Source: Zoogloea sp. 1C4 (GTDB lineage: Bacteria; Pseudomonadota; Gammaproteobacteria; Burkholderiales; Rhodocyclaceae). From it: a stretch of 64,000 bases of DNA. Positions 1-64,000 of this stretch are shown here, in pieces. The notes beneath the pieces are model-generated. The model saw only the letters and a list, made by a program, of their open reading frames with translations. It made no database searches and had not been told where the DNA came from. The stretch is taken from contig NZ_SSXU01000015.1 of assembly GCF_009469605.1 (NCBI RefSeq), positions 1 to 64,000 on the forward strand. Direction: 5' to 3'. Within the stretch, counting starts at the first letter, position 1; the number at the start of each line of letters is the position of its first letter. A program made the translations under genes and the position numbers.

Positions 1-498
1 TTGCGGTGTTTGATGAACTGGACGTGCTCGATGCCCTGGCCCGCGGTGCCGAGCAGGACGCCCCCGACGCGCCGCCCTTCCTGCGCCTCGCCCCGGACGC
101 CCTCGAAGCCTTCACCGACTGGCGCACTGGCCTTCCACCTGGCGGACGGGCACGCCGGCCCGGTGGGCTTCGCCTCCACCCTGCGCGCCCTGCATTGGGC
201 CGTCTATCTCGAAAGCCACGCCCGCCGTTGCTACGGCATGGCCCACGACGGCGAAGCCGACGCGGCCCGGCGGATCGTGGAGCGGATCAAGAAGGGCGAT
301 CTGCCGCGGGAGGGGTTCGGGAGCCGGGACGTGTGGCGCCGGGGATGGTCCGGCCTGGCCGATCAAAAACGGGTCGCTGCCGGGCTTGATCTGCTGGTGG
401 AGCTGGGGCACCTGGAGGCTTGGCAGGAGCCGACCCGGACCAAGCCCCGAACGCTGTACTTCGCCAACCCCAAGGCGAACCCGCCAGCCCGGCACTGA
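1..498 (+). pseudogene. Degraded 3' end of a DUF3987 (primase/helicase-like) mobile-element gene
   Basis: Two reading frames each encode part of one DUF3987-type C-terminal region. Frame 3 (positions 3 to about 125) gives a segment ending in LRLAPDALEAFTDWR. Frame 1 (from about 118 to the stop at 496-498) resumes with ALAFHLADGHAGPVGF, then ASTLRALHWAVYLESHARR. Family members normally have roughly 25-35 residues between these two blocks. Here they abut out of frame at about 118-126, which looks like a small deletion plus frameshift. The 5' part lies outside the window. DUF3987 proteins are typical of integrated phage-like or satellite elements, where they take part in replication. The family call comes from motif memory and the breakage is read directly from the two frames. 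Confidence 0.6.
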
Positions 499-532
499 TG
501 GCAGAAAAAACCGCCCATACGTGCCGGGCGGG

Positions 533-576
533 CACTGCCAAAACTGTCTTTTCTCAATTTGGCAGTTTTGGCAGTG
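533..576. repeat. 14-bp perfect inverted repeat downstream of the DUF3987 remnant
   Basis: CACTGCCAAAACTG (533-546) and CAGTTTTGGCAGTG (563-576) are perfect inverted copies around a 16-nt pyrimidine-rich loop. A weaker hairpin (CCGCCC 511-516 / GGGCGG 526-531) precedes it. The arm contains a GGCAGTTTTGGCAGT direct repeat. It could be a terminator for the element gene or a replication/initiator-binding site. The lack of a clean T-run argues against a simple terminator. The rest of the 499-691 gap shows only a short GGGCGAG/CTCGCCC inverted repeat near 610-640. Confidence 0.5.
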
Positions 577-674
577 ACCCCGCGGGGGTGTTATGGGGGA
601 TATTTTCGTGGGCGAGCGGATGCGCTATCCCTCGCCCTGGCGATAGGGGAACGGGTTTGCTGCAGCTCGCTCAA

Positions 675-689
675 TGTGTATCCTACACA
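675..689. promoter_or_regulatory. Candidate HicB operator just upstream of hicA
   Basis: TGTGTATCCTACACA is a perfect 6-bp inverted repeat with a 3-nt centre. It ends 2 nt before the hicA start codon. HicB antitoxins with a ribbon-helix-helix tail, as here, usually bind short palindromes in their own promoter region. Assigning the site to HicB is inference from position. Confidence 0.45.
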
Positions 690-691
690 CC

Positions 692-874
692 ATGAACAGC
701 GCCGACGTGATCCGAATGCTCAAGGCCGATGGCTGGGAAGAAGTCGCCGTCCGCGGCAGCCATCACCAGTTCAAGCACCCTAGCAAGCCTGGCCGGGTGA
801 CAGTGCCGCACCCGAAGAAAGACCTTCCGGCCGGCACCCTGCATTCGATCCTGAAGCAAGCCGGCATCAAGTAA
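692..874 (+). CDS. hicA: HicA-family mRNA interferase toxin
   Basis: This 60-residue protein matches the HicA fold (double-stranded-RNA-binding-like). HicA cleaves mRNA and stops translation unless bound by HicB. The sequence has the family pattern SADVIRMLKADGW, the catalytic His in RGSHHQF (His24), and the VTVPHPKKDLPAGTL stretch ending in LHSILKQAGI. I chose ATG 692 over an upstream in-frame start at 674 because the latter lies inside the palindrome at 675-689 and would give an atypical N-terminus. The antitoxin gene follows after 13 nt, the usual toxin-first order. It lies between mobile-element fragments, so it is probably cargo of that element. Confidence 0.9.
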   Translation: MNSADVIRMLKADGWEEVAVRGSHHQFKHPSKPGRVTVPHPKKDLPAGTLHSILKQAGIK

Positions 875-887
875 CGGAGACCCTGCC

Positions 888-1283
888 ATGCGCTACCCCA
901 TTGCAATTGAACCCGGCGACGATACGCACGCCTGGGGCGTAGTCGTTCCCGATCTGCCGGGCTGCTTCTCGGCTGGCGATACCCTTGATGAAGCCATTGA
1001 ACAGGCCCGCGAAGCGATCATCCTTCATCTCGACGGCCTCCTTGACGATGGGGGGGCAATCCCCCAGCCGCACCCGGTAGGCGAGCACCAGGGCCGGCCC
1101 GAGTTCGCGGGCTGGGTGTGGGCAGTGGTTGAAATCGATCCTGCCATGCTCGATACCCAAGTCGAACGGGTGAATATCACCCTGCCGCGGCGGGTGCTGT
1201 CCCGCCTGGATCGTGCTGCCCGCGCTGCCGGCGAAACCCGCTCAGGCTACATCGCCCGCCTGGCCCTGGGGGAGCGGGTGTAG
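888..1283 (+). CDS. hicB: HicB-family antitoxin with ribbon-helix-helix tail
   Basis: The 131-residue protein neutralises HicA and probably represses the operon. Residues 1-60 form the degraded RNase H-like HicB domain, with the typical AWGVVVPDLPGCFSAGDT stretch. Residues about 93-130 (VNITLPRRVLSRLDRAARAAG) are a ribbon-helix-helix DNA-binding segment. Length is normal for the RHH-type HicB subgroup. It is co-transcribed with hicA and followed by a hairpin at 1312. It appears intact, unlike the DUF3987 gene upstream, which suggests the pair is still maintained. Confidence 0.9.
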   Translation: MRYPIAIEPGDDTHAWGVVVPDLPGCFSAGDTLDEAIEQAREAIILHLDGLLDDGGAIPQPHPVGEHQGRPEFAGWVWAVVEIDPAMLDTQVERVNITLPRRVLSRLDRAARAAGETRSGYIARLALGERV

Positions 1284-1311
1284 ATCGCCCCTTCCGTACT
1301 CTCGATCCGAG

Positions 1312-1342
1312 CAACGCCGGGCACGCCCCGGCGTTGTGCTTT
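1312..1342 (+). terminator. Intrinsic terminator after hicAB
   Basis: CAACGCCGGG (1312-1321) pairs perfectly with CCCGGCGTTG (1327-1336) around a 5-nt loop, followed by TGCTTT. The T-tract is short, so termination may be partial. Confidence 0.6.
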
Positions 1343-1384
1343 CTGGCCCGGTGTGAACCTTTCGAGTAGATCAAAACCCAAACC

Positions 1385-1478
1385 TTTTGAGCCACCCCAA
1401 AAGGGGCGCTTCCTCTATAGCTCAAAACAGTTGTTTTGAGTTTTGAGCTAGGCTAACATCTGACCCATAGATTTTGAG
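1385..1478. repeat. TTTTGAG motif cluster upstream of the recombinase (candidate res/operator site)
   Basis: Five copies of the heptamer TTTTGAG (or its complement CTCAAAA) occur in 94 bp: 1385-1391 (+), 1421-1427 (-), 1434-1440 (+), 1441-1447 (+) and 1472-1478 (+). Two of them form a near-perfect 20-bp palindrome, CTCAAAACAGTTGTTTTGAG (1421-1440). The cluster ends 17 nt before the recombinase start codon. Tn3-type serine resolvases bind several dimer sites upstream of their own gene, and this fits that position and extent. The motif is unlike the classical Tn3 res core, so function is inferred. Confidence 0.45.
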
Positions 1479-1495
1479 CCAGAAGGAAGCCTGCC

Positions 1496-2056
1496 ATGTC
1501 TGCAATCGTCGCCTACGTCCGCGTCTCCACCGACGACCAAACCTGTGAGAACCAGCGCCGCACCATCTCGGCACGCTACACCGTGGGGAAGTGGTTCTCT
1601 GACGATGGCGTGTCGGGTGCGGTGGCTGCTACCCAGCGCCCGGCCATGTCCGCCCTGCTCGCCTACGTGCGCGAAGGTGACGTGGTGATCGTCGCAGCAA
1701 TCGACCGTCTGGGCCGCAACACCATTGACGTGCTCTCGACGGTGGAAGCCCTGAAGGCGAAGGGCGTCTCGGTCGTCTCGATGCGGGAAGGCTTCGACCT
1801 GGCGACACCGGCCGGCAAGCTCATGCTCACGATGCTGGCCGCAGTGGCGGAACTGGAACGGGAAAACCTCAAGGCCCGCCAGCTCGCGGGGCTTGAGCGA
1901 GCAAGGGCCGAAGGCAAGAGCCTTGGGCGAACCAAGGCCATTGATGATGCCGCCGTGGTCGCATGGCGTGCGGAACACTCTGCCAGCATCAAGGCGACTG
2001 CGGATCACTTCGGAATTTCGGCCGCAAGCGTGAAACGGGCTTGCAGCAAGGGCTAA
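1496..2056 (+). CDS. Serine site-specific recombinase (resolvase/invertase type)
   Basis: The 186-residue protein has the small serine recombinase architecture. The catalytic domain has the nucleophile Ser11 in YVRVST, followed by conserved GDVVIVAAIDRLGRN and the long E helix (KLMLTMLAAVAELERE). A C-terminal helix-turn-helix covers about residues 160-184 (IKATADHFGISAASVKRA). Such enzymes resolve cointegrates or invert DNA by double-strand exchange through a phosphoserine link. Length is normal and the catalytic residues are present, so it may be active. No transposase is in view. The TTTTGAG cluster upstream is a plausible target. It marks the right part of the mobile-element remnant. Confidence 0.88.
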   Translation: MSAIVAYVRVSTDDQTCENQRRTISARYTVGKWFSDDGVSGAVAATQRPAMSALLAYVREGDVVIVAAIDRLGRNTIDVLSTVEALKAKGVSVVSMREGFDLATPAGKLMLTMLAAVAELERENLKARQLAGLERARAEGKSLGRTKAIDDAAVVAWRAEHSASIKATADHFGISAASVKRACSKG

Positions 2057-2091
2057 ATGCAAAGCACGAACACGGTCAGGCGTGTGGCTGG

Positions 2092-2122
2092 CACAATCGC
2101 TGAAACCCCTTCAGCGATTGTG
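2092..2122 (+). terminator. 13-bp hairpin between recombinase and xth
   Basis: CACAATCGCTGAA (2092-2104) and TTCAGCGATTGTG (2110-2122) form a perfect stem with a 5-nt loop. No T-run follows. A short direct repeat GTAGCTAA (2122 and 2133) comes next. It may end recombinase transcription. It also lies where the mobile element should meet conserved chromosome, so the junction may be here. Confidence 0.45.
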
Positions 2123-2191
2123 TAGCTAAGAGCGTAGCTAACAGCAAAACTAAAACGCGAAACCCGCTCCACTACTGGATTTCAAGCCTTC

Positions 2192-2950
2192 ATGAAGATC
2201 GCCACCTGGAACGTCAACTCCCTCAAGGTCCGCCTGCCCCACGTGCTCGACTGGCTGGCCGTCAACCAGCCGGACGCCCTGTGCCTTCAAGAGCTCAAGT
2301 GCGAGAACAAGGCCTTTCCCCTGGCCGAGATCGAAGCTGCCGGCTATCAGGCCCAGTTCAACGGCCAGAAGACCTACAACGGCGTGGCCATCCTCACCCG
2401 CAAGCCGCTGGCCGACGTGAGCTTCGACATCCCCGGCTTTGCCGACGACCAGAAGCGCATCATCGCCGGCACGCTCGACGGCGTGCGCATCGTGTGCGGC
2501 TACTTCCCCAACGGGCAGGCGGTCGGTTCCGACAAGTTCGCCTACAAGCTGGCCTGGCTCGAAGCCCTCACTGGCTGGCTGCGCGCCGAGCTGCTCGTCA
2601 CGCCCCGGCTGGTGCTGGCCGGCGACTACAACATCGCCCCTGAAGACCGCGACGCCCACCCAGACTGGGAGCACGAGATCCACGTCTCGGTGCCCGAGCG
2701 CGACGCCTTCAAGGCGCTGCTGGGGCTGGGCCTCGTGGATGCCTTCCGGCTCTTCGAGCAGCCCGAAAAAAGCTTCTCCTGGTGGGATTACCGGATGATG
2801 GCCTTCCGCCGCAACTTCGGCCTGCGCATCGACCACCTGCTGGTGTCGCCGCCGCTGGCCGAAAAGTGCACCGCCTGCGTGGTGGACAAGACCCCGCGCA
2901 AGCTCGAACGCCCCTCGGATCACGCCCCCGTGATCGTCGAGTTCGCCTGA
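2192..2950 (+). CDS. xth: Exodeoxyribonuclease III
   Basis: This 252-residue enzyme belongs to the exonuclease III/AP endonuclease family, which cuts at abasic sites and removes 3' blocks during base-excision repair in the cytoplasm. Hallmarks run in order: ATWNVNSLKVR, the metal-binding Glu in LQELK, YNGVAILTR, GDYNIAPEDRDAH, FSWWDYR, and the catalytic RIDHLLVS and PSDHAPV near the C-terminus. Length is typical. It starts the conserved chromosomal block after the mobile remnant. The Crp/Fnr-type gene follows after only 3 nt, so the two are probably co-transcribed. Confidence 0.93.
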   Translation: MKIATWNVNSLKVRLPHVLDWLAVNQPDALCLQELKCENKAFPLAEIEAAGYQAQFNGQKTYNGVAILTRKPLADVSFDIPGFADDQKRIIAGTLDGVRIVCGYFPNGQAVGSDKFAYKLAWLEALTGWLRAELLVTPRLVLAGDYNIAPEDRDAHPDWEHEIHVSVPERDAFKALLGLGLVDAFRLFEQPEKSFSWWDYRMMAFRRNFGLRIDHLLVSPPLAEKCTACVVDKTPRKLERPSDHAPVIVEFA

Positions 2951-2953
2951 GCC

Positions 2954-3616
2954 ATGAACACCGACGCCCTGCCGGCCACGCTGCCCGCCCTCTACCCGAT
3001 CCTCGCCGCGCTGCCCGAGGCCGCCCGCCAGCGCCTGGCCGAGCGCGCCCGGAAGATGCAGCTGCCGCCCGGCACGCCGGTGTTCGACGAGCGCCAGTCG
3101 TGCCAGGGCTTCCCCTTCGTGATCGACGGCAGCATCCGCGTCGTCAAGGCCGCCCCCAACGGACGCGAGCTGCCGCTGTACCGGGTCGCCCCGGGTGAGA
3201 CCTGCGTGATCTCCTCGGCCTGCCTGCTCGGCCACACGCCCTACAACGCCCGCGGCATCACCGAGACCGACACCACCCTGCTGGTGCTGCCCAGCGCCGA
3301 TTTCCAGGCCCTGCTGGCCGAGCCAGCGTTTCGGGATTTCGTGTTCCAGCTGTTCTCCGAGCGCATCGCCGATCTCATGCAGCTGATCGAAGAGGTGGCC
3401 TTTCGAAAGCTCGACCAACGCCTCGCCGCGCTGCTGCTGGGCAAGGGCCAGCGCCTGCACACCACCCATCAGCAGCTCGCCGACGAGCTTGGCAGCGTGC
3501 GCGAGATCGTCTCCCGGCTGCTCAAGAACTTCGCCGCCCAGGGGCTCGTTGCCCTGTCGCGGGAGCAGATCGAAATCCTCGACCCGGCCGGCCTGCGCCG
3601 GGTTGCCGGCGGCTGA
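2954..3616 (+). CDS. Crp/Fnr-family transcriptional regulator
   Basis: The 220-residue protein has an N-terminal cyclic-nucleotide-binding-like beta roll (about residues 15-135, including VIDGSIRVVKAAPNGREL and YRVAPGETC) and a C-terminal Crp-type winged helix. The recognition region is HQQLADELGSVREIVSRLLK. It lacks the clustered N-terminal cysteines of classical FNR, so an oxygen-sensing iron-sulfur cluster is unlikely. The ligand is unknown. It sits 98 nt upstream of a DUF2892 gene, and a TGTAACC/GGTTACA palindrome lies between them. Regulators of this type next to DUF2892 or rhodanese-like genes are common in betaproteobacteria. Control of the neighbour is inference. Confidence 0.85.
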   Translation: MNTDALPATLPALYPILAALPEAARQRLAERARKMQLPPGTPVFDERQSCQGFPFVIDGSIRVVKAAPNGRELPLYRVAPGETCVISSACLLGHTPYNARGITETDTTLLVLPSADFQALLAEPAFRDFVFQLFSERIADLMQLIEEVAFRKLDQRLAALLLGKGQRLHTTHQQLADELGSVREIVSRLLKNFAAQGLVALSREQIEILDPAGLRRVAGG

Positions 3617-3634
3617 TCCGCCATCCGGCGGCTA

Positions 3635-3650
3635 TGTAACCTTGGTTACA
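3635..3650. promoter_or_regulatory. Candidate Crp/Fnr-type operator
   Basis: TGTAACCTTGGTTACA has 7-bp perfect arms and a TT centre. It lies about 65 bp upstream of the DUF2892 start and just downstream of the regulator gene. Its size and TGT/ACA ends fit a dimeric Crp/Fnr-family site. The neighbouring regulator is the obvious candidate protein. Confidence 0.5.
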
Positions 3651-3714
3651 GACGCCCCAAGCAGCAGATGCTGAAATACGCTCACTCAACTAACCAGTGC
3701 GCCAGGAGGCCATC

Positions 3715-3906
3715 ATGAAGACGAATGTGGGCGGTATCGACAAGGTTTTGCGGATTGGCGCAGGTGTGGCGCTGGTGGCCTGGGCGGCCCTCGGCGGCCC
3801 GGTTTGGGCGTGGATCGGCGTCGTGCCGCTGGCCACCGGCCTCACCGGCTTCTGCCCGGTCTATCCGCTGCTGGGCATGAACACCTGCCCCATGAAGAAG
3901 GACTGA
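3715..3906 (+). CDS. DUF2892 small inner-membrane protein
   Basis: The 63-residue protein begins with the DUF2892 signature MKTNVGGIDKVLRIGAG. Two hydrophobic segments follow (about residues 15-30 and 33-50), then TGFCPVYPLLGMNTCP near the end. The conserved CPVY and NTCP cysteines are typical of the family, which also occurs as the C-terminal membrane part of YgaP-like rhodaneses. The function is not known. ATG 3715 is chosen because a strong CAGGAGG ribosome site precedes it. The gene has its own terminator, and the Crp/Fnr-type palindrome upstream suggests separate regulation. Confidence 0.85.
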   Translation: MKTNVGGIDKVLRIGAGVALVAWAALGGPVWAWIGVVPLATGLTGFCPVYPLLGMNTCPMKKD

Positions 3907-3940
3907 GCATCCGCCGGCGGCCTGCGCCGCCCGATGTCGA

Positions 3941-3977
3941 AACCCGGCTCCGCCCTGTGGCGCAGCCGGGTTTTTTT
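3941..3977 (+). terminator. Strong intrinsic terminator
   Basis: AACCCGGCT (3941-3949) pairs with AGCCGGGTT (3964-3972), followed by an uninterrupted run of seven T. It ends the DUF2892 transcript. Confidence 0.85.
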
Positions 3978-4116
3978 ACGACATTTAACGGCAGATGGCT
4001 GCGTGTTTTGCAAACTTTTGTCCCTCTTGCAGACGTTGCCACAGGGCATCCTGGCGCCCCCTCCTATCCTGCGGCGGTCCCGTTCCGGGCTCAACTCGCA
4101 AGAAAGGATAACAACG

Positions 4117-4890
4117 ATGAACAAGATTTCCATGCTGGGCATCGCCTCCCTGCTGGCCTGCGGTAGCGCCTTTGCCGACGCGCCGCCCGCCGATGGCCAG
4201 TGGCGCGGCGCCGGTGGTGCCGGCATGTCGATGTCCACCGGCAACGCCCGCAACAGCAGCCTGAACCTGGTGGTGGACGCCGCCCGCGTCACCGCCGTGG
4301 ACAAGCTGTCGGTGTACGGCCAGGCCCTGTTCGCCCAGTCGAAGAAGGACAACGACACCAGCACCACCGCCAACATGTGGCGCGCTGGCACCCGCTACGA
4401 CCACAACCTCAACGAGCAGCTCTTCGGTTTCGGCGGCCTCGACCTGGAACACGACCAGCTCAAGCACCTCGCCCTGCGCGGCGTGCTGAGCGGCGGCCTG
4501 GGCTACCACCTCATCAAGAACGCCGACACCACCTGGGACGTCTTCGGCGGTGTGGCCTACAAGATGGATCGCTACATGTCGCCCGGCGTGATCATCGACA
4601 ACGACAGCCGCCGCAGCTACACCAGCCCCGAGCTGATCCTCGGCGAGGAATCCACCCACCGCCTCACCGAGACCACCAGCTTCCGCCAGCGTCTGGTGCT
4701 GTTCCCCAACCTGCGTGACACCGGCGAATACCGCGCGATCTTCGACGCCGGACTGGCCGTCGCCATCAACAAGACGATGAACCTGACGCTCAGCTTCCAG
4801 GATCGCTACGACAGCCTCGCCACGTCCCCGGCCAAGCAGAACGACACCCTGTTCATCGCTGGCGTGAACGTGAAGTTCGGCGCCCAGTAA
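4117..4890 (+). CDS. DUF481 family outer-membrane beta-barrel protein
   Basis: The 257-residue protein starts with a Sec signal peptide (residues 1-20, cleavage after AFA). It continues with alternating beta-strand patterns typical of DUF481/YdiY-like barrels, such as NMWRAGTRYDHNLNEQLFGF, YKMDRYMSPG and RLVLFPNLRDTGEYRAIFDAGLAVAI. It ends in an outer-membrane-like strand (VNVKFGAQ). The role of the family is unclear, and salt-induced expression is reported for some members. ATG 4117 follows an AGAAAGGA ribosome site; the upstream in-frame extension has no signal peptide. It stands alone and is convergent with the TolC gene. Confidence 0.8.
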   Translation: MNKISMLGIASLLACGSAFADAPPADGQWRGAGGAGMSMSTGNARNSSLNLVVDAARVTAVDKLSVYGQALFAQSKKDNDTSTTANMWRAGTRYDHNLNEQLFGFGGLDLEHDQLKHLALRGVLSGGLGYHLIKNADTTWDVFGGVAYKMDRYMSPGVIIDNDSRRSYTSPELILGEESTHRLTETTSFRQRLVLFPNLRDTGEYRAIFDAGLAVAINKTMNLTLSFQDRYDSLATSPAKQNDTLFIAGVNVKFGAQ

Positions 4891-4902
4891 GCTGCACCAC
4901 CC

Positions 4903-4930
4903 TGCGTGCTGCTCGCCCGGGCGGCACGCA
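4903..4930. terminator. Hairpin between convergent DUF481 and tolC-like genes
   Basis: TGCGTGC (4903-4909) and GCACGCA (4924-4930) flank an internally palindromic CGCCCGGGCG. There is no strong T-run on either side. Its placement between two converging stop codons suggests bidirectional termination. Confidence 0.4.
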
Positions 4931-4942
4931 TCCTACGCGCCT

Positions 4943-6367
4943 TCAGCGCACGCTCCAGAACCCGATCCGCCCCAGGCTGGCCGCCAGCCGCAGCCGCGTT
5001 GCCCGCCACGTTGCCAGGGTATTGATGCGCTGCTGGGCCGCGTCGGCCATCGCGCGCTGGGCCTCCAGCAGCTCGAGGGTCGAACCCACGCCCGCCTTGA
5101 AGCGCCCTTGGGCCACCTCCAGGGATTTGGTGGCGTAACCCAGGAGCTTCTCGGTGCTGCCCAGGGCCTGGGTCTCGCTCTGCAGGCCCTGCCAGGCCTG
5201 CCAAACCTCCAGCGCCACCTTCTGCTCCACGCTCTGCAAATCGGCCGACGCCAGATCGAACTCGGCCTTCGCAGCGCGGGTCTGGTAGTGGCGCGAGAAG
5301 CCGTCGAAGATCGGTACCGAGAGCTGCAGCGCCACGCTGCGGTCGCGCTGGGCGATGTCCGGCAGATCGGCGCTGAAGTCGCGCCCTGTGTGGCTGCGGC
5401 TCGCCGCCACGCTGAGGGTCGGCAGGTAGGCCCGCTCGGCCACCGCGATGCGCGACCGGGCGGCCGCCAGCCGCGCGCGGGCCGCGGCGAGCTCCGGATG
5501 GCTGGCCTGGGCCAGCTCGAGCATCTCGCCCACGCCCTTCACGAAGCTCGTATCCGGCAGCCGGGCGTCGTCCGCATCCACCGCCAGCGGGCGATCCGGC
5601 GATTCGCCGATCGCCACCGCCAGCCGGCCGCGGGCGTTGGCCAGCGTGCCCTCGGCCCGCACCCGGGCCAGCACGGCCTGGGCGAAGGCGGTCTGGGTCT
5701 GCAGCTTGGAGGTCAGGTCGCCCACCCCGGCCGCGTGCTTGGCCTCGGCCGACATGAAGCTCTGCAGGTTGATGCGCTCCACCTCCTGGGCCACCGCCAG
5801 CTCGCCCTGGGCGCTGAGGAGCGCGAAGTAGGCGTTGGCGGCGTCGAGAAAGACCGTCTGCACGCCCAGGTTCTGGCTGGCGACGGCGGCCAGCAGGGTC
5901 TGGCGGACGCTGTCCACGTTGGCCTCGCGCTGGCCAAAATCGAACAGGTTCCAGGCGAGGTCGAACTGGGCGACGCGGCTTGAGCCGTCGTTGCGCGCCG
6001 TGCTGCCGCCCTGGGCAACCGTCTGGCCAGTCTTCGCCCGCGAGAGCGTGCCGTTGATGGTCGGCAGATAAGCCGACCGGGCCGCGCCCAGCCGGGCCGC
6101 CTGAAGCTGGCTCTCCGCCCACGCCGCGCGAGTGCGCGGATCGCGGCACAGGGCGCGCTTGACCACCTCGGCAAGGCTGATCGTGCCGCCCGCCACTGGC
6201 GCCGGCAGCGGCCCCGGGCAGGCCGGGCCGCCCACCAGCTCGGCGTCCAGCGGCAACTGGCCCGGCTGGGGCAGGCTCGCCAGATCACGCCCGCTCACCA
6301 GCGGATCGAAGGCGGCGGCGCTGCCCCAGGCAGCCGCGAACATCAGGGCCAGGGCGAGGCGGCGCAT
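4943..6367 (-). CDS. TolC-family outer-membrane channel of a peptide exporter
   Basis: The 474-residue protein is a type I secretion outer-membrane factor. A signal peptide (residues 1-19) is followed by two repeats of the outer-membrane-efflux fold, with long coiled-coil helices rich in Ala, Gln and Glu. Typical stretches are FDLAWNLFDFGQREANVDS in the first half and LSVPIFDGFSRHYQTRAAKAE in the second. It ends in LRLAASLGRIGFW. Its start overlaps the stop of the ABC transporter gene by 1 nt (TGATG), so they are translationally coupled. A dedicated channel in the same operon as the ABC and adaptor genes means that this exporter need not borrow the housekeeping TolC. Confidence 0.9.
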   Translation of the reverse strand: MRRLALALMFAAAWGSAAAFDPLVSGRDLASLPQPGQLPLDAELVGGPACPGPLPAPVAGGTISLAEVVKRALCRDPRTRAAWAESQLQAARLGAARSAYLPTINGTLSRAKTGQTVAQGGSTARNDGSSRVAQFDLAWNLFDFGQREANVDSVRQTLLAAVASQNLGVQTVFLDAANAYFALLSAQGELAVAQEVERINLQSFMSAEAKHAAGVGDLTSKLQTQTAFAQAVLARVRAEGTLANARGRLAVAIGESPDRPLAVDADDARLPDTSFVKGVGEMLELAQASHPELAAARARLAAARSRIAVAERAYLPTLSVAASRSHTGRDFSADLPDIAQRDRSVALQLSVPIFDGFSRHYQTRAAKAEFDLASADLQSVEQKVALEVWQAWQGLQSETQALGSTEKLLGYATKSLEVAQGRFKAGVGSTLELLEAQRAMADAAQQRINTLATWRATRLRLAASLGRIGFWSVR

Positions 6368-8529
6368 CAGGAGGCCTCCGCCACGGCCGGCGCACCGTTC
6401 TGGCGAGCCAGCAGCTCGGTGATGGTCATGTCCTCCACCACCTTGCCGCCGCCCAGCGCCACCACGCGCTCGGCGCTGAGGATGGTCTCGGGCCGGTGGG
6501 CGATCAGGATGCGGGTCAGGTTGAGGGACTGGATGGCCTGGTTCACGGCCTGCTCCTTTTCCACGTCCAGGTGGCTGGTGGCTTCGTCGAGGATCAGGAT
6601 GCGCGGCCGCTTGTACAGCGCCCGGGCCAGGAACAGGCGCTGCTTCTGCCCGCCCGAGAGCACCGTACCCATGTCGCCCACCAGCGTGTTGTAGCCCATC
6701 GGCAGCGCCGCGATCTCTTCGTGCACCTGGGCCATGCGGGCGCATTCCTCGATGCGGGCGCGGTCCGGCGTCGGGTCGAAGAAGCAGATGTTGTCGGCGA
6801 TGGAGCCGGCAAACAGCGTGTCGTCCTGCATCACGGTGCCCACCACGCTGCGCATCGCCTCGCCGCCGTTGCGACGCAGGCTGGCGTCGCCGATCATCAC
6901 GTCGCCCTCGCCGGGCGGAAACACGCCGAGGATCAGGTTGATGAGCGTGGTCTTGCCGCAGCCCGACGGGCCCACGAAGGCCACCGACTGGCCCGGCGGG
7001 ATGGTCAGGTCGATGCCGTCCACGACCCACGGGTCGGTCTCGGCGTAGCGGAAGCGCACGCCCTGCAGGCGGATCTCCGGCACCGGCACGGTGTCGGCGG
7101 TCTGAGCCAGGGCTGGCGCGGATTCGGGCTTGGTAAGCACGATGTCGGCCAGCCGCTCGCCCTGCAAACGCAGCATGCGCAGCTCGAAATACTTTTCCAC
7201 CAACCCGGCAACGCGGTTGTCGAACTGGTCCTTGTAGGCCTTGAAGGCCATCAGCACGCCAACGGTCATCGCCCCGTCGAGCGCCAGCCGGGCCCCCATC
7301 CACAGGATGGCGATGCCGACGAGCCCGAAAAGCAGCCCGTTGGTGGTCTGGAAGGCGATGGACAGGCGCTGGGTGCGCACGCCGGCATTGACCTGCTCGG
7401 CCACCAGCCCGAGCCAGCTCGAACGCCGCTCATTCTGGCGCTGGAACAGCTTGACCGCCTTGATCCCGCGCACCGTCTCGAGGAAGTGCGACTGCTGGCT
7501 GGCGTGATGGACGATCTCCTGCTCGGTGGCGAGGCGCAACGGGCGGAACCACATCGCGCGGATCAGCCCGTAGGCGACCATCGCCCCCACCGCCAGCCAG
7601 GCCAGCGGCGGGCTGTAGATGAACATCATGGCCAGCGTGACCGCCGACATCAGCCCGTCGATCAGCGCCGAGAAGAAGGACGCGGTGAGCTTGGACTGAA
7701 TCTCGTCCACCGCCCCGAAGCGCGACACGATGTCGCCCAGATGGCGGCGCTCGAAGTACGACACCGGCAGCCGCACCAGATGGGCGAACACGTTGGTGCG
7801 CCACTGCAGGCTGAGGTTGGTGCCGATGTGCAGCAGGATCCACGAACGCAGTGCGCCGAAGATCTCCTGAATGATGAGCAGCAGCCCGAAGCCCAGCGCC
7901 AGCGTGGTGAGCAGGTCGCGGTCGGCCGACACCAGCACGTGGTCGATCACCCACTGCAGGTAGAAGGGGCTGACCAGCGCGAAGATCTCCAGCGCCACCG
8001 CCAGCGCCAGCACCTGGGCACCGGCGCCGAGCAGGCCATCGACGCGGCCGATGAGATCGCGAAAACGGATCGCCGGCGGCGGCGCCGAGGGTTTGAAATC
8101 GGCCGACGGCCACAGCTCCAGCGCCACGCCGGTAAAGCTGCGCGAGGTCTCGTCCAGACTCACCCGACGCAGCCCGCTGGCCGGATCATGGATGAGCAGG
8201 CCGCGGCGGGTCACCTTCTTGAGCACCACGAAGTGGTTGAGGTTCCAGTGCAGGATGCACGGCGTGCGCAGCTGGTCCAGGTCTTCCAGATCCAGCCGCA
8301 GCGGCCGGCTGGCGAGACCCAGGGCGCCCGCGATGCCGATCAGCTGGCCGAGGGTGGCGCCATGCTGGGAGATCGAAAACTGGCGCCGCAGCTGGGCCAG
8401 ATCGGTGCGCCGGCCGTGGTAGCCGGCCACCATGCCGAGACAGGCGAGGCCGCACTCGGTGGCTTCGGTCTGCAGGATGACCGGCAGGCTGCGGCCAAGG
8501 AAAGGGGGCAGGCTCGGGATCAGGGACAT
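6367..8529 (-). CDS. Peptidase-containing ABC transporter (C39 bacteriocin/microcin exporter)
   Basis: The 720-residue protein has three parts. Residues 1-140 are a C39 cysteine peptidase with Gln20, catalytic Cys26 (EATECGLACLGM), His99 (NHFVVL) and Asp115 (HDPASG), so it should be active. Residues about 165-445 are six membrane helices. Residues 485-720 are the ATPase, with Walker A GPSGCGKTT (520-528), signature LSGGQ (624-628), Walker B ILILDE (644-649) and His678. Such proteins (CvaB, NisT/LagD relatives) cut the leader after a Gly-Gly motif and export the peptide. The matching GG-leader peptide is encoded at the head of the operon. The adaptor gene ends 25 nt upstream. Confidence 0.95.
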   Translation of the reverse strand: MSLIPSLPPFLGRSLPVILQTEATECGLACLGMVAGYHGRRTDLAQLRRQFSISQHGATLGQLIGIAGALGLASRPLRLDLEDLDQLRTPCILHWNLNHFVVLKKVTRRGLLIHDPASGLRRVSLDETSRSFTGVALELWPSADFKPSAPPPAIRFRDLIGRVDGLLGAGAQVLALAVALEIFALVSPFYLQWVIDHVLVSADRDLLTTLALGFGLLLIIQEIFGALRSWILLHIGTNLSLQWRTNVFAHLVRLPVSYFERRHLGDIVSRFGAVDEIQSKLTASFFSALIDGLMSAVTLAMMFIYSPPLAWLAVGAMVAYGLIRAMWFRPLRLATEQEIVHHASQQSHFLETVRGIKAVKLFQRQNERRSSWLGLVAEQVNAGVRTQRLSIAFQTTNGLLFGLVGIAILWMGARLALDGAMTVGVLMAFKAYKDQFDNRVAGLVEKYFELRMLRLQGERLADIVLTKPESAPALAQTADTVPVPEIRLQGVRFRYAETDPWVVDGIDLTIPPGQSVAFVGPSGCGKTTLINLILGVFPPGEGDVMIGDASLRRNGGEAMRSVVGTVMQDDTLFAGSIADNICFFDPTPDRARIEECARMAQVHEEIAALPMGYNTLVGDMGTVLSGGQKQRLFLARALYKRPRILILDEATSHLDVEKEQAVNQAIQSLNLTRILIAHRPETILSAERVVALGGGKVVEDMTITELLARQNGAPAVAEAS

Positions 8530-8554
8530 GGGCGGGAACAGGTTGAGGTCGGCA

Positions 8555-9820
8555 TCACAGCTTGCCGGTGATGCTGATGAGGGGCTCGAGCACCCATTCG
8601 TAGAGCTTGCGGCGCTCCTGCATGATGTCGGCCTGCAGCTGCATGCCCACCTGCAGCGGGCGCGCCTCGCCGTAGGCCTGGATGGTCTGGGCGTCCAGGT
8701 CGGCGGTGATGCGATACACCGGCTCGGCGCTGGCCGTCTCGCTCATCAGGCCGAGGGCCGACAGCTCCTGGCTGGACAGCGACACCCGCGCCACCTGGGC
8801 CACCCGGCCCGGCAGGTGGCCGAACTTCTGGTAGGGGTAGGGATCGAGGCGGATCATCACCCGATCGCCCTCCCGCACGAAGCCCACCGCCTTGCTGGGC
8901 GCAAACAGATAGGCCTGCAGCCGCCCGCCCGGCGGCACGATGGACACCACCGGCCGGCTGCCGTCGACGCTGTGGCCCACTTCGGCGGTCACCGCGGTGG
9001 CCACGCCATCCCGCGGAGCAACCACCAGCACCTGACGGCGCAGTTCGCTCTCGACCAGCTCCTGATCGGTGCTCGACAGGCCCCGGCGCAGCTCGGAAAT
9101 CTGTTTGGACTGCTCCAGCGGCAGGCGCGTAAGCTCGCCCCGCAGCAGGGTGAGTTCGCGCTGCACATTGAGCCGGTCCCGCTCCAGCGCCTGCAGGCGC
9201 GAGCGCTGGTCGATCAGGTCGGCCTCGCGCAGCTGCACCTGCTCGGCGGCGATGTAGTCCTTGTCGAGCAGGCCCTTGTAGCGGCGCAGGGTGTCCTCGG
9301 CCAGCGCGACGCGGCTCTTCTGGCCGTCGATGGACTGAGCGATGACGCGCAGCTCGGCATCGAAGGCGGCCTCCTTGCGCTGCAGGTTGGCGCGCTGCTC
9401 GATCTGCAGGGATTCGGTCTTGCCCAGCTCGGCGCGCAGGCTGTTGCGACGGGCGGTGACCTGCTCCGAGATTCCAGCCAGCCCGCTGGACGCGGTGTCG
9501 CTCCGGCGGTCGAGGGACAGCACATAGAGCACGTCGCCCTGGCGCACGGCCTGCCCTTCCTGCACGCGCTTCTCCACCACCACCCCGGCCTCGCGGGGAT
9601 AGACCTTCGACCATCCGCCGGCGGGCAGCAGCTGGCCCGGCACGGTGGCTCGCTTGGTGTAGCTGCCAAAGGCAAAGAAGGCGATCAGCGCCGCGCCGCA
9701 CAGGGCTGCGACAAGCGCGAACACCGCAAAGGACAGCGGCTGGGCCAGCACCACGGGCCCGAGCCAGTTGGTCCGCTGGGCCTCGAGGGCTTCGGTTCGA
9801 AACAGGGAATCGTCGTTCAC
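8555..9820 (-). CDS. HlyD-family periplasmic adaptor of the peptide exporter
   Basis: The protein (421 residues from the GTG chosen here) has one N-terminal membrane anchor (about residues 25-50) and a lipoyl-like half (VVVEKRVQEGQAVRQGDVLYVL). A long coiled-coil hairpin follows (about 110-260), then the second lipoyl half and beta-barrel (VVAPRDGVATAVTAEVGHSVDG). It bridges the ABC transporter to the TolC channel. I prefer GTG 9820 because the resulting N-terminus (MNDDSLFRTEALEAQ) resembles CvaA-type adaptors; a TTG at 9832 is an alternative. No strong ribosome site is visible for either. It is the second gene of the operon, 220 nt after the precursor. Confidence 0.9.
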   Translation of the reverse strand: MNDDSLFRTEALEAQRTNWLGPVVLAQPLSFAVFALVAALCGAALIAFFAFGSYTKRATVPGQLLPAGGWSKVYPREAGVVVEKRVQEGQAVRQGDVLYVLSLDRRSDTASSGLAGISEQVTARRNSLRAELGKTESLQIEQRANLQRKEAAFDAELRVIAQSIDGQKSRVALAEDTLRRYKGLLDKDYIAAEQVQLREADLIDQRSRLQALERDRLNVQRELTLLRGELTRLPLEQSKQISELRRGLSSTDQELVESELRRQVLVVAPRDGVATAVTAEVGHSVDGSRPVVSIVPPGGRLQAYLFAPSKAVGFVREGDRVMIRLDPYPYQKFGHLPGRVAQVARVSLSSQELSALGLMSETASAEPVYRITADLDAQTIQAYGEARPLQVGMQLQADIMQERRKLYEWVLEPLISITGKL

Positions 9821-9961
9821 GGAATGCGGCAATCAGCGCTGGGCGGGGTCATGGCGCGCAGGATGGCAGCGCTGCCCGAAACGGGCGAAGAACTATTCCA
9901 TAGGGAACAGCGCCAATCCGGCCAGAGCGTGCGAAATGACCTACTGCCTGGAAATGACAAC

Positions 9962-9988
9962 GGGCCACCTCGAGAACCGGGGTGGCCC
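9962..9988 (-). terminator. Hairpin between precursor and adaptor gene (attenuator candidate)
   Basis: On the minus strand, GGGCCACC and GGTGGCCC arms (plus positions 9962-9969 and 9981-9988) form an 8-bp stem. It is followed by GTTGTCATTTCC, which has only scattered T. It lies 52 nt after the precursor stop. Partial termination here would give much more peptide mRNA than exporter mRNA. The rest of the 9821-10040 gap holds no convincing gene. Confidence 0.5.
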
Positions 9989-10040
9989 ATCGGTGCCGGG
10001 CACCTCAAAAGGCGACCGGCTCAACCCGATTCAGCAGCGA

Positions 10041-10253
10041 TCAGCAGCCGTACTTCGGGGCGGTGTAGCAGGTGGTCGGAGCCGGCTGGCAGGGGGTGGG
10101 GGCCGGCTGACAGGGCGTCGGGGCCGGGGTGCTGCAGGACTTGAACAGGCTGGAGAGCAGGTTCAGCTTGAAGGACAGCAGGCCACCGAGCAGACAGAAG
10201 GTGCCACCGGAAACGTTCTGGACTTCCTTGGCGGACAGTTCGCGAATAGCCAT
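10041..10253 (-). CDS. Double-glycine secreted peptide precursor (class II microcin-like), Cys/Pro-rich
   Basis: A 70-residue precursor. Residues 1-17 (MAIRELSAKEVQNVSGG) are a classical double-glycine leader, very like microcin V type leaders (RELxxxEVxxVSGG), with the predicted cut after Gly17. The 53-residue mature part starts TFCLLGGLLSF and has a hydrophobic stretch to about residue 37. Its tail has six cysteines in total (20, 40, 48, 55, 62, 70) and two tandem CQPAPT[PT] heptads. ATG 10253 is chosen because GTGAGG lies 8 nt upstream and the leader begins there; an upstream in-frame start adds 16 residues without a ribosome site. It heads the exporter operon. No modification enzyme is nearby, so cysteines may form disulfides. 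Activity and immunity are unknown. Confidence 0.85.
   Translation of the reverse strand: MAIRELSAKEVQNVSGGTFCLLGGLLSFKLNLLSSLFKSCSTPAPTPCQPAPTPCQPAPTTCYTAPKYGC
10071..10112 (-). repeat. Two 21-bp in-frame repeats encoding CQPAPT heptads
   Basis: Reading on the minus strand, codons 48-54 and 55-61 of the precursor form two tandem 21-nt units. They encode CQPAPTP and CQPAPTT. A third, diverged unit (CYTAPKYG) follows and a related one (CSTPAPTP) precedes. Differences between units are mostly synonymous (TGT/TGC, GCC/GCT, CCC/CCG), which suggests the peptide repeat is kept by selection. Confidence 0.7.
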
Positions 10254-10399
10254 TTGAAACCTCACTTGGTTGATTGAAGGCGAAAATTTTATTTGCCGCA
10301 ACGCCCCGGAGTGGGTTTCGCTGCGACACCTCCAATCTATTCGTCCCCTGCCGGGCGGGCCGTGATGTATTCACGCCCCTGGAAGCCTATTTTTCAAAT

Positions 10400-10449
10400 T
10401 TGACAGCAACCAACAAAACCACCCGAAAGACATCTTTAACTGCTGTCAA
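10400..10449 (-). promoter_or_regulatory. AT-rich leader region of the peptide operon with a 9-bp inverted repeat
   Basis: The 213-nt gap between ksgA and the precursor is clearly richer in A/T than its surroundings. TTGACAGCA (10400-10408) and TGCTGTCAA (10441-10449) are perfect inverted copies 32 nt apart. The distal copy reads as a consensus -35 (TTGACA) on the minus strand but no good -10 sits 16-18 nt away. A TAAAAT (plus 10286-10291) closer to the gene could be a -10. I infer that the operon promoter and a regulator site lie here. Confidence 0.35.
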
Positions 10450-10466
10450 TTTACGGGTTTTGCCGA

Positions 10467-11258
10467 TTAACCCGATTTTTTCGCCACGTGATTGGCGATG
10501 CGCACGAAGTCCTCGACGCTCAGGCGTTCGCCGCGCAGGCCGGGGTCGATCGCCAGCGCGGTGAAATCCCCTTCGTCGAGGTAATCCCGCAGGGTGTTGC
10601 GGAGGGTCTTGCGGCGCTGGCCGAAAGCCGCGGTGACGATCTTGCCCAGCAGCGCGTAGTCGTCGGCGGTGCATTCGGCTGCCGGGCGCGGCACCATCCG
10701 CACGATGCTCGACATCACCTTGGGCGCGGGCCGGAAGGCCCCCGGCGGCACGTCGAACAGCCGGGCCATGTTGAAGCGATACTGGAGCATCACCGACAGC
10801 CGGCCGTACTCCTCGGTGCCGGGCTCGCCCACCATGCGCATCACCACCTCCTTCTGCAGCATGAAGGTCATGTCCTTCACCTTCTCGGCAAACTCGGCCA
10901 AGTGAAACAGGATCGGGGTGGAGATGTTGTAGGGCAGGTTGCCCACCACCCGCAGCGGCACGCCGTCGGGCACGATGCTGGCGAAATCGAACTTCAGCGC
11001 GTCGCCCTCGTGGATGGTCAGCCGCTCGGGCGGGTGCTTCTCCTTGAGGCGCGCGATGAGGTCGCGGTCGATCTCCACCACGTGCAGGTGGCCCATGGCC
11101 TCCATCAGCGGCTCGGTCATGGCGCCGAGGCCGGGGCCGATCTCGACGATGCGCTCGCCCTCCTTGGGGCGGATCGCCTCGATGATCTTGCGGATGATGT
11201 TGGGGTCGGACAGGAAGTTCTGGCCAAAGCGCTTGCGCGCCTGATGTTGCTCGCTCAT
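10467..11258 (-). CDS. ksgA: 16S rRNA dimethyladenosine transferase KsgA/RsmA
   Basis: The 263-residue enzyme dimethylates two adjacent adenosines near the 3' end of 16S rRNA during 30S maturation, using S-adenosylmethionine. Diagnostic motifs are RFGQNFL (residues 10-16), the SAM-binding EIGPGLGAMT (39-48), VVEIDRDL and the catalytic NLPY (107-110). I chose ATG 11258 because GGAAGGAAA precedes it at good spacing; an in-frame start 27 nt upstream would add a non-conserved extension. It is the last gene of the lptD-surA-pdxA block. In enteric bacteria apaG-apaH follow, but here the peptide-export operon does. Confidence 0.95.
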   Translation of the reverse strand: MSEQHQARKRFGQNFLSDPNIIRKIIEAIRPKEGERIVEIGPGLGAMTEPLMEAMGHLHVVEIDRDLIARLKEKHPPERLTIHEGDALKFDFASIVPDGVPLRVVGNLPYNISTPILFHLAEFAEKVKDMTFMLQKEVVMRMVGEPGTEEYGRLSVMLQYRFNMARLFDVPPGAFRPAPKVMSSIVRMVPRPAAECTADDYALLGKIVTAAFGQRRKTLRNTLRDYLDEGDFTALAIDPGLRGERLSVEDFVRIANHVAKKSG

Positions 11259-11306
11259 CCGGGTTTCCTTCCGGTGTGGTTGCACTGCCCGTGGCGGGCA
11301 GCGGTG

Positions 11307-12185
11307 TCAGTTCCTGCGTTCCCAGGCGGCGATGGCCTCGCGCACCCGCGGCACGGCGGCAAAGCCGGCCTTCTCGCCTTCGAGGATGGCCTCGTGGCGC
11401 TGCTGGAAGTTGGTGGCCGCAAGGCCGCGCAGCTCGGGGCGGATCACGATGTCGGCGGCAGTGAGCTCGTGCTTGCCGAGCGCCCCGCCCATGATCGAGA
11501 TGGTGTCGAGGAGCAGGTCCAGCGTGCCCTGATTACGCTTGCCGCTGGGGCGCGCCGAGATGTCCACGGCGATCACCAGATCGGCGCCCAGCGCGCGCGC
11601 CTCGCGGGCCGGGATCGGTGCCACCAGGCCGCCGTCCACGTATTCGCGCCCGCCGATGACGACCGGCGGAAAGACGCCGGGGATCGACGACGAGGCTCGC
11701 ACCGCAGTGCCGGTGTTGCCGCGCTGGAAAACGATCGGCTCGCCACTCGCCAGATCGGTGGCGACCGCGGCAAAGCGGCGCTTCAGGCCATCGATGGGGC
11801 GGTTGCCCACGTTGGCGTTGATGAACTGCTCCAGCCGCTCGCCCTTGATCACGCCGCGATCGAACAGGCTCCAGTCGGTGACGGACGCCTCATCGAGCTG
11901 GATCGCCAGCTTCTGCAGCTCGAAAGGCCCGTGGCCGGCGGCGTAGAGGGCGCCGACCACCGAACCGGCGCTGGTGCCGATCACGATGTCGGGCGCGATG
12001 CCGCTGGTCTCCAGCGCCTTGATGACGCCGATGTGGGCAAATCCGCGGGCCGCGCCACCGCCCAGGGCCAGCGCGATCTTCGGCTTGCGGGCGATGCGCG
12101 GCTCGGGCTTGACCGGCTGGGCGCCGCAGGCCGCGAGGCCCAGCGCGGCAAAGCCGCCCAGAAGGATGCGACGACGGTCGATCAT
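11307..12185 (-). CDS. Patatin-like phospholipase lipoprotein
   Basis: The 292-residue protein has a lipoprotein signal ending in the lipobox LAAC (Cys20) after an RRR start, so it is probably membrane-anchored in the envelope. The patatin domain shows the oxyanion loop GGGAARG (42-48), the nucleophile Ser72 in GTSAG and the catalytic Asp184 in DGG, so the Ser-Asp dyad is intact. Relatives (RssA/NTE group) hydrolyse acyl esters of phospholipids or related lipids. It overlaps the end of pdxA by 4 nt (ATGA), inside the otherwise standard pdxA-ksgA junction. The substrate is unknown; neighbours lptD and surA point to envelope maintenance, but that is inference. Confidence 0.88.
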   Translation of the reverse strand: MIDRRRILLGGFAALGLAACGAQPVKPEPRIARKPKIALALGGGAARGFAHIGVIKALETSGIAPDIVIGTSAGSVVGALYAAGHGPFELQKLAIQLDEASVTDWSLFDRGVIKGERLEQFINANVGNRPIDGLKRRFAAVATDLASGEPIVFQRGNTGTAVRASSSIPGVFPPVVIGGREYVDGGLVAPIPAREARALGADLVIAVDISARPSGKRNQGTLDLLLDTISIMGGALGKHELTAADIVIRPELRGLAATNFQQRHEAILEGEKAGFAAVPRVREAIAAWERRN

Positions 12186-13165
12186 GCCCGCCCCCGCGCC
12201 TTGGCCATGGTGATGGCCAGCTCGACGGCAGCGAACAGGCTGCCCGGATCGGCGCGGCCGGAGCCGGCGAGATCCAGCGCGGTGCCGTGGTCGACGGAGG
12301 TGCGGATGATCGGCAGGCCGAGGGTGACATTCACCCCGCCGCCGAAACTGGCGTGCTTGAGCACCGGCAGGCCCTGGTCATGGAACATCGACAGCACCGC
12401 GTCGCCCTGCTGCAGGGTGTGGGGCACGAACAGGGTGTCGGCGGGCAGCGGGCCGACGAGATCCATGCCCTCGGCGCGGAGTTGTTCGAGCACCGGGATG
12501 ATGGTGTCGATCTCTTCGGTGCCCATGTGGCCGCCTTCGCCCGCGTGGGGGTTGAGCCCGGCGACGAGGATGCGCGGCGCCGGCAGGCCGAAGTCGCGCA
12601 CCAGATCGGCGTGGAGGATGCGCAGGGTGTCGCTGAGGAGCGGCCGGGTGATGGCGGCGGACACGTCCTTCAGCGGCAGGTGCGTGGTGACCAGCGCCAC
12701 GCGCATCCCGCCGCCCACCAGCATCATCACCACCAGCGGCGTGCCGGTGGCTTCGGCGAGGTATTCGGTGTGGCCGGAGAAAGGCACACCCGCATCGCAG
12801 ATGATGCCCTTGTGCACCGGCGCAGTGACCATCCCGGCGAACTCGCCCGACTTGCAGCCGGCGATGGCCCGGTCGAGGATGTCGAGCACGTAGCGGCCAT
12901 TGGCGGCGTCGAGCCTGCCGGGCACGGCGGGCACGGCCAGCGGCACGTGCAGGACTTCGATCGCGCCGGGCCGGGCGCTGCCGCCGGGCTGGTAGTCGAT
13001 CACGTCGACCGAGGGTTCGACGGCATGAACCCGCGCCGCGATCATCGCCCGATCGCCCAGCACGACCAGCCGCGCGGGCCATTCATGCCGCGGCAAGGCC
13101 GCACAGAGATCGGGACCGACGCCGGCCGGCTCGCCGCTGGTGATGGCCAGGATGGGATGGGACAT
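12182..13165 (-). CDS. pdxA: 4-hydroxythreonine-4-phosphate dehydrogenase PdxA
   Basis: The 327-residue enzyme oxidises 4-phosphohydroxy-threonine with NAD in the pyridoxal phosphate pathway. Typical stretches are ILAITSGEPAGVGPDL at the N-terminus, GHTEYLAEATG, the metal-binding LVTTHLPLKDV, NPHAGEGGHMGTEE and MFHDQGLPVLKH near the end. ATG 13165 is preferred; the TTG 27 nt upstream lacks family support. It lies in the conserved surA-pdxA-ksgA order and overlaps the patatin gene by 4 nt. A hairpin at 13198-13223 separates it from surA. Confidence 0.95.
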   Translation of the reverse strand: MSHPILAITSGEPAGVGPDLCAALPRHEWPARLVVLGDRAMIAARVHAVEPSVDVIDYQPGGSARPGAIEVLHVPLAVPAVPGRLDAANGRYVLDILDRAIAGCKSGEFAGMVTAPVHKGIICDAGVPFSGHTEYLAEATGTPLVVMMLVGGGMRVALVTTHLPLKDVSAAITRPLLSDTLRILHADLVRDFGLPAPRILVAGLNPHAGEGGHMGTEEIDTIIPVLEQLRAEGMDLVGPLPADTLFVPHTLQQGDAVLSMFHDQGLPVLKHASFGGGVNVTLGLPIIRTSVDHGTALDLAGSGRADPGSLFAAVELAITMAKARGRA

Positions 13166-13197
13166 GATGTTCAGGGCTTTCGGGAGCTTCAAGGGCG

Positions 13198-13223
13198 AAG
13201 GGCTGGCACCTGGGCCAGCCCTT
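13198..13223 (-). terminator. 10-bp hairpin between surA and pdxA
   Basis: AAGGGCTGGC (13198-13207) pairs with GCCAGCCCTT (13214-13223) around 6 nt. No T-run follows on the minus strand, so it may be an mRNA-stability or processing hairpin, or a weak attenuator, instead of a full terminator. Confidence 0.4.
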
Positions 13224-13273
13224 TGTCGGGAATCACCGCGGGCCCGACGGCGAGGGCCGTCGAGCCGGGCGGC

Positions 13274-14569
13274 TTACTTGTCTTCGAGCCGGTATTCGAC
13301 GTAGGCCCGGTCGCGCAGCTGGCGCAGCCAGTCCTGGTAGGCCTCGTCGGACTTGCGCTCGCGCAGGGCGTTGCGGGCGGCGGCGCGCTTGCGGTCGTCG
13401 GAGACATCCTGCACCCGGCGTTCCTCGACGAGGATCAGGTGCCAGCCAAAGGGCGATTTGACGGGCTGGCTGAGCTCGCCGGGCTTGAGGGCGTCCATGG
13501 CCTGCTCGAAATCGGGCACGGTGTCGCCCGGGTAGATCCAGCCCAGATCGCCACCCTTGGCGGCGGAGATGTCGGCGGAGTGCTGGCGGGCCAGATCGGC
13601 AAAGCTGGCTCCACCCTGGACGACGCGCTCGCGCAGGTCGGTGAGGCGGCGCTTCGCGTCGGCGTCGGACACCACTTCGCTGGTCTTGATCAGGATGTGG
13701 CGGGCGTGGGTCTGCTGCACCTGGGCGGGCGGCACACCCTGGCTGCCGCCCTTGCGCTCGATCATCTTGACCAGGTGGAAGCCCGCCGCGCTGCGCAGGA
13801 TCGGGGTGACCTCACCCGGACGCAGGTTGGCGATGGCCTCGGCGAACAGGCCGGGCAGCCGCTCGGCGCTGCGCCAGCCGATGTTGCCGCCAGACAGGGC
13901 GTCGGGCGCGTCGGAATAGCTGGCAGCGAGTTTGTCGAAGGCTTCGCCCCGGGCGATGCGGGCGGCGACGTCTTCGGCCTTGGCGCGCAGGCGGGCGAGC
14001 TGCTCGGGGCTGGCGCTCTCGGGGGCGCGGAACAGGATGTGGGCGAGGTTGTACTCGGCCTGGCCGACCACGTTCTCGGGGTGGGACAGGAAGTTGTTCA
14101 CCTCGGCGTCGGACACCACGATGCGGCTCTCGACCTCACGCTCGCGCACGCGGCCGAGGAGGATCTCGTTGCGCACTTCCTCGCGGAAGCGTTCCCAGGT
14201 GATGCCGTCCCGCTCGAGGGCTTTGCGGAAATCGGTCATCGACAGCTTGTTGTTGTCGGCGATGCGGCCCAGGGCGCGTTCGAGGGTGACGTCGTCCACC
14301 CGCAGGGAGGTTTCGCCGGCGAGCTGGATCTGCAGGCGTTCGATGATCTGGCGTTCGAGCACCTGACGCTCGAGCACGTCGGACGGCGGCAGCGGCGTGC
14401 CCTGGCGATTCAACTGGCGGGTGACCTGTTCGACCCGCTGACGCAGCTCGGCCTTGGTGATCACCTCGCTGTTGACGACCGCCACGATTCGGTCGACCTC
14501 GACCGGGCTGGCTGCCAGGGTGGCGTGGGCAAACAGGGACGCTGCGATCAGGGTAGCGATGAGTTTCAT
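13274..14569 (-). CDS. surA: Periplasmic chaperone/peptidyl-prolyl isomerase SurA
   Basis: The 431-residue protein has a signal peptide (residues 1-19) and a SurA N-terminal chaperone domain (VDRIVAVVNSEVITKAELRQR). Two parvulin-type PpiC domains cover about residues 175-275 and 285-385 (second one with FADLARQHSADISAAKGGDLGW). SurA escorts outer-membrane proteins, including LptD, through the periplasm to the BAM complex. The gene starts 17 nt after lptD, matching the usual lptD-surA operon. Length is typical. Confidence 0.95.
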   Translation of the reverse strand: MKLIATLIAASLFAHATLAASPVEVDRIVAVVNSEVITKAELRQRVEQVTRQLNRQGTPLPPSDVLERQVLERQIIERLQIQLAGETSLRVDDVTLERALGRIADNNKLSMTDFRKALERDGITWERFREEVRNEILLGRVREREVESRIVVSDAEVNNFLSHPENVVGQAEYNLAHILFRAPESASPEQLARLRAKAEDVAARIARGEAFDKLAASYSDAPDALSGGNIGWRSAERLPGLFAEAIANLRPGEVTPILRSAAGFHLVKMIERKGGSQGVPPAQVQQTHARHILIKTSEVVSDADAKRRLTDLRERVVQGGASFADLARQHSADISAAKGGDLGWIYPGDTVPDFEQAMDALKPGELSQPVKSPFGWHLILVEERRVQDVSDDRKRAAARNALRERKSDEAYQDWLRQLRDRAYVEYRLEDK

Positions 14570-14586
14570 GGGGTTGGGGTGGTCTT

Positions 14587-17112
14587 TCAGAATTCGTCGT
14601 CGTCACTGCCAACGTAGGGCGTCGAGCCCTCGTTGATCTTCCCATATCCGGGCACGTTGCGCTTGAGCATGGTGAGCGGGCTGGAGCCGATGCTGCCGGC
14701 GCCGTTGAACTCGAGCTGGAAGAAGAACGAGCGGTTCACGTCGGTGGAGGTGGTGACGAGCTGCTGCACCACGCCGCGGAACACCCAGCAGCCGGCGTTG
14801 TATTCGATACCGGCGATCCCCTGGGTGAGGCGGTGGTCACGCAGGTTGCGGTTGTATCGGGCGACGCCGTACAGGTTGCCCCACAGCGGCCACTGGCCGG
14901 AGATGTCCAGATCGCGGAAGCCGTCGGGCGACTTGGGATCGGTGGAGTAGTTGTGCTTGTAGCGCCAGCTGACCGACACCGCCCGGGCGTAGGCGGGCTG
15001 GAAGCGCACGCCGACATTGAAGCGCTCGGTCCAGTTGTCCCGCGGGTTGTACTGCCACGCGGTGTCGAACTGGAACTTGGGCATGAAGGTGGCGCTGAAG
15101 GCGGCGAGCAGGTCGGCCTGTTTGCCGGTTCGCATCGGCGCGCCGTCAGCGAGGGCGACGCGCTGATCCACCAGGTAGTAGCGCTGGCCCAGCGCGGCAC
15201 GCACGGTCTCGGCGCCGGTATTGGGGTCGATCAGGCGGCTCTGCAGCGCGGTGGTGACCTGGTTGGCGTTGGAGATGCGGTCGCCGCCGGTGTAGACGTT
15301 CTCGGCGAAGATCTGCGCGAAGTTGAAATCGTAGAAGCCGGAGTCGAAGTTGGGGATCTTCGACTGGTCGGTGTAGGGCACGTAGAGGTAGTACACCCGC
15401 GGCTCGAGGGTCTGGATGTAATCCCGGCCGCCGAAGCTGGTGTCGCGCTCGAAGGTCACGCCGGAATCCACCGAGAAGATGGGCAGCGAGCGCGACTGGC
15501 TGGTGTCGCCGGTGGGGGTGCCCCGGTAGTCGATGTCGTAGCGGGTGGCGTGGACACCGATCTTGGGCGTCACGTAGAAAGCGGAGGTCTGCAGCGGCAG
15601 CGACAGCTGCGGGTAGAGCGTGAGGCGGCGGCCTTCGGTCTGGGTCGGATGCGAGAAGGAGACGAACTCGCTGGCCAGATGGAAGGTGGTGCCGCCGGGC
15701 AGCTCGGGCCGCAGGGCGTTGAGGGTGAGCTGCGGCAGGCGCTTGTAGGGCTCGGAGCGGACGCCGGTAAGGGTGTCGGGCAGGGTCTGGAACGACTGCA
15801 GCATCGCGCTGGCGTTCCACCAGCCGCCCCCGCCGTAGGTCAGGCTGGCCTGGCGCGGGATGTTGACAGTGGAGGTGAGCGTCAGACGCGTGGAGAGATC
15901 GGTGAAGTACTTCGGGTCGGAAATGCCCGCAAAGTTGATGTTGCCGGCCCAGCCATCGCCGAAATTGTGATCGTGGCGGATCGTGCCGGCGTAGCGGCTG
16001 CGCTGTTCGACCTGGTCGTTGGGCAGGTATTCGAGGTAGGTGATGCCCCGGTAAGTCGGCGTGACGTAGCGCGTCTCGTTGCGCATCTGCAGGCCGCGCA
16101 GGCCCATGTAGCGCAGCGTGAGGGTGTCGTCGTAGTTGGGCGCCAGGTTGAAGTAGTAGGGCACCGACAGATCGACGCCGACCTTGTTCGAGGTGCCGAA
16201 GGTGGGCGACAGCACGCCCGAGCGGCGCGCCTCCGACAGCGGGAAATCGGCCCACGGCAGGTAGCCCAGGGGCAGGCCCTTGAACACCAGGGTGCCGCCC
16301 TTGGCTTCGCCCACTTCCCGGTCGTAGTCGAGCTGCAGCTCGTTGGCGCGGATGTACCAGTCGGGCCGCTCGGGCTTGCAGCTGGTCCAGGTGCCATTGA
16401 GGAAGCGGAACTGGTTTTCGCCTTCGAGTTCGAGGCTTTCGGCCGAGCCGTGGCCGGTGAGGGGCTGCTGGGCGCGCGGCACGGACTGCCCCGGCAGCAG
16501 GATCTGCCCCGGCGGCGCCGGGCGGCCCGGACGGCTGATGGTGTACTCGGGCGAATCGAAGGTGCCGACCTGCTCCTCCACCTTCATGCGCATGTGAGGG
16601 CCGGTCATGGTGTCGCCGGCGCGGGTCACGCGGACGTTGCCGGTGGCCTCGACCTCATCGGTCAGCTCGAAGTAATGGAGCTTCTCGCCCTCGACGCGGG
16701 TGTTATCGCGCCGCAGCTCGGCAGCACCTTCGGCCACCGCGTCCACATCCTGCAGGCCCGACACCTTGTCGCCGGTGATGACCGTGGTGCCGGGCTTCAG
16801 CGCCTGGACGGGGGCTGGCGCGACCGCTACGGGCACGCCCCGGCTCACCCGGGCCGGCGGCACGGGCTTGTCGGCAGCCTTGGCTGCGGGCCTGGACGTG
16901 GCGGCGGCCGGCGTCGGGGCCGGTTTCAAGGCCTGTTTGTCGGTGACCACCGCGGGGGCCGGATCGGAGACCGCCGGTGCGGCCGCAGGCGTCGGCGCGG
17001 GGCCGAGCAGTGCAGGCGACACAAAGAAGGGCGGAAGCGTTTCGGCTCCGGCACGCCCCCACAAGGCGAACAGGGCGATCGACAGAAAGCGCAACTGGGT
17101 ACGAGGTTTCAT
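14587..17112 (-). CDS. lptD: LPS-assembly outer-membrane protein LptD
   Basis: The 841-residue protein inserts lipopolysaccharide into the outer leaflet together with LptE. After a signal peptide (about 1-23) comes an unusual Ala/Pro-rich linker (about 35-108). An OstA/LptA-like domain follows (about 110-260), then the large beta barrel. Only two cysteines are present, Cys245 (TWTSCKPERP) and Cys775 (EYNAGCWVFRG). They match one of the two long-range disulfides of E. coli LptD, so a single disulfide probably suffices here. It heads the lptD-surA-pdxA-patatin-ksgA series and is divergent from amgK. A minus-strand TAAAAT at 17166-17171 is a possible -10. Confidence 0.95.
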   Translation of the reverse strand: MKPRTQLRFLSIALFALWGRAGAETLPPFFVSPALLGPAPTPAAAPAVSDPAPAVVTDKQALKPAPTPAAATSRPAAKAADKPVPPARVSRGVPVAVAPAPVQALKPGTTVITGDKVSGLQDVDAVAEGAAELRRDNTRVEGEKLHYFELTDEVEATGNVRVTRAGDTMTGPHMRMKVEEQVGTFDSPEYTISRPGRPAPPGQILLPGQSVPRAQQPLTGHGSAESLELEGENQFRFLNGTWTSCKPERPDWYIRANELQLDYDREVGEAKGGTLVFKGLPLGYLPWADFPLSEARRSGVLSPTFGTSNKVGVDLSVPYYFNLAPNYDDTLTLRYMGLRGLQMRNETRYVTPTYRGITYLEYLPNDQVEQRSRYAGTIRHDHNFGDGWAGNINFAGISDPKYFTDLSTRLTLTSTVNIPRQASLTYGGGGWWNASAMLQSFQTLPDTLTGVRSEPYKRLPQLTLNALRPELPGGTTFHLASEFVSFSHPTQTEGRRLTLYPQLSLPLQTSAFYVTPKIGVHATRYDIDYRGTPTGDTSQSRSLPIFSVDSGVTFERDTSFGGRDYIQTLEPRVYYLYVPYTDQSKIPNFDSGFYDFNFAQIFAENVYTGGDRISNANQVTTALQSRLIDPNTGAETVRAALGQRYYLVDQRVALADGAPMRTGKQADLLAAFSATFMPKFQFDTAWQYNPRDNWTERFNVGVRFQPAYARAVSVSWRYKHNYSTDPKSPDGFRDLDISGQWPLWGNLYGVARYNRNLRDHRLTQGIAGIEYNAGCWVFRGVVQQLVTTSTDVNRSFFFQLEFNGAGSIGSSPLTMLKRNVPGYGKINEGSTPYVGSDDDEF

Positions 17113-17193
17113 CCCGGGACAGGAACCAGCCGGCGAGCCGACCGCATGGTTTGATAAACTGCGCGATTTTACACGAACCCCTCACCGACTCCC

Positions 17194-18892
<1,699 letters not shown>

Positions 18893-18922
18893 ACAAACCA
18901 CCAAACCTGTCGCCCCCGATAT

Positions 18923-18936
18923 TTGCCCTGGATCAA
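18923..18936 (+). promoter_or_regulatory. Possible FNR/Anr-like box upstream of the lipoprotein gene
   Basis: TTGCCCTGGATCAA matches the FNR consensus TTGAT-N4-ATCAA at 8 of 10 fixed positions, with a perfect right half. It lies 84 nt before the lipoprotein start. A single site of this quality can arise by chance, so this is only suggestive. Confidence 0.3.
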
Positions 18937-19019
18937 CACGCAGTAATTCAGGGAGAATAAAGTGAAATCCGCTGCCGCCTTTGGGCCTGGCGGCGCCTTT
19001 CATCGTCGGGAGAACAACA

Positions 19020-20798
19020 ATGCGCGCCAGGCACCTGCGCCACCTGATCACACTGGCCGCCGCCGCCATCCTCGCAGCCTGCGGCGGAGGCGGCGGCGGT
19101 TCGTCGCCCACCACCCGCGCGCCCCTGCCCCAGGTGGTGTCCGACACCAATCCGGTCGGCGACCGGATCGACCTGCGCAGCCGCAACTACTTCCCGGCTG
19201 CGGCAGGCGACAGCTGGACCTACGACTACATCCAGAACGGCGTCACGACAAGCAACCTGGTCACCCGCACGGTCGGCAGCACCACCGCCGACGGCTACAC
19301 GATCTCGGAGCGCGTCGGCAGCGACCTGCCCGATACCGAGACCTATCGCCGCACCGGTGCAGGCCTGGCAGTGCCCGACTTCACTGACGGCAGCACGCCC
19401 GCCGCCGCACGCACCCTCATCGGCGAGATCCTGATGTATCCCGAGCCCTTCTACCCGACGGGCGCCACCCGCAGCATCGTCCGGCAGGGGGACTGGGGTG
19501 CCGATGCGGACGGCGACGGCATCAACGAGAGCTTCCGGCTGGAGATCACCCAGCAACTCGTTGGTCTCGAGAACATGGCGCTGCCGCAAGGCGCCGCCGA
19601 GACCGCGCGTTTCCGCACCGTCACGGCGCTCACCCTTTCGCCCTCGTCCCTGGCGAATACCCCCTACACCGTCACCGCCACCGAAGAGACCTGGTGGGCG
19701 CCGGGCATCGGCCTCGTGCAAGCCGACCGCACGGCAGTGGACTCCAGCAGCGCAACGGTCATCGCGCCGTACCGGCTGCGAATCGCGAGCGGCACTGTCG
19801 GCGGCACGACGTTATTCGAGCTGCCGCCTGACGGCACCGTCACCAAACTCACCCTGACCCACAACGCCCTCGTCTTCGACGCCACCCGCAACCGCTACTA
19901 CGCGTCGATTCCCGGCAGCGTGGCGGGCACCGGCAACAGCATCGCCACCATCGACGCCAGCACCGGCGCCGTCAGCAACTCTCTGGCAGTGGGCTCGGAG
20001 CCCTTTGCGATGGCCCTCGCGCCGGATGGCTCGGCCCTCTACGTGGGCCTGAACGGAAGCGGCGAAGTGGTCAAGCTCAGCCTGCCCGGCATGACCGAAC
20101 AGTACCGGACGCGCCTGCCAACCTCCTACTTCTTCGGACGACAACTGGTGGCCAAGTCCATCGCCGCCTCGCCAGCAGAGGCCGACGTGATCGCCGTCTC
20201 CCTTCTTGATCCGCAGTCGTCCCCTGGCAGCGCGGGCGTTGCCCTCGTACGCACGGGCACGCTCCAGCCGCAGATCGCGGGCGGATTCATCTCGACCTCG
20301 GCAGCGATCGGCCCCATCGCATTCAACGGGACGGGCACGACGGTATATGGCTACGAGGATGAGACCAGTGGATACAACCTCTACGCCATGTCCGTCCGTG
20401 GCGACGGCCTGGTGATGGCCAATTCCACCGGCACCACTGGAGACTTCAGCTTGCGCAATGTGGACTGGACCAGTCAGGGCATCCTCATTGGCCGCAGCAT
20501 CTACCGCGATGGCGACCTCGCCCTGCTCGGCACCAGCCCGTACGGCAGCTGTCGCCCCCTGCGGGTAGCCAACCGGATGGTGTGCGTTGTCAATTACGGC
20601 ACCGGAAAACTGGTGACGGTCGACACCACGAGCTTCGCCACGGTCACGGTGCTCACTTTCAACACGGCGTACCGTCCGGACGATCCGAGCCAGCTCGTCC
20701 CGGGCGCCGCCGGCCAGGTCGCGATCCGCCTCGGCAGCAACTACCGCACCCAGCCCGCCACCGCCATCTGGCTGTTCAACAGCCCGATGCTCCAGTAA
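19020..20798 (+). CDS. Lipoprotein with a YVTN-type beta-propeller-like domain, function unknown
   Basis: The 592-residue protein starts with a lipoprotein signal (lipobox LAAC) followed by a glycine run typical of lipoproteins in this group. Residues about 45-270 include NYFPAAAGDSWTYDY, a pattern seen in lipoproteins with an extracellular beta-rich domain. From about residue 285 come propeller-like repeats such as SIATIDASTGAVSNSLAVG followed by SEPFAMALAPDGSALYVG, similar to YncE/YVTN proteins. ATG 19020 follows CGGGAG; an upstream in-frame start would hide the lipobox. It is monocistronic, with its own hairpin terminator. I do not recognise a specific function; surface binding or scaffold roles are possible. 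Confidence 0.75.
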   Translation: MRARHLRHLITLAAAAILAACGGGGGGSSPTTRAPLPQVVSDTNPVGDRIDLRSRNYFPAAAGDSWTYDYIQNGVTTSNLVTRTVGSTTADGYTISERVGSDLPDTETYRRTGAGLAVPDFTDGSTPAAARTLIGEILMYPEPFYPTGATRSIVRQGDWGADADGDGINESFRLEITQQLVGLENMALPQGAAETARFRTVTALTLSPSSLANTPYTVTATEETWWAPGIGLVQADRTAVDSSSATVIAPYRLRIASGTVGGTTLFELPPDGTVTKLTLTHNALVFDATRNRYYASIPGSVAGTGNSIATIDASTGAVSNSLAVGSEPFAMALAPDGSALYVGLNGSGEVVKLSLPGMTEQYRTRLPTSYFFGRQLVAKSIAASPAEADVIAVSLLDPQSSPGSAGVALVRTGTLQPQIAGGFISTSAAIGPIAFNGTGTTVYGYEDETSGYNLYAMSVRGDGLVMANSTGTTGDFSLRNVDWTSQGILIGRSIYRDGDLALLGTSPYGSCRPLRVANRMVCVVNYGTGKLVTVDTTSFATVTVLTFNTAYRPDDPSQLVPGAAGQVAIRLGSNYRTQPATAIWLFNSPMLQ

Positions 20799-20808
20799 GC
20801 CGCCCTTT

Positions 20809-20843
20809 TCGCCGGGCGCGGACTTCTGCGCCGCGTCCGGCGA
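20809..20843 (+). terminator. Hairpin after the beta-propeller lipoprotein
   Basis: TCGCCGG and CCGGCGA (20809-20815, 20837-20843) plus an inner CGCGG/CCGCG stem form a long hairpin 10 nt after the stop. TTTT precedes it but no T-run follows. Confidence 0.5.
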
Positions 20844-20906
20844 TTGTCAGCAGGGGCGGAAGCGGCATATCCTCGCCGGTTCCCGACGCATCAACGGTTC
20901 TGCCCC

Positions 20907-22223
20907 ATGCCCGTAGACATCGCCCCCTTCCAGGCCCGCCGCGCGCGGCTTCTCGCCACCATGCAGGCCGCCGGTGGCGGCGTGGCGGTCATCCCCACGT
21001 CGCCCGAGCGCCATCGCAACCGCGACACCACCTACGCCTACCGCTTCGACAGCTATTTCTACTACCTCACCGCCTTCCGCGAGCCCGAGGCGGTGCTGGT
21101 GCTGGTGGCCGGCGACACGCCCCGGAGCATCCTGTTCTGCCGCACCAAGGACGTTGAACGCGAGATCTGGGACGGCTACCGCTTCGGCCCCGACGCCGCC
21201 CGTGACGCCTTCGGCTTCGACGAGGCCCGCCCCATCGACGAGCTCGACGAGCAGCTCGGTCAGCTCCTCGCCAACCAGCCGGCGGTGTTCCACTCCATCG
21301 GCTACGAGCCCGAATGGGACCGGCGCATCGCCGACGCCCTCAACCGGGTGCGCGCCCAGGCCCGCACCGGCGCCCACGCCCCGGCCCAGATCCGCGACGT
21401 GCGCAGCCTGATCGACGACATGCGCCTCATCAAGGACGCGTCCGAGATCGCCACCATGCGCCGCGCCGCCGAGATCTCCGCCGGCGCCCATATCCGCGCC
21501 ATGCGCGCCGCCCGCCCCGGCGTCTTCGAATACGAAGTCGAGGCCGAGCTGATCCACGAATTCCGCCGCCACGGCAGCCAGGCACCGGCCTACAGCTCCA
21601 TCGTCGCCACCGGCCCCAACGCCTGCGTGCTCCACTACGTCGAGAACGACCGCCAGCTGGCCGACGGCGACCTGCTGCTGATCGACGCCGGCTGCGAGCT
21701 CGACGGCTACGCCTCCGACATCACCCGCAGCTTTCCGGTGAATGGCCGCTTCAGCGGCCCCCAGAAGGCGGTGTACGAGCTGGTGCTCGCCGCCCAGGCC
21801 GCCGCCATCGCCGAAATCCGCCCCGGCGCCAGCTGGAACGCCGGCCACGACGCCGCGGTGCGCGTGCTGGCCCAGGGCTATCTCGACCTGGGCCTCCTCA
21901 CCGGCAGCCTCGACGGCGCCATCGAATCCGGCAGCTACCGTCAGTTCTACATGCACCGCACCGGCCACTGGCTGGGCCTCGACGTGCACGACGCGGGCGA
22001 ATACAAGCTCGCCGGCGAGTGGCGCAACCTTGAGGCCGGCAACGTCCTCACCGTCGAGCCCGGCACCTACATCCGCCCGGCCGAAGGCGTGCCCGAGGCA
22101 TTCTGGAACATCGGCATCCGCATCGAGGACGACGCCCTCGTCACCGACACCGGCTGCGACATCATCACCCACGCCACACCCAAGTCCGTGGCCGACATCG
22201 AAGCCATCATGGCAGCGCGCTGA
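20907..22223 (+). CDS. pepP: Xaa-Pro aminopeptidase P
   Basis: The 438-residue metalloenzyme removes N-terminal residues preceding proline. The pita-bread fold ligands for two Mn ions are visible: Asp260 (LLIDAG), Asp271 (YASDITR), His354 (RTGHWLGLDVHD), Glu384 (TVEPGTYI) and Glu407 (IRIEDD). These are almost the same positions as in E. coli PepP. The N-terminal domain contains RNRDTTYAYRFDSYFYYLT. ATG 20907 is chosen because the upstream in-frame extension is not family-like. The UbiH-like gene starts 1 nt after its stop, as in the classical pepP-ubiH arrangement. Confidence 0.95.
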   Translation: MPVDIAPFQARRARLLATMQAAGGGVAVIPTSPERHRNRDTTYAYRFDSYFYYLTAFREPEAVLVLVAGDTPRSILFCRTKDVEREIWDGYRFGPDAARDAFGFDEARPIDELDEQLGQLLANQPAVFHSIGYEPEWDRRIADALNRVRAQARTGAHAPAQIRDVRSLIDDMRLIKDASEIATMRRAAEISAGAHIRAMRAARPGVFEYEVEAELIHEFRRHGSQAPAYSSIVATGPNACVLHYVENDRQLADGDLLLIDAGCELDGYASDITRSFPVNGRFSGPQKAVYELVLAAQAAAIAEIRPGASWNAGHDAAVRVLAQGYLDLGLLTGSLDGAIESGSYRQFYMHRTGHWLGLDVHDAGEYKLAGEWRNLEAGNVLTVEPGTYIRPAEGVPEAFWNIGIRIEDDALVTDTGCDIITHATPKSVADIEAIMAAR

Positions 22224-22224
22224 A

Positions 22225-23367
22225 ATGGAACGACACGACATCGCCATCGTCGGCGCTGGCCCGGTGGGCATGACCCTCGCGCTGGCCCTCAAGGACGCCG
22301 GCCTCGACCTCCTGCTGCTGGACGCCCGCACCCGCGGCGCCGCGCGGAGCGATCCGCGGGTGCTGGCCCTGTCCCACGGCACCCGGCTCACCCTGGAGCG
22401 CCTGGGCATCTGGGCGCAGCTGCCCGCCACACCCATCGAGACCATCCACGTCTCCCAGCAGGGCGGGCTCGGCCGCACCGTGCTCGACGCCCATGAATAC
22501 GGCCAGCCGGCCCTGGGCTACGTGGTCGGCGCCGGCCCCCTCGCCGCCGCGCTCGACGACGCCCTCGCCGCCGCCGGCATCCCGATCCGCGACCACGCGG
22601 CGGTCACCGGCCTCGCCGCCGGGGCCAACGACGTGATCCTCAGCCTCGCCGACGGCAGCAGCGTCACTGCGCGCCTCGCCGCCTGCGCCGAAGGCCTCAT
22701 CGACGGCGCCGACGACGCGCAGCTCGTCGAGCGGGACTACGCCCAGCACGCGGTGATCAGCATCGCCACCCCGGCCACCGGCCACGGCCGCCGGGCCTGG
22801 GAACGCTTCACGCCGCAAGGCCCGCTGGCCGTGCTGCCCTGTGGCGACGACTGCGCCATCGTCCACACCGCCAGCCCCGACGACGCCGACACCCTGATGG
22901 CCCTCGACGACGCGGCCTACCTCGCGCGCCTGCAAAGCCACTTCGGCGACCGCCTGCGCTTTGCGTCGGTGGGCGAGCGGGCGCGCTACCCCCTCAAGCT
23001 GCGCTACCGGCCGGAGCCCGTCGGCCAGCGCACGGTGTGGCTCGGCAACGCCGCGCAAACCCTGCATCCGGTGGCCGGCCAGGGCTACAACCTGGCCCTG
23101 CGCGACGTGTGGGCCTGCGCCCAGGTGATCCTGCGGGCCGGCGGCGATCCCGGCGCGGCGGAAACCCTCGCCACCTACGCCCGCGAACGGCGCGTCGACC
23201 GCAGCGGCACGATCCGCTTCACCGACACCCTGGTACGCCTGTTCAGCAACGCCGTCGCGCCGCTCCACCATGCCCGCGGCGCCGGCCTCTTCGCCCTTGA
23301 TCTGCTGCCCCCGGCGCGGCATTTCGTGGCCAAGCGGATGATGTTCGGGGCCCGCGCCTGGCCTTGA
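22225..23367 (+). CDS. FAD-dependent UbiH/UbiF-type ubiquinone biosynthesis hydroxylase
   Basis: The 380-residue protein is a flavin monooxygenase of the ubiquinone hydroxylase group. It has the FAD fingerprint GAGPVG (residues 10-15), a RSDPRVLALSHGT segment conserved in UbiH/F/I, and the late NAAQTLHPVAGQGYNLALRDV motif that binds FAD ribityl. It follows pepP directly, as ubiH does in many proteobacteria. Which ring carbon it hydroxylates cannot be told from sequence alone, so I leave the symbol blank. Translational coupling to pepP is likely. Confidence 0.87.
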   Translation: MERHDIAIVGAGPVGMTLALALKDAGLDLLLLDARTRGAARSDPRVLALSHGTRLTLERLGIWAQLPATPIETIHVSQQGGLGRTVLDAHEYGQPALGYVVGAGPLAAALDDALAAAGIPIRDHAAVTGLAAGANDVILSLADGSSVTARLAACAEGLIDGADDAQLVERDYAQHAVISIATPATGHGRRAWERFTPQGPLAVLPCGDDCAIVHTASPDDADTLMALDDAAYLARLQSHFGDRLRFASVGERARYPLKLRYRPEPVGQRTVWLGNAAQTLHPVAGQGYNLALRDVWACAQVILRAGGDPGAAETLATYARERRVDRSGTIRFTDTLVRLFSNAVAPLHHARGAGLFALDLLPPARHFVAKRMMFGARAWP

Positions 23368-23480
23368 TCGCCGGGGCGCCGCGCGACGTGCATTTGCAGG
23401 TCGCCGCGGCGCAGCAAACCCCGTAGAATTCGCCTCCCTGCGCGCCGCCCGGCGCCCCGCCGCCCACGGGAAGTTCCAGC

Positions 23481-24923
23481 ATGGCCGATACCGACGACCT
23501 CCAGCACCACGACGACCTGGACAGCCACCTGAAGGAGGTCCAGCACCTGCTCGCCCGCCACAAGCTGGTGGAGGGCCTCGTGCACCGGCAGGACATGCCC
23601 AAGCATGATCTGGTCGAGAGCCTCGTCCACAAGCAGCACGTCCAGGAACTCACCCACAAGCTCGACAGCCTCCACTCGGCCGACGTCGCCCACATCCTCG
23701 AAGCCCTGCCCCTCGAAGACCGCCTCTTCGTCTGGGATCTGGTCAAGGCCGAGCGGGACGGCGAGATCCTCCTCGAAGTCTCCGACGCGGTGCGGGAATC
23801 CCTCATCGAGTCGATGGACCCGGCCTCCCTACGGGCCGCCGCCGAACAGCTCGACGCCGACGAGCTCGCCGACCTCGCGCCCGACCTGCCCCAGGAGGTG
23901 ATGGAGGACGTCTACCGCGGCCTCGACCCCGAGGAGCGCGAGCAGCTGCGGGCCGCCATGTCCTACCCCGAGGATTCGGTGGGCGCGCTGATGGATTTCG
24001 AGATGGTCACCGTGCGCGAGGACGTGACCCTCGAAGTGGTGCTGCGCTACCTGCGCCGCTTCGAAGAACTGCCCGATCACACCGACCAGCTCTTCGTGGT
24101 CGATCGCGACGAACACCTGCGCGGCGTGCTGCCCATCAACCGGCTGCTGCTGAGCGACCCGGAAACCGAGGTGAGCGACATCATGCTCACCGACACCCTC
24201 ACGCTCGAACCCGCCGACGAGGCCGAAACCGCTGCCCAGGCCTTCGAGCGTTACGACCTCGTTTCCGCACCGGTGGTGGATTACCACCGCAAGCTGGTGG
24301 GCCGGCTCACCGTGGCGGCGGTGGTGGACTTCATCCGTGAAGAAACCGAGAACGAGCTGCTCTCCCAGGCCGGTCTGAAAGAAGGCGAAGACATCTTCGC
24401 CCCGGTGTGGGATTCGGTGAAGAACCGCTGGGCCTGGCTGGCCGTCAATCTGGTCACTGCCTTCTTCGCCAGCCGGGTGATCGGCGCCTTTGAACACTCC
24501 ATCGAGAAGCTCGTCGCACTTGCCGCGCTGATGCCCATCGTGGCGGGCATCGGCGGCAACTCGGGCAACCAGACGATCACCATGATCGTGCGCGGCATCG
24601 CCATGGGCCAGGTGCAGGAAGACGCCCTGACCCGCCTGCTCAAGAAGGAGATGGGCGTCGCCCTCATCAACGGGCTGGTGTGGGGCGGGCTGCTTGGCGT
24701 GCTGGCGTGGATTCTCTATGGCAGCGGCAAGCTGGGCGCGGTGATGACCGCCGCAATGACCCTCAACCTGCTCCTCGCCGCCTTCGTGGGCGTGATGGCC
24801 CCGATGATCCGCCACCGCCTGGGGCAGGACCCGGCGGTCGGCTCCAGCGTCATCATCACCGCCGTCACCGACTCCGGCGGCTTCTTCATCTTCCTCGGGC
24901 TGGCGACGATCTTCCTGATGTAG
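23481..24923 (+). CDS. mgtE: Magnesium transporter MgtE
   Basis: The 480-residue protein has the three MgtE parts. An N-terminal superhelical domain covers residues about 1-155. Next comes a pair of CBS domains (about 160-285, including VVDRDEHLRGVLPINRLL and VVDYHRKLVGRLTVAAVVDF). Five membrane helices follow (about 310-480) with the pore motif PIVAGIGGNSGNQT. MgtE is a Mg2+-gated channel in the inner membrane; the cytoplasmic domains close it when magnesium is high. The last codons and stop sit inside a perfect 12-bp hairpin. Confidence 0.95.
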   Translation: MADTDDLQHHDDLDSHLKEVQHLLARHKLVEGLVHRQDMPKHDLVESLVHKQHVQELTHKLDSLHSADVAHILEALPLEDRLFVWDLVKAERDGEILLEVSDAVRESLIESMDPASLRAAAEQLDADELADLAPDLPQEVMEDVYRGLDPEEREQLRAAMSYPEDSVGALMDFEMVTVREDVTLEVVLRYLRRFEELPDHTDQLFVVDRDEHLRGVLPINRLLLSDPETEVSDIMLTDTLTLEPADEAETAAQAFERYDLVSAPVVDYHRKLVGRLTVAAVVDFIREETENELLSQAGLKEGEDIFAPVWDSVKNRWAWLAVNLVTAFFASRVIGAFEHSIEKLVALAALMPIVAGIGGNSGNQTITMIVRGIAMGQVQEDALTRLLKKEMGVALINGLVWGGLLGVLAWILYGSGKLGAVMTAAMTLNLLLAAFVGVMAPMIRHRLGQDPAVGSSVIITAVTDSGGFFIFLGLATIFLM

Positions 24924-24941
24924 GGCACGCATCAGGAAGAT
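24909..24941 (+). terminator. 12-bp hairpin spanning the mgtE stop codon
   Basis: ATCTTCCTGATG (24909-24920) and CATCAGGAAGAT (24930-24941) are perfect inverted copies; the TAG stop is in the 9-nt loop. The first arm is coding sequence. It could protect or end the mRNA, though no T-run follows. Confidence 0.5.
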
Positions 24942-24949
24942 CTCGGACA

Positions 24950-25020
24950 TGTAGGTCGGACTTCAGTCCGACACTACGCGTTGATCCCGCGGCGGCTGTC
25001 GGACTGAAGTCCGACCTACA
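24950..25020. repeat. REP-like 24-bp perfect inverted repeat between mgtE and hemL
   Basis: Arms at 24950-24973 and 24997-25020 are perfect 24-nt inverted copies separated by 23 nt. Each arm also contains an internal palindrome, GTCGGACTTCAGTCCGAC. The motif resembles repetitive extragenic palindromes that occur in many copies in proteobacterial genomes. It sits between converging genes, where such elements often lie. Only one copy is in this window, so its repetitive nature is inference. Confidence 0.65.
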
Positions 25021-25045
25021 GGAACGCCCCCACCCACACAAACAT

Positions 25046-25214
25046 CGTTTCAGCGCGAGAAACGTCGATTCAGCGCCTGAAACCGAGTTTCAGGGGCGCG
25101 CAATAAAGATTCAGGCGCTGAAACCTGGTTTCAGCGCCTGAATCGAAGACCTTCTGCCGGGAAACTGCGTTTCAGCGTCCGAAACGACGCCTACGGGCCG
25201 AGAAACGAAGTTTC
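25046..25214. repeat. Degenerate 41-nt tandem array of GTTTCAG/CTGAAAC half-sites
   Basis: GTTTC starts at 25047, 25087, 25128, 25169 and 25210 (steps 40, 41, 41, 41). GAAAC occurs at 25059, 25079, 25120, 25161, 25181 and 25202. GATTC is at 25067 and 25108. The centre holds a perfect 18-bp inverted repeat (25108-25125 / 25127-25144) with a 1-nt spacer. Two 19-nt units have the form CGTTTC-N7-GAAACG (25046-25064, 25168-25186). Half-sites alternate about every 20 nt, close to two DNA turns. There is no open frame and no known element; a protein-binding array or decayed tandem repeat fits best. Confidence 0.65.
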
Positions 25215-25222
25215 AGGCCCGA

Positions 25223-26509
25223 TCAGCCCGCGTTGGCCGCGAACCACGCGTCGGCAGCGGCGATGGTCGAGTCGATGTCGGCCTCGGAGTGCGCCGCCGA
25301 CACGAAGCCCGCCTCGAAGGCCGAGGGGGCGAAGTAGTGGCCGGCATCCAGCATGGCGTGGAAGAAGCGGTTGAAAGTCTCGCGGTCGGAGGCCATCACG
25401 TCGGCGTAGCTCTGGGGCACGGCCTTGGCAAAGTACAGGCCGAACATGCCGCCCACAGAATCGGCGATGAAGTTCACGCCGTGCTTCCTGGCTGCGGCGT
25501 TGAGGCCGGCCACCAGCCGCTCGGTGCGGGCGGTGAGGGTTTCGTAGAAGCCCGGGCGGGCAATCTGCTCGAGGCTGGCGAGGCCGGCGGCCACCGCCAC
25601 CGGGCTGCCGGAGAGGGTGCCAGCCTGATACACGCCGCCCAGCGGAGCGATCTTCTCCATGATGTCGCGACGGCCGCCAAAGGCGCCCACCGGCATCCCG
25701 CCGCCGATCACCTTGCCGAGGGTGGTGAGATCCGGCGTGATACCGTACAGGCCCTGCACGCCCCGCGGGCCGACGCGGAAGCCGGTCATCACCTCGTCGA
25801 AGATCAGCACCGCGCCGTGCTCGGTACACAGCCGGCGCAGCAGGTGCATGAAGTGGGCCGATGGCTTGACGAGGTTCATGTTGCCGGCGATGGGCTCGAT
25901 GATCACGCAGGCGATCTCGCTGCCCCGGGCCTGGAAGGTTTCTTCCAGCTGGGCCGGGTTGTTGTAGTCGAGCACCACGGTGTGCTTGGCGAAGTCTTCG
26001 GGCACGCCGGCGGACGACGGGTTGCCGAAGGTGAGCAGGCCCGAGCCGGCCTTCACCAGCAGGCTGTCGGCGTGGCCGTGGTAGCAGCCCTCGAACTTGA
26101 TGATCGCGTCGCGGCCGGTGAAGCCCCGGGCGAGGCGGATCGCGCTCATCGTGGCTTCGGTGCCGCTGGAAACCAGGCGCACCATCTCCATGCTCGGCAG
26201 CAGCTCGCACAGGCGCTCGGCCATGTCGATCTCGCGCTCGGTGGGGGCGCCGAAGGACAGGCCCTCGAGCGCGGCCGAACGCACCGCCTCGACCACCACC
26301 GGATCGGCGTGGCCGAGGATCGCCGGGCCCCAGGAGCCCACGTAGTCGAGGTATTCCTTGCCGTCCGCGTCCCACACCCGCGCGCCCAGCGCCTTCTTGA
26401 GGAAGCGCGGGGTGCCGCCCACCGAGCGGAAGGCACGGACCGGCGAGTTGACGCCGCCGGGAATGGTGCGCTGGGCGCGGGCAAAGAGTTCTTCGTTGCG
26501 ACTGGTCAT
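25223..26509 (-). CDS. hemL: Glutamate-1-semialdehyde 2,1-aminomutase
   Basis: The 428-residue PLP enzyme converts glutamate-1-semialdehyde to 5-aminolevulinate, the first dedicated tetrapyrrole precursor in the C5 pathway. Typical features are [19 protein letters not shown] at the start, [20 protein letters not shown], the GCYHGHAD loop, DEVMTGFR and the PLP lysine Lys266 in [20 protein letters not shown] 26509 matches family length exactly. It is third in thiD-thiE-hemL, 20 nt after thiE. Its stop directly abuts the repeat array. Confidence 0.96.
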
Positions 26510-26529
26510 GCTGGGAGCTTCCTGAGAGG

Positions 26530-27141
26530 TCAATCGAACAGCCCGGCGTAGGCCGCCGCGCGGGCGGCCGGGTCGGGCGCAGAGAATACGTCGCTGATCA
26601 CGGCGAGGAGATCGGCACCGGCCGCCACCAGGGCCGGCGCGTTGTCGAGGGTGATGCCGCCGATGGCCGCCACCGGCAGGCGCAGCTCGCGGTGGGCGCG
26701 GGTGAGCAGGTCGAGCCCGGCCCGCGGGGCGTCGGGCTTGGTGGAGGACGTGAACATCGCCCCGAAGGCCACGTAGTCGACACCCGCCGCGGCGCCGGCC
26801 ACCGCCCGCTGCCATTCGTTGTAGCAGCTCACGCCGAGGATGCGCCCCGGCCCCAGGGCCGCGCGGGCGAGGGCCGGATCGCCGTCGTCGCGGCCCAGGT
26901 GGGCACCGTCGGCACCGATCTCGAGGGCCAGCGCGAGGCTGTCGTTGATCACCAGCGGCACCCCGGCGGCCCGGCACAGGGCCAGCAGGCGCGTGGACTG
27001 CTCACGCTTGAGGGCGGCGTCGGCGAGCTTGTTGCGGTATTGCACGATCGCCGGGCGCGACGGCAGCACCGTCGCCACGGCGGCGAGCAGGGCGTCGGTG
27101 TCGAGGAGATCGGGCGTGACGAGATAAAGACCGCGCCGCAT
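26530..27141 (-). CDS. thiE: Thiamine-phosphate synthase
   Basis: The 203-residue TIM-barrel enzyme joins HMP pyrophosphate and thiazole phosphate to give thiamine phosphate. Family landmarks are [21 protein letters not shown], the [12 protein letters not shown] loop, [14 protein letters not shown] and [28 protein letters not shown] 27141 starts at MRRGLYLVT; upstream extension is the thiD frame. The gap to thiD is 2 nt, so the two are coupled. Its substrate HMP-PP is the product of ThiD. Confidence 0.95.
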
Positions 27142-27143
27142 CT

Positions 27144-27983
27144 TCAGCCCCCGCCCCGGTCGGGCGGGCCGGCCCAGAAAAAACGGTCGGGAATGTACTG
27201 CCCCATGCCGGGGCGGAAGGCCGCCGAGAGGGTCTGCCAGGTGAAGCCCTGGGCCTCGAAGACGGCATTGGACATGTCGAGCCCGTGGGCCAGCGCGGCC
27301 GCAGCCGCCGACGCCAGGGTGCACCCGGAACCATGGTAGCTGCCGGGCAGACGCTCCCACGGATCGGCCCGCAACACCCCCTTCGCCCCATAAAGGGTAT
27401 TAACCACCTGCGGGGTGTTGGCGTGGGAACCGGTGATCAGCACATACTCGGTGCCCATTTCGAGCAACATCGTGGCGCAGTCGGCCATGCTGCGCTCTTC
27501 ACCGTCATCGCCGTAGCTGGCGACGAGACGCCGGGCCTCCATCGTGTTGGGCGTGATGAGGGTCGCCTGGGGAATGATGAACTCCCGCAGCGTGGCCAGC
27601 ATGAGCTCGGAGGCCAGCTCGTCACCCCGACCCGAGGCGACGATCGGATCGACGATGACCGGGATATGAGGGTAATCGGAGATGATCTCGGCGATCACCT
27701 CGATGTTCTCGACGCTGCCCAGCACGCCAAGCTTGAAGGCCTGCACCGGCATGTCTTCAAGCACCGTGCGGGCCTGTTCGATGACGAAATCCGCGTCCAC
27801 GGGCAATACCTCCTCGACGCCGACAGTGTCCTGGACGGTGAGGCCGGTGATGACCGTCAGGGGATGACACCCCATGCTGGAAATCGTCATTATGTCTGCC
27901 TGGATTCCGGCGCCACCGGTAGGATCGGAGGCGGCGAACACGAGAACCAGGGGAGGAGAGGGATCGCTGCGGTTAGTAGTCAT
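27144..27983 (-). CDS. thiD: Hydroxymethylpyrimidine/phosphomethylpyrimidine kinase
   Basis: The 279-residue ribokinase-fold enzyme phosphorylates HMP twice to HMP-PP for thiamine synthesis. Signature stretches are FAASDPTGGAGIQADIMT, the CHPLTVITGLTVQDT segment, VIVDPIVASGRGD, LITPNTMEARRL, VLITGSHA and the anion-hole GSYHGSGCTLASA near the end. It heads thiD-thiE-hemL and is divergent from the rubredoxin gene, with a 91-nt gap that must hold promoters for both directions. Confidence 0.95.
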   Translation of the reverse strand: MTTNRSDPSPPLVLVFAASDPTGGAGIQADIMTISSMGCHPLTVITGLTVQDTVGVEEVLPVDADFVIEQARTVLEDMPVQAFKLGVLGSVENIEVIAEIISDYPHIPVIVDPIVASGRGDELASELMLATLREFIIPQATLITPNTMEARRLVASYGDDGEERSMADCATMLLEMGTEYVLITGSHANTPQVVNTLYGAKGVLRADPWERLPGSYHGSGCTLASAAAAALAHGLDMSNAVFEAQGFTWQTLSAAFRPGMGQYIPDRFFWAGPPDRGGG

Positions 27984-28074
27984 TCCGGGAAACGAGGACG
28001 CACAATTTTGACTGCGACTGCGCTACCATTCACGATCCAAGCGATTCTAGCCGAAATCACAGCGACGCACCCAC

Positions 28075-28254
28075 ATGGCAAGCCCCCCGTACAAGACCTG
28101 GATGTGCCTGATCTGTGGCTATATCTACAACGAAGAAACCGGTTCCCCCGAAGAAGGCATCGCCCCCGGCACCCGCTGGGAGGACGTTCCGCCCAACTGG
28201 ACCTGTCCCGAGTGCGGCGCACGCAAGGACGATTTTGAAATGATCGCGATCTGA
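28075..28254 (+). CDS. Rubredoxin
   Basis: This 59-residue protein carries both knuckles of the one-iron rubredoxin site: CLICG (Cys11, Cys14) and CPECG (Cys44, Cys47). Between them are GYIYNEETG and the GTRWEDVPPNW segment typical of the family. It transfers single electrons in the cytoplasm; the partner is not evident here. It lies between thiD (divergent) and the pilG chemosensory genes (58 nt downstream, same strand). ATG 28075 gives the standard family length. Confidence 0.93.
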   Translation: MASPPYKTWMCLICGYIYNEETGSPEEGIAPGTRWEDVPPNWTCPECGARKDDFEMIAI

Positions 28255-28312
28255 GGGCCCGAGGCCCCACTCGCGGAAGGCATTGACAGCAGCAAGAAGA
28301 CCGGAGGGTCAT

Positions 28313-28711
28313 GTGAATCTCAGCGGAATCAAGGTCATGGTCATCGATGACAGCAACACCATCCGCCGCAGCGCAGAGATCTTCCTCGCCCAGGCCGGCT
28401 GTCAGGTCGTGCTCGCCGAGGACGGCTTCGATGCACTCGCCAAGATCACCGACCACGCGCCCGACCTGATCTTCGTCGACATCATGATGCCGCGCCTCGA
28501 CGGCTACCAGACCTGCGCCCTCATCAAGAAGAATCCCCGCCTCAAGGCCACACCGGTCATCATGCTGTCCTCCAAGGACGGTCTCTTCGACCGCGCCCGC
28601 GGCCGCCTCGCCGGTTCCGACGAATACCTCACCAAGCCCTTCACCAAGGAAAGCCTGCTGCGTTCGGTTGCCAGCCACACGCAGTCACGCCAGCTTTCCG
28701 CCCTCGACTGA
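28313..28711 (+). CDS. pilG: Type IV pilus response regulator PilG
   Basis: The 132-residue single receiver-domain protein starts VNLSGIKVMVIDDSNTIRRS (GTG start). It has the phospho-acceptor Asp in FVDIMMPRLDGY, then MLSSKDG and the conserved Lys in LTKPF. PilG is phosphorylated by ChpA and promotes pilus extension during twitching. GTG 28313 is preferred because CCGGAGGG precedes it at 4-10 nt; a TTG 30 nt upstream has no ribosome site. It begins the pilG-pilH-pilI-pilJ-chpA operon. Confidence 0.92.
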   Translation: MNLSGIKVMVIDDSNTIRRSAEIFLAQAGCQVVLAEDGFDALAKITDHAPDLIFVDIMMPRLDGYQTCALIKKNPRLKATPVIMLSSKDGLFDRARGRLAGSDEYLTKPFTKESLLRSVASHTQSRQLSALD

Positions 28712-28731
28712 ACCCACGAGACGCTGCGCCC

Positions 28732-29097
28732 ATGCCGATCAAGAAAATCCTCGTCGTCGACGACTCCCCGACGGAACGGCTCGCCCTGTCGGAAGTCCTC
28801 GTCAAGAATGGCTACCAGGTCGTGACCGCCGACAGCGGCGACGAAGCCGTCATCAAGAGCAAGACCGAACACCCCGACCTCATCCTGATGGACGTGGTCA
28901 TGCCCGGCACCAACGGCTACCAGGCCACCCGCACCATCGTGCGCGACGAGGCCACCCGTGACATCCCGGTGATCATCTGCACGAGCAAGGGCCTCGAGAC
29001 CGACAAGATCTGGGGCATGCGCCAGGGCGCGTTCGACTACATGGTCAAGCCCCTCGACCACGCGGCCCTGCTCGACAAGATCCGCGCCTTCAGCTGA
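28732..29097 (+). CDS. pilH: Type IV pilus response regulator PilH
   Basis: The 121-residue receiver protein begins MPIKKILVVDDSPTERLAL, with phospho-acceptor Asp in LMDVVMPGTNGYQ and the switch Lys in YMVKPLD. In the Pil-Chp system PilH is the second receiver, thought to promote retraction or drain phosphate from ChpA. It follows pilG by 20 nt and precedes pilI by 8 nt. Confidence 0.92.
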   Translation: MPIKKILVVDDSPTERLALSEVLVKNGYQVVTADSGDEAVIKSKTEHPDLILMDVVMPGTNGYQATRTIVRDEATRDIPVIICTSKGLETDKIWGMRQGAFDYMVKPLDHAALLDKIRAFS

Positions 29098-29105
29098 GAA
29101 ACCCC

Positions 29106-29621
29106 ATGGCGAAGCGGATCAGCCTCCACGAATTCCAGGCCGGCCTCGCGCGGCGACTGGCCGACGCCAAGGACAGCCGGGCATCGGCCCTGCTCGGCGT
29201 CCAGGCCGGCAAGCGCAACTGGCTCATCGACCTCACCGAGGCCGGAGAAATCCTGGCCGTCCCCCCTCTTGCAACGGTTCCCCTCGCCGAGCACTGGTTT
29301 CGCGGGCTCGCCAGCGTGCGGGGCAACCTGTTCGGCGTCGTCGATTTCGCAGCCTTTCACGGCGACGCGCCGATCGCGCCGGTGGGTCAATCCCGGCTGC
29401 TGCTGATCGGGGTTCGCCACAGCCTCAACTGTGCGCTGCTCGTGACACGGGCCCTGGGCCTTCGGGCCGTCGAGGATTTCGAACCCCTCGCCACACCGCC
29501 CGACCCGGACCAGCCATGGATCGGCGATCAGGTTCAGGATGCCCACGGCACCCACTGGACCCGCCTCAAGGTTTCCGAACTACTGAATCACGCGCGTTTT
29601 CTCGACGCCGCCCAATCGTGA
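29106..29621 (+). CDS. pilI: CheW-like adaptor PilI
   Basis: The 171-residue protein is a single CheW domain that couples the receptor PilJ to the kinase ChpA. It shows the usual beta-rich CheW pattern (NWLIDLTEAGEILAVPPL, WFRGLASVRGNLFGVVDF, SRLLLIGV). It begins MAKRISLHEFQAGLARRL, as in other beta- and gammaproteobacterial PilI proteins. It sits between pilH and pilJ in the operon. Confidence 0.88.
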   Translation: MAKRISLHEFQAGLARRLADAKDSRASALLGVQAGKRNWLIDLTEAGEILAVPPLATVPLAEHWFRGLASVRGNLFGVVDFAAFHGDAPIAPVGQSRLLLIGVRHSLNCALLVTRALGLRAVEDFEPLATPPDPDQPWIGDQVQDAHGTHWTRLKVSELLNHARFLDAAQS

Positions 29622-29640
29622 CCAAACAATCTGGAGGAGC

Positions 29641-29657
29641 AGCGGGTCGCACCCGCT
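29641..29657 (+). promoter_or_regulatory. Hairpin beside the pilJ ribosome-binding site
   Basis: AGCGGGT (29641-29647) pairs with ACCCGCT (29651-29657) around CGC. The stem ends directly at GAAGGAAG, the pilJ ribosome site. It could tune translation or mark mRNA processing between pilI and pilJ. Confidence 0.35.
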
Positions 29658-29671
29658 GAAGGAAGAAAAAA

Positions 29672-31792
29672 ATGGCATTCAAGCTACCGGGACTGTCGCT
29701 GGGCGGCAACAAGGCCGCCACGACCAATGTGGACACGATCATCGACACCAGCGACGGGGCGCAAACCAGCGCACTCCCCTTCCTTGCGGGCAAGAGCGCA
29801 TCCGAGCAGCTGCGTACCCTGCGCGTCCCGTTCCTGATCTTTGCCGTCCTGACCGCCGCGCTGGTCATCTACCAGATCCGGGTCAGCAGCTTCGGTACCG
29901 CCTATGTCACGGCCGCCGGCCAGATGCGAACCCTCTCCCAGCAGATCGCCAAGGCCAGTCAGCTCGCCCTGCAGGGTGACACCAACGCCTTCGGCGAACT
30001 CAAGCAGAGCCGCGAACAGTTCAACGCCCTGCACGGTGCCGTCACCGACGGCGGCGATGTCAACGGCACCGGCGTGCCCGGCGGCAGCAGCGCCGTCACC
30101 GCCGAGCTCGAAGCCGTCACCACCCTCTGGAAGAAGACCGACGCCGACGCCGAGAAGCTCCTGAAGGAAGAAAAGAAGCTCACCGACCTGGGCAAGGCCG
30201 TTGCCACCATCAACAACAAGAACCCCCAGCTCCTCGAACTGTCCGAACAGGTCGCCACGCTCAAGCTGCAGGGCGGTGCCGCCGCACGCGAGATCGCCAC
30301 CGCCAACCAGGTGGTGATGCTCACCCAGCGGATCGCCAAGAACGCCAACGCGCTCCTGATCGCCAACGCCATCGACCCGGAAGTCGCCTTCCTCCTCGGC
30401 AAGGACACCAACACCTTCCGCGAGCAGATCGAGCAGCTCCAGAAGATGACCGCCGACGGCACCGACGCCAAGGCCAAGCTCGCCGAACTCGAAACCGTCG
30501 GCAAGGACAACCTCTCCGCCGTCCAGACCATCCTCGGCAGCATCCAGCTCCTCGTGAAGGCCAAGGAAGCCGGCAGCCACATCTTCAAGGATTCCGGCCC
30601 GCTCCTCGAAAAGACCTCCGAACTGGCCGAAGGCTACTCCAACGCCTACACCGGCTTCTTCACCTGGGTATCCCTGTCGATCATCGTCTGCGCCCTGCTC
30701 GCCCTGGCCTGCCTGGCCCTGATGGCCAAGACCTACAACGACGACATCGCCCGCCGCCGCGCCGCCTCCGAACAGCTCCGGGAAGCCGCCGAAACCGAAC
30801 GTAACGGCACCCAGCAGGCCATTCTGCGACTGATGAACGAGATGGGCGACCTCGCCGACGGTGACCTGACCGTCCGCGCCACCGTCACCGAAGACATCAC
30901 CGGCGCCATCGCCGACTCGGTGAACTACACCATTGAAGAACTCTCCGTGCTGGTGCGCCGGATCAACGACGCCGCCATCCGCGTGACCACCGCCACCGAA
31001 TCCGCCCAGCGCACCTCCGACGAACTGCTCTCCGCCACCGAACGTCAGGCCCAGGAACTGCGCCTCGCCGGTGAAACCGCCCAGAGCATGGCGAGCTCCA
31101 TGAGCGCGGCGTCCGAAGACGCGCTGCAGTCCGCCCAGGTGGCCCGCCGCTCCCTCGAAGCCGCCCAGAAGGGCGCCGCCGCGGTGGAAGACACCATCAA
31201 GGGCATGAACGACATCCGCGAGAAGATCCAGGAAACCTCCAAGCGCATCAAGCGCCTCGGCGAATCCTCCCAGGAGATCGGCGAAATCGTGGAGCTCATC
31301 TCCGACATTACCGAACAGACCAACGTCCTCGCCCTCAACGCCGCCATCCAGGCCGCCTCCGCCGGTGAAGCCGGCCGTGGCTTCTCGGTGGTTGCCGAAG
31401 AAGTGCAGCGCCTCGCCGAACGCTCCGCCGAGGCCACCAAGCAGATCGGCGCGATCGTGAAGACCATTCAGACCGACACCGGCGACGCCGTGGCGGCAAT
31501 GGAAAACGCCACCCGCGACGTGGTCGACGGCGCCCGCCTGTCCGAAACCGCCGGCCAGGAACTCGCCGAGATCGAACGCGTGTCCGCCGAAACCGCCGAG
31601 CTCATCGAACGCATCTCGGTCAGTACCGAAGTCCAGGCCAAGGCCGCAACCCAGGTGGCCGAGAAGATGCGCGGCATTCTGGCGATCACCGACCGCACCA
31701 CCACCGGCACCCAGCAGACCGCCGTGTCGATCGGCGAACTGGCGGATCTCGCAGTTGAACTCAAGGGTTCGGTCTCCGGCTTCAAGGTCTGA
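29672..31792 (+). CDS. pilJ: Methyl-accepting chemoreceptor PilJ
   Basis: The 706-residue protein has a cytoplasmic N-terminal stretch and a first membrane helix (about residues 53-70). The periplasmic region contains two PilJ-type nitrate/nitrite-sensor-like segments ([19 protein letters not shown] and [14 protein letters not shown]). A second helix (about 328-350), a HAMP region and the long MCP signalling coiled coil follow. The hairpin tip matches [20 protein letters not shown]. It senses pilus retraction or surface contact and signals through PilI and ChpA. It ends SVSGFKV without a CheR-tethering pentapeptide. Confidence 0.94.
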
Positions 31793-31836
31793 CCCGCACA
31801 CCCCGACCAGGAACGGAATCCGTCCCCCACGTACCG

Positions 31837-34800
31837 ATGAGCTCAGCACATGAACTCGACCTGGGTCCGCTGACCTGGGTCAAAGGCGAAATCGACCTGG
31901 CCCTCGAAAGGGCCCTGGGCGCGCTCGCCGAGGCCGGCAACGCGCCAGACCGTCCTGGTCGCATCAAGTTCGCCCAGACCCACCTGCACCAGGCCCACGG
32001 CGCCCTGTCCATCGTGGGCCTCGACGGCCTGACCCAGTTCTCCGAACAGCTCGACCGGCTGCTCGGCGAAATGGCGTCCACCCAGGTGCCTGCCACGCCT
32101 GACACCATCCGTCTGGCGACCCGCTGCATCGCAGCCATCGGCAACTATCTCGACGAGCTCACCCGTGGCCAGCCCGACCAGGCCCTGCGCCTGTTCAGCC
32201 TGTACGGCGAACTCGCCCACGCCCGCGGCCAGGACGCCCCCACCGCCGGCGAGCTGTTCTTCCCCGATCTGACCCTGCGCCCGGCCTTCCCGGCCGCCGC
32301 CGAAGGCGGCGACGATCCCAAGCGCCTGCGCGCACTGCGCGGCCGCTTCGAACGGGGCCTGCTCAAGTGGTTCCGCAACGCCGACGATACCGCCGGCCCG
32401 CAGGAGATGCGCGAATCCGTTGCCGGCATCGAAAGCCTCCAGGCCGTGCCCGCGTCCCGCGCCTTCTGGGCCGCCGCCACCGCCTTCTTCGACGCCCTGG
32501 GCCAGGGCGCCCTGCCCGCCGACGCCGCCACCAAGCGCCTGTGCGGCCGGATCGACGCCCAGATGCGTCGCGTCATGGAAGGCTCCAGCATCGTCGCCGA
32601 GCGCCTGATGCGCGACGTGCTCTACCACGTCGCCACCACCTCGGCCCACTCGCCGGCCATCGACAGCATCCGCGGCACCTACCAGCTGCAGGACCTGATC
32701 CCCGACGCCGACCGGCCGATCCGCGACACGCCCATCGCCCCGATCCTGCGCAAGCTGCGCGAAGCACTCTCCGATGCCCGCGAAGCCTGGGACCAGTTCT
32801 CCAAGGGCGGCGCCATCGGCCTGCCGCGCTTCCAGGACACCATCGCTCCGATCATCGACCAGGCCCGCACCGTGGGCCAGCCCGAAGTCGCCGACCTCGC
32901 CGCCGCCCTGGGCGAGCTCGCCCGCTGGCTGCGCCAGGACCCCCTGCGCCTCACCGACGCCCTGTCGATGGACGTCGCCACCGCGATGCTGCTCCTCGAC
33001 ACCCGGCTCGACGCCCATGCCCGCGCCGACAACCGGGAAGACGTGCAGATCGACGCCATCCTCGAGCGCCTGCGCGCCCATCAGCGCGGCGAGAAGCTCG
33101 CCCCGATGGCCATCTCCGAGCCCGACGCCCAGGCCCGCCAGGTCAATCGCCAGCTCGCCCACGAGATCCTCACCAGCCTCAACGAAGTCGAGACGAGCCT
33201 CGACGGCTTCTTCCGCTCGCCGGGCAACACCGACATCCTCGCCACCGTCCGCGCGCCCCTCAAGCAGGTCGAGGGCGCCCTCTCGGTGATGAACGACGAC
33301 GGCGCCGTGCGCCTCGTCCAGGACGCCGCCGCGCGCATCGCCGCGCTGCCCGCCGAAGCCGGCGACAACACCCGCGCCTTCGAAGAGATTGCCCACCGCC
33401 TGTCGGCCCTCGGTGTCTACATCGAAGCCCTCCAGCACGGTCCCGCCGACCTCGCCCGCATCCTGCGCCCCGACGACGTGCCCGACGTGGCCGACAGCGT
33501 CGAAGCCGAGCTCGCCCAGCAGAAGCGCGAAGCCGCGGCCCTCACCGCCGCCCTCAAGGACAACCCGGACGACATCGGCCTGCGCACCGAGCTCCAGCTC
33601 AACCTCGAGAGCCTGCGCCAAGACGCCTCCCTCACGGCCGACCTCGAACTCGAAAAGCAGGCCCGTCAGGCCCTCACGATGCTCGACGCCGGCGAGCTGT
33701 TCAGCGCCCCCGCACCGATCGCCGCAGCCCCCGCCGCGCCAGCCCTGTCCGCCGAAGCCACCCGTCTCCTCGACGCCAGCGAAGAGGAGATCGACGCCGA
33801 ACTCCTGTCGATCTTCATCGAAGAGGCCATCGAAGTCCGCAGCACTATCGCCCGCAAGATCGTCGAACTGCGCGAGCGTCCCCGCGACGTGGAGGTGCTC
33901 ACCACCATCCGCCGCAGCTTCCACACCCTCAAGGGCAGCGGCCGGATGGTCGGCCTCAAGGACTTCGGCGAAGCCGCGTGGAGCATGGAGCAGACGCTCA
34001 ACCACTGGCTGCGCCTCGAACTGCCCGTCAACGCCGAGCTCCACACGCTCATCGACGACGCCCATGCGGCCTTCTCCGCCTGGATCGACCAGCTCAATGC
34101 CGGCGCCGGCACCCACAAGGACGTCAGCCAGCTGCTCGCCGACGCCGAGCGCCTGCGCTCCGAGGCCCCCGCCGAGGCACCCGCCCGGGTCACACCCGCG
34201 CCTGCCGCCCCCGCCACGCCCCCGAGCGCCGCCGGCGACACCGAAGAGATGGATCTGGAATCCACGATCATCGTGCCGGATGCCAGCTTCACCGAAACCG
34301 ACATCGGCACGCCAATGGCCCTCCATCACGAGGCCCCCGACGCACCGCCGCTGATCGAACTGCAGTTCCCCGACCTGAGCTTCGTCGAACCCGAAGCCGA
34401 GCCTGCCCCCGCGGCCCCGGCCCCGGCTCCGGCCGACGACTTCAGCCTCGACTTCGACCTGCCCACCGACTTCCCCGCCGAAGCACCCGCAGCCGAAACG
34501 GCCCCGCCGACGCTCATCGAAGCCCCGCTTCCCCTCGAAGATCTGGCCCCCGAAGACGAGCCCGAAGCCCTGCCAGCGCTGCCCGACAGCATCCAGACCG
34601 TCGAGGAAGCCCTCGCCGATCTCGAAGAGAGCATCGAGCTGCCCGACACCTTCGAAGCTGTCGAAGCCCTGCCAGTCGAAGCCATCGACGCTCCGACCAT
34701 CGAGATCCCGACCCTCGACGAAACGCCCACCTTCGATCTGCCCGTCACCGACGAACCGCTGGAGCCCCTTGAGCCGCTCGAAACGGTGGAAGTCGAGGCC

Positions 34801-37647
34801 GCCGGGATCGAAGCCGAGCCCGAAACCGAAGAAGCCATCAACATCGAAGAGATCGACGCCGAAAACGTGGCCGACGACGACATCAGCCAGGACGAAGTGC
34901 GCCTGGGCGATGTCGTGCTGTCCCGCCCGCTGTTCGACCTCTACCTCGTCGAAGCCCGCCAGCACGTGGCCACCCTGCGCCACGAGCTCGCCCGGCTGTC
35001 GGTCAACCCGAGCCTTGTCCCGCCCCAGTCGGCGATCCGGGCCGCCCACACCCTCTCCGGCATCTCCGGCACCGCCCGCTTCGTCGCGCCCCAGGCGCTC
35101 GCCAAGGCCCTTGAGCTGGCCGAACAGCGCCTGTCCGACCACGACCGCGCGCCCACGGCCGACCAGACCATCCTGCTCAACAGCGCGGCCACCGCCCTCG
35201 AAGGCATGCTGGTCCAGCTCTCAGCCCGCAGCCTGCCCCAGCCCGCACCGGATCTCGTCGAACAGCTCGACGGCATCCTCGCCTCGCATCTGGCCGAAGT
35301 CATCAGCCTGCGCCCCGAAGCACCGCCGGCCCTGGTGACCACGCCGATCAATCCGGTGCCTGCGGCGCCGCGTCCGGCCGAACCCACTGCCGCGGCACCG
35401 CAACTGCGCGACGAGCTCGACACCGACCTGCTGCCGATCTTCCTCGACGAAGGCAACGAACTCCTCGACCAGCTCGACGTCGCCGTCCACAACTGGCGCG
35501 GCAACCCGACCGACACCACCAACGCCGCCGGCATCGCCCGTCTGCTGCACACCCTCAAGGGCAGCGCGCGGATGGTCGGCGCGATGAGCCTCGGCCAGAG
35601 CCTGCACGATCTCGAAACCCGCCTTGAGCGTGTGCGCGGCCAGAACGCCGCCGAGTCCGGCATCCTCGACGAGCTCGAAACCGCCCTCGACCAGACCCGC
35701 CAGGCCCTCGACACCCTCGGCAACCCCGAGGCCGCCGCGCCGGCGCCCGAGCCCGTCCAGCCGGCAAGCCCCGTCGCCACCCACATCGATCTGGACGACA
35801 CCGCCCCGGCCCAGCCCGGCGAACTCGCCGCCCAGGCCGCCCGCACCATGCTGCGGGTCGAAGCCAGCCGCATCGACCAGTTCGTGAACGAGGCCGGCGA
35901 GATCTCCATCGCCCGAACCCGGATCGAAGGCGAACTGCGCACCCTGCGCCGCTCCCTGCTCGACCTCACCGAAAACGTCATCCGCCTGCGCAACCAGCTG
36001 CGCGAAGTCGAAATCCAGGCCGACACCCAGATGCAGTCCCGCCTGTCCCAGGTCGAGACCCATCACACCGAGTTCGACCCCCTGGAGATGGACCGCTACA
36101 CCCGCCTCCAGGAACTCACCCGGATGATGGCGGAGAGCGTCGGCGACGTGACCACAGTCCAGCAGAACCTCCTCAAGAACCTCGACGGCGCCGAATCGGC
36201 CCTGCACGCCCAGTCGCGGATGGCCCGCGAGCTTCAGCAGTCGCTGATGTACGTGCGGATGGTGCCCTTCGACAGCCTCGCCGAGCGTCTCTATCGCCTC
36301 GTCCGCCAGACCGCCAAGGAGCTCGGCCGGCGCGCCAACCTCGACATCATCGGCGGCCAGATCGAAATCGACCGCAGCGTGCTCGAGGCCATGACCGGCC
36401 CCCTCGGCCACCTGGTCCGCAACGCCGTCGCCCATGGCATCGAGCCGCCCGACGTGCGCCGCGCCGCCGGCAAGCCCGAGATCGGCCAGATCACCCTGCG
36501 CGTCGCCCACGAAGGCAACGACGTGGTGATCGAATTCCGCGACGACGGCGCCGGCCTCGACTTCGCCCGCATCCGCGCCCACGCCCTCGAAACCGGGCTG
36601 ATCGAAGCGGGCGAGGAAACCGACGACAAGCGCCTCACCAACCTGATCTTCGTGCCGGGCTTCACCACCGCCAGCCTGTCCAGTCTTGCCGGCCGCGGCG
36701 TCGGCATGGACGTGGTGAAGAGCGAGACCGCCGCCGTCGGCGGCCGCATCAGCGTCGCCACAGAAGCCGGCCAGGGCACCACCTTCCGCATCCACCTGCC
36801 GCTCACCCTCGCCGTCACCCAGGCGCTGCTGGTGCGCGCGGGCGGCCGTACGCTGGCGATTCCGTCGTCGATGGTGGCCCAGGTGCTCGAACTCAAGCCC
36901 AAGGCCCTCGAAGAGGTCCGCGCCAAGCGGGGCACCGAATGGCTCGGCGAGCACTTCAGCTACCGCTACCTGCCGCGTCTCCTGGGCGATAACGAATCCC
37001 AGCCCCAGCTCGACCGCTTCAACTGGGTGCTGCTGCTCCGGGCCGGCTCCGAAACCCTCGCCCTCCACGTGGATGCCCTGCGCGGCAACCAGGAAGTCGT
37101 CGTCAAAAACGCCGGGCCGCAGTACGCCCGGATGGTCGGCTACTCCGGCGCCACGGTGCTTGGCGACGGCGAGATCGTGCTGATCCTCAACCCGGTCGCG
37201 CTGGCCGGCCGCGCCCACGCCAGCGCCGAAGACGTCCTGCCGGCCACCAGCCGCAGCAGCCTCACCCCGGCCCAGCCGACGGTAATGGTGGTGGATGACT
37301 CCCTCACCGTGCGCAAGATCACCGGCCGCCTGCTCGAACGGGAAGGCTACCGGGTCATCACCGCCAAGGACGGCGTGGACGCGCTGGAGCAGCTCCTCAC
37401 CGCCAGCCCCGACGTCATCATCGCCGACATCGAGATGCCGCGGATGGACGGCTTCGACCTCACCCGCAACATCCGCGCCGACGCCCGCCTGAAGGCCGTG
37501 CCGATCATCATGATCACCTCCCGCACGGCCGAGAAGCACAAACGTTACGCGGAAGAGATCGGCGTCAACCACTACCTCGGCAAGCCCTACGACGAGGACG
37601 TGCTGCTGCAGCTGATCCGGGATTTCGTCACCAACGCCACACTCTGA
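31837..37647 (+). CDS. chpA: Hybrid CheA-like histidine kinase ChpA (PilL) with multiple Hpt domains
   Basis: This 1936-residue kinase runs the type IV pilus chemosensory system. Domains in order: an N-terminal Hpt-like unit (HQAHGALSIVG, His54), and a degenerate one without His near residue 480 (LKQVEGALSVM). True Hpts follow at His696 (FHTLKGSGRMVG) and His1238 (LHTLKGSARMVG), with a divergent Hpt at His1071 (AAHTLSGISGTA) between them. Acidic Pro/Glu-rich linkers join these units. The ATPase domain has N box RNAVAHG (1528 on) and GRGVGMDVVK, then a CheW-like domain and a C-terminal receiver (Asp1864, IIADIEMPRMDG). P. aeruginosa ChpA is longer (about 2470). No pilK or chpB-type methylation gene is next to it. 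Confidence 0.93.
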   Translation: MSSAHELDLGPLTWVKGEIDLALERALGALAEAGNAPDRPGRIKFAQTHLHQAHGALSIVGLDGLTQFSEQLDRLLGEMASTQVPATPDTIRLATRCIAAIGNYLDELTRGQPDQALRLFSLYGELAHARGQDAPTAGELFFPDLTLRPAFPAAAEGGDDPKRLRALRGRFERGLLKWFRNADDTAGPQEMRESVAGIESLQAVPASRAFWAAATAFFDALGQGALPADAATKRLCGRIDAQMRRVMEGSSIVAERLMRDVLYHVATTSAHSPAIDSIRGTYQLQDLIPDADRPIRDTPIAPILRKLREALSDAREAWDQFSKGGAIGLPRFQDTIAPIIDQARTVGQPEVADLAAALGELARWLRQDPLRLTDALSMDVATAMLLLDTRLDAHARADNREDVQIDAILERLRAHQRGEKLAPMAISEPDAQARQVNRQLAHEILTSLNEVETSLDGFFRSPGNTDILATVRAPLKQVEGALSVMNDDGAVRLVQDAAARIAALPAEAGDNTRAFEEIAHRLSALGVYIEALQHGPADLARILRPDDVPDVADSVEAELAQQKREAAALTAALKDNPDDIGLRTELQLNLESLRQDASLTADLELEKQARQALTMLDAGELFSAPAPIAAAPAAPALSAEATRLLDASEEEIDAELLSIFIEEAIEVRSTIARKIVELRERPRDVEVLTTIRRSFHTLKGSGRMVGLKDFGEAAWSMEQTLNHWLRLELPVNAELHTLIDDAHAAFSAWIDQLNAGAGTHKDVSQLLADAERLRSEAPAEAPARVTPAPAAPATPPSAAGDTEEMDLESTIIVPDASFTETDIGTPMALHHEAPDAPPLIELQFPDLSFVEPEAEPAPAAPAPAPADDFSLDFDLPTDFPAEAPAAETAPPTLIEAPLPLEDLAPEDEPEALPALPDSIQTVEEALADLEESIELPDTFEAVEALPVEAIDAPTIEIPTLDETPTFDLPVTDEPLEPLEPLETVEVEAAGIEAEPETEEAINIEEIDAENVADDDISQDEVRLGDVVLSRPLFDLYLVEARQHVATLRHELARLSVNPSLVPPQSAIRAAHTLSGISGTARFVAPQALAKALELAEQRLSDHDRAPTADQTILLNSAATALEGMLVQLSARSLPQPAPDLVEQLDGILASHLAEVISLRPEAPPALVTTPINPVPAAPRPAEPTAAAPQLRDELDTDLLPIFLDEGNELLDQLDVAVHNWRGNPTDTTNAAGIARLLHTLKGSARMVGAMSLGQSLHDLETRLERVRGQNAAESGILDELETALDQTRQALDTLGNPEAAAPAPEPVQPASPVATHIDLDDTAPAQPGELAAQAARTMLRVEASRIDQFVNEAGEISIARTRIEGELRTLRRSLLDLTENVIRLRNQLREVEIQADTQMQSRLSQVETHHTEFDPLEMDRYTRLQELTRMMAESVGDVTTVQQNLLKNLDGAESALHAQSRMARELQQSLMYVRMVPFDSLAERLYRLVRQTAKELGRRANLDIIGGQIEIDRSVLEAMTGPLGHLVRNAVAHGIEPPDVRRAAGKPEIGQITLRVAHEGNDVVIEFRDDGAGLDFARIRAHALETGLIEAGEETDDKRLTNLIFVPGFTTASLSSLAGRGVGMDVVKSETAAVGGRISVATEAGQGTTFRIHLPLTLAVTQALLVRAGGRTLAIPSSMVAQVLELKPKALEEVRAKRGTEWLGEHFSYRYLPRLLGDNESQPQLDRFNWVLLLRAGSETLALHVDALRGNQEVVVKNAGPQYARMVGYSGATVLGDGEIVLILNPVALAGRAHASAEDVLPATSRSSLTPAQPTVMVVDDSLTVRKITGRLLEREGYRVITAKDGVDALEQLLTASPDVIIADIEMPRMDGFDLTRNIRADARLKAVPIIMITSRTAEKHKRYAEEIGVNHYLGKPYDEDVLLQLIRDFVTNATL

Positions 37648-37676
37648 CCCGGACTAAAGCGCCGCTTTCGTCCGGG
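37648..37676 (+). terminator. Hairpin directly after chpA
   Basis: CCCGGAC...GTCCGGG with an inner AAAGC/GCTTT stem (one T/C mismatch) begins at the base after the stop codon. No T-run follows. It probably marks the end of the pilG-chpA operon. Confidence 0.5.
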
Positions 37677-37693
37677 GCGGGCCCCGGCTTGGC

Positions 37694-37699
37694 TATAAT
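37694..37699 (+). promoter_or_regulatory. Candidate -10 box for the RNase II-like gene
   Basis: A perfect TATAAT lies 28 nt before the start codon at 37727. No convincing -35 is seen at 16-18 nt, so the promoter call rests on the -10 and its position after a terminator-like hairpin. Confidence 0.4.
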
Positions 37700-37726
37700 C
37701 GGTCGTTTTCCCTGCGCGACCGCCCC

Positions 37727-39697
37727 ATGAACCTGCTCTTCGAAGAGGATGGTGCCTTCAAGACCGGCACCATCCTGACCGACAACGACGCCTCCCTGCA
37801 GGTGGAAACACCCCACGGCAAGCGCCTCAAGCTGAAGAGCAACCACGTGCTGATGCGTTTCGCGCAGCCGGGTGCGGGCGATCTGCTCGACCGCGCCGAG
37901 ACCGAGGCCGAAGGCCTCGACACCGAATTCCTTTGGGAAGTCTGCGGCGACGACGAGTTCGGCTTTGCCGAGTTCGCCCGCGAATACTTCGGCCACGAGC
38001 CCAGCCCCGTCGAATCCGCCGCAGTGCTGCTGCGCCTGCACGCCGCGCCGATCTACTTCCACCGCAAGGGCCGCGGCCGCTTCCGCAAGGCTCCGGCCGA
38101 GATCCTCCAGGCCGCCCTCGCCGGCCTCGAGAAGAAGCGCCAGCAGGCCGCCGCCGTCGAGCGGATGCGCGACGAACTCCTCGCCGGCCAGTTGCCCGAA
38201 GAGCTCAAGCCGCTGGTGCGTCAGCTGCTCTACAAACCCGACCGCAACCGCCTCGAAACCAAGGCCCTCGAAGCCGCCTGTGCCGAAAGCGGCAAATCGC
38301 CGGCCCGGCTGCTGCTCGCCTGTGGCGCGCTGGCCTCGTCCCACGAGCTGCATTTCGACCGCTTCCTGTTCGAGTACTTCCCCGCGGGCACCGACTTCCC
38401 GGCCTTCGAGCCGCCGGTCGCGCCGACCGACCTGCCGCTCGCCGACGTGCGCGCCTTCTCCATCGACGACGCCGCCACCACCGAGATTGACGACGCCTTC
38501 TCGGTCACGCCGGTCGATGGCGGCTGGCGCATCGGCATCCACATCGCCGCGCCCGGCCTCGGCTTCGGCCGTGATTCCAGCCTCGACGCCATCGCCCGCG
38601 AGCGCCTGTCGACGGTCTACATGCCGGGCAACAAGATCACCATGCTGCCCGACGCCATCGTCGAGGGCTTCACCCTGGGCGAAGGCCGCGACTGCCCGGC
38701 GCTGTCGCTCTATCTCGACGTGAGCCGCGACCTCATCGTCACCGGCAACCACTCGCGCATCGAGCGCGTGCCGGTGGTCGCCAACCTGCGCCACCACGAC
38801 ATCGAGCCGGTCTTCAACGAGACCACCCTCGCCGAAGGCGGCCCGGACTTCCCCTGGAAGACCGAGCTCACCCTGCTGTGGGAGCTCGCCACCGTGCTCG
38901 AAGCCGGCCGCGGCAAGCCCGCCGCCAACCAGAACCTCGTCGATTTCAACTTCAGCGTCGATTGGTCCGAAACCACCGCCGACGGGCCCGGCCGCATCGA
39001 GATCGGCCGCCGCTCCCGCGGTTCGCCCCTCGACAAGCTGGTGGCCGAGCTGATGATCGCCGCCAACAGCACCTGGGGCAAAGCCCTCGCCGACGCCGGT
39101 ATCCCGGCCCTGTATCGGGCCCAGACCGGCGGCAAGGTGCGCATGACCACCGCCGCTGCGCCCCACGAAGGCCTCGGCGTCGATTGCTACGCCTGGTCCA
39201 GCTCGCCCCTGCGGCGCTACGTGGATCTGGTCAATCAATGGCAGCTCATCGGCTGGCTCAGCGGCAGCACGCCGGCCTTCCCGCCCAAGTCGCCCGAGCT
39301 GATCGCTGCGATGCGCGACTTCGAGCTCACCTACGCCGCCTACGCCGAGTTCCAGCGCGGCATGGAGCGCTACTGGTGCCTGCGCTGGCTGCGCCAGCAG
39401 GGCCACCCGGCCATGAGCGCCCGGGTGCTGCGCGAGAGCCTCGTGCGCCTCGAAGCCATCCCGCTGATCTTCAAGGTTCCGTCGATGCCCACCCTGCCGC
39501 CGGGCACCCGCGTGCAGCTGGCCATCGACAGCACCGACCTGATCGACGTGGACGTGCGCGCCACCTATCTCGAAACCCTCGCGCCGGCCGGCAGCGAGCC
39601 CATCGAGATCGACGACGAAGACCTGCCGGAGGCCGAGGCTGCGCCCTCAGCGCCGGAGGCCCCCGTCGCCACCACCGAGGCCCCGCCCGCCGCCTGA
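37727..39697 (+). CDS. RNase II/RNB-domain ribonuclease
   Basis: The 656-residue protein contains an RNB catalytic domain from about residue 235 (FSIDDAATTEIDDAFSV with the metal-binding aspartates). The tail of that domain includes YAWSSSPLRRYVDLVNQWQL. It degrades single-stranded RNA 3' to 5'. The N-terminal part is not a standard double cold-shock domain and the C-terminus ends in an acidic/Ala-Pro stretch after a short S1-like segment. The product is therefore an RNB-family exoribonuclease of the betaproteobacterial type and not RNase R. The TonB-like gene follows after 7 nt. Confidence 0.87.
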   Translation: MNLLFEEDGAFKTGTILTDNDASLQVETPHGKRLKLKSNHVLMRFAQPGAGDLLDRAETEAEGLDTEFLWEVCGDDEFGFAEFAREYFGHEPSPVESAAVLLRLHAAPIYFHRKGRGRFRKAPAEILQAALAGLEKKRQQAAAVERMRDELLAGQLPEELKPLVRQLLYKPDRNRLETKALEAACAESGKSPARLLLACGALASSHELHFDRFLFEYFPAGTDFPAFEPPVAPTDLPLADVRAFSIDDAATTEIDDAFSVTPVDGGWRIGIHIAAPGLGFGRDSSLDAIARERLSTVYMPGNKITMLPDAIVEGFTLGEGRDCPALSLYLDVSRDLIVTGNHSRIERVPVVANLRHHDIEPVFNETTLAEGGPDFPWKTELTLLWELATVLEAGRGKPAANQNLVDFNFSVDWSETTADGPGRIEIGRRSRGSPLDKLVAELMIAANSTWGKALADAGIPALYRAQTGGKVRMTTAAAPHEGLGVDCYAWSSSPLRRYVDLVNQWQLIGWLSGSTPAFPPKSPELIAAMRDFELTYAAYAEFQRGMERYWCLRWLRQQGHPAMSARVLRESLVRLEAIPLIFKVPSMPTLPPGTRVQLAIDSTDLIDVDVRATYLETLAPAGSEPIEIDDEDLPEAEAAPSAPEAPVATTEAPPAA

Positions 39698-39704
39698 GTC
39701 CGCC

Positions 39705-40664
39705 ATGCAGCCGCTCCAACGTCCGCCCGCCCCGTCGCCCTCCCCGACGCCCGTCTCCGGCCCTGCCGCCGGCGCGGGCGGCGCGTGGCCGACCTTCGCC
39801 GGGCGGTCGGCGCGCTATGCGCTCGAATGGGGCGTCGGCATCTCGCTGGCGATCCACGCCGTGCTGCTGTCGATCCACTTCGTGATGCCGGACCCGGCCA
39901 AGTTCAAGCGCAACGACAAGGGGCTGGAGGTCGTGCTGGTCAATTCCCGCCATGCCCAGCGCCCCGACACCGCCGACATCCTCGCCCAGACCAACCTCGA
40001 CGCCGGCGGCAACTCCGACAAGAAGGCCCGTCCCGCCACCCCACTGCCGCCCATGGAGCAGACCCGCGCCGGCGACAGCCTGATCGAAGCCCAGCGCCGC
40101 AGCGAACAGCAGCAGGCACCCCAGGTCCAGGCGATGACCACCAGGCAGGCCAAGGCCGCGCTCGCCGTCGATCCCCGCCACGCCAACCCCTCCGAGGCCC
40201 CGCGCCAGGTGTCCGGCTACGACCTCCTCGACAGCTCCGCCGCGGTTGCCCGCATCGAGGCCCAGATCGACAAGGATCTGATGGACTACGCCTCGCGGCC
40301 GCGCAAGAAGTTCATCGGCGCCCGCGCCCACGAATACCGCTTCGCCCAGTACGCCGAGGACTGGCGCCAGAAGATCGAGCGCGTCGGCACGCTCAACTAC
40401 CCCGATGCCGCCCGGGGCAAGCTCTACGGCAGCCTGCTGCTGTCGGTCACCATCCGCGCCGACGGCAATGTGGAGAGCGTCGAGATCCTCCGCTCCTCCG
40501 GCCACAAGCTCCTCGACGACGCCGCCCGCCGCATCGTGCAGCTCGCCGCGCCCTACGCCGCCTTCCCGCCGGACATCCGCAAGGACACCGACGTGATCGA
40601 GATCACCCGCACCTGGACATTCACCAACGCGGACATGCTGCAGACCTCCGCCCGCAAGGATTGA
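39705..40664 (+). CDS. TonB-family energy transducer
   Basis: The 319-residue protein has a Pro-rich cytoplasmic start, one membrane helix (about residues 42-60, [16 protein letters not shown]) and a Gln/Lys/Pro-rich periplasmic linker. It ends in a TonB C-terminal domain (about 225-312) with the pattern [20 protein letters not shown]. TonB proteins couple the proton-motive force, through ExbB-ExbD, to outer-membrane receptors. No exbBD or receptor gene is nearby. It lies between the RNB gene and aroE, an order I associate with Rhodocyclales and relatives, so it may have a housekeeping role. Confidence 0.85.
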
Positions 40665-40668
40665 CCCG

Positions 40669-41490
40669 ATGGACCGTTACGCCGTGATCGGCAACCCGAT
40701 CGGCCACAGCAAGTCGCCCCGCATCCACGCCGCCTTCGCCGCGCAGACCGGCCAGCAGCTCAGCTACGAGGCGCTGCTCGCCCCCCTCGACGGCTTTGCC
40801 GCCACCGTGCGCGAGTTTCAGGCCGCCGGCGGACGGGGGATGAACGTCACCGTCCCCTTCAAGCTCGAAGCCTTCGACCTGGCCGACCGGCTCACCCCCC
40901 GCGCCCAGGCCGCCGGCGCGGTGAACACCCTGGCCTTCGGCGCTGACGGCACCCTCGGCGACAACACCGACGGCGCCGGCATCCTGCGCGACATCACCGT
41001 CAATCTCGGCTTCGCCGTGACCGGCCGGCGGGTGCTGCTCCTCGGCGCCGGCGGCGCGGCCCGCGGCACCGTGCTGCCGCTCCTCGACGCCCGCCCGGCC
41101 AGCCTCACCATTGCCAACCGCACCGCCTCCAAGGCCGCCGAGCTGGCCGACGAGTTCGCCACCGCCGGCACGGTCGCGCCCACCGGCAGCGGCCTCGCCC
41201 AGCTTGCCGGCCAGCAGTTCGACCTGGTCATCAACGCCACCAGCGCCAGCCTGTCGGACGCCGCGCCCGATCTGCCCGCCGGCCTCTACGCCCCCGGCAG
41301 CCTCGCCTACGACATGATGTACGGCAAGGGCGAGACGCCCTTCCTCGCCGCCGCGCGCGCCCAAGGCGCCGCTCGCCGCGCCGACGGCCTGGGGATGCTC
41401 GTCGAACAGGCCGCCGAGAGCTTCTTCCTGTGGCGCGGCGTGCGCCCCGAGACGGCCCCGGTGCTCGCCGACCTGCGCGCCAGCCTCTGA
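40669..41490 (+). CDS. aroE: Shikimate dehydrogenase
   Basis: The 273-residue NADP enzyme reduces 3-dehydroshikimate in aromatic amino-acid synthesis. Hallmarks are [17 protein letters not shown] at the N-terminus, the substrate-binding [14 protein letters not shown], the nucleotide-binding [19 protein letters not shown] and the C-terminal [14 protein letters not shown]. It starts 4 nt after the TonB-like gene and is followed by mtgA after 11 nt. Confidence 0.96.
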
Positions 41491-41501
41491 GCCCGCCCGC
41501 C

Positions 41502-42194
41502 ATGGCCCGAGTCTGGCACTGGACACGGCGCGCCCTCGTGGCGCTGGTGCTGCTGTTCGTCGCCTATCAGGTCTGGCTGCTCGGCCACGTGCTGTGGTGG
41601 AAGTGGAACCCGCCCTCCGGCACCAGCTTCATGAGCCTGCGCCTGGACGAGCTCGCCGCCGACAAGCCCGACGCCGAGCTCCACTACCGCTGGGTGCCCT
41701 ACGAGCGCATCTCGATCCACCTCAAGCGCGCCGTGGTGGCCGCCGAGGACGACAAGTTCGTCGATCACGAAGGCTTCGACTGGGAAGGCATCCAGAAGGC
41801 CATCGAGAAGAACCAGAAGAAGGGCAAGCCCGTCGCCGGCGGCTCGACGATCAGCCAGCAGCTCGCCAAGAACCTCTTCCTCAGCCCCGCCCGCAGCTAC
41901 TTCCGCAAGCTCGAAGAGGCCATCATCACGGTGATGATCGAGACTTTGTGGGACAAGCGGCGCATCCTCGAGGTCTATCTCAACGTGGTCGAATGGGGTA
42001 ACGGCATATTCGGCTGCGAGGCCGCCGCCCAGCGCTACTTCCGCGTCCCGGCGGCGCAGCTGGCGCCCAACCAGGCCGCCCGGCTGGCCGTGATGCTCCC
42101 CAATCCGCGCAAGTACGAGAAGAATTTCAGCCCCCGCCTGGCCGCCCACGCGGCCCGCATCCAGGGGCGCATGCAGTACTCCGACGTGCCCTGA
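41502..42194 (+). CDS. mtgA: Monofunctional peptidoglycan glycosyltransferase
   Basis: The 230-residue protein has one N-terminal membrane anchor (about residues 8-30) and a GT51 transglycosylase domain. The catalytic Glu lies in VAAEDDKFVDHEGFD. GGSTISQQLAKNLFL, KLEEAIITVMIE and EVYLNVVEWGNGIFG complete the conserved motifs. It polymerises lipid II into glycan strands and has no transpeptidase part. ATG 41502 gives the normal MtgA start. The aroE-mtgA pairing is common in betaproteobacteria. Confidence 0.95.
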   Translation: MARVWHWTRRALVALVLLFVAYQVWLLGHVLWWKWNPPSGTSFMSLRLDELAADKPDAELHYRWVPYERISIHLKRAVVAAEDDKFVDHEGFDWEGIQKAIEKNQKKGKPVAGGSTISQQLAKNLFLSPARSYFRKLEEAIITVMIETLWDKRRILEVYLNVVEWGNGIFGCEAAAQRYFRVPAAQLAPNQAARLAVMLPNPRKYEKNFSPRLAAHAARIQGRMQYSDVP

Positions 42195-42255
42195 AAAGCG
42201 CCGTCGCGCCCTCCTTGCGGAACTTGAGCCCCTGCCCGACGTCCCGCCCTTCGGG

Positions 42256-42261
42256 TAGAAT
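42256..42261 (+). promoter_or_regulatory. Candidate -10 box for dusB-fis
   Basis: TAGAAT (5 of 6 consensus) lies 31 nt before the dusB start in a 97-nt gap after mtgA. A clear -35 at standard spacing is not seen. fis operons are usually strongly growth-regulated from this position. Confidence 0.35.
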
Positions 42262-42291
42262 GTCGCGTTTTCCCAAGCACCGCCTCCCCCG

Positions 42292-43317
42292 ATGCAATTC
42301 GCCGGATTCACCTTGCGAAACAATCTGTTCGTTGCGCCCATGGCCGGCGTGACGGACCGTCCTTTCCGCCAGCTCTGCAAGAAGATGGGGGCCGGGCTCG
42401 CCGTCTCCGAGATGGTCACGTCCAACTCCCTGCTGTACGGCAGCGCCAAGACCCAGCGGCGCGCCAACCACGACGGCGAAGCCGATCCGATCTCCGTGCA
42501 GATCGCCGGCGCCGATCCGGCCATGATGGCCGAGGCCGCCCGTCACAACGTCGACCGCGGCGCCCAGATCATCGACATCAACATGGGCTGCCCGGCCAAG
42601 AAGGTCTGCAACGTGATGGCCGGCTCCGCGCTGATGCAGGACGAGCCCCTCGTCGCCCGCATCCTCGAAGCCGTCGTCGGCGCCGCCGGCAACACCCCGG
42701 TCACCCTCAAGTTCCGCACCGGCTGGAACAAGGCCAATAAAAACGCCGCCACCATCGCGCGCATCGCCGAAGAGTCCGGCATCCAGCTGATCGCCATCCA
42801 CGGCCGCACCCGCGCCTGCCAGTACACCGGCGACGCCGAGTACGACACCATCGCCGACGTCAAGACCCGCGTGCGCATTCCGCTGATCGCCAACGGCGAC
42901 ATCACCACGCCCCAGAAGGCCAAGTTCGTGCTGGATTACACCGGCGCCGACGGCGTGATGATCGGCCGCGCGGCCCAGGGCCGCCCGTGGATCTTCCGCG
43001 AGATCGAACACTTCCTGAAGACCGGCGAGGAGCTTCCTCCCCCGCTCGTCTCCGAAATCCTCCAGGTGTGCAAGGACCACCTCGCCGATCTCTACGCCTT
43101 CTACGGCGAAGACACCGGCGTCAAGGTCGCCCGCAAGCACATCAGCTGGTACACCAAGGGTCTGGTCGGATCGGCGCAGTTCCGCCGCGTCATGAACACC
43201 CTGCCCACCGTACAAGAACAGATTGCCGCCATTGACGAGTTCTTCGGCCGGCTCGCCGACAGAGACAGCCGCCTGGTTTACACCGAAGAAGAATTCCCTC
43301 AGGAGCTTGCAGCATGA
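42292..43317 (+). CDS. dusB: tRNA-dihydrouridine synthase B
   Basis: The 341-residue flavoenzyme reduces uridine to dihydrouridine in tRNA. Motifs are APMAGVTDRPFR, the catalytic Cys100 in NMGCPAKKV, TLKFRTGWN, AIHGRTRACQY and ANGDITTP, followed by GVMIGRAAQGRPWIF. It overlaps fis by 4 nt (ATGA), the classical dusB-fis operon. Confidence 0.96.
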   Translation: MQFAGFTLRNNLFVAPMAGVTDRPFRQLCKKMGAGLAVSEMVTSNSLLYGSAKTQRRANHDGEADPISVQIAGADPAMMAEAARHNVDRGAQIIDINMGCPAKKVCNVMAGSALMQDEPLVARILEAVVGAAGNTPVTLKFRTGWNKANKNAATIARIAEESGIQLIAIHGRTRACQYTGDAEYDTIADVKTRVRIPLIANGDITTPQKAKFVLDYTGADGVMIGRAAQGRPWIFREIEHFLKTGEELPPPLVSEILQVCKDHLADLYAFYGEDTGVKVARKHISWYTKGLVGSAQFRRVMNTLPTVQEQIAAIDEFFGRLADRDSRLVYTEEEFPQELAA

Positions 43318-43553
43318 GCAGCACCAGCAATGACATCGCGGAATCTGTCTGCCGCGCCCTCGACACCTACTTTCGCGATCTCGACGGCGAGAAGCCCAAC
43401 GCCCTCTACGAGATGGTGATCAAGAACGTCGAACGCCCGATGCTCGAGTTCGTCCTCAAGCAGGCCGGCGGCAACCAGACCCTCTGCGCAGAGATGCTCG
43501 GCATCAACCGCAACACCCTGCGGCGCAAGCTGTCCGAGCACGAACTCCTGTAA
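43314..43553 (+). CDS. fis: Fis nucleoid-associated DNA-binding protein
   Basis: The 79-residue protein carries the Fis C-terminal helix-turn-helix in [20 protein letters not shown] followed by [13 protein letters not shown]. An N-terminal dimerisation part is present. Fis bends DNA and activates stable-RNA promoters during rapid growth. The length suits betaproteobacterial Fis. Translation is coupled to dusB by the ATGA overlap. Confidence 0.95.
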
Positions 43554-43608
43554 TCGCCTTTCCGTCATTTTCGAGCCGCGTCCTCCGCGGCCATCCAGAG
43601 AACACCCC

Positions 43609-45189
43609 ATGAAAGTCACCCAAGCCCTGCTCAGCGTCTCCGACAAGACTGGCGTCATCGAATTCGCCCGCGAACTGTCCGCTCTCGGCATCAAGCTGCT
43701 GTCCACCGGCGGCACCGCCAAGTCCCTGCGCGATGCCGGCCTGCCGGTCACCGACGTGTCCGACTACACCGGCTTTCCCGAGATGCTCGACGGCCGCGTC
43801 AAAACGCTGCACCCGAAGGTCCACGGCGGCATCCTCGCCCGTCGCGACCTGCCCGAGCACCTGGCCAAGCTCGAAGAGCACAGCATCCCGCGCATCGACC
43901 TCGTGGTGGTGAACCTCTACCCGTTCCAGGCCACCGTCGCCAAGCCCGACTGCAGCCTCGAAGACGCCATCGAGAACATCGACATCGGCGGCCCGACCAT
44001 GGTCCGCGCCGCGGCCAAGAACCACGGCAATGAAGCCGGCGGCGTCGGCATCGTGACCGACCCGGCCGACTACGCCGGCATCGTCGCCGAGCTCAAGGCC
44101 AACGGCGGCGCGCTCAGCTACAAGACCCGCTTCGACCTCGCCCGCAAGGCCTTCACCCACACCGCCCGCTACGACTCGGCGATCTCCAACCACCTCACGG
44201 CCCTCGCCGACGACGGCAGCAAGATGGCCTACCCGGAGCGCTTCCAGCTGGCCTTCGACAAGGTGCAGGATCTGCGCTACGGCGAGAACCCCCACCAGAC
44301 CGCCGCCTTCTACCGCGAATCCGAGCCTCAGGCAGGCGCCATCGCCGCCTACACCCAGCTGCAGGGCAAGGAGCTGTCGTACAACAACATCGCCGACTCC
44401 GACGCTGCCTGGGAATGCGTCAAGGCCTTCGACTCAGTTGCCAACACTGTGGCCTGCGTGATCGTCAAGCACGCCAACCCGTGCGGCGTGGCCGTCGCCG
44501 CCAGCCCGCTGGAAGCCTACAAGAAGGCCTTCTCCACCGACCCCACCTCCGCCTTCGGCGGCATCATCGCCTTCAACACCACCGTTGACCGCGCCGCAGC
44601 CGAAGCCGTCAGCGCCCAGTTCCTCGAAGTGCTGATCGCCCCCGCCTACACCGACGAAGCCCTCGAGCTCCTCAAGGCCAAGCAGAACGTCCGCGTGCTG
44701 GTCAATCCGCTGGGCACCGTCAAGCAGCCCGACTACAAGCGCGTCGGCGGCGGCCTGCTGGTGCAGAGCGCCGACTTCGCCCCGATCACCGCGGCGGATC
44801 TGAAGGTCGTCACCAAGCGCGCGCCCACCGAACAAGAGCTCGGCGACCTGCTGTTCGCCTGGCGCGTGGCCAAGTACGTCAAGTCCAACGCCATCGTCTA
44901 CTGCAAGGACGGCATGACCATCGGCGTCGGCGCCGGCCAGATGAGCCGCGTGGATTCCGCCCGCATCGCCAAGATCAAGGCCGAGAACGCCGGCCTGGTG
45001 ATCCCCGGCTGCGTGGTCGCGTCGGATGCCTTCTTCCCGTTCCGTGACGGCCTCGACGTGCTGGCCCAGGCCGGCGCCACCGCCGTCATCCAGCCGGGTG
45101 GCTCGGTGCGTGACGCCGAAGTGATCGCCGCGGCCGACGAGCAGGGCATCGCGATGGTCCTCACCGGCTTCCGCCACTTCCGTCACTGA
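43609..45189 (+). CDS. purH: Bifunctional AICAR transformylase/IMP cyclohydrolase
   Basis: The 526-residue protein performs the last two steps of purine synthesis. The N-terminal MGS-like IMP cyclohydrolase domain (about residues 1-195) has [33 protein letters not shown] and [16 protein letters not shown]. The C-terminal transformylase half has [36 protein letters not shown] and the final [19 protein letters not shown]. It follows fis by 55 nt and precedes purD by 13 nt. Confidence 0.97.
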
Positions 45190-45202
45190 TCCGGGCACAC
45201 CC

Positions 45203-46492
45203 ATGAAGATCCTCGTCATCGGCTCCGGCGGACGCGAACACGCGCTGGCCTGGAAGCTCTCCCGCTCGCCGCGCGTGCAGAAGGTGCTGGTCGCCCCGGG
45301 CAACCCCGGCACCGCCCGTGAGCCCGGCATCGAGAACGTCGCCGTCACCGCGATCCCCGAGCTCATCGAGCTCGCCCGTCGCGAGCAGATCGCCCTCACC
45401 GTCGTCGGCCCCGAGGCACCGCTGGCCGCCGGCGTGGTGGATGCCTTCCGCGCCGCCGGGCTGCCGATCTTCGGGCCGACCAAGCTCGCCGCCCAGCTCG
45501 AAAGCTCCAAGGACTTCGCCAAGCAGTTCCTGATCCGCCACAAGATCCCGACGGCCAAGTACCAGACGTTTGCCGACTCCGCCGCCGCCCACGCCTACGT
45601 GGACGCCGAAGGTGCGCCGATCGTCATCAAGGCCGACGGCCTGGCTGCCGGCAAGGGCGTCGTGGTGGCGATGACCACGGACGAAGCCCACGAAGCCATC
45701 GACGCCATGCTCACCCACAACACGCTGGGCGTGCAGTACGACGAGCGCGGCCCGCGGGTGGTGATCGAGGAGTTCATGGACGGCGAGGAAGCCAGCTTCA
45801 TCGTGATGGCCGACGGCCGCCACGCCCTGCCGCTGGCCACCTCCCAGGATCACAAGCGCCTGCGTGACGCCGACCAGGGCCCCAACACCGGCGGCATGGG
45901 TGCCTACTCGCCCGCCCCGGTGGTCACGCCCGAAGTCCACGCCCGCGCCATGCGCGAGATCATCATGCCGACCCTCGTCGGCATGGCCGCCGAAGGGCTG
46001 CCCTACACCGGCTTCCTGTACGCCGGCCTGATGATCGACGCCAAGGGCGCACCGCGCGTCGTCGAGTTCAACTGCCGCATGGGCGACCCGGAAACCCAGC
46101 CCATCATGATGCGGCTCAAGACCGACCTGGTCGATCTCGTCGAAGCCGCCATCGCCGGCAAGCTCGACAAGATCGAAGCCGAATGGGACCGCCGCTTCGC
46201 CCTCGGCGTGGTGATGGCCGCCGCCGGCTACCCGGACAGCCCCCGCAAGGGCGACGCCATCCACGGCCTGCCCGCCAGCGCCCCGGAAGACGTGCACGTC
46301 TTCCACGCCGGCACCACCGAGAAGGACGGCCAGGTCGTCACCAACGGTGGCCGCGTGCTGTGCGTCACCGCCCTGGGCGACAACGTGCGTAGCGCCCAGA
46401 AACTCGCCTACGAACAGCTCGACCAGATCCACTTCGACGGCATGCAGTGCCGCCGCGACATCGGCTACCGCGCCGTCGCCCGCAAGGGCTGA
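45203..46492 (+). CDS. purD: Phosphoribosylamine-glycine ligase
   Basis: The 429-residue ATP-grasp ligase makes glycinamide ribonucleotide. It begins with MKILVIGSGGREHALAWKL. The central part holds IVIKADGLAAGKGVVVA and EEFMDGEEASFIVMADG. The metal-binding VVEFNCRMGDPETQ follows, and AAAGYPDSPRKGD lies near the end. It is in an operon with purH; the CHMI-like gene starts 3 nt after its stop. Confidence 0.97.
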   Translation: MKILVIGSGGREHALAWKLSRSPRVQKVLVAPGNPGTAREPGIENVAVTAIPELIELARREQIALTVVGPEAPLAAGVVDAFRAAGLPIFGPTKLAAQLESSKDFAKQFLIRHKIPTAKYQTFADSAAAHAYVDAEGAPIVIKADGLAAGKGVVVAMTTDEAHEAIDAMLTHNTLGVQYDERGPRVVIEEFMDGEEASFIVMADGRHALPLATSQDHKRLRDADQGPNTGGMGAYSPAPVVTPEVHARAMREIIMPTLVGMAAEGLPYTGFLYAGLMIDAKGAPRVVEFNCRMGDPETQPIMMRLKTDLVDLVEAAIAGKLDKIEAEWDRRFALGVVMAAAGYPDSPRKGDAIHGLPASAPEDVHVFHAGTTEKDGQVVTNGGRVLCVTALGDNVRSAQKLAYEQLDQIHFDGMQCRRDIGYRAVARKG

Positions 46493-46495
46493 GCC

Positions 46496-46861
46496 ATGCC
46501 CCACCTGCGCATCGAGTACAGCACCAACATCGCCGGCCGGTTCGACCCGGTCGCGGTGCTGGTCGCCGCCACCGACGCGCTGGTGGCCAGCGGCGTGTTC
46601 GCCCCCGCCGACGCCATCAAGGCCCGCCTGATGCCCGTCGAGCACTTCCGGGTCGGCAGCGGTGCCGATCACGGCTTCATCCACGCCGGGCTGGCCCTGC
46701 TTTCCGGTCGCGACAGCGCCACCAAGCAGCGCCTCACCGCCGCCCTGGTGGACGCCATCGCGCCCCTCGTCGCACCTGGCCCGCAGGTGGTGCAGATCAC
46801 CTCCGAAGCCCGCGACATGGATCGCGACACCTACTCGAAGCGCCTCATTCCCGGCGCCTGA
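46496..46861 (+). CDS. 5-carboxymethyl-2-hydroxymuconate isomerase-like protein
   Basis: The 121-residue protein belongs to the CHMI group of the tautomerase superfamily. Its second residue is Pro, the catalytic base after Met removal, in [12 protein letters not shown]. It also has the family-like [23 protein letters not shown] stretch split around residues 50-70. True CHMI acts in homoprotocatechuate breakdown, but no other gene of that pathway is here. It may act on another enol substrate. It is the last gene of purH-purD and is followed by a strong terminator. Confidence 0.75.
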
Positions 46862-46867
46862 TCTCTG

Positions 46868-46888
46868 CCGGCCGCTGGCCGGTTTTTT
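46868..46888 (+). terminator. Strong intrinsic terminator after purHD-CHMI
   Basis: CCGGCC-GCT-GGCCGG (46868-46882) is followed at once by six T. It separates the purine operon from hemF. Confidence 0.85.
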
Positions 46889-46907
46889 CCATCCCCGGAG
46901 CCCACCC

Positions 46908-47816
46908 ATGCCTGACCGCGCCGCTGTCAAAGCCTATCTCCTCGACCTTCAGGAGCGCATCGTCGGCGCCCTCGAAGCCTTCGACGGCAAGCCCTTCGTC
47001 ACCGACAGCTGGACCCGCCCCGCCGGCGGCGGCGGCCTTACCCGTCTCATCGAGGAAGGCAACTTCTTCGAGCGCGGCGGCTGCAACTTCTCCCACGTGA
47101 TGGGCGAAGGCCTGCCGCCTTCCGCCACCGCAGCCCGGCCCGAACTCGCCGGCCGCAGCTACGAGGCGATGGGCGTCTCACTGGTGCTCCACCCGCGCAA
47201 CCCGTACTGCCCCACGGTGCACATGAACGTGCGCTTCTTCATCGCCTCGGCCCCGGGCAAGGCCGACGTGTGGTGGTTCGGCGGCGGGATGGACCTCACC
47301 CCCTATTACCCGTTCGAGGAAGACGTTCGCCACTTCCACGCCACCTGCAAGGCCGCCGTTCTGCCCTGGGGCGAGGCCGAATACCAGCGCCTCAAGGACT
47401 GGTGCGACCGCTACTTCTTCCTCAAGCACCGCAACGAGCCCCGCGGCGTGGGCGGCCTGTTCTTCGACGACCACGGCGCCGACGGCAAGGTGGATTTCGA
47501 CGCCGCCTTCGCCATGACCCGCAGCGTCGGCGACGCCTTCCTGCCGGCCTACATCCCCGTCGTCGAACGCCGCCGCGACACGCCCTATGGCGAGCGGGAG
47601 CGCGACTTCCAGGCCTACCGTCGCGGCCGCTACGTCGAATTCAACCTCGTCTTCGACCGCGGCACACTGTTCGGCCTGCAGTCCGGCGGGCGCACCGAAT
47701 CCATCCTCATGTCCATGCCGCCCATCGTGAAGTGGCGCTACGACTGGCACCCGGAAGCCGGCAGCCCCGAAGCCCGGCTGTACACCGACTTCCTCGTCCC
47801 GCGCGACTGGGCCTGA
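46908..47816 (+). CDS. hemF: Oxygen-dependent coproporphyrinogen III oxidase
   Basis: The 302-residue enzyme decarboxylates coproporphyrinogen III to protoporphyrinogen IX using oxygen. Landmarks are [24 protein letters not shown] (split over residues 37-60), [38 protein letters not shown] and [22 protein letters not shown] (split). ATG 46908 is preceded by a CCCCGGAGCC ribosome site. Presence of the aerobic enzyme fits a facultative or aerobic host. It is separate from the hemCDXY genes. Confidence 0.96.
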
Positions 47817-47824
47817 CCAGGTCC

Positions 47825-48025
47825 ATGTTCGACGCCGCCCGCCAGCAGCTCAAGGCACAGCTGGCGACGGGCTTTGAGCTCGGCATCGGCGTGCTGTCAG
47901 CCCTTGGCGTGCCGATGGCACTGATCCTCGGCAAGCTGCTGCTGGCCGGATTGCTGGGAATGATTGCGATCGGTGTCGGGCTTCGCTTTGTCCGGGCTCG
48001 CAAGCCGACCGCCACGGATCAGTGA
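47825..48025 (+). CDS. Small membrane protein of unknown function
   Basis: This 66-residue protein has one or two hydrophobic segments (about residues 18-55: GIGVLSALGVPMALILGKLL, LAGLLGMIAIGVGLRF) between a Gln/Lys-containing start and a basic tail. It begins 8 nt after hemF, in the same direction. Its end overlaps the end of the convergent LprI-like gene by 7 nt. I do not recognise a family. Hydrophobicity and operon-like spacing support a real gene, but it could be spurious. Confidence 0.5.
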   Translation: MFDAARQQLKAQLATGFELGIGVLSALGVPMALILGKLLLAGLLGMIAIGVGLRFVRARKPTATDQ

Positions 48026-48513
48026 GCCGGCGCGACGAGCCCGCCCGGCGGATAACTGCGCAGATAGCCCAGCAGCGTCTCCACCCGCCCGCGGATCAGC
48101 GCGGCCCGGTACGCCGCCCGCGACGTGGCCGACGACGAGCCAAAATCCTGCGGCGTCCAGTTGTTGGCGATGAAGCGCAGCTCCGCGTCGCGAAAGATCA
48201 GCCAGCTCTTCTGGCTGCGCACCAGATCCTGCCGACGGCTGTCGCGACCCTGGCGCACCAGCGCGGTGTAGGCGAGGTTCAGCTCCCGGTCGAGAAACTG
48301 CTCGTACTGGGCATAAACCGCCAAGGCATCCCGGTCCGTCCCCGCGCCAGCGATGCGAGTTTCAAAGTCGCCCGCACGGGTCGCAAACTCGGCCACCGGA
48401 TCGGGCCGGTCCGGGTTGTCGATGGCCAGCGCCGCACCTGCGGGCAAGCCCAGCGCAAGCACCAGCGCCCAACCGGCCAGCCAGGCCGGAAAACACTCAC
48501 CAGTTCTTCTCAT
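48019..48513 (-). CDS. LprI/DUF1311-like exported protein, candidate lysozyme inhibitor/immunity protein
   Basis: The 164-residue protein has a signal peptide (about 1-30, ending AALA), so it is periplasmic. The mature part resembles the LprI N-terminal/DUF1311 domain: YEQFLDRELNLAYTALV, then LVRSQKSWLIFRDAELRFI and a final RVETLLGYLRSY. Most relatives have conserved cysteines at these places; here the mature protein has none. M. tuberculosis LprI inhibits lysozyme. The gene overlaps the end of the GH24 muramidase gene by 17 nt, so they are co-translated. An immunity role against that muramidase is the simplest reading, but is inference. Confidence 0.72.
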   Translation of the reverse strand: MRRTGECFPAWLAGWALVLALGLPAGAALAIDNPDRPDPVAEFATRAGDFETRIAGAGTDRDALAVYAQYEQFLDRELNLAYTALVRQGRDSRRQDLVRSQKSWLIFRDAELRFIANNWTPQDFGSSSATSRAAYRAALIRGRVETLLGYLRSYPPGGLVAPAH

Positions 48514-49300
48514 ATTTCCCCAGGGAATAGACGTTCCACTCGCACTGCCGGCGCCGCTCGAGCCCCAGCATCACCTTGCCCTGGGACTTGTTCCAGGACT
48601 TCCAGGCCGCTTCCAGCGTCTTATACATGGTCTGGGCGGTGGGGTCATTGACCATCTTTGCCACCGACGAGCGGGCCAGGTTGGCCGCGCCGATGTTGAA
48701 GGTGAGGATCACCAGCGCGTCAAACTGGTTCTGGCTGAGCCTAGCGGAGATCGTCGAATTCACCGCCGCCTCGAAGGGCTGCAGATCCTTGTCGAGCAAC
48801 GCGTTGGCGCCCGCCTCGGTGATGCCACCCTTGTAGGTATCCCATTCTGCCTTGGCGATCAGGTGGCCATAGCCGATCGTCGCACCCTTCACCCACACAT
48901 GGGTCGCCTTGCCGGTCTGGTCGTCGTAGGTGAACAGGAACAGGCTCTCGAGCTTGCGCAGCAGCTCCCGCGCAGCCGTGCTCATGCGCATCGAGCCGGT
49001 CGGCTGGGCGGCAGGCGGCTGGGTCGGCGGCGTAGGGGTGACGACCACCGCGGGCGGCTGGTTGAGGGCCTGCCAGGTCTTGCCACCCGGGTCCACCCGG
49101 CCGTCGGGCTTCTTGAGCTTCATCACCCGGCGCTGGAACTCCTCGATGGCGCCGTAGGTTTCATCGCCCTGGCCGCCATCTTCGGCGATCCTCGGCAGGG
49201 ACGGCGGTCGATGGCGGTTGAGCAGCTGCTGGACGAGCAGGACTTCGCGCTTGAGCGGCTTGTCGGCGCCGCGCCCGACCGCACGTGTGAGACTGGCCAT
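48497..49300 (-). CDS. GH24 (T4-type) muramidase with N-terminal peptidoglycan-binding-like region
   Basis: The 267-residue protein has a peptidoglycan-binding-1-like region (about residues 14-80: VQQLLNRHR, DETYGAIEEFQRRVM) and a Pro/Thr-rich linker (82-102). A T4 lysozyme-type domain follows. Catalytic residues align as Glu118 (RKLESLFLF), Asp127 (TYDD) and Thr141 (GATIGYGHL), with the late GLERRRQCEW motif. It should cut the MurNAc-GlcNAc bond. There is no Sec signal peptide. With no phage holin or spanin genes around and an exported inhibitor-like partner overlapping its end, an antibacterial effector (for example of a type VI system) is plausible. A phage remnant is the alternative. Confidence 0.82.
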   Translation of the reverse strand: MASLTRAVGRGADKPLKREVLLVQQLLNRHRPPSLPRIAEDGGQGDETYGAIEEFQRRVMKLKKPDGRVDPGGKTWQALNQPPAVVVTPTPPTQPPAAQPTGSMRMSTAARELLRKLESLFLFTYDDQTGKATHVWVKGATIGYGHLIAKAEWDTYKGGITEAGANALLDKDLQPFEAAVNSTISARLSQNQFDALVILTFNIGAANLARSSVAKMVNDPTAQTMYKTLEAAWKSWNKSQGKVMLGLERRRQCEWNVYSLGKYEKNW

Positions 49301-49376
49301 GAACCTCTCCCCAACAGGAATGGATACGCCATCTCACTATAGCCAGCCCCACCGGCAGCAACCAGGACGAGAATGC

Positions 49377-49414
49377 AAAAAGGCCTCCCGGGCGGCAACA
49401 CCCGGGAGGCCTTT
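49377..49414 (-). terminator. Strong terminator after ahpF
   Basis: AAAGGCCTCCCGGG (49379-49392) and CCCGGGAGGCCTTT (49401-49414) form a perfect 14-bp stem; on the minus strand it is followed by a run of T (plus A at 49377-49381). Confidence 0.85.
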
Positions 49415-49432
49415 GCCGGCAACTGCCGGCGC

Positions 49433-50977
49433 TCAGTTGCGGATCAGGTGATCGAAGGCCGACAACGACGCCTTGGCGCCCTCGCCCATCGCGATGATGA
49501 TCTGCTTGTAAGGCACGGTGGTCACGTCACCGGCGGCAAACACGCCCGGCACCGAGGTGCGGCCGTGGTCATCGACGATGATCTCGCCGCGGGACGACAG
49601 CTCGACCGTGCCCTTCAGCCACTGGGTGTTGGGCAGCAGGCCGATCTGCACGAAGATCCCGGCCAGCGCCACCTGATGCATTTCGCCGGAGACGCGATCC
49701 TTGTAGGTGAGGCCGGTCACCTTCTGGCCGTCGCCATTCACCTCGGTGGTCTGGGCGTTCACGATGATCTTCACGTTGGGCAGGCTTTCGAGCTTCTTCA
49801 CCAGTACCGCGTCGGCGCGCAGCTTGCTGTCGAACTCCAGCAGGGTCACGTGGGCCACCACGCCGGCGAGGTCGATGGCCGCCTCGACGCCCGAGTTGCC
49901 GCCACCGATCACCGCCACCGGCTTGCCCTTGAAGAGCGGGCCGTCGCAGTGAGGGCAGTAGGTCACGCCCTTGGTGCGGTACTCGGTCTCGCCGGGCACG
50001 TTCATGTCGCGCCAGCGGGCGCCGGTAGAGAGGATCACCGTTTTCGACCTCAGGCTCGCGCCGCTCGCCAGCTTCACCTCGATCAGCTCGCCCGGCACCA
50101 GAGCCTCGGCGCGCTGCAGGTTCATGATGTCCACGGCGTACTGTTTGACGTGCTCCTCCAGCGCCGCGGCGAGGCGCGGACCTTCGGTCTCCTTCACTGA
50201 GATGAAGTTTTCGATGGCGAGTGTATCCAGCACCTGCCCGCCGAAGCGCTCGGTGACCACGCCGGTACGGATGCCCTTGCGCGCGGCATAGACCGCCGCC
50301 GCCGCGCCGGCCGGCCCACCGCCCACCACCAGCACGTCGAAGGCTTCCTTGGCGGCGATCTTCGCGGCGGCGCGGGCTTCGGCGCCGGAATCGACCTTGG
50401 CGAGGATCTCCTCGAGCTCCATCCGGCCCTGGCCGAACTCCTGACCGTTGAGGAGGATGGTCGGCACGGCCATGATCTGCAGGCGGGTCACTTCATCCTG
50501 GAACAGCGCACCATCCACCGTCTCGTGGCGGATTTTCGGATTAACCAGCGCCATCAGGTTGAGGGACTGGACGACCTCCGGGCAGTTCTGGCACGAGAGC
50601 GAAATGTAGGTGACGAAGTTGTACTCGCCGTCGAGGTCACGGATCTGGGCCAGCACCTCGTCGCTCACCTTGGGCGGATGGCCGCCCACCTGCAGCAGGG
50701 CCAGCACCAGCGAGGTGAATTCGTGGCCGAGGGGGATCGCCGCGAAGCGGATGCCGATCGGCTCGTCCGGGCGGGTGATGCGGAACGAGGGCTTGCGCTC
50801 GGCGCCGTCGTCGCGCTCGACGAGGCTGACCAGCGGCGACAGGCTGGCGATCTCCTGCAGCAGTTCGCGCATCTGGCGGGCGGTGTCGCTGTCATCGAGG
50901 GACGCGACGATCTCCACCGGGCGGCTCACCCTGGTCAGATAGGCTTGCAACTGGTTCTTGAGGTCGGCATCCAGCAT
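49433..50977 (-). CDS. ahpF: Alkyl hydroperoxide reductase flavoprotein subunit AhpF
   Basis: The 514-residue protein passes electrons from NADH to AhpC. It has an N-terminal tandem thioredoxin-like domain with redox pair Cys129/Cys132 ([10 protein letters not shown]). The FAD motif GGGPAG (219-224) and the thioredoxin-reductase-like disulfide Cys341/Cys344 ([10 protein letters not shown]) follow, with a late [12 protein letters not shown] motif. Length is normal for AhpF. It follows ahpC in the same direction with a hairpin between them, so ahpF is probably expressed at a lower level. Confidence 0.97.
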
Positions 50978-51010
50978 GACGAATTCCTTTCTTGTTCGAA
51001 GCGCAGAAGT

Positions 51011-51046
51011 AAAAACGCCCGGCGCGCCGTGAGACGCCCGGGCGTT
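51011..51046 (-). terminator. Hairpin with T-run between ahpC and ahpF
   Basis: CCGGGCGTT/AACGCCCGG arms (plus 51038-51046 and 51014-51022) with a 15-nt loop are followed on the minus strand by TTTTT. It probably terminates most ahpC transcripts and lets some through to ahpF. Confidence 0.7.
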
Positions 51047-51080
51047 CTGGAACAGCGTGAAGCGCTGTCCGGCGGAAGAC

Positions 51081-51644
<564 letters not shown>

Positions 51645-51688
51645 TGATGTTTCCTTCACGGGTTGGGAGTTGGGTCTTCGGAAGTCAC

Positions 51689-51717
51689 ATGATAGGCCCG
51701 GATGCGCCATCGCTCAA
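51689..51717 (-). promoter_or_regulatory. Sigma-70-type promoter of ahpC
   Basis: On the minus strand TTGAGC (plus 51712-51717) and TATCAT (plus 51689-51694) are separated by exactly 17 nt. The expected transcript start is about 38 nt before the ahpC start codon. Confidence 0.6.
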
Positions 51718-51754
51718 ATTGATTGATGAAATCATCCAGATTAAAAAAAGCTAT
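51718..51754. promoter_or_regulatory. Candidate OxyR-binding site upstream of ahpC
   Basis: Four tetramers spaced by 7 nt read ATTG, AAAT, ATTA, CTAT, matching the OxyR pattern ATAG-N7-CTAT-N7-ATAG-N7-CTAT at 12 of 16 positions. The site directly abuts the -35 of the ahpC promoter, where OxyR activates. The neighbouring CCGGAAT/ATTCCGG hairpin (51781-51803) is unexplained. Confidence 0.5.
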
Positions 51755-51844
51755 CAAGGAACACGCCCCGCTGGGACGCTCCGGAATGACAATATTATTC
51801 CGGCTGAAACAAAGTGGGAAGACGGGAAAGTGCGGGAAATACGC

Positions 51845-51866
51845 GGGGCGAAGCAGGCTTCGCCCC
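51845..51866 (-). terminator. Hairpin after hemY (end of hemCDXY)
   Basis: GGGGCGAAGC (51845-51854) and GCTTCGCCCC (51857-51866) form a 10-bp stem 7 nt after the hemY stop on the minus strand. The following T content is modest. Confidence 0.6.
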
Positions 51867-51873
51867 GGAAAGA

Positions 51874-53049
51874 TCAGCGGCGCGAGAGCACTGCCGCGGC
51901 GCGGTAATGCCGATTGGCATCGTCGGTGCGGTTGATGCGCTCGGCCAGATGGGCGAGCTCCACGTGGGCTTCCCAGCCCGGCTCGATGGCCAGCGAGGCC
52001 TCGAGATAGCTTTCGGCCTTGCCCCACAGCTGCGACTGCACGCACAGCCGGCCAAGGGTGAGCAGGAGCTGCGGATCGCGCGGGTTGCGGGTGAGCCAGT
52101 CTTCGGCCTTGGCGAGCCGGCTGCGCACCTCGCCGCCTTCGCAGCGGCCGTAGATACCGGCAAGGGTGGTGTCCCAACCCAGCGCGAGCTGCGTCTCGAT
52201 GGCCTTCTGGGCACCGCTGCCGTCGCCGGCCGCGATCAGCGCGCGGGCCAGGGACGCGACCAGCCGCGGGTCGCGCTGCTCGTCGCGGGGCACATCCTGC
52301 CAGTAGGTGTTGATGGCGAGGGCGTCGCCCGTGCGCTGCTTGAGCCCTTCCTGGTGGGCGCGGCGCTTGACCGGTTCGGCCAGTTCGGGCGTGAGCGCCT
52401 TGACCTTGACGAGCTGACGCACCACGCGCACGGCCTCGCCCCAGTCGCCCTTGGCCTGGGCGGTGCGCAGCGCCAGGCGCAGCGCGGCGATGTGACGCTG
52501 ACCGCCCACCTGGAGTTCGGCAAGGCTTTCGGCCGCGTCGTCGAAGCGGCGATCCTCGACGGCCAGCTTGGCCTCGGTCATCAGGCGGGCCAGACGCATC
52601 TCCTCGCCCTCTTCGGCCACCTTGCCGAGCCAGTAGCGGTAGCGCGTCTCGTCACGCAGGGAATGGGCCGCGCGGGCTGCCAGCAGTGCCGCGAGGCCGC
52701 GGGATTCGCCGGCTTCATAGGCCGCAGTGGCCTGCTTGAGGGCCTGGCCGAAGCGGCCTTCGATGCGCAGCCGAACCGCGTCGTAGATCGCCTGGGCGGC
52801 GCGCTCGCGGCCGACCCGCTGGCGATAGCGCTGCACCGCCCGCGGGAGGGCCATGGTGCGAGCGACGAGCCGGGTAAGGGCGTAGATCGCCGCAAACCCG
52901 CCCACCAGCAGCACGATCAGCAGGTTGAGGGAGATCTGGATCCGATACGGGGGCCACACCAGCAGGGCGTAGCCTTCGTTGTAACGGCCGGCCACCGCAA
53001 GGATGGCGGCCAGGGCGAAGAGGCCGAGCAGCCAGAGCAATCCGCGCAT
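51874..53049 (-). CDS. hemY: HemY, TPR-containing inner-membrane protein of the hem operon
   Basis: The 391-residue protein has two membrane helices at the start (about residues 3-20 and 40-62) and then tetratricopeptide-type helices to the end. It begins with MRGLLWLLGLFALAAILAV and includes the family-typical LVWPPYRIQISLNLLIV. This is the proteobacterial HemY, distinct from the Bacillus protoporphyrinogen oxidase of that name. Its role is unclear; protoporphyrin handling or peptidoglycan-related scaffolding have been suggested. It follows hemX by 7 nt. Confidence 0.92.
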   Translation of the reverse strand: MRGLLWLLGLFALAAILAVAGRYNEGYALLVWPPYRIQISLNLLIVLLVGGFAAIYALTRLVARTMALPRAVQRYRQRVGRERAAQAIYDAVRLRIEGRFGQALKQATAAYEAGESRGLAALLAARAAHSLRDETRYRYWLGKVAEEGEEMRLARLMTEAKLAVEDRRFDDAAESLAELQVGGQRHIAALRLALRTAQAKGDWGEAVRVVRQLVKVKALTPELAEPVKRRAHQEGLKQRTGDALAINTYWQDVPRDEQRDPRLVASLARALIAAGDGSGAQKAIETQLALGWDTTLAGIYGRCEGGEVRSRLAKAEDWLTRNPRDPQLLLTLGRLCVQSQLWGKAESYLEASLAIEPGWEAHVELAHLAERINRTDDANRHYRAAAVLSRR

Positions 53050-53056
53050 GGCTGCC

Positions 53057-54157
53057 TCAGTTCTTCTTCGCCGGGGCGGCGGGCTTGGCCGCGGCCGGGG
53101 CGTGCGTCGGCGCGGCCGCTTCGATGCGTCGGTCGGGCACCGCCTGCAGACCGCGCAGGGCGGTGAGGCTGGCCTGCAGGTTGGGCAGATCGACGCCCAC
53201 CGGGGTCTTCTGCAGTTCGATCAGATCGGCCTTGGCCGCTTCGACGCCGGCATTGGAGAGGTCGAAGTAGCGGCCCATCCACTCGGCGCTGATCCGCATG
53301 TCCTCGCGGAAGGTGTTGCCGTCGCGGGAGAGCAGCGCGAGGCGGGCGTTCATCAGGCGCAGCTTGAGGTTTTCGCGCAGGAACACGGCGTTGCTCGGGG
53401 CGAGGAGCGCCGGATCCGGGCGATCCATGCGCTCGACCCGCACCAGCTGGCTGAACTCGGCCCAGAAATCGAGCCAAAGCCGCTTTGCCCAGGAGGGCGC
53501 GGCTTCGTCGGCCTTGACGGCTTCGGCCTTGGGCCGGGCTTCGAAGGCCAGCGGCAGGTTGTCGATGCGGCCGATGAGGGTTTCGAGCTTGAGGGCAACG
53601 CCGGCGGAATCCACCTGCGGCAGTGCCTTGAGGGTATCGAGATCGCTGGCGATGGCCTTGCGCAGCGGCAACCAGTGGGGCCGGTCGACGGTGCCGAGGC
53701 GGGCGTCGGCCGTTTGCAGCGCGAACAGCGCGGCCTGCACGTTGCCGGCCAGCTGGAGCTGCTGGGCGGCGATCAGCACGGCCTGTTCGACTTCGGACAG
53801 CAGGCGGTCGTCCCGGGAACGGGAGAACTCGTGGTACATGGCCTCGAGGGCCACCTGCTGCCCCTGGGATTCGGAGAAGCGGGATTCCAGCGCGCCGATC
53901 TTGGTCTGGATGTCCTGCAGGTTTTCCTGGGCCAGCTTGGCCAGCGCGCGGCTTTCGGTGGCGGCGGTGTCGCTCGTGGAAAGGCGGCGGGCCAGCTCTT
54001 CCTGCATGTCGGCAAGGCGGCTGCGGGTTTCGACCCACTGCCAGCCGAGGAGCGCGAGCGCGACGGCGGCAACGATGGCGGAAGGGCGGCGCCACAACGA
54101 GGGCGCGGGCGCCGGCCGGGCGTCGGCGGGCGGGAGGCTGGGGTTTTCGCTGCTCAT
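53057..54157 (-). CDS. hemX: HemX-like membrane protein of the hem operon
   Basis: The 366-residue protein has a short cytoplasmic Pro-rich start, one membrane helix (about residues 25-45, with AIVAAVALALLGWQWVETRS) and a coiled-coil region (about 45-90). A periplasmic domain follows with QAVLIAAQQLQLAGNVQAAL and DRPHWLPLRKAIASDLDTLKA, characteristic of HemX. It has no methyltransferase domain although the family is often labelled uroporphyrin-III C-methyltransferase. The C-terminus is Ala/Pro/Lys-rich. The function is uncertain. Confidence 0.9.
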   Translation of the reverse strand: MSSENPSLPPADARPAPAPSLWRRPSAIVAAVALALLGWQWVETRSRLADMQEELARRLSTSDTAATESRALAKLAQENLQDIQTKIGALESRFSESQGQQVALEAMYHEFSRSRDDRLLSEVEQAVLIAAQQLQLAGNVQAALFALQTADARLGTVDRPHWLPLRKAIASDLDTLKALPQVDSAGVALKLETLIGRIDNLPLAFEARPKAEAVKADEAAPSWAKRLWLDFWAEFSQLVRVERMDRPDPALLAPSNAVFLRENLKLRLMNARLALLSRDGNTFREDMRISAEWMGRYFDLSNAGVEAAKADLIELQKTPVGVDLPNLQASLTALRGLQAVPDRRIEAAAPTHAPAAAKPAAPAKKN

Positions 54158-54167
54158 GGGCGTGAGT

Positions 54168-54959
54168 TTAACCCGGATAGGCGTTGTGGTTGCGCGCCGA
54201 GAAGTGGTCGATGAGGCCGTCGATGAGGCCCTGGTCGCCCGCCCCGGTGGCGATGACGGTGGAGAATCCGGCGTCCCGGGCCGCCGCGGCGATGCGCGGG
54301 TGGGGCACGAAGACGGGCACCGGACGCAGTTCGGCCGCGCCGGGCAGAGCCGTCAGATGGGCGACGCCTTCGCTGCTGGTGAGGGTCAGGGCGTCGAGCC
54401 GGCCGTCGCGGGCCCGGGCGACGAGGGGCGCGGGGTCATCCGCCGGACCACTGCGGTGGTAGCAGGTGAGGTATTCGACGGTGGCGCCGCGCTGGACGAG
54501 GGTGTCGCCGAGGAGATCACGCCCGCCATCGCCGCGCAGGATCAGCACGCGCCTGCCGGCCACGGCGCCAGGCTGGAAAGCCGGCAGGGCAAGCACGGAT
54601 TCGCTGTCAAAACCGCTCTGCGGCGCGATCACGTCGGCAAAGCCGCGGGCCGCCAGGGCTGCTTCACTCCCCTTGCCCACCGTGGCGACCAGGGTCGAGC
54701 CCGGCCACGGGGCGATTGGCAGCATCGCGTCCAGCGCCAGATTGACGGCGTTGGGGCTGACGAAGAAGGCCAGCGCGAAATCCGCCAGCCGCCGGGCCGC
54801 ATCCTGCAGCGGGGCTGGATCGGCCACCGGCGTGATGGTGAGGAGCGGAAAGCGCAGGGGCTCGGCGCCGAGGGCCGCCAGCGCCGCGCACAGGCTGTCG
54901 GCCTGCCCGGCCGGGCGGGTGACGACGACGCTGCGCCCGGCGAGCGGCTGGCCAGCCAT
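54168..54959 (-). CDS. hemD: Uroporphyrinogen-III synthase
   Basis: The 263-residue protein cyclises hydroxymethylbilane with ring D inversion. The family is poorly conserved, but VVVTRPAGQADSLCAALAAL at the start, FVSPNAVNLAL, VATVGKGSEAAL, LILRGDGGRDLLGDTL and LTLTSSEGVAHL match it. ATG 54959 begins MAGQPLAGRSVVV and is preferred over upstream in-frame extension into hemC. It follows hemC by 10 nt and precedes hemX by 10 nt. Confidence 0.92.
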   Translation of the reverse strand: MAGQPLAGRSVVVTRPAGQADSLCAALAALGAEPLRFPLLTITPVADPAPLQDAARRLADFALAFFVSPNAVNLALDAMLPIAPWPGSTLVATVGKGSEAALAARGFADVIAPQSGFDSESVLALPAFQPGAVAGRRVLILRGDGGRDLLGDTLVQRGATVEYLTCYHRSGPADDPAPLVARARDGRLDALTLTSSEGVAHLTALPGAAELRPVPVFVPHPRIAAAARDAGFSTVIATGAGDQGLIDGLIDHFSARNHNAYPG

Positions 54960-54969
54960 GCTGCGAACC

Positions 54970-55899
54970 TTAGAGCCCGGCGAGGATTTCGTCGGCGCCG
55001 TCGGCACGCAGATCTTCGGCCAGCGCGAGGCCAAGGGCTTCCGGCTGGTCGATCGGGCCACGGCGCTCGGCGCGGGCGATGCGCGAGCCATCGGGCAGGG
55101 CGACGAAGCCGCGCAGCCACAGCTCGCCGTCCTTCACCTCGGCATAGGCGCCCAGCGGCACTTCGCAGCTGCCGGCCAGCGCGCGGGAGGTGGCGCGCTC
55201 GGCGCGCACGCAGGCGGCGGAGTTGGCGTCGGCCAGCGGGGCGATCCAGGCGGCGACTTCGGGCCGGTCGGACAGCGCCTCGATGCCCAGGGCGCCCTGG
55301 CCTGCGGCCGGCAGCGAGACCTCGGACGGCAGCGTGCCGCGGATGCGGCTGGCGAGGCCCAGGCGGGTGAGGCCGGCGGCGGCGAGGATGATCGCGTCGT
55401 ACTGGCCTTCGTCGAGCTTGCGCAGGCGGGTGTCGAGGTTGCCACGCAGGCTGGTGACGGCCAGCATCGGGTACTGGGCGTGGATCTGGGATTCGCGGCG
55501 CAGGCTGGAGGTGCCCACCACGGCGCCCGGCGGCATGTCGTCGAGGCTCTCGTACTTGTTGGAGACGAAGGCATCCAGCGGCACTTCGCGTTCGGCGATG
55601 GCCACCAGCGCGAACTCGGGCGCGAGGGTCATCGGCACGTCCTTCATGGAATGCACGGCGATGTCGGCGGCGCGGTCGAGGAGCGCGGTTTCGAGTTCCT
55701 TGACGAACAGGCCCTTGCCGCCCACCTTGGCCAGCGGCCGGTCGAGGATCTGGTCGCCGCGGGTGGTCATGCCCAGCAGTTCGACCTTGCAGGACGGGTA
55801 GAGGGCTTCGAGGCGGGCCTTGACGTGCTCGGCCTGCCACAGGGCGAGGCGGCTTTCACGGGTGGCGATGACGATGCGGTCGGGCGTAGGGGCGCTCAC
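54970..55899 (-). CDS. hemC: Porphobilinogen deaminase (hydroxymethylbilane synthase)
   Basis: The 309-residue enzyme joins four porphobilinogens. It shows [65 protein letters not shown] and the cofactor-anchoring Cys in [14 protein letters not shown] chose GTG 55899 (encoding the residue before SAPTPDR) because it gives the usual family length; the upstream in-frame extension is Pro-rich and unlike HemC. The gene heads hemCDXY and is divergent from ppc across a 188-nt gap. Confidence 0.95.
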
Positions 55900-56087
55900 G
55901 GTATTCGGGCTCGGCAAGGGTTGAGGGGTGGTTCGGGGATGGACAGCGGCGGCCTTGGACGGCAATCTGCAGCTTCTGCAGTGCAGCATCAGGGTTGCCA
56001 CCTATGGCGGTCATCCGGGCCGCGATTCTAGCATGGCCCCCTGCTGCGCCTCCCGCGCCGACCGCAACCGACTGGACAGGATTTCCG

Positions 56088-58850
56088 ATGAGCGAACACA
56101 ACAAGAGCGACGACAAAGACCTCCCCCTGCGCGACGACATCCGTCTGCTCGGCCGCATTCTCGGCGACACCGTCCGCGCCCAGGAAGGCGAAGCCGTGTT
56201 CGATCTGGTCGAGGCGATCCGCCAGTGCTCGATCCGCTTCCGGCGCCACGAAGACCACGCCGCCCGCCGCGAACTGGAAGCCACGCTCGATTCGCTCTCC
56301 CGCGACCAGACCATCGACGTGGTGCGCGCCTTCAGCTATTTCTCGCACCTGGCCAACATCGCCGAGGACCAGCACCACATCCGCCGCTCCCGCGCCCACC
56401 AGATCGCCGGCTCCGCGCCCCGCGAGGGCAGCCTGGCCCACGCCCTGGCCCGGGCCTTCGACGCCGGCATGGGCAGCGCCGAACTCACCGCCTTCTTCGA
56501 GACCGCCAACGTAGTGCCGGTGCTCACCGCCCACCCGACCGAAGTCCAGCGCAAGAGCATCCTCAACTGCCAGATGGTGATCGCCCGCCTGCTCGACGAG
56601 CGCGACCGCATGCAGCTCACGCCCGAGGAGCAGGAGGCCAACGACGAGGCCCTGCGCCGCGCGGTGCTCACCCTGTGGCAGACCCGCATGCTGCGCACCG
56701 AGAAGCTGTCGGTGATGGACGAGGTGACCAACGGCCTGTCGTACTTCGACTACACCTTCCTGCGCGAGCTGCCGCGCCTCTACGCCAACGTCGAGGATCG
56801 CCTCGCCACCCGCGACCGCAGCTGGGGCGCGCTGGAGCTGCCCAATTTCATGAAGGTCGGCAGCTGGATCGGCGGCGACCGGGACGGCAACCCCTTCGTC
56901 ACCGCCGAGATCCTCGAGAAAGCGCTGGCCGTGCAGGCCGAGAAGGTCCTCACCTACTACATGGACGAGGTGCACACCCTGGGCTCGCAGCTCTCCATCG
57001 CCCAGGGCCTGGTGAGTGCTTCCGACGCCCTGCTGCGCCTCGCCGAAGCCTCGCCCGACGGCTCGCCGCACCGCTCCGACGAGCCCTACCGCCGCGCCCT
57101 CACCGGCGTGTATGCGCGCCTCGCCGCCACCTACGCGCGCCTGCTCGGCCACCAGCCGCCGCGCCACGCCGTGGCCCCGGCCGCGCCCTACGACAGCCCC
57201 GACGCCCTGGCCGACGAGCTCGAAGTCATCCACCGCTCCCTCACCGCCAACGGCCTGGGCAGCCTCGCCCGCGGCCGCCTGCGCATGCTGCGCCGGGCAG
57301 TGTCGGTGTTCGGCTTCCATCTGGCGCCCATCGACCTGCGCCAGAACTCCGACGTGCACGAGCGCGTGGTGGCCGAGCTCATCAAGTCCATCGACCCCGC
57401 CCGCGACTACCTGGCGCTGGACGAAGCCGGCCGCATCGAGATGCTGCTCGAAGAGCTCGCCACCCCGCGCCTGCTCGCCTCGCCGTGGCTGGATTACTCC
57501 GACGAGACCCGCGGCGAGCTGGCGATCTTCCGCGCCGCCCGCGCCGCCCACCTGCGCTACGGCAAGGCCGCGGTGCCCAACTGCATCATCTCCAAGACCG
57601 ACGACGTCTCCGACCTGCTGGAAGTCGCCGTGCTCGCCAAGGAAGCCGGCCTGCTGCGCCCCGCCGAAGGCGTGCTCGACGTGAACATCATCCCGCTCTT
57701 CGAGACCATCGGCGACCTGCAGAACGCCGCCGGCGTGATGGACCGGCTGTTCGCCATCCCCGCCTACATGGCGCTGCTGGAATCCCGCAAGCTGGAGCAG
57801 GAAGTGATGCTCGGCTACTCCGACAGCAACAAGGACGGCGGCTTCCTCACCTCCGGCTGGGAGCTCTACAAGGCCGAGATCGGCCTCGTGGATACCTTCG
57901 CCCGCCACAACGTGCGCCTGCGCCTGTTCCACGGCCGCGGTGGCTCGGTGGGCCGCGGCGGCGGCCCCAGCTACCAGGCGATCCTGGCGCAGCCGGGCGG
58001 CGCCGTGCAGGGCCAGATCCGCCTCACCGAACAGGGCGAGGTCATCGCCTCCAAGTACGCCAACCCCGAAGTCGGCCGCCGCAACCTGGAGGTGCTCGCC
58101 GCCGCCACGCTGGAAGCCACGCTGTTTGCGCCGCGCGATCCGGCGCCGCGCCCCGAGTACCTCGAGGCGATGGACGAGCTCTCGGATGCCGCCTTCAAGG
58201 CCTACCGCAACCTGGTGTACGAGACCGACGGCTTCGAGCGTTACTTCTGGGAATCCACCGTGATCTCGGAAATCGCCGCCCTCAACATCGGCAGCCGCCC
58301 GGCGTCGCGCAAGAAGTCGACCGCCATCGAAGACCTGCGGGCGATCCCGTGGGTGTTCAGCTGGGCCCAGTGCCGGCTGATGCTGCCGGGCTGGTACGGC
58401 TTCGGCTCGGCGGTGCAGGCCTATATCGCGAAGCACGGCGACGCCGGCATGGCGCGCCTCTCGGCGATGCACAAGGAGTGGTCGTTCTTCGCCACCCTGC
58501 TCTCCAACATGGACATGGTGCTCGCCAAGAGCGACATCGCCATCGCCAGCCGCTACGCCGATCTGGTCAAGGACGGCGCCCTGCGCGAGGCGATCTTCCC
58601 GCGCATCGAGAAGGAGCACGCCGACACCCTGGCGGCCCTGCTCACCATCACCGGCCAGCAGGCACTGCTGGACGCCAACCCGCTCCTCAAGCGGTCGATC
58701 CACAACCGCTTCCCCTACCTCGACCCGCTCAACCACGTGCAGGTCGAACTCCTCCACCGCTACCGGGAAGGCCACCAGGACGAGCGGGTACAGCGCGGCA
58801 TCCTGCTGTCGATCAACGGCGTGGCGGCGGGGCTGCGCAACAGCGGCTGA
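56088..58850 (+). CDS. ppc: Phosphoenolpyruvate carboxylase
   Basis: The 920-residue enzyme adds bicarbonate to phosphoenolpyruvate to make oxaloacetate. Catalytic motifs are [38 protein letters not shown] and [14 protein letters not shown], and the protein ends [11 protein letters not shown] as most bacterial PEPC do. ATG 56088 follows GACAGGA; the in-frame extension upstream lies in the hemC leader region. It uses HCO3-, which makes the carbonic-anhydrase-like gene downstream of interest. Confidence 0.97.
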
Positions 58851-58880
58851 GCACGGCCTCCGGTCGACAAGGTGCAATAC

Positions 58881-58916
58881 AGCCGGTGCAGGCTAGCCCC
58901 TGCAACCGGCTTTTTT
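58881..58916 (+). terminator. Intrinsic terminator after ppc
   Basis: AGCCGGTGCAGG (58881-58892) pairs with CCTGCAACCGGCT, with one bulged base, followed by six T (58911-58916). Confidence 0.85.
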
Positions 58917-58938
58917 GCGCACTCTGACCAGAGACCCC

Positions 58939-59862
58939 ATGGACAATCAGGAAATCGGCGACCTGCACCGTCGCCTGGAACGCGAACTCCTCGACAGCTA
59001 CGACGAAGAGCTCGAGCTGGAACTCGACGACCGTCGTTTCGAGGAAATCGGCAGCGGCACGGCGCACCCACCCACCGACGAGGAGAAGGCTCAGCGCCAG
59101 CGCTATTTCAAGGAGCTGCTGCGCCTGCAGGGCGAGCTGGTCAAGCTGCAGGACTGGGTGGCCACCACCCGGCACCGGGTGGTGATCCTCTTCGAAGGCC
59201 GCGACGCCGCCGGCAAGGGTGGCGTCATCAAGCGCATCACCCAGCGCCTCAACCCCCGGGTGTGCCGGGTCGTCGCCCTGCCCGCCCCCAATGACCGGGA
59301 ACGTACCCAGTGGTACTTCCAGCGCTATGTTCCGCACCTCCCCGCAGCAGGCGAGATGGTGCTGTTCGACCGCAGCTGGTACAACCGGGCCGGCGTGGAG
59401 CGGGTCATGGGCTTCTGCTCCGACGACGACTACGAGGAGTTCTTCCGCTCGGTGCCCGAGTTCGAGCGCATGCTGGTACGCTCCGGCATCCAGCTGATCA
59501 AGTACTGGTTCTCGATCACCGATGAGGAACAGCACTTCCGCTTCCTGTCACGCATCCACGACCCCCTCAAACAGTGGAAGCTGAGCCCCATGGATCTGGA
59601 ATCCCGCGCCCGCTGGGAGAAATACACCGAGGCCAAGGAGATCATGCTGGAACGCACCCACATCCCCGAAGCCCCCTGGTGGATCGTCCAGGCCGACGAC
59701 AAGAAGGCCGCCCGCCTCAACTGCATTCACCACCTGCTGGGCGAGATCCCCTACGCCGAGGTCGAGCGGCCGCTGGTGGATCTGCCCGAACGGGTGAGGC
59801 ACCCGGACTACGTGCGCCACGAGGTGCCGCCCGAGATGTTCGTGCCGGACTACTTCCGCTGA
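58939..59862 (+). CDS. ppk2: Polyphosphate kinase 2 family protein
   Basis: The 307-residue kinase transfers phosphate between polyphosphate and nucleotides. Walker A is in FEGRDAAGKGG (about 85-95), the lid/Walker B region in FDRSWYNRAGVERVMGF, with LNPRVCRVVALPAPND and QWYFQRYVPHLPAAGEM between them. The pattern fits the long one-domain PPK2 group (class I), which phosphorylates nucleoside diphosphates from polyP. ATG 58939 starts at MDNQEIGDLH. It is convergent with the next gene, 9 nt apart. Confidence 0.92.
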   Translation: MDNQEIGDLHRRLERELLDSYDEELELELDDRRFEEIGSGTAHPPTDEEKAQRQRYFKELLRLQGELVKLQDWVATTRHRVVILFEGRDAAGKGGVIKRITQRLNPRVCRVVALPAPNDRERTQWYFQRYVPHLPAAGEMVLFDRSWYNRAGVERVMGFCSDDDYEEFFRSVPEFERMLVRSGIQLIKYWFSITDEEQHFRFLSRIHDPLKQWKLSPMDLESRARWEKYTEAKEIMLERTHIPEAPWWIVQADDKKAARLNCIHHLLGEIPYAEVERPLVDLPERVRHPDYVRHEVPPEMFVPDYFR

Positions 59863-59871
59863 AGGCGAGGC

Positions 59872-60930
59872 TCAGTCCAGCACCTCCAGCCCCCGGGTGG
59901 CCCAGTTGAGCACGGCCGAGTGCACCGTCATCCGGGGCGCCAGATCGGGCAGATCGCGGCGGATCACCTCGGCGGCAAAGTGGGCCATGAAGCGCGCCTT
60001 GAGCTCGGCCCGGGCCCGGTCCGAGCCGATGTCCTGATAGGGGGAGGACGCCAGCAGCAAAAAACCGTCGTCCGGAATGCGCCCCTTGTGCATGTTGGAC
60101 GCAATGATCGCGCCGGCCTTGCGGATGGGGTCGGCGAGATCGGGGCTGTAGGGGCCGATGATCAGCGCCAGGTTGGGGGCATGCAGGAAGTCGAAGCCGC
60201 GCCCCACGCAGATCATCCACTCCCGGTGTTCGATGTCGAGCTGTCGGTCAAGCTTGCGCACCTCGGCCACGTGGGCGACATTCCCCGCCACCAGCCGGGC
60301 CAGATCGGCCAGCATCGCACCCGGCATGTCCGGAAACAGGGGCTGCAGGCGCGCCCGCAGGCTGGCCTCGGTTTCGTCGGCCCCCAGGGTGGACACATCC
60401 AGGGTTGCCCCCCCGGCCCCGTGCAGCACCAGCGCGTCCTCGTCGGTTTCGAAACCGCAGACCAGGGGATAAACCGTGGCATGCCCCCGCCCGAACACGT
60501 GCTCCACCTGGCCCTTGACGCCGAACACGTGGGCGATGGCCTGGTCCGTGTGATAGTTGAAGCCGGCGCAGCAGCGGTGGGGCTCGCCCCGGGAGAAGTG
60601 GTAGGTGATGAACATCAGCACCCGCTGACCACTGCGCACCCGGTCGTGGACGTAATGCTCGATCACCTCGCCCAGGTGCGGCCACCCCAGATCAAAGAAG
60701 CCTCCCAGGTTGCGGAAGGGCTGGATGATGCCGGGCGGGGTGTTGGTGGCGATGGGAATGTTGATGCGTCCGTCCATGCACTTGAGCACGGCGATGGCGG
60801 TGGGATGCCGCGCCCGATGGCGCTCCCGGGCCATGCTGGCCTCCGGGTCACAGTAAGCCGCCGAGTACCGGCGTGCCACGTCGTAGAGCCAGTCGATGCG
60901 TTCGCCGATGGGCTTCCGGTGGATGCTCAT
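59872..60930 (-). CDS. Beta-carbonic-anhydrase-like zinc protein (CsoSCA-related), uncharacterised
   Basis: The 352-residue protein shows beta-carbonic-anhydrase zinc-site motifs. Cys51-x-Asp53-x-Arg55 (LKCMDGRIN) would supply a ligand and the Asp-Arg dyad. PFRNLGG (71-77) resembles the RNAG strand. His118-x-x-Cys121 (EPHRCCAG) gives the other two ligands. The rest (for example ICVGRGFDFLHAPNLALII, NMHKGRIPDDGFLLL) is unlike standard beta enzymes and reminds me of carboxysomal CsoSCA-type or DabA-type relatives. No carboxysome or dab genes are present. Its neighbour across ppk2 is ppc, which consumes bicarbonate. The motif reading is direct; the enzyme activity is inference. Confidence 0.6.
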   Translation of the reverse strand: MSIHRKPIGERIDWLYDVARRYSAAYCDPEASMARERHRARHPTAIAVLKCMDGRINIPIATNTPPGIIQPFRNLGGFFDLGWPHLGEVIEHYVHDRVRSGQRVLMFITYHFSRGEPHRCCAGFNYHTDQAIAHVFGVKGQVEHVFGRGHATVYPLVCGFETDEDALVLHGAGGATLDVSTLGADETEASLRARLQPLFPDMPGAMLADLARLVAGNVAHVAEVRKLDRQLDIEHREWMICVGRGFDFLHAPNLALIIGPYSPDLADPIRKAGAIIASNMHKGRIPDDGFLLLASSPYQDIGSDRARAELKARFMAHFAAEVIRRDLPDLAPRMTVHSAVLNWATRGLEVLD

Positions 60931-60965
60931 GATGTCTCCCGCCTTGTTTTCTTGTAACGGGGAAG

Positions 60966-61112
60966 GTGCATCACCCCCGCCGCCAGGTCAACGGCACGCA
61001 GCTCACCTTCAGCAGCGCCATGCCCGAGCCGGCCACCGCGGCCCTCGCCGCCCTCGGTCTGGCCGGCCTGGGCGCACTCCGCCACCGCCGCGCCCGAGCG
61101 ATCCGCAAGACC
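60966..61112 (+). pseudogene. Stranded C-terminus of a PEP-CTERM (exosortase substrate) protein
   Basis: An open stretch encodes VNGTQLTFSSAMPEPATAAL and then a hydrophobic LAALGLAGLGAL followed by RHRRARA. This is the PEP-CTERM sorting tripartite signal (PEP motif, membrane helix, basic tail). Nothing resembling the rest of such a protein precedes it; the frame opens only 18 codons before the PEP motif. There is no stop after the basic tail, so the frame runs on through the following terminator; one base change (CGA to TGA) would restore a normal end. I read it as the remnant of a deleted gene. Confidence 0.6.
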
Positions 61113-61121
61113 ACAAAACAG

Positions 61122-61151
61122 AACGGCCAGGCGCGCAAGCCTGGCCGTTTT
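61122..61151. terminator. Bidirectional terminator
   Basis: AACGGCCAGGC (61122-61132) and GCCTGGCCGTT (61139-61149) form an 11-bp stem flanked by ACAAAACAG on the left and TTTTGCTTT on the right. It would stop the plus-strand remnant transcript and the minus-strand transcription of the ATP-grasp gene. Confidence 0.8.
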
Positions 61152-61174
61152 GCTTTGATCTGTCGCGGTGCCGC

Positions 61175-62407
61175 TCAGACGCCGATGGCGTTCCTCACGT
61201 CGCGGATGAAGGGCTTCACGTCCTTCAGGCTCCACACGTAGTAGCACACTGACGGGCGCAGGAAGTCGCCCACGAAGCGCAGCACCTCGCGCACCGGACG
61301 CACCTGGAAGGTCCGATCGCGGATCTGCCCCGGCTGCAGCAGGATGCGCCGCAACCGCTTGATCTCGGTGGCCACCATCCGGCAGCGCAGGTTTTCGCGC
61401 AGAGCCGGCAGGCTGGGCATCACGCCCTGCCCCTGCAGGCTGTAGGCCAGCAGGCCGAAGCCGGCGCCGCTGTACATGGCGAGGGGGAAGCTGCCCCAGA
61501 AGCGGCCGTTCACCTCCATCAGCACCGCGCGGCCCGAGGCCGGGTCGTAACGGTACTCGACCATCGCCACGCCCTCCCAGCCGATCGACTGGAGCAGGCG
61601 GATGGACTTCTCCTGCAGATCCGTGAACTGATCCAGCGGCACCCCATCGCACACGCTGGAGAACCCGCCCTCGGGCGGCCACTCGGCCACCCGCAGGTGC
61701 TGGAAGCGCCGCACGGCCTTGCCTTCGTGCATGAAGAAGAACTGACCAAGACCCACGCCGGGGCAGTACTCCTGCACCAGCGGCCACATTTCCACCGGCC
61801 GGTAGCGCTCGGCAGCGCGCAGGAACTCGTCGGCGGTATAGACATATTCGGCCTTCACCAGCTCGATGCCCGCCGCGTGAAGCGCCAGCGCCACGCCGTT
61901 GGGGTCGGACCACTTGAGCACCGCAGGAAAAGGGAAGCTCGCCGCCACCCGCTCCACATCGGTCCAGGTGGCCGGGCTGGCGCTCTTCGGCACGTCGATG
62001 CCCACCGCCGCGGCGGCTTCGAGGGTGCGCCCCTTGTCGAGCACGATGGCGAAGGCGTCCTTCGAGGGCAGCAGCGGGGTGATCACGCCGAGCCTGTCGC
62101 GGTTCTCGATCAGCCAGGTGGTATTGGCTTCGGAGACGGTCAGCAGATAGCCGGCGCCGTGGCGCTCGCCGCTGGCGCGCAGCTCGGCCAGACCCGCATC
62201 GGTGCGCGGCTTTTTCAGGATCTCGCCGTGGGCGAGGTAGCGCGACTGCAGGCCGATGGCCTTGTCGCCCGTGGCGATGCCGATCACCGGCACGCCGGCC
62301 TCGCCCAGTTCACGGACGAGGCTCAGGCCAATCTGCGTCTCGATGCCCAGCACGTAGCACGGCGGGCGGACTTGCTTGTCGGTCATTCGGGATACTCGTT
62401 GAAACAT
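61175..62407 (-). CDS. ATP-grasp family protein, function unknown
   Basis: The 410-residue protein has an N-terminal Rossmann-like part (PPCYVLGIETQIGLSLVREL and VPVIGIATGDKAIG). An ATP-grasp fold follows: KDAFAIVLDKGRTLEAAAAV, FPAVLKWSDPNG, QEYCPGVGLGQFFFM, and the metal-binding VLMEVNGRFWGSFPLAMYSG. Relatives are labelled carbamoyl-phosphate-synthase-like or PylC-like and occur in surface-polysaccharide and amide-forming pathways. The C-terminal 90 residues are hydrophobic or basic. ATG 62407 is given; an ATG at 62386 (MTDKQVRPPC) is equally possible. The large membrane protein gene ends 16 nt upstream, so they are co-transcribed. Confidence 0.78.
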   Translation of the reverse strand: MFQRVSRMTDKQVRPPCYVLGIETQIGLSLVRELGEAGVPVIGIATGDKAIGLQSRYLAHGEILKKPRTDAGLAELRASGERHGAGYLLTVSEANTTWLIENRDRLGVITPLLPSKDAFAIVLDKGRTLEAAAAVGIDVPKSASPATWTDVERVAASFPFPAVLKWSDPNGVALALHAAGIELVKAEYVYTADEFLRAAERYRPVEMWPLVQEYCPGVGLGQFFFMHEGKAVRRFQHLRVAEWPPEGGFSSVCDGVPLDQFTDLQEKSIRLLQSIGWEGVAMVEYRYDPASGRAVLMEVNGRFWGSFPLAMYSGAGFGLLAYSLQGQGVMPSLPALRENLRCRMVATEIKRLRRILLQPGQIRDRTFQVRPVREVLRFVGDFLRPSVCYYVWSLKDVKPFIRDVRNAIGV

Positions 62408-62422
62408 GCGCCCAGATCGGGC

Positions 62423-64000
62423 TCAGCGCCGCACTCTGCCAGCAACGGCCAGGGCGATCAACACACCGAACGATGCCATCGAAATCCAGCGGGCCCGCTC
62501 GAAAAGCGGCGTTTCGGTCCAGATCAGGCGCACTTCGTGGGGGCCGGGGGCAAGATCCACCTGCATCAGCCCGTTTTTGGCATCAAACTGCGTCGGAACC
62601 GGCTGCCCGTCCCGCTCCAGCGCCCACATCGGGAAGTAAAACACGGGCAGATGCACGGTAGTGTCCGCCAGCGCCTCGATTTTCCATGTGACGGTGTTGG
62701 CCACGTGGTGCGCGGGGCCGCAGCGGGCGCCATCGTTTTGACATTCCTTTTCAAAACCGGCCACGGCGTAGTCCACCCAGGCCGGTGGCGCAAAACGCGT
62801 GAGGTATTCCGAGGTGCCCCGGAAGGCCCCGGCACTGAAAGGCAGCGCCTCACAGGCCGCAGGCTCGAGATCGCAACGGAAACCGCCATTCGGCGTGCGC
62901 TTCCACTGGGCCAGGTGGGCAAAGGTGTACTCGTCCTTGACTACCGTGGACGGCAACGGGCCACCGTCGAGATAGGTGGCCTTGGCGGCGATCAACAGGC
63001 CCAGAACACCAATAGCCAGCACCGACCGCACCAGGCCGGCGGCCCAGCCCTGTCGCCCGACCTTGCCGGCAACCTGGGCGGCCACCACGCCGATGACGAT
63101 CACCATCACATAGCCCACCGACAGGAAACGGTAGGGCAGCTGGATGCGCAGCAGCGGCCATTCGAAGGTCCACAGGGGATACGACAGCTCCGACGCAAAG
63201 AACACCGACACCGCCAGCACCATGAACAGCCGGATCAGCAGCGGATTGGCCCCCTGCCCGGCACCCGCCCGCAGGCGGAACAGGAACCAGCCCTCGACGA
63301 TCACCAGCGCCAGCACCGGCACCGCCAGCGGCCACTGGAACGAGAACCACTGAACCCCGTTGATCAGCGCCGAGAACGTCGGCCACGCAAAGGCCTGCAG
63401 GATGTGCGGGCCCGTCCAGCCCTCAACATTGATCAGCGAGGTCGAACCCAGCGCCGGCAGCAGGTAGAAGGCGCCCAGCCCGAGCCCGATGGCCACCGTG
63501 CCGGCCCACGCCAGCAGCCGCCGCACGAGGCCGGCAAAGCTCACCCCGCCCCACGCCGTGGGCGCGACGAACACCGCCGCCGAGTAGGAGATCAGCATCA
63601 CCAGGGTGCTCATGGTGTGGCCCACCACCGCGATGCCCAAGGCCGCCGCGGCCCACAGGTTGATCCGCTCGAACGAGGCCTTGGGGCGGAACATCGACCA
63701 CAGCAGCATGCCGTGGGCCGCGTAGCCCACCGACGCCCACGCGAAGCCCTGGAACTTGTAGTGCAGCATCACCAGAAAGGGGTTGGCGGAGGCAGCAAAC
63801 GCCGCCACCAGCGCCAGCCGGTTCGAGGTGTAGTGGCGGCAGGTGAGGTAGATGAAATAGCCGAACACCGCATTGCTCAACACTTCCACCACATGCATGG
63901 CGTTCCAGGTGCCGAGGCCCGTCAGGGTGATCAGCGCGGTGAGCAGGTAATACAGCGGCGAATAGAACACGAAGATCGGCTCGCCCAGCCCGTAGCGGGC
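62423..64000 (-). CDS. Large multi-spanning membrane protein (PTPS-related/glycosyltransferase-like), 5' end outside window
   Basis: The frame is open to the window edge, so the N-terminus is missing. The visible 525 or so residues contain about ten hydrophobic helices, beginning ARYGLGEPIFVFYSPLYYLL and then TCRHYTSNRLALVAAFAASA. A periplasmic beta-rich C-terminal part and a final helix follow (about the last 25 residues, ending VAGRVRR). The YG-G-P-F-FYSPL start is typical of the bacterial 6-pyruvoyl-tetrahydropterin-synthase-related membrane family, which resembles GT-C glycosyltransferases. A role in surface glycan synthesis is inference. It is co-directional with the ATP-grasp gene. Confidence 0.75.
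   Translation of the reverse strand, partial: ARYGLGEPIFVFYSPLYYLLTALITLTGLGTWNAMHVVEVLSNAVFGYFIYLTCRHYTSNRLALVAAFAASANPFLVMLHYKFQGFAWASVGYAAHGMLLWSMFRPKASFERINLWAAAALGIAVVGHTMSTLVMLISYSAAVFVAPTAWGGVSFAGLVRRLLAWAGTVAIGLGLGAFYLLPALGSTSLINVEGWTGPHILQAFAWPTFSALINGVQWFSFQWPLAVPVLALVIVEGWFLFRLRAGAGQGANPLLIRLFMVLAVSVFFASELSYPLWTFEWPLLRIQLPYRFLSVGYVMVIVIGVVAAQVAGKVGRQGWAAGLVRSVLAIGVLGLLIAAKATYLDGGPLPSTVVKDEYTFAHLAQWKRTPNGGFRCDLEPAACEALPFSAGAFRGTSEYLTRFAPPAWVDYAVAGFEKECQNDGARCGPAHHVANTVTWKIEALADTTVHLPVFYFPMWALERDGQPVPTQFDAKNGLMQVDLAPGPHEVRLIWTETPLFERARWISMASFGVLIALAVAGRVRR

Follow-up and report, generated by a model that had tools for sequence, protein, structure and literature searches.

The window analysed here – a stretch of 64,000 nucleotides of Zoogloea sp. 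1C4 – carries a four-gene cassette that encodes a small peptide with a double-glycine (GG) leader together with an HlyD membrane fusion protein, a C39 peptidase ABC exporter and a TolC outer membrane protein. The initial annotation had placed a 70-residue double-glycine peptide at the head of an hlyD/C39-ABC/tolC unit, and this is confirmed: the peptide gene lies at 10041-10253 on the minus strand and the three export genes have Pfam matches. Judged from sequence, export and processing of the peptide are well supported. As to what the peptide does once outside the cell, the annotation had committed to no single function – a reserve with which we agree – and the reading developed below, that of a surface or matrix peptide, is held tentatively: we lean slightly towards it over that of a bacteriocin without linked immunity.

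The cassette and its products

The features of the cassette and its upstream neighbour are as follows.

4943-6367, minus strand: TolC/OEP outer membrane protein (Pfam); its first ATG overlaps the stop codon of the ABC gene
6367-8529, minus strand: C39 peptidase ABC exporter with the triad Cys26/His99/Asp115 (Pfam; C39 structure match; McbB match)
8555-9832, minus strand: hlyD, membrane fusion protein (Pfam); the GTG at 9820 is the likelier start
9958-9992, minus strand: GC-rich stem-loop in the gap between the peptide gene and hlyD; best stem of the gap, without a T-run; its score was matched by none of 100 mononucleotide shuffles
10041-10253, minus strand: peptide gene, 70 amino acids, MAIRELSAKEVQNVSGG followed by TFCLLGG...KYGC
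10044-10202, minus strand: 53-residue core, a hydrophobic segment followed by a Cys/Pro repeat tail, with six Cys
10203-10253, minus strand: double-glycine leader MAIRELSAKEVQNVSGG, read from the sequence; pN/pS 0.14 across nine Zoogloea genomes
10467-11264, minus strand: rsmA, upstream of the peptide gene

For each of the hlyD, ABC and tolC products there is at least one Pfam match above cut-off; the GTG at 9820 is preferred as the start of hlyD because it is conserved in nine aligned genomes. The exporter's C39 domain can be aligned with C39 domains of solved structure (the best being 6mpz, E 4.6e-25), and the triad of Cys26, His99 and Asp115, described as intact in the initial annotation, is indeed kept in all 13 full exporters aligned: eight of the nine from Zoogloea (the ninth, at L036, is cut by a contig end), two from Pseudacidovorax, those of genomes G042 and G097, and McbB. 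The best NCBIfam match of the ABC protein is to the NHLP-type exporters (TIGR03796), yet at 509.8 bits it falls under the family cut-off of 853.3 bits. NHLP-type peptides have a long nitrile-hydratase-like leader, unlike the short GG leader found here, and the four-gene unit includes no modifying enzyme. The exporter type as such is not rare: of 399 genomes sampled from the order, 36, counting that of the window, have an HlyD relative at E<=1e-60. Elsewhere in the genome of Zoogloea sp. 1C4 (5.0 Mb, 140 contigs) there is just one other C39 match, a degenerate C39-like domain in which the catalytic Cys and His are replaced by Ser and Asn; it belongs to a second ABC exporter (L043:5389-8873, on G000:C53), which adjoins a distant HlyD and which we presume to be of the RTX type.

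The leader of the peptide comprises 17 residues, with V at -4, V at -7 and L at -12, and is nearly fixed across Zoogloea and Pseudacidovorax (MAIRELSxxEVxxVSGG). Plain pN/pS ratios, pooled over 36 pairs from the nine Zoogloea genomes, are 0.14 (leader) and 0.65 (core); at the same time, nine of the 12 core columns that are mostly Cys or Pro are invariant in Zoogloea, seven of these nine using two codons. The two ratios, together with invariant Cys/Pro columns encoded in two ways, argue that the peptide is more than a chance reading frame. It matches no Pfam or NCBIfam family above cut-off. The best matches below cut-off are to an unrelated Pfam family (E 0.21) and, over the leader, to two bacteriocin families of NCBIfam (E 0.16-0.17). 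Nor was the peptide found in a literature search that covered titles and the starts of abstracts, plus a text search with three fragments of the peptide family.

Across the 12 Cys/Pro peptides the core is 40-58 residues long, glycine makes up 3-11% of the precursor, and His is absent from every core; in Zoogloea the core is cationic, contains no acidic residues and has a hydrophobic segment. In the window the cysteines of the tail are spaced by 8, 7, 7 and 8 residues, just as the initial annotation had it when describing a Cys every 7-8 residues in CQPAPT heptads. That description does not extend to the relatives: CQPAPT heptads occur only in Zoogloea among the loci seen, and the cysteines – four, five, six or seven, an odd number in six of the 12 peptides – are conserved neither in number nor in spacing. 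It follows that there is no fixed set of intramolecular disulfides, and a fixed disulfide fold was rejected on these grounds. The repeats themselves take the form CxPAPxP in Zoogloea, CxPKPS in Pseudacidovorax and GGxLGTVTGLV in G097. An AlphaFold2 model of the peptide (mean pLDDT 51.9, pTM 0.17), of low confidence throughout, contains one helix at residues 17-35 and a tail devoid of regular structure; such a predicted tail is too uncertain to count for much.

In the gap between the peptide gene and hlyD the best stem is strong in all 13 cassettes examined. The nine Zoogloea stems are GC-rich, have 11 to 14 pairs and no T-run; the two Pseudacidovorax stems are followed by six T; that of G042 has a T-rich arm, as a terminator would; that of G097 has no T-run. 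Per 100 mononucleotide shuffles, the stem score is reached by 0-2 in Zoogloea, by 0 in both G042 and G097, and by 5 and 8 in Pseudacidovorax. The stem-loop of the window, which is not among the entries of a general terminator scan, is presumed to be an attenuator or an RNA 3' end. A promoter scan found nothing. By eye, short blocks look conserved in Zoogloea on the minus strand of two gaps: TCACG followed by TATAGTG/TAGATTG before the peptide gene (10253-10460), and TCACGC followed by GAATAGTTC before hlyD (9840-9990). They might be two promoters of one type.

Distribution, empty sites and divergence of the core

The peptide occurs in nine of 23 Zoogloea genomes (the window's included). These are exactly the nine that carry this hlyD, and in each there is one strong match, always between rsmA and hlyD. 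A search at E<=1e-30 found this hlyD in the nine carriers (76-100% identity) and in none of the 14 others, some of which are incomplete (G001, 72%; G016, 80%; G009, 89%). Dedicated export is supported by these data – peptide and hlyD are found together in nine genomes and neither is found in 14 – and by the fact that the other C39 domain of the genome has no catalytic Cys or His.

At 12 of the 14 cassette-free genomes the site is empty: the next genes after rsmA, within about 60-415 bases, are yg-crp-exoA in 11 genomes and DUF481-yg-crp in the twelfth. As for the other two, G012 has a different neighbour and in G001 the contig ends. On a tree built from rsmA and its upstream neighbour (22 genomes; G001, being cut, was left out), cassette presence needs five changes, gains and losses counting alike, against a mean of 7.2 for shuffled labels; starred branches force four of the five. 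Presence in Zoogloea is patchy.

Searches outside the genus recovered few further peptides. Among 60 relatives, the window's genome included, 26 matched at E<=0.1; the ten with E<=1e-5 were accepted (the window, eight of 22 other members of the genus, and G042 from another family) and 16 were dropped. In the sample of 399 genomes from the order, nine matched at E<=0.01 and six were dropped, so that the peptide is present in at least three: the window, G042 and G097, the last recognised by the leader alone. In the sample of 299 genomes from the phylum four matched at E<=0.001; it is present in at least two (the window and G042), the tail-only matches in G705 and G862 having been discarded as low-complexity. 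With up to 15 and up to 20 candidates scored per genome, respectively, these counts are lower bounds, and on them the peptide is rare in both samples. The named loci number ten, eight from Zoogloea and two from Pseudacidovorax. Plasmids and phages gave no peptide match at E<=0.1 (BLAST, low-complexity filter on) and none of 20 pattern matches in viral contigs was confirmed; carriage as cargo of a mobile element or phage was rejected on this basis.

Twelve window proteins (2192-14569) were compared with 13 longer loci. Zoogloea loci have rsmA upstream and yg-crp-exoA downstream in common wherever the contig reaches, and only hlyD, ABC and tolC are common to the window and the loci of Pseudacidovorax, G042 and G097, where a GG peptide gene adjoins hlyD. 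The four-gene set with related peptides is found in two Pseudacidovorax loci and G042. G097 has no close peptide core despite a leader of the form MAIxELNKQEIxVVSGG and an exporter of the same type (hlyD 49%, ABC 62%, tolC 41%). When all 98 window ORFs of at least 30 aa (2000-14600) are compared with the loci of Pseudacidovorax, G042 and G097, matches fall over the four cassette genes; the sole exception, in L039, is weak and out of frame (E 4.8e-4) and is attributed to chance. The DUF481 protein (3934-4890) was dismissed as a part of the system: the cassettes of L034 and L040 do not have it as a neighbour, and the cassette-free genome G005 does contain it.

Two further arrangements deserve mention. 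G097 (contig G097:C10) has two GG peptides, one encoded before hlyD and one after tolC (L044:6738-6962 and L044:1113-1358), with a similar leader and an unrelated Gly/Val/Leu cargo of GGxLGTVTGLV repeats, about 11 residues each, without cysteine. Other HlyD relatives, at L080 and L081 (G048 and G051), have at least two GG peptides as neighbours, and the cores of these are diverse.

On the flanks the window and G014 group together as sisters (100/100), and their rsmA and hlyD DNA is 94-96% identical; the block between these genes, comprising the peptide and its gaps, is 74-81% identical. The HlyD, ABC and TolC proteins of the pair are 94-98% identical. For G010 and G003 the values are 92-93% for the flanks and 83-93% for the peptide block. 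The core tree pairs G014 with G002, and the grouping of the window with G014 is rejected at p-AU 0.039 – a weak test, of a group chosen after seeing the data. Peptide alleles have likely been exchanged by recombination.

Immunity genes and comparison with known systems

No linked immunity gene was found in the gaps and neighbourhoods of the cassettes, either in the comparison of 98 ORFs or in hydropathy scans. Between 4890 and 11300 hydropathy revealed no TM-like ORF of 51-216 aa besides the peptide's own frame. The rsmA-peptide and peptide-hlyD gaps of the nine Zoogloea cassettes wholly contain 46 ORFs of at least 20 codons; four are as long as 51 aa, the lower size limit in the literature, and a 19-residue hydropathy window marks not one of the 46 as TM-like. 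The remaining gaps (ABC-tolC in eight cassettes, tolC to the next gene in seven, hlyD-ABC in two) held no listed ORF candidate. Several genomes share a short ORF whose start lies in or near the stem-loop; it has no TM character, is absent from L036 and L037, and is at most a doubtful candidate for an immunity gene. Further, between the window and G014 the core differs although HlyD, ABC and TolC remain 94-98% identical, so that no cassette protein covaries with the cargo in the way expected of a specific immunity protein. The Zoogloea cassette contrasts with L090 (G168:C10), where a very Gly-rich GG peptide (2781-3116, minus strand) lies beside a related HlyD and, just upstream (about 3119-3574, minus strand), a 151-residue ORF shows hydrophobic stretches by eye: the pair looks like a microcin and its immunity gene.

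Over 695 aligned positions the ABC protein shares 52% identity with McbB; HlyD is 39% identical to McbA. Both belong to the MCB system, mcbABCI, of Moraxella catarrhalis pLQ510, which likewise unites HlyD and a C39-ABC exporter with a GG-leader peptide (the ORF ...MRELLLDEVRSISGG, taken to be McbC from its place before an overlapping 74-codon ORF). Inactivation of mcbA, mcbB or mcbC "eliminated the ability", by the context of the passage, to kill another strain (PMC2761928). In the MCB system the peptide gene follows the exporter, mcbI overlaps mcbC, and no tolC is annotated within the 7,689 bases shown; in the Zoogloea cassette the peptide comes first, tolC is included, and no immunity gene overlapping or adjoining the peptide gene was found. 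The two cores, compared by eye, look unrelated.

Class II microcins are described, in passages of PMC9746304, as having five components including a cognate immunity protein, with the proviso that perhaps not all microcins come with one. Passages of PMC11494933 give a glycine content of 12-26% (candidates at 8-10% were also kept) and a short leader that ends in GG or GA with hydrophobic residues at -4, -7 and -12. The Zoogloea cassette resembles microcin V and the other class II microcins in its short GG leader, the hydrophobic positions of that leader, the C39-ABC exporter with its triad, the membrane fusion protein HlyD and TolC; it is set apart by published features, in that no immunity gene was found near the peptide gene and glycine amounts to 3-11%, and by its Cys/Pro repeat core. 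The "class II microcin-like" of the initial annotation is accordingly retained for the leader and for the export apparatus, kinship to McbB included, and weakened by the glycine content and by the lack of a detected linked immunity gene: with two features of the class failing, it is the microcin label that is lowered, and not the claim that the peptide is exported like a microcin.

A different precedent is offered by EbfG1-4 of Synechococcus elongatus, GG peptides whose efficient export depends on the C39 protein PteB and without which biofilm does not form; EbfG4 is found on the cell surface and in the matrix, and EbfG1-3 form amyloid (passages of PMC4997328 and PMC9981879). A Pro-rich EbfG1 fragment, TTYNPPSYPYPSYPK, is reported in PMC4997328, from whose main text the word "immunity" is absent. 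The likeness – both are small GG peptides in whose export a C39 protein would assist – is one of description, and the systems differ in that EbfG comprises four peptides in one operon, with amyloid shown for EbfG1-3.

The role of the peptide outside the cell

That the peptide is cut after Gly17 and its core released is well supported, by homology, through the C39 alignment, the triad retained in 13 of 13 exporters, the 52% identity to McbB and the effect of mcb inactivation. We propose that the four-gene cassette makes a GG-leader peptide, which the C39 domain of its own ABC exporter, by homology to a proven exporter, would cut after Gly17; the HlyD/TolC channel, by the same homology, would release the 53-residue Cys/Pro-rich core outside the cell. 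The stem-loop 3' of the peptide gene probably lets the peptide exceed the exporter. Once outside, the hydrophobic segment may insert or aggregate, and the flexible Pro-rich tail would present cysteines able to form intermolecular disulfides: the core would then function in the manner of the Synechococcus EbfG peptides and not as a toxin with a linked immunity gene.

If the core acts in this way – an analogy to which we give a little short of an even chance – then it is a surface or matrix peptide, a role suggested by the missing immunity gene, by cysteines that are variable and often odd in number, and by the low complexity of the repeats. Zoogloea is a genus of floc growth in activated sludge; the cassette, being missing from 14 of 23 genomes, cannot be needed for floc growth in general. 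It also speaks against a surface or matrix role that the characterised relative of the exporter carries a true bacteriocin, and that patchy presence and a faster-changing core suit a competition factor as well. Indeed, a narrow-spectrum bacteriocin of the microcin or MCB kind, with immunity conferred by an unlinked gene, by the exporter or by a target absent in the producer, is a possibility that we rate only slightly lower: the exporter's kinship to McbB and McbA of the MCB bacteriocin system (passages of PMC2761928), the cationic core with its hydrophobic segment, the presence/absence polymorphism at one site, the low identity of the peptide block relative to rsmA and hlyD in the window and G014, and the leader's weak matches to bacteriocin families, far below cut-off, are all consistent with it, whereas the lack of a detected counterpart to mcbI, the low glycine and the constancy of the other cassette proteins between the window and G014 are not what it predicts.

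A core that changes faster behind a nearly fixed leader, and a patchy distribution, would also suit a peptide that is secreted as a signal or for kin recognition and that other cells sense; the comparison of loci found no receptor, kinase or regulator gene common to cassettes of different genera, and we regard this role as improbable. Much the same applies to an extracellular metal-binding (thiol) peptide, for which four to seven cysteines on a Pro-rich tail might seem well suited. Thiols tend to oxidise outside the cell, which argues against it, as do the His-free cores and the lack, in the same comparison, of a metal regulator, reductase or uptake gene common to cassettes of different genera; its probability is similarly slight.

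The surface or matrix reading, which we prefer, may be taken one step further, to a doubtful generalisation: that the cassette represents an undescribed family of exported Cys/Pro-repeat peptides, each with its own C39 exporter and no immunity, that would form a disulfide-crosslinked polymer at the surface or in the matrix, one leader-and-exporter chassis carrying different repeat cores in different lineages. Should the peptide be a bacteriocin, it would have a new type of core and unlinked immunity, in a bacterium important for wastewater treatment. The usual presumption is that GG peptides with C39 exporters are bacteriocins; the Zoogloea cassette has no detectable linked immunity gene and sits in a floc-forming genus, with natural carriers and empty sites among related genomes, so that a role of such exporters in building surfaces or matrices, too, becomes directly testable in proteobacteria.
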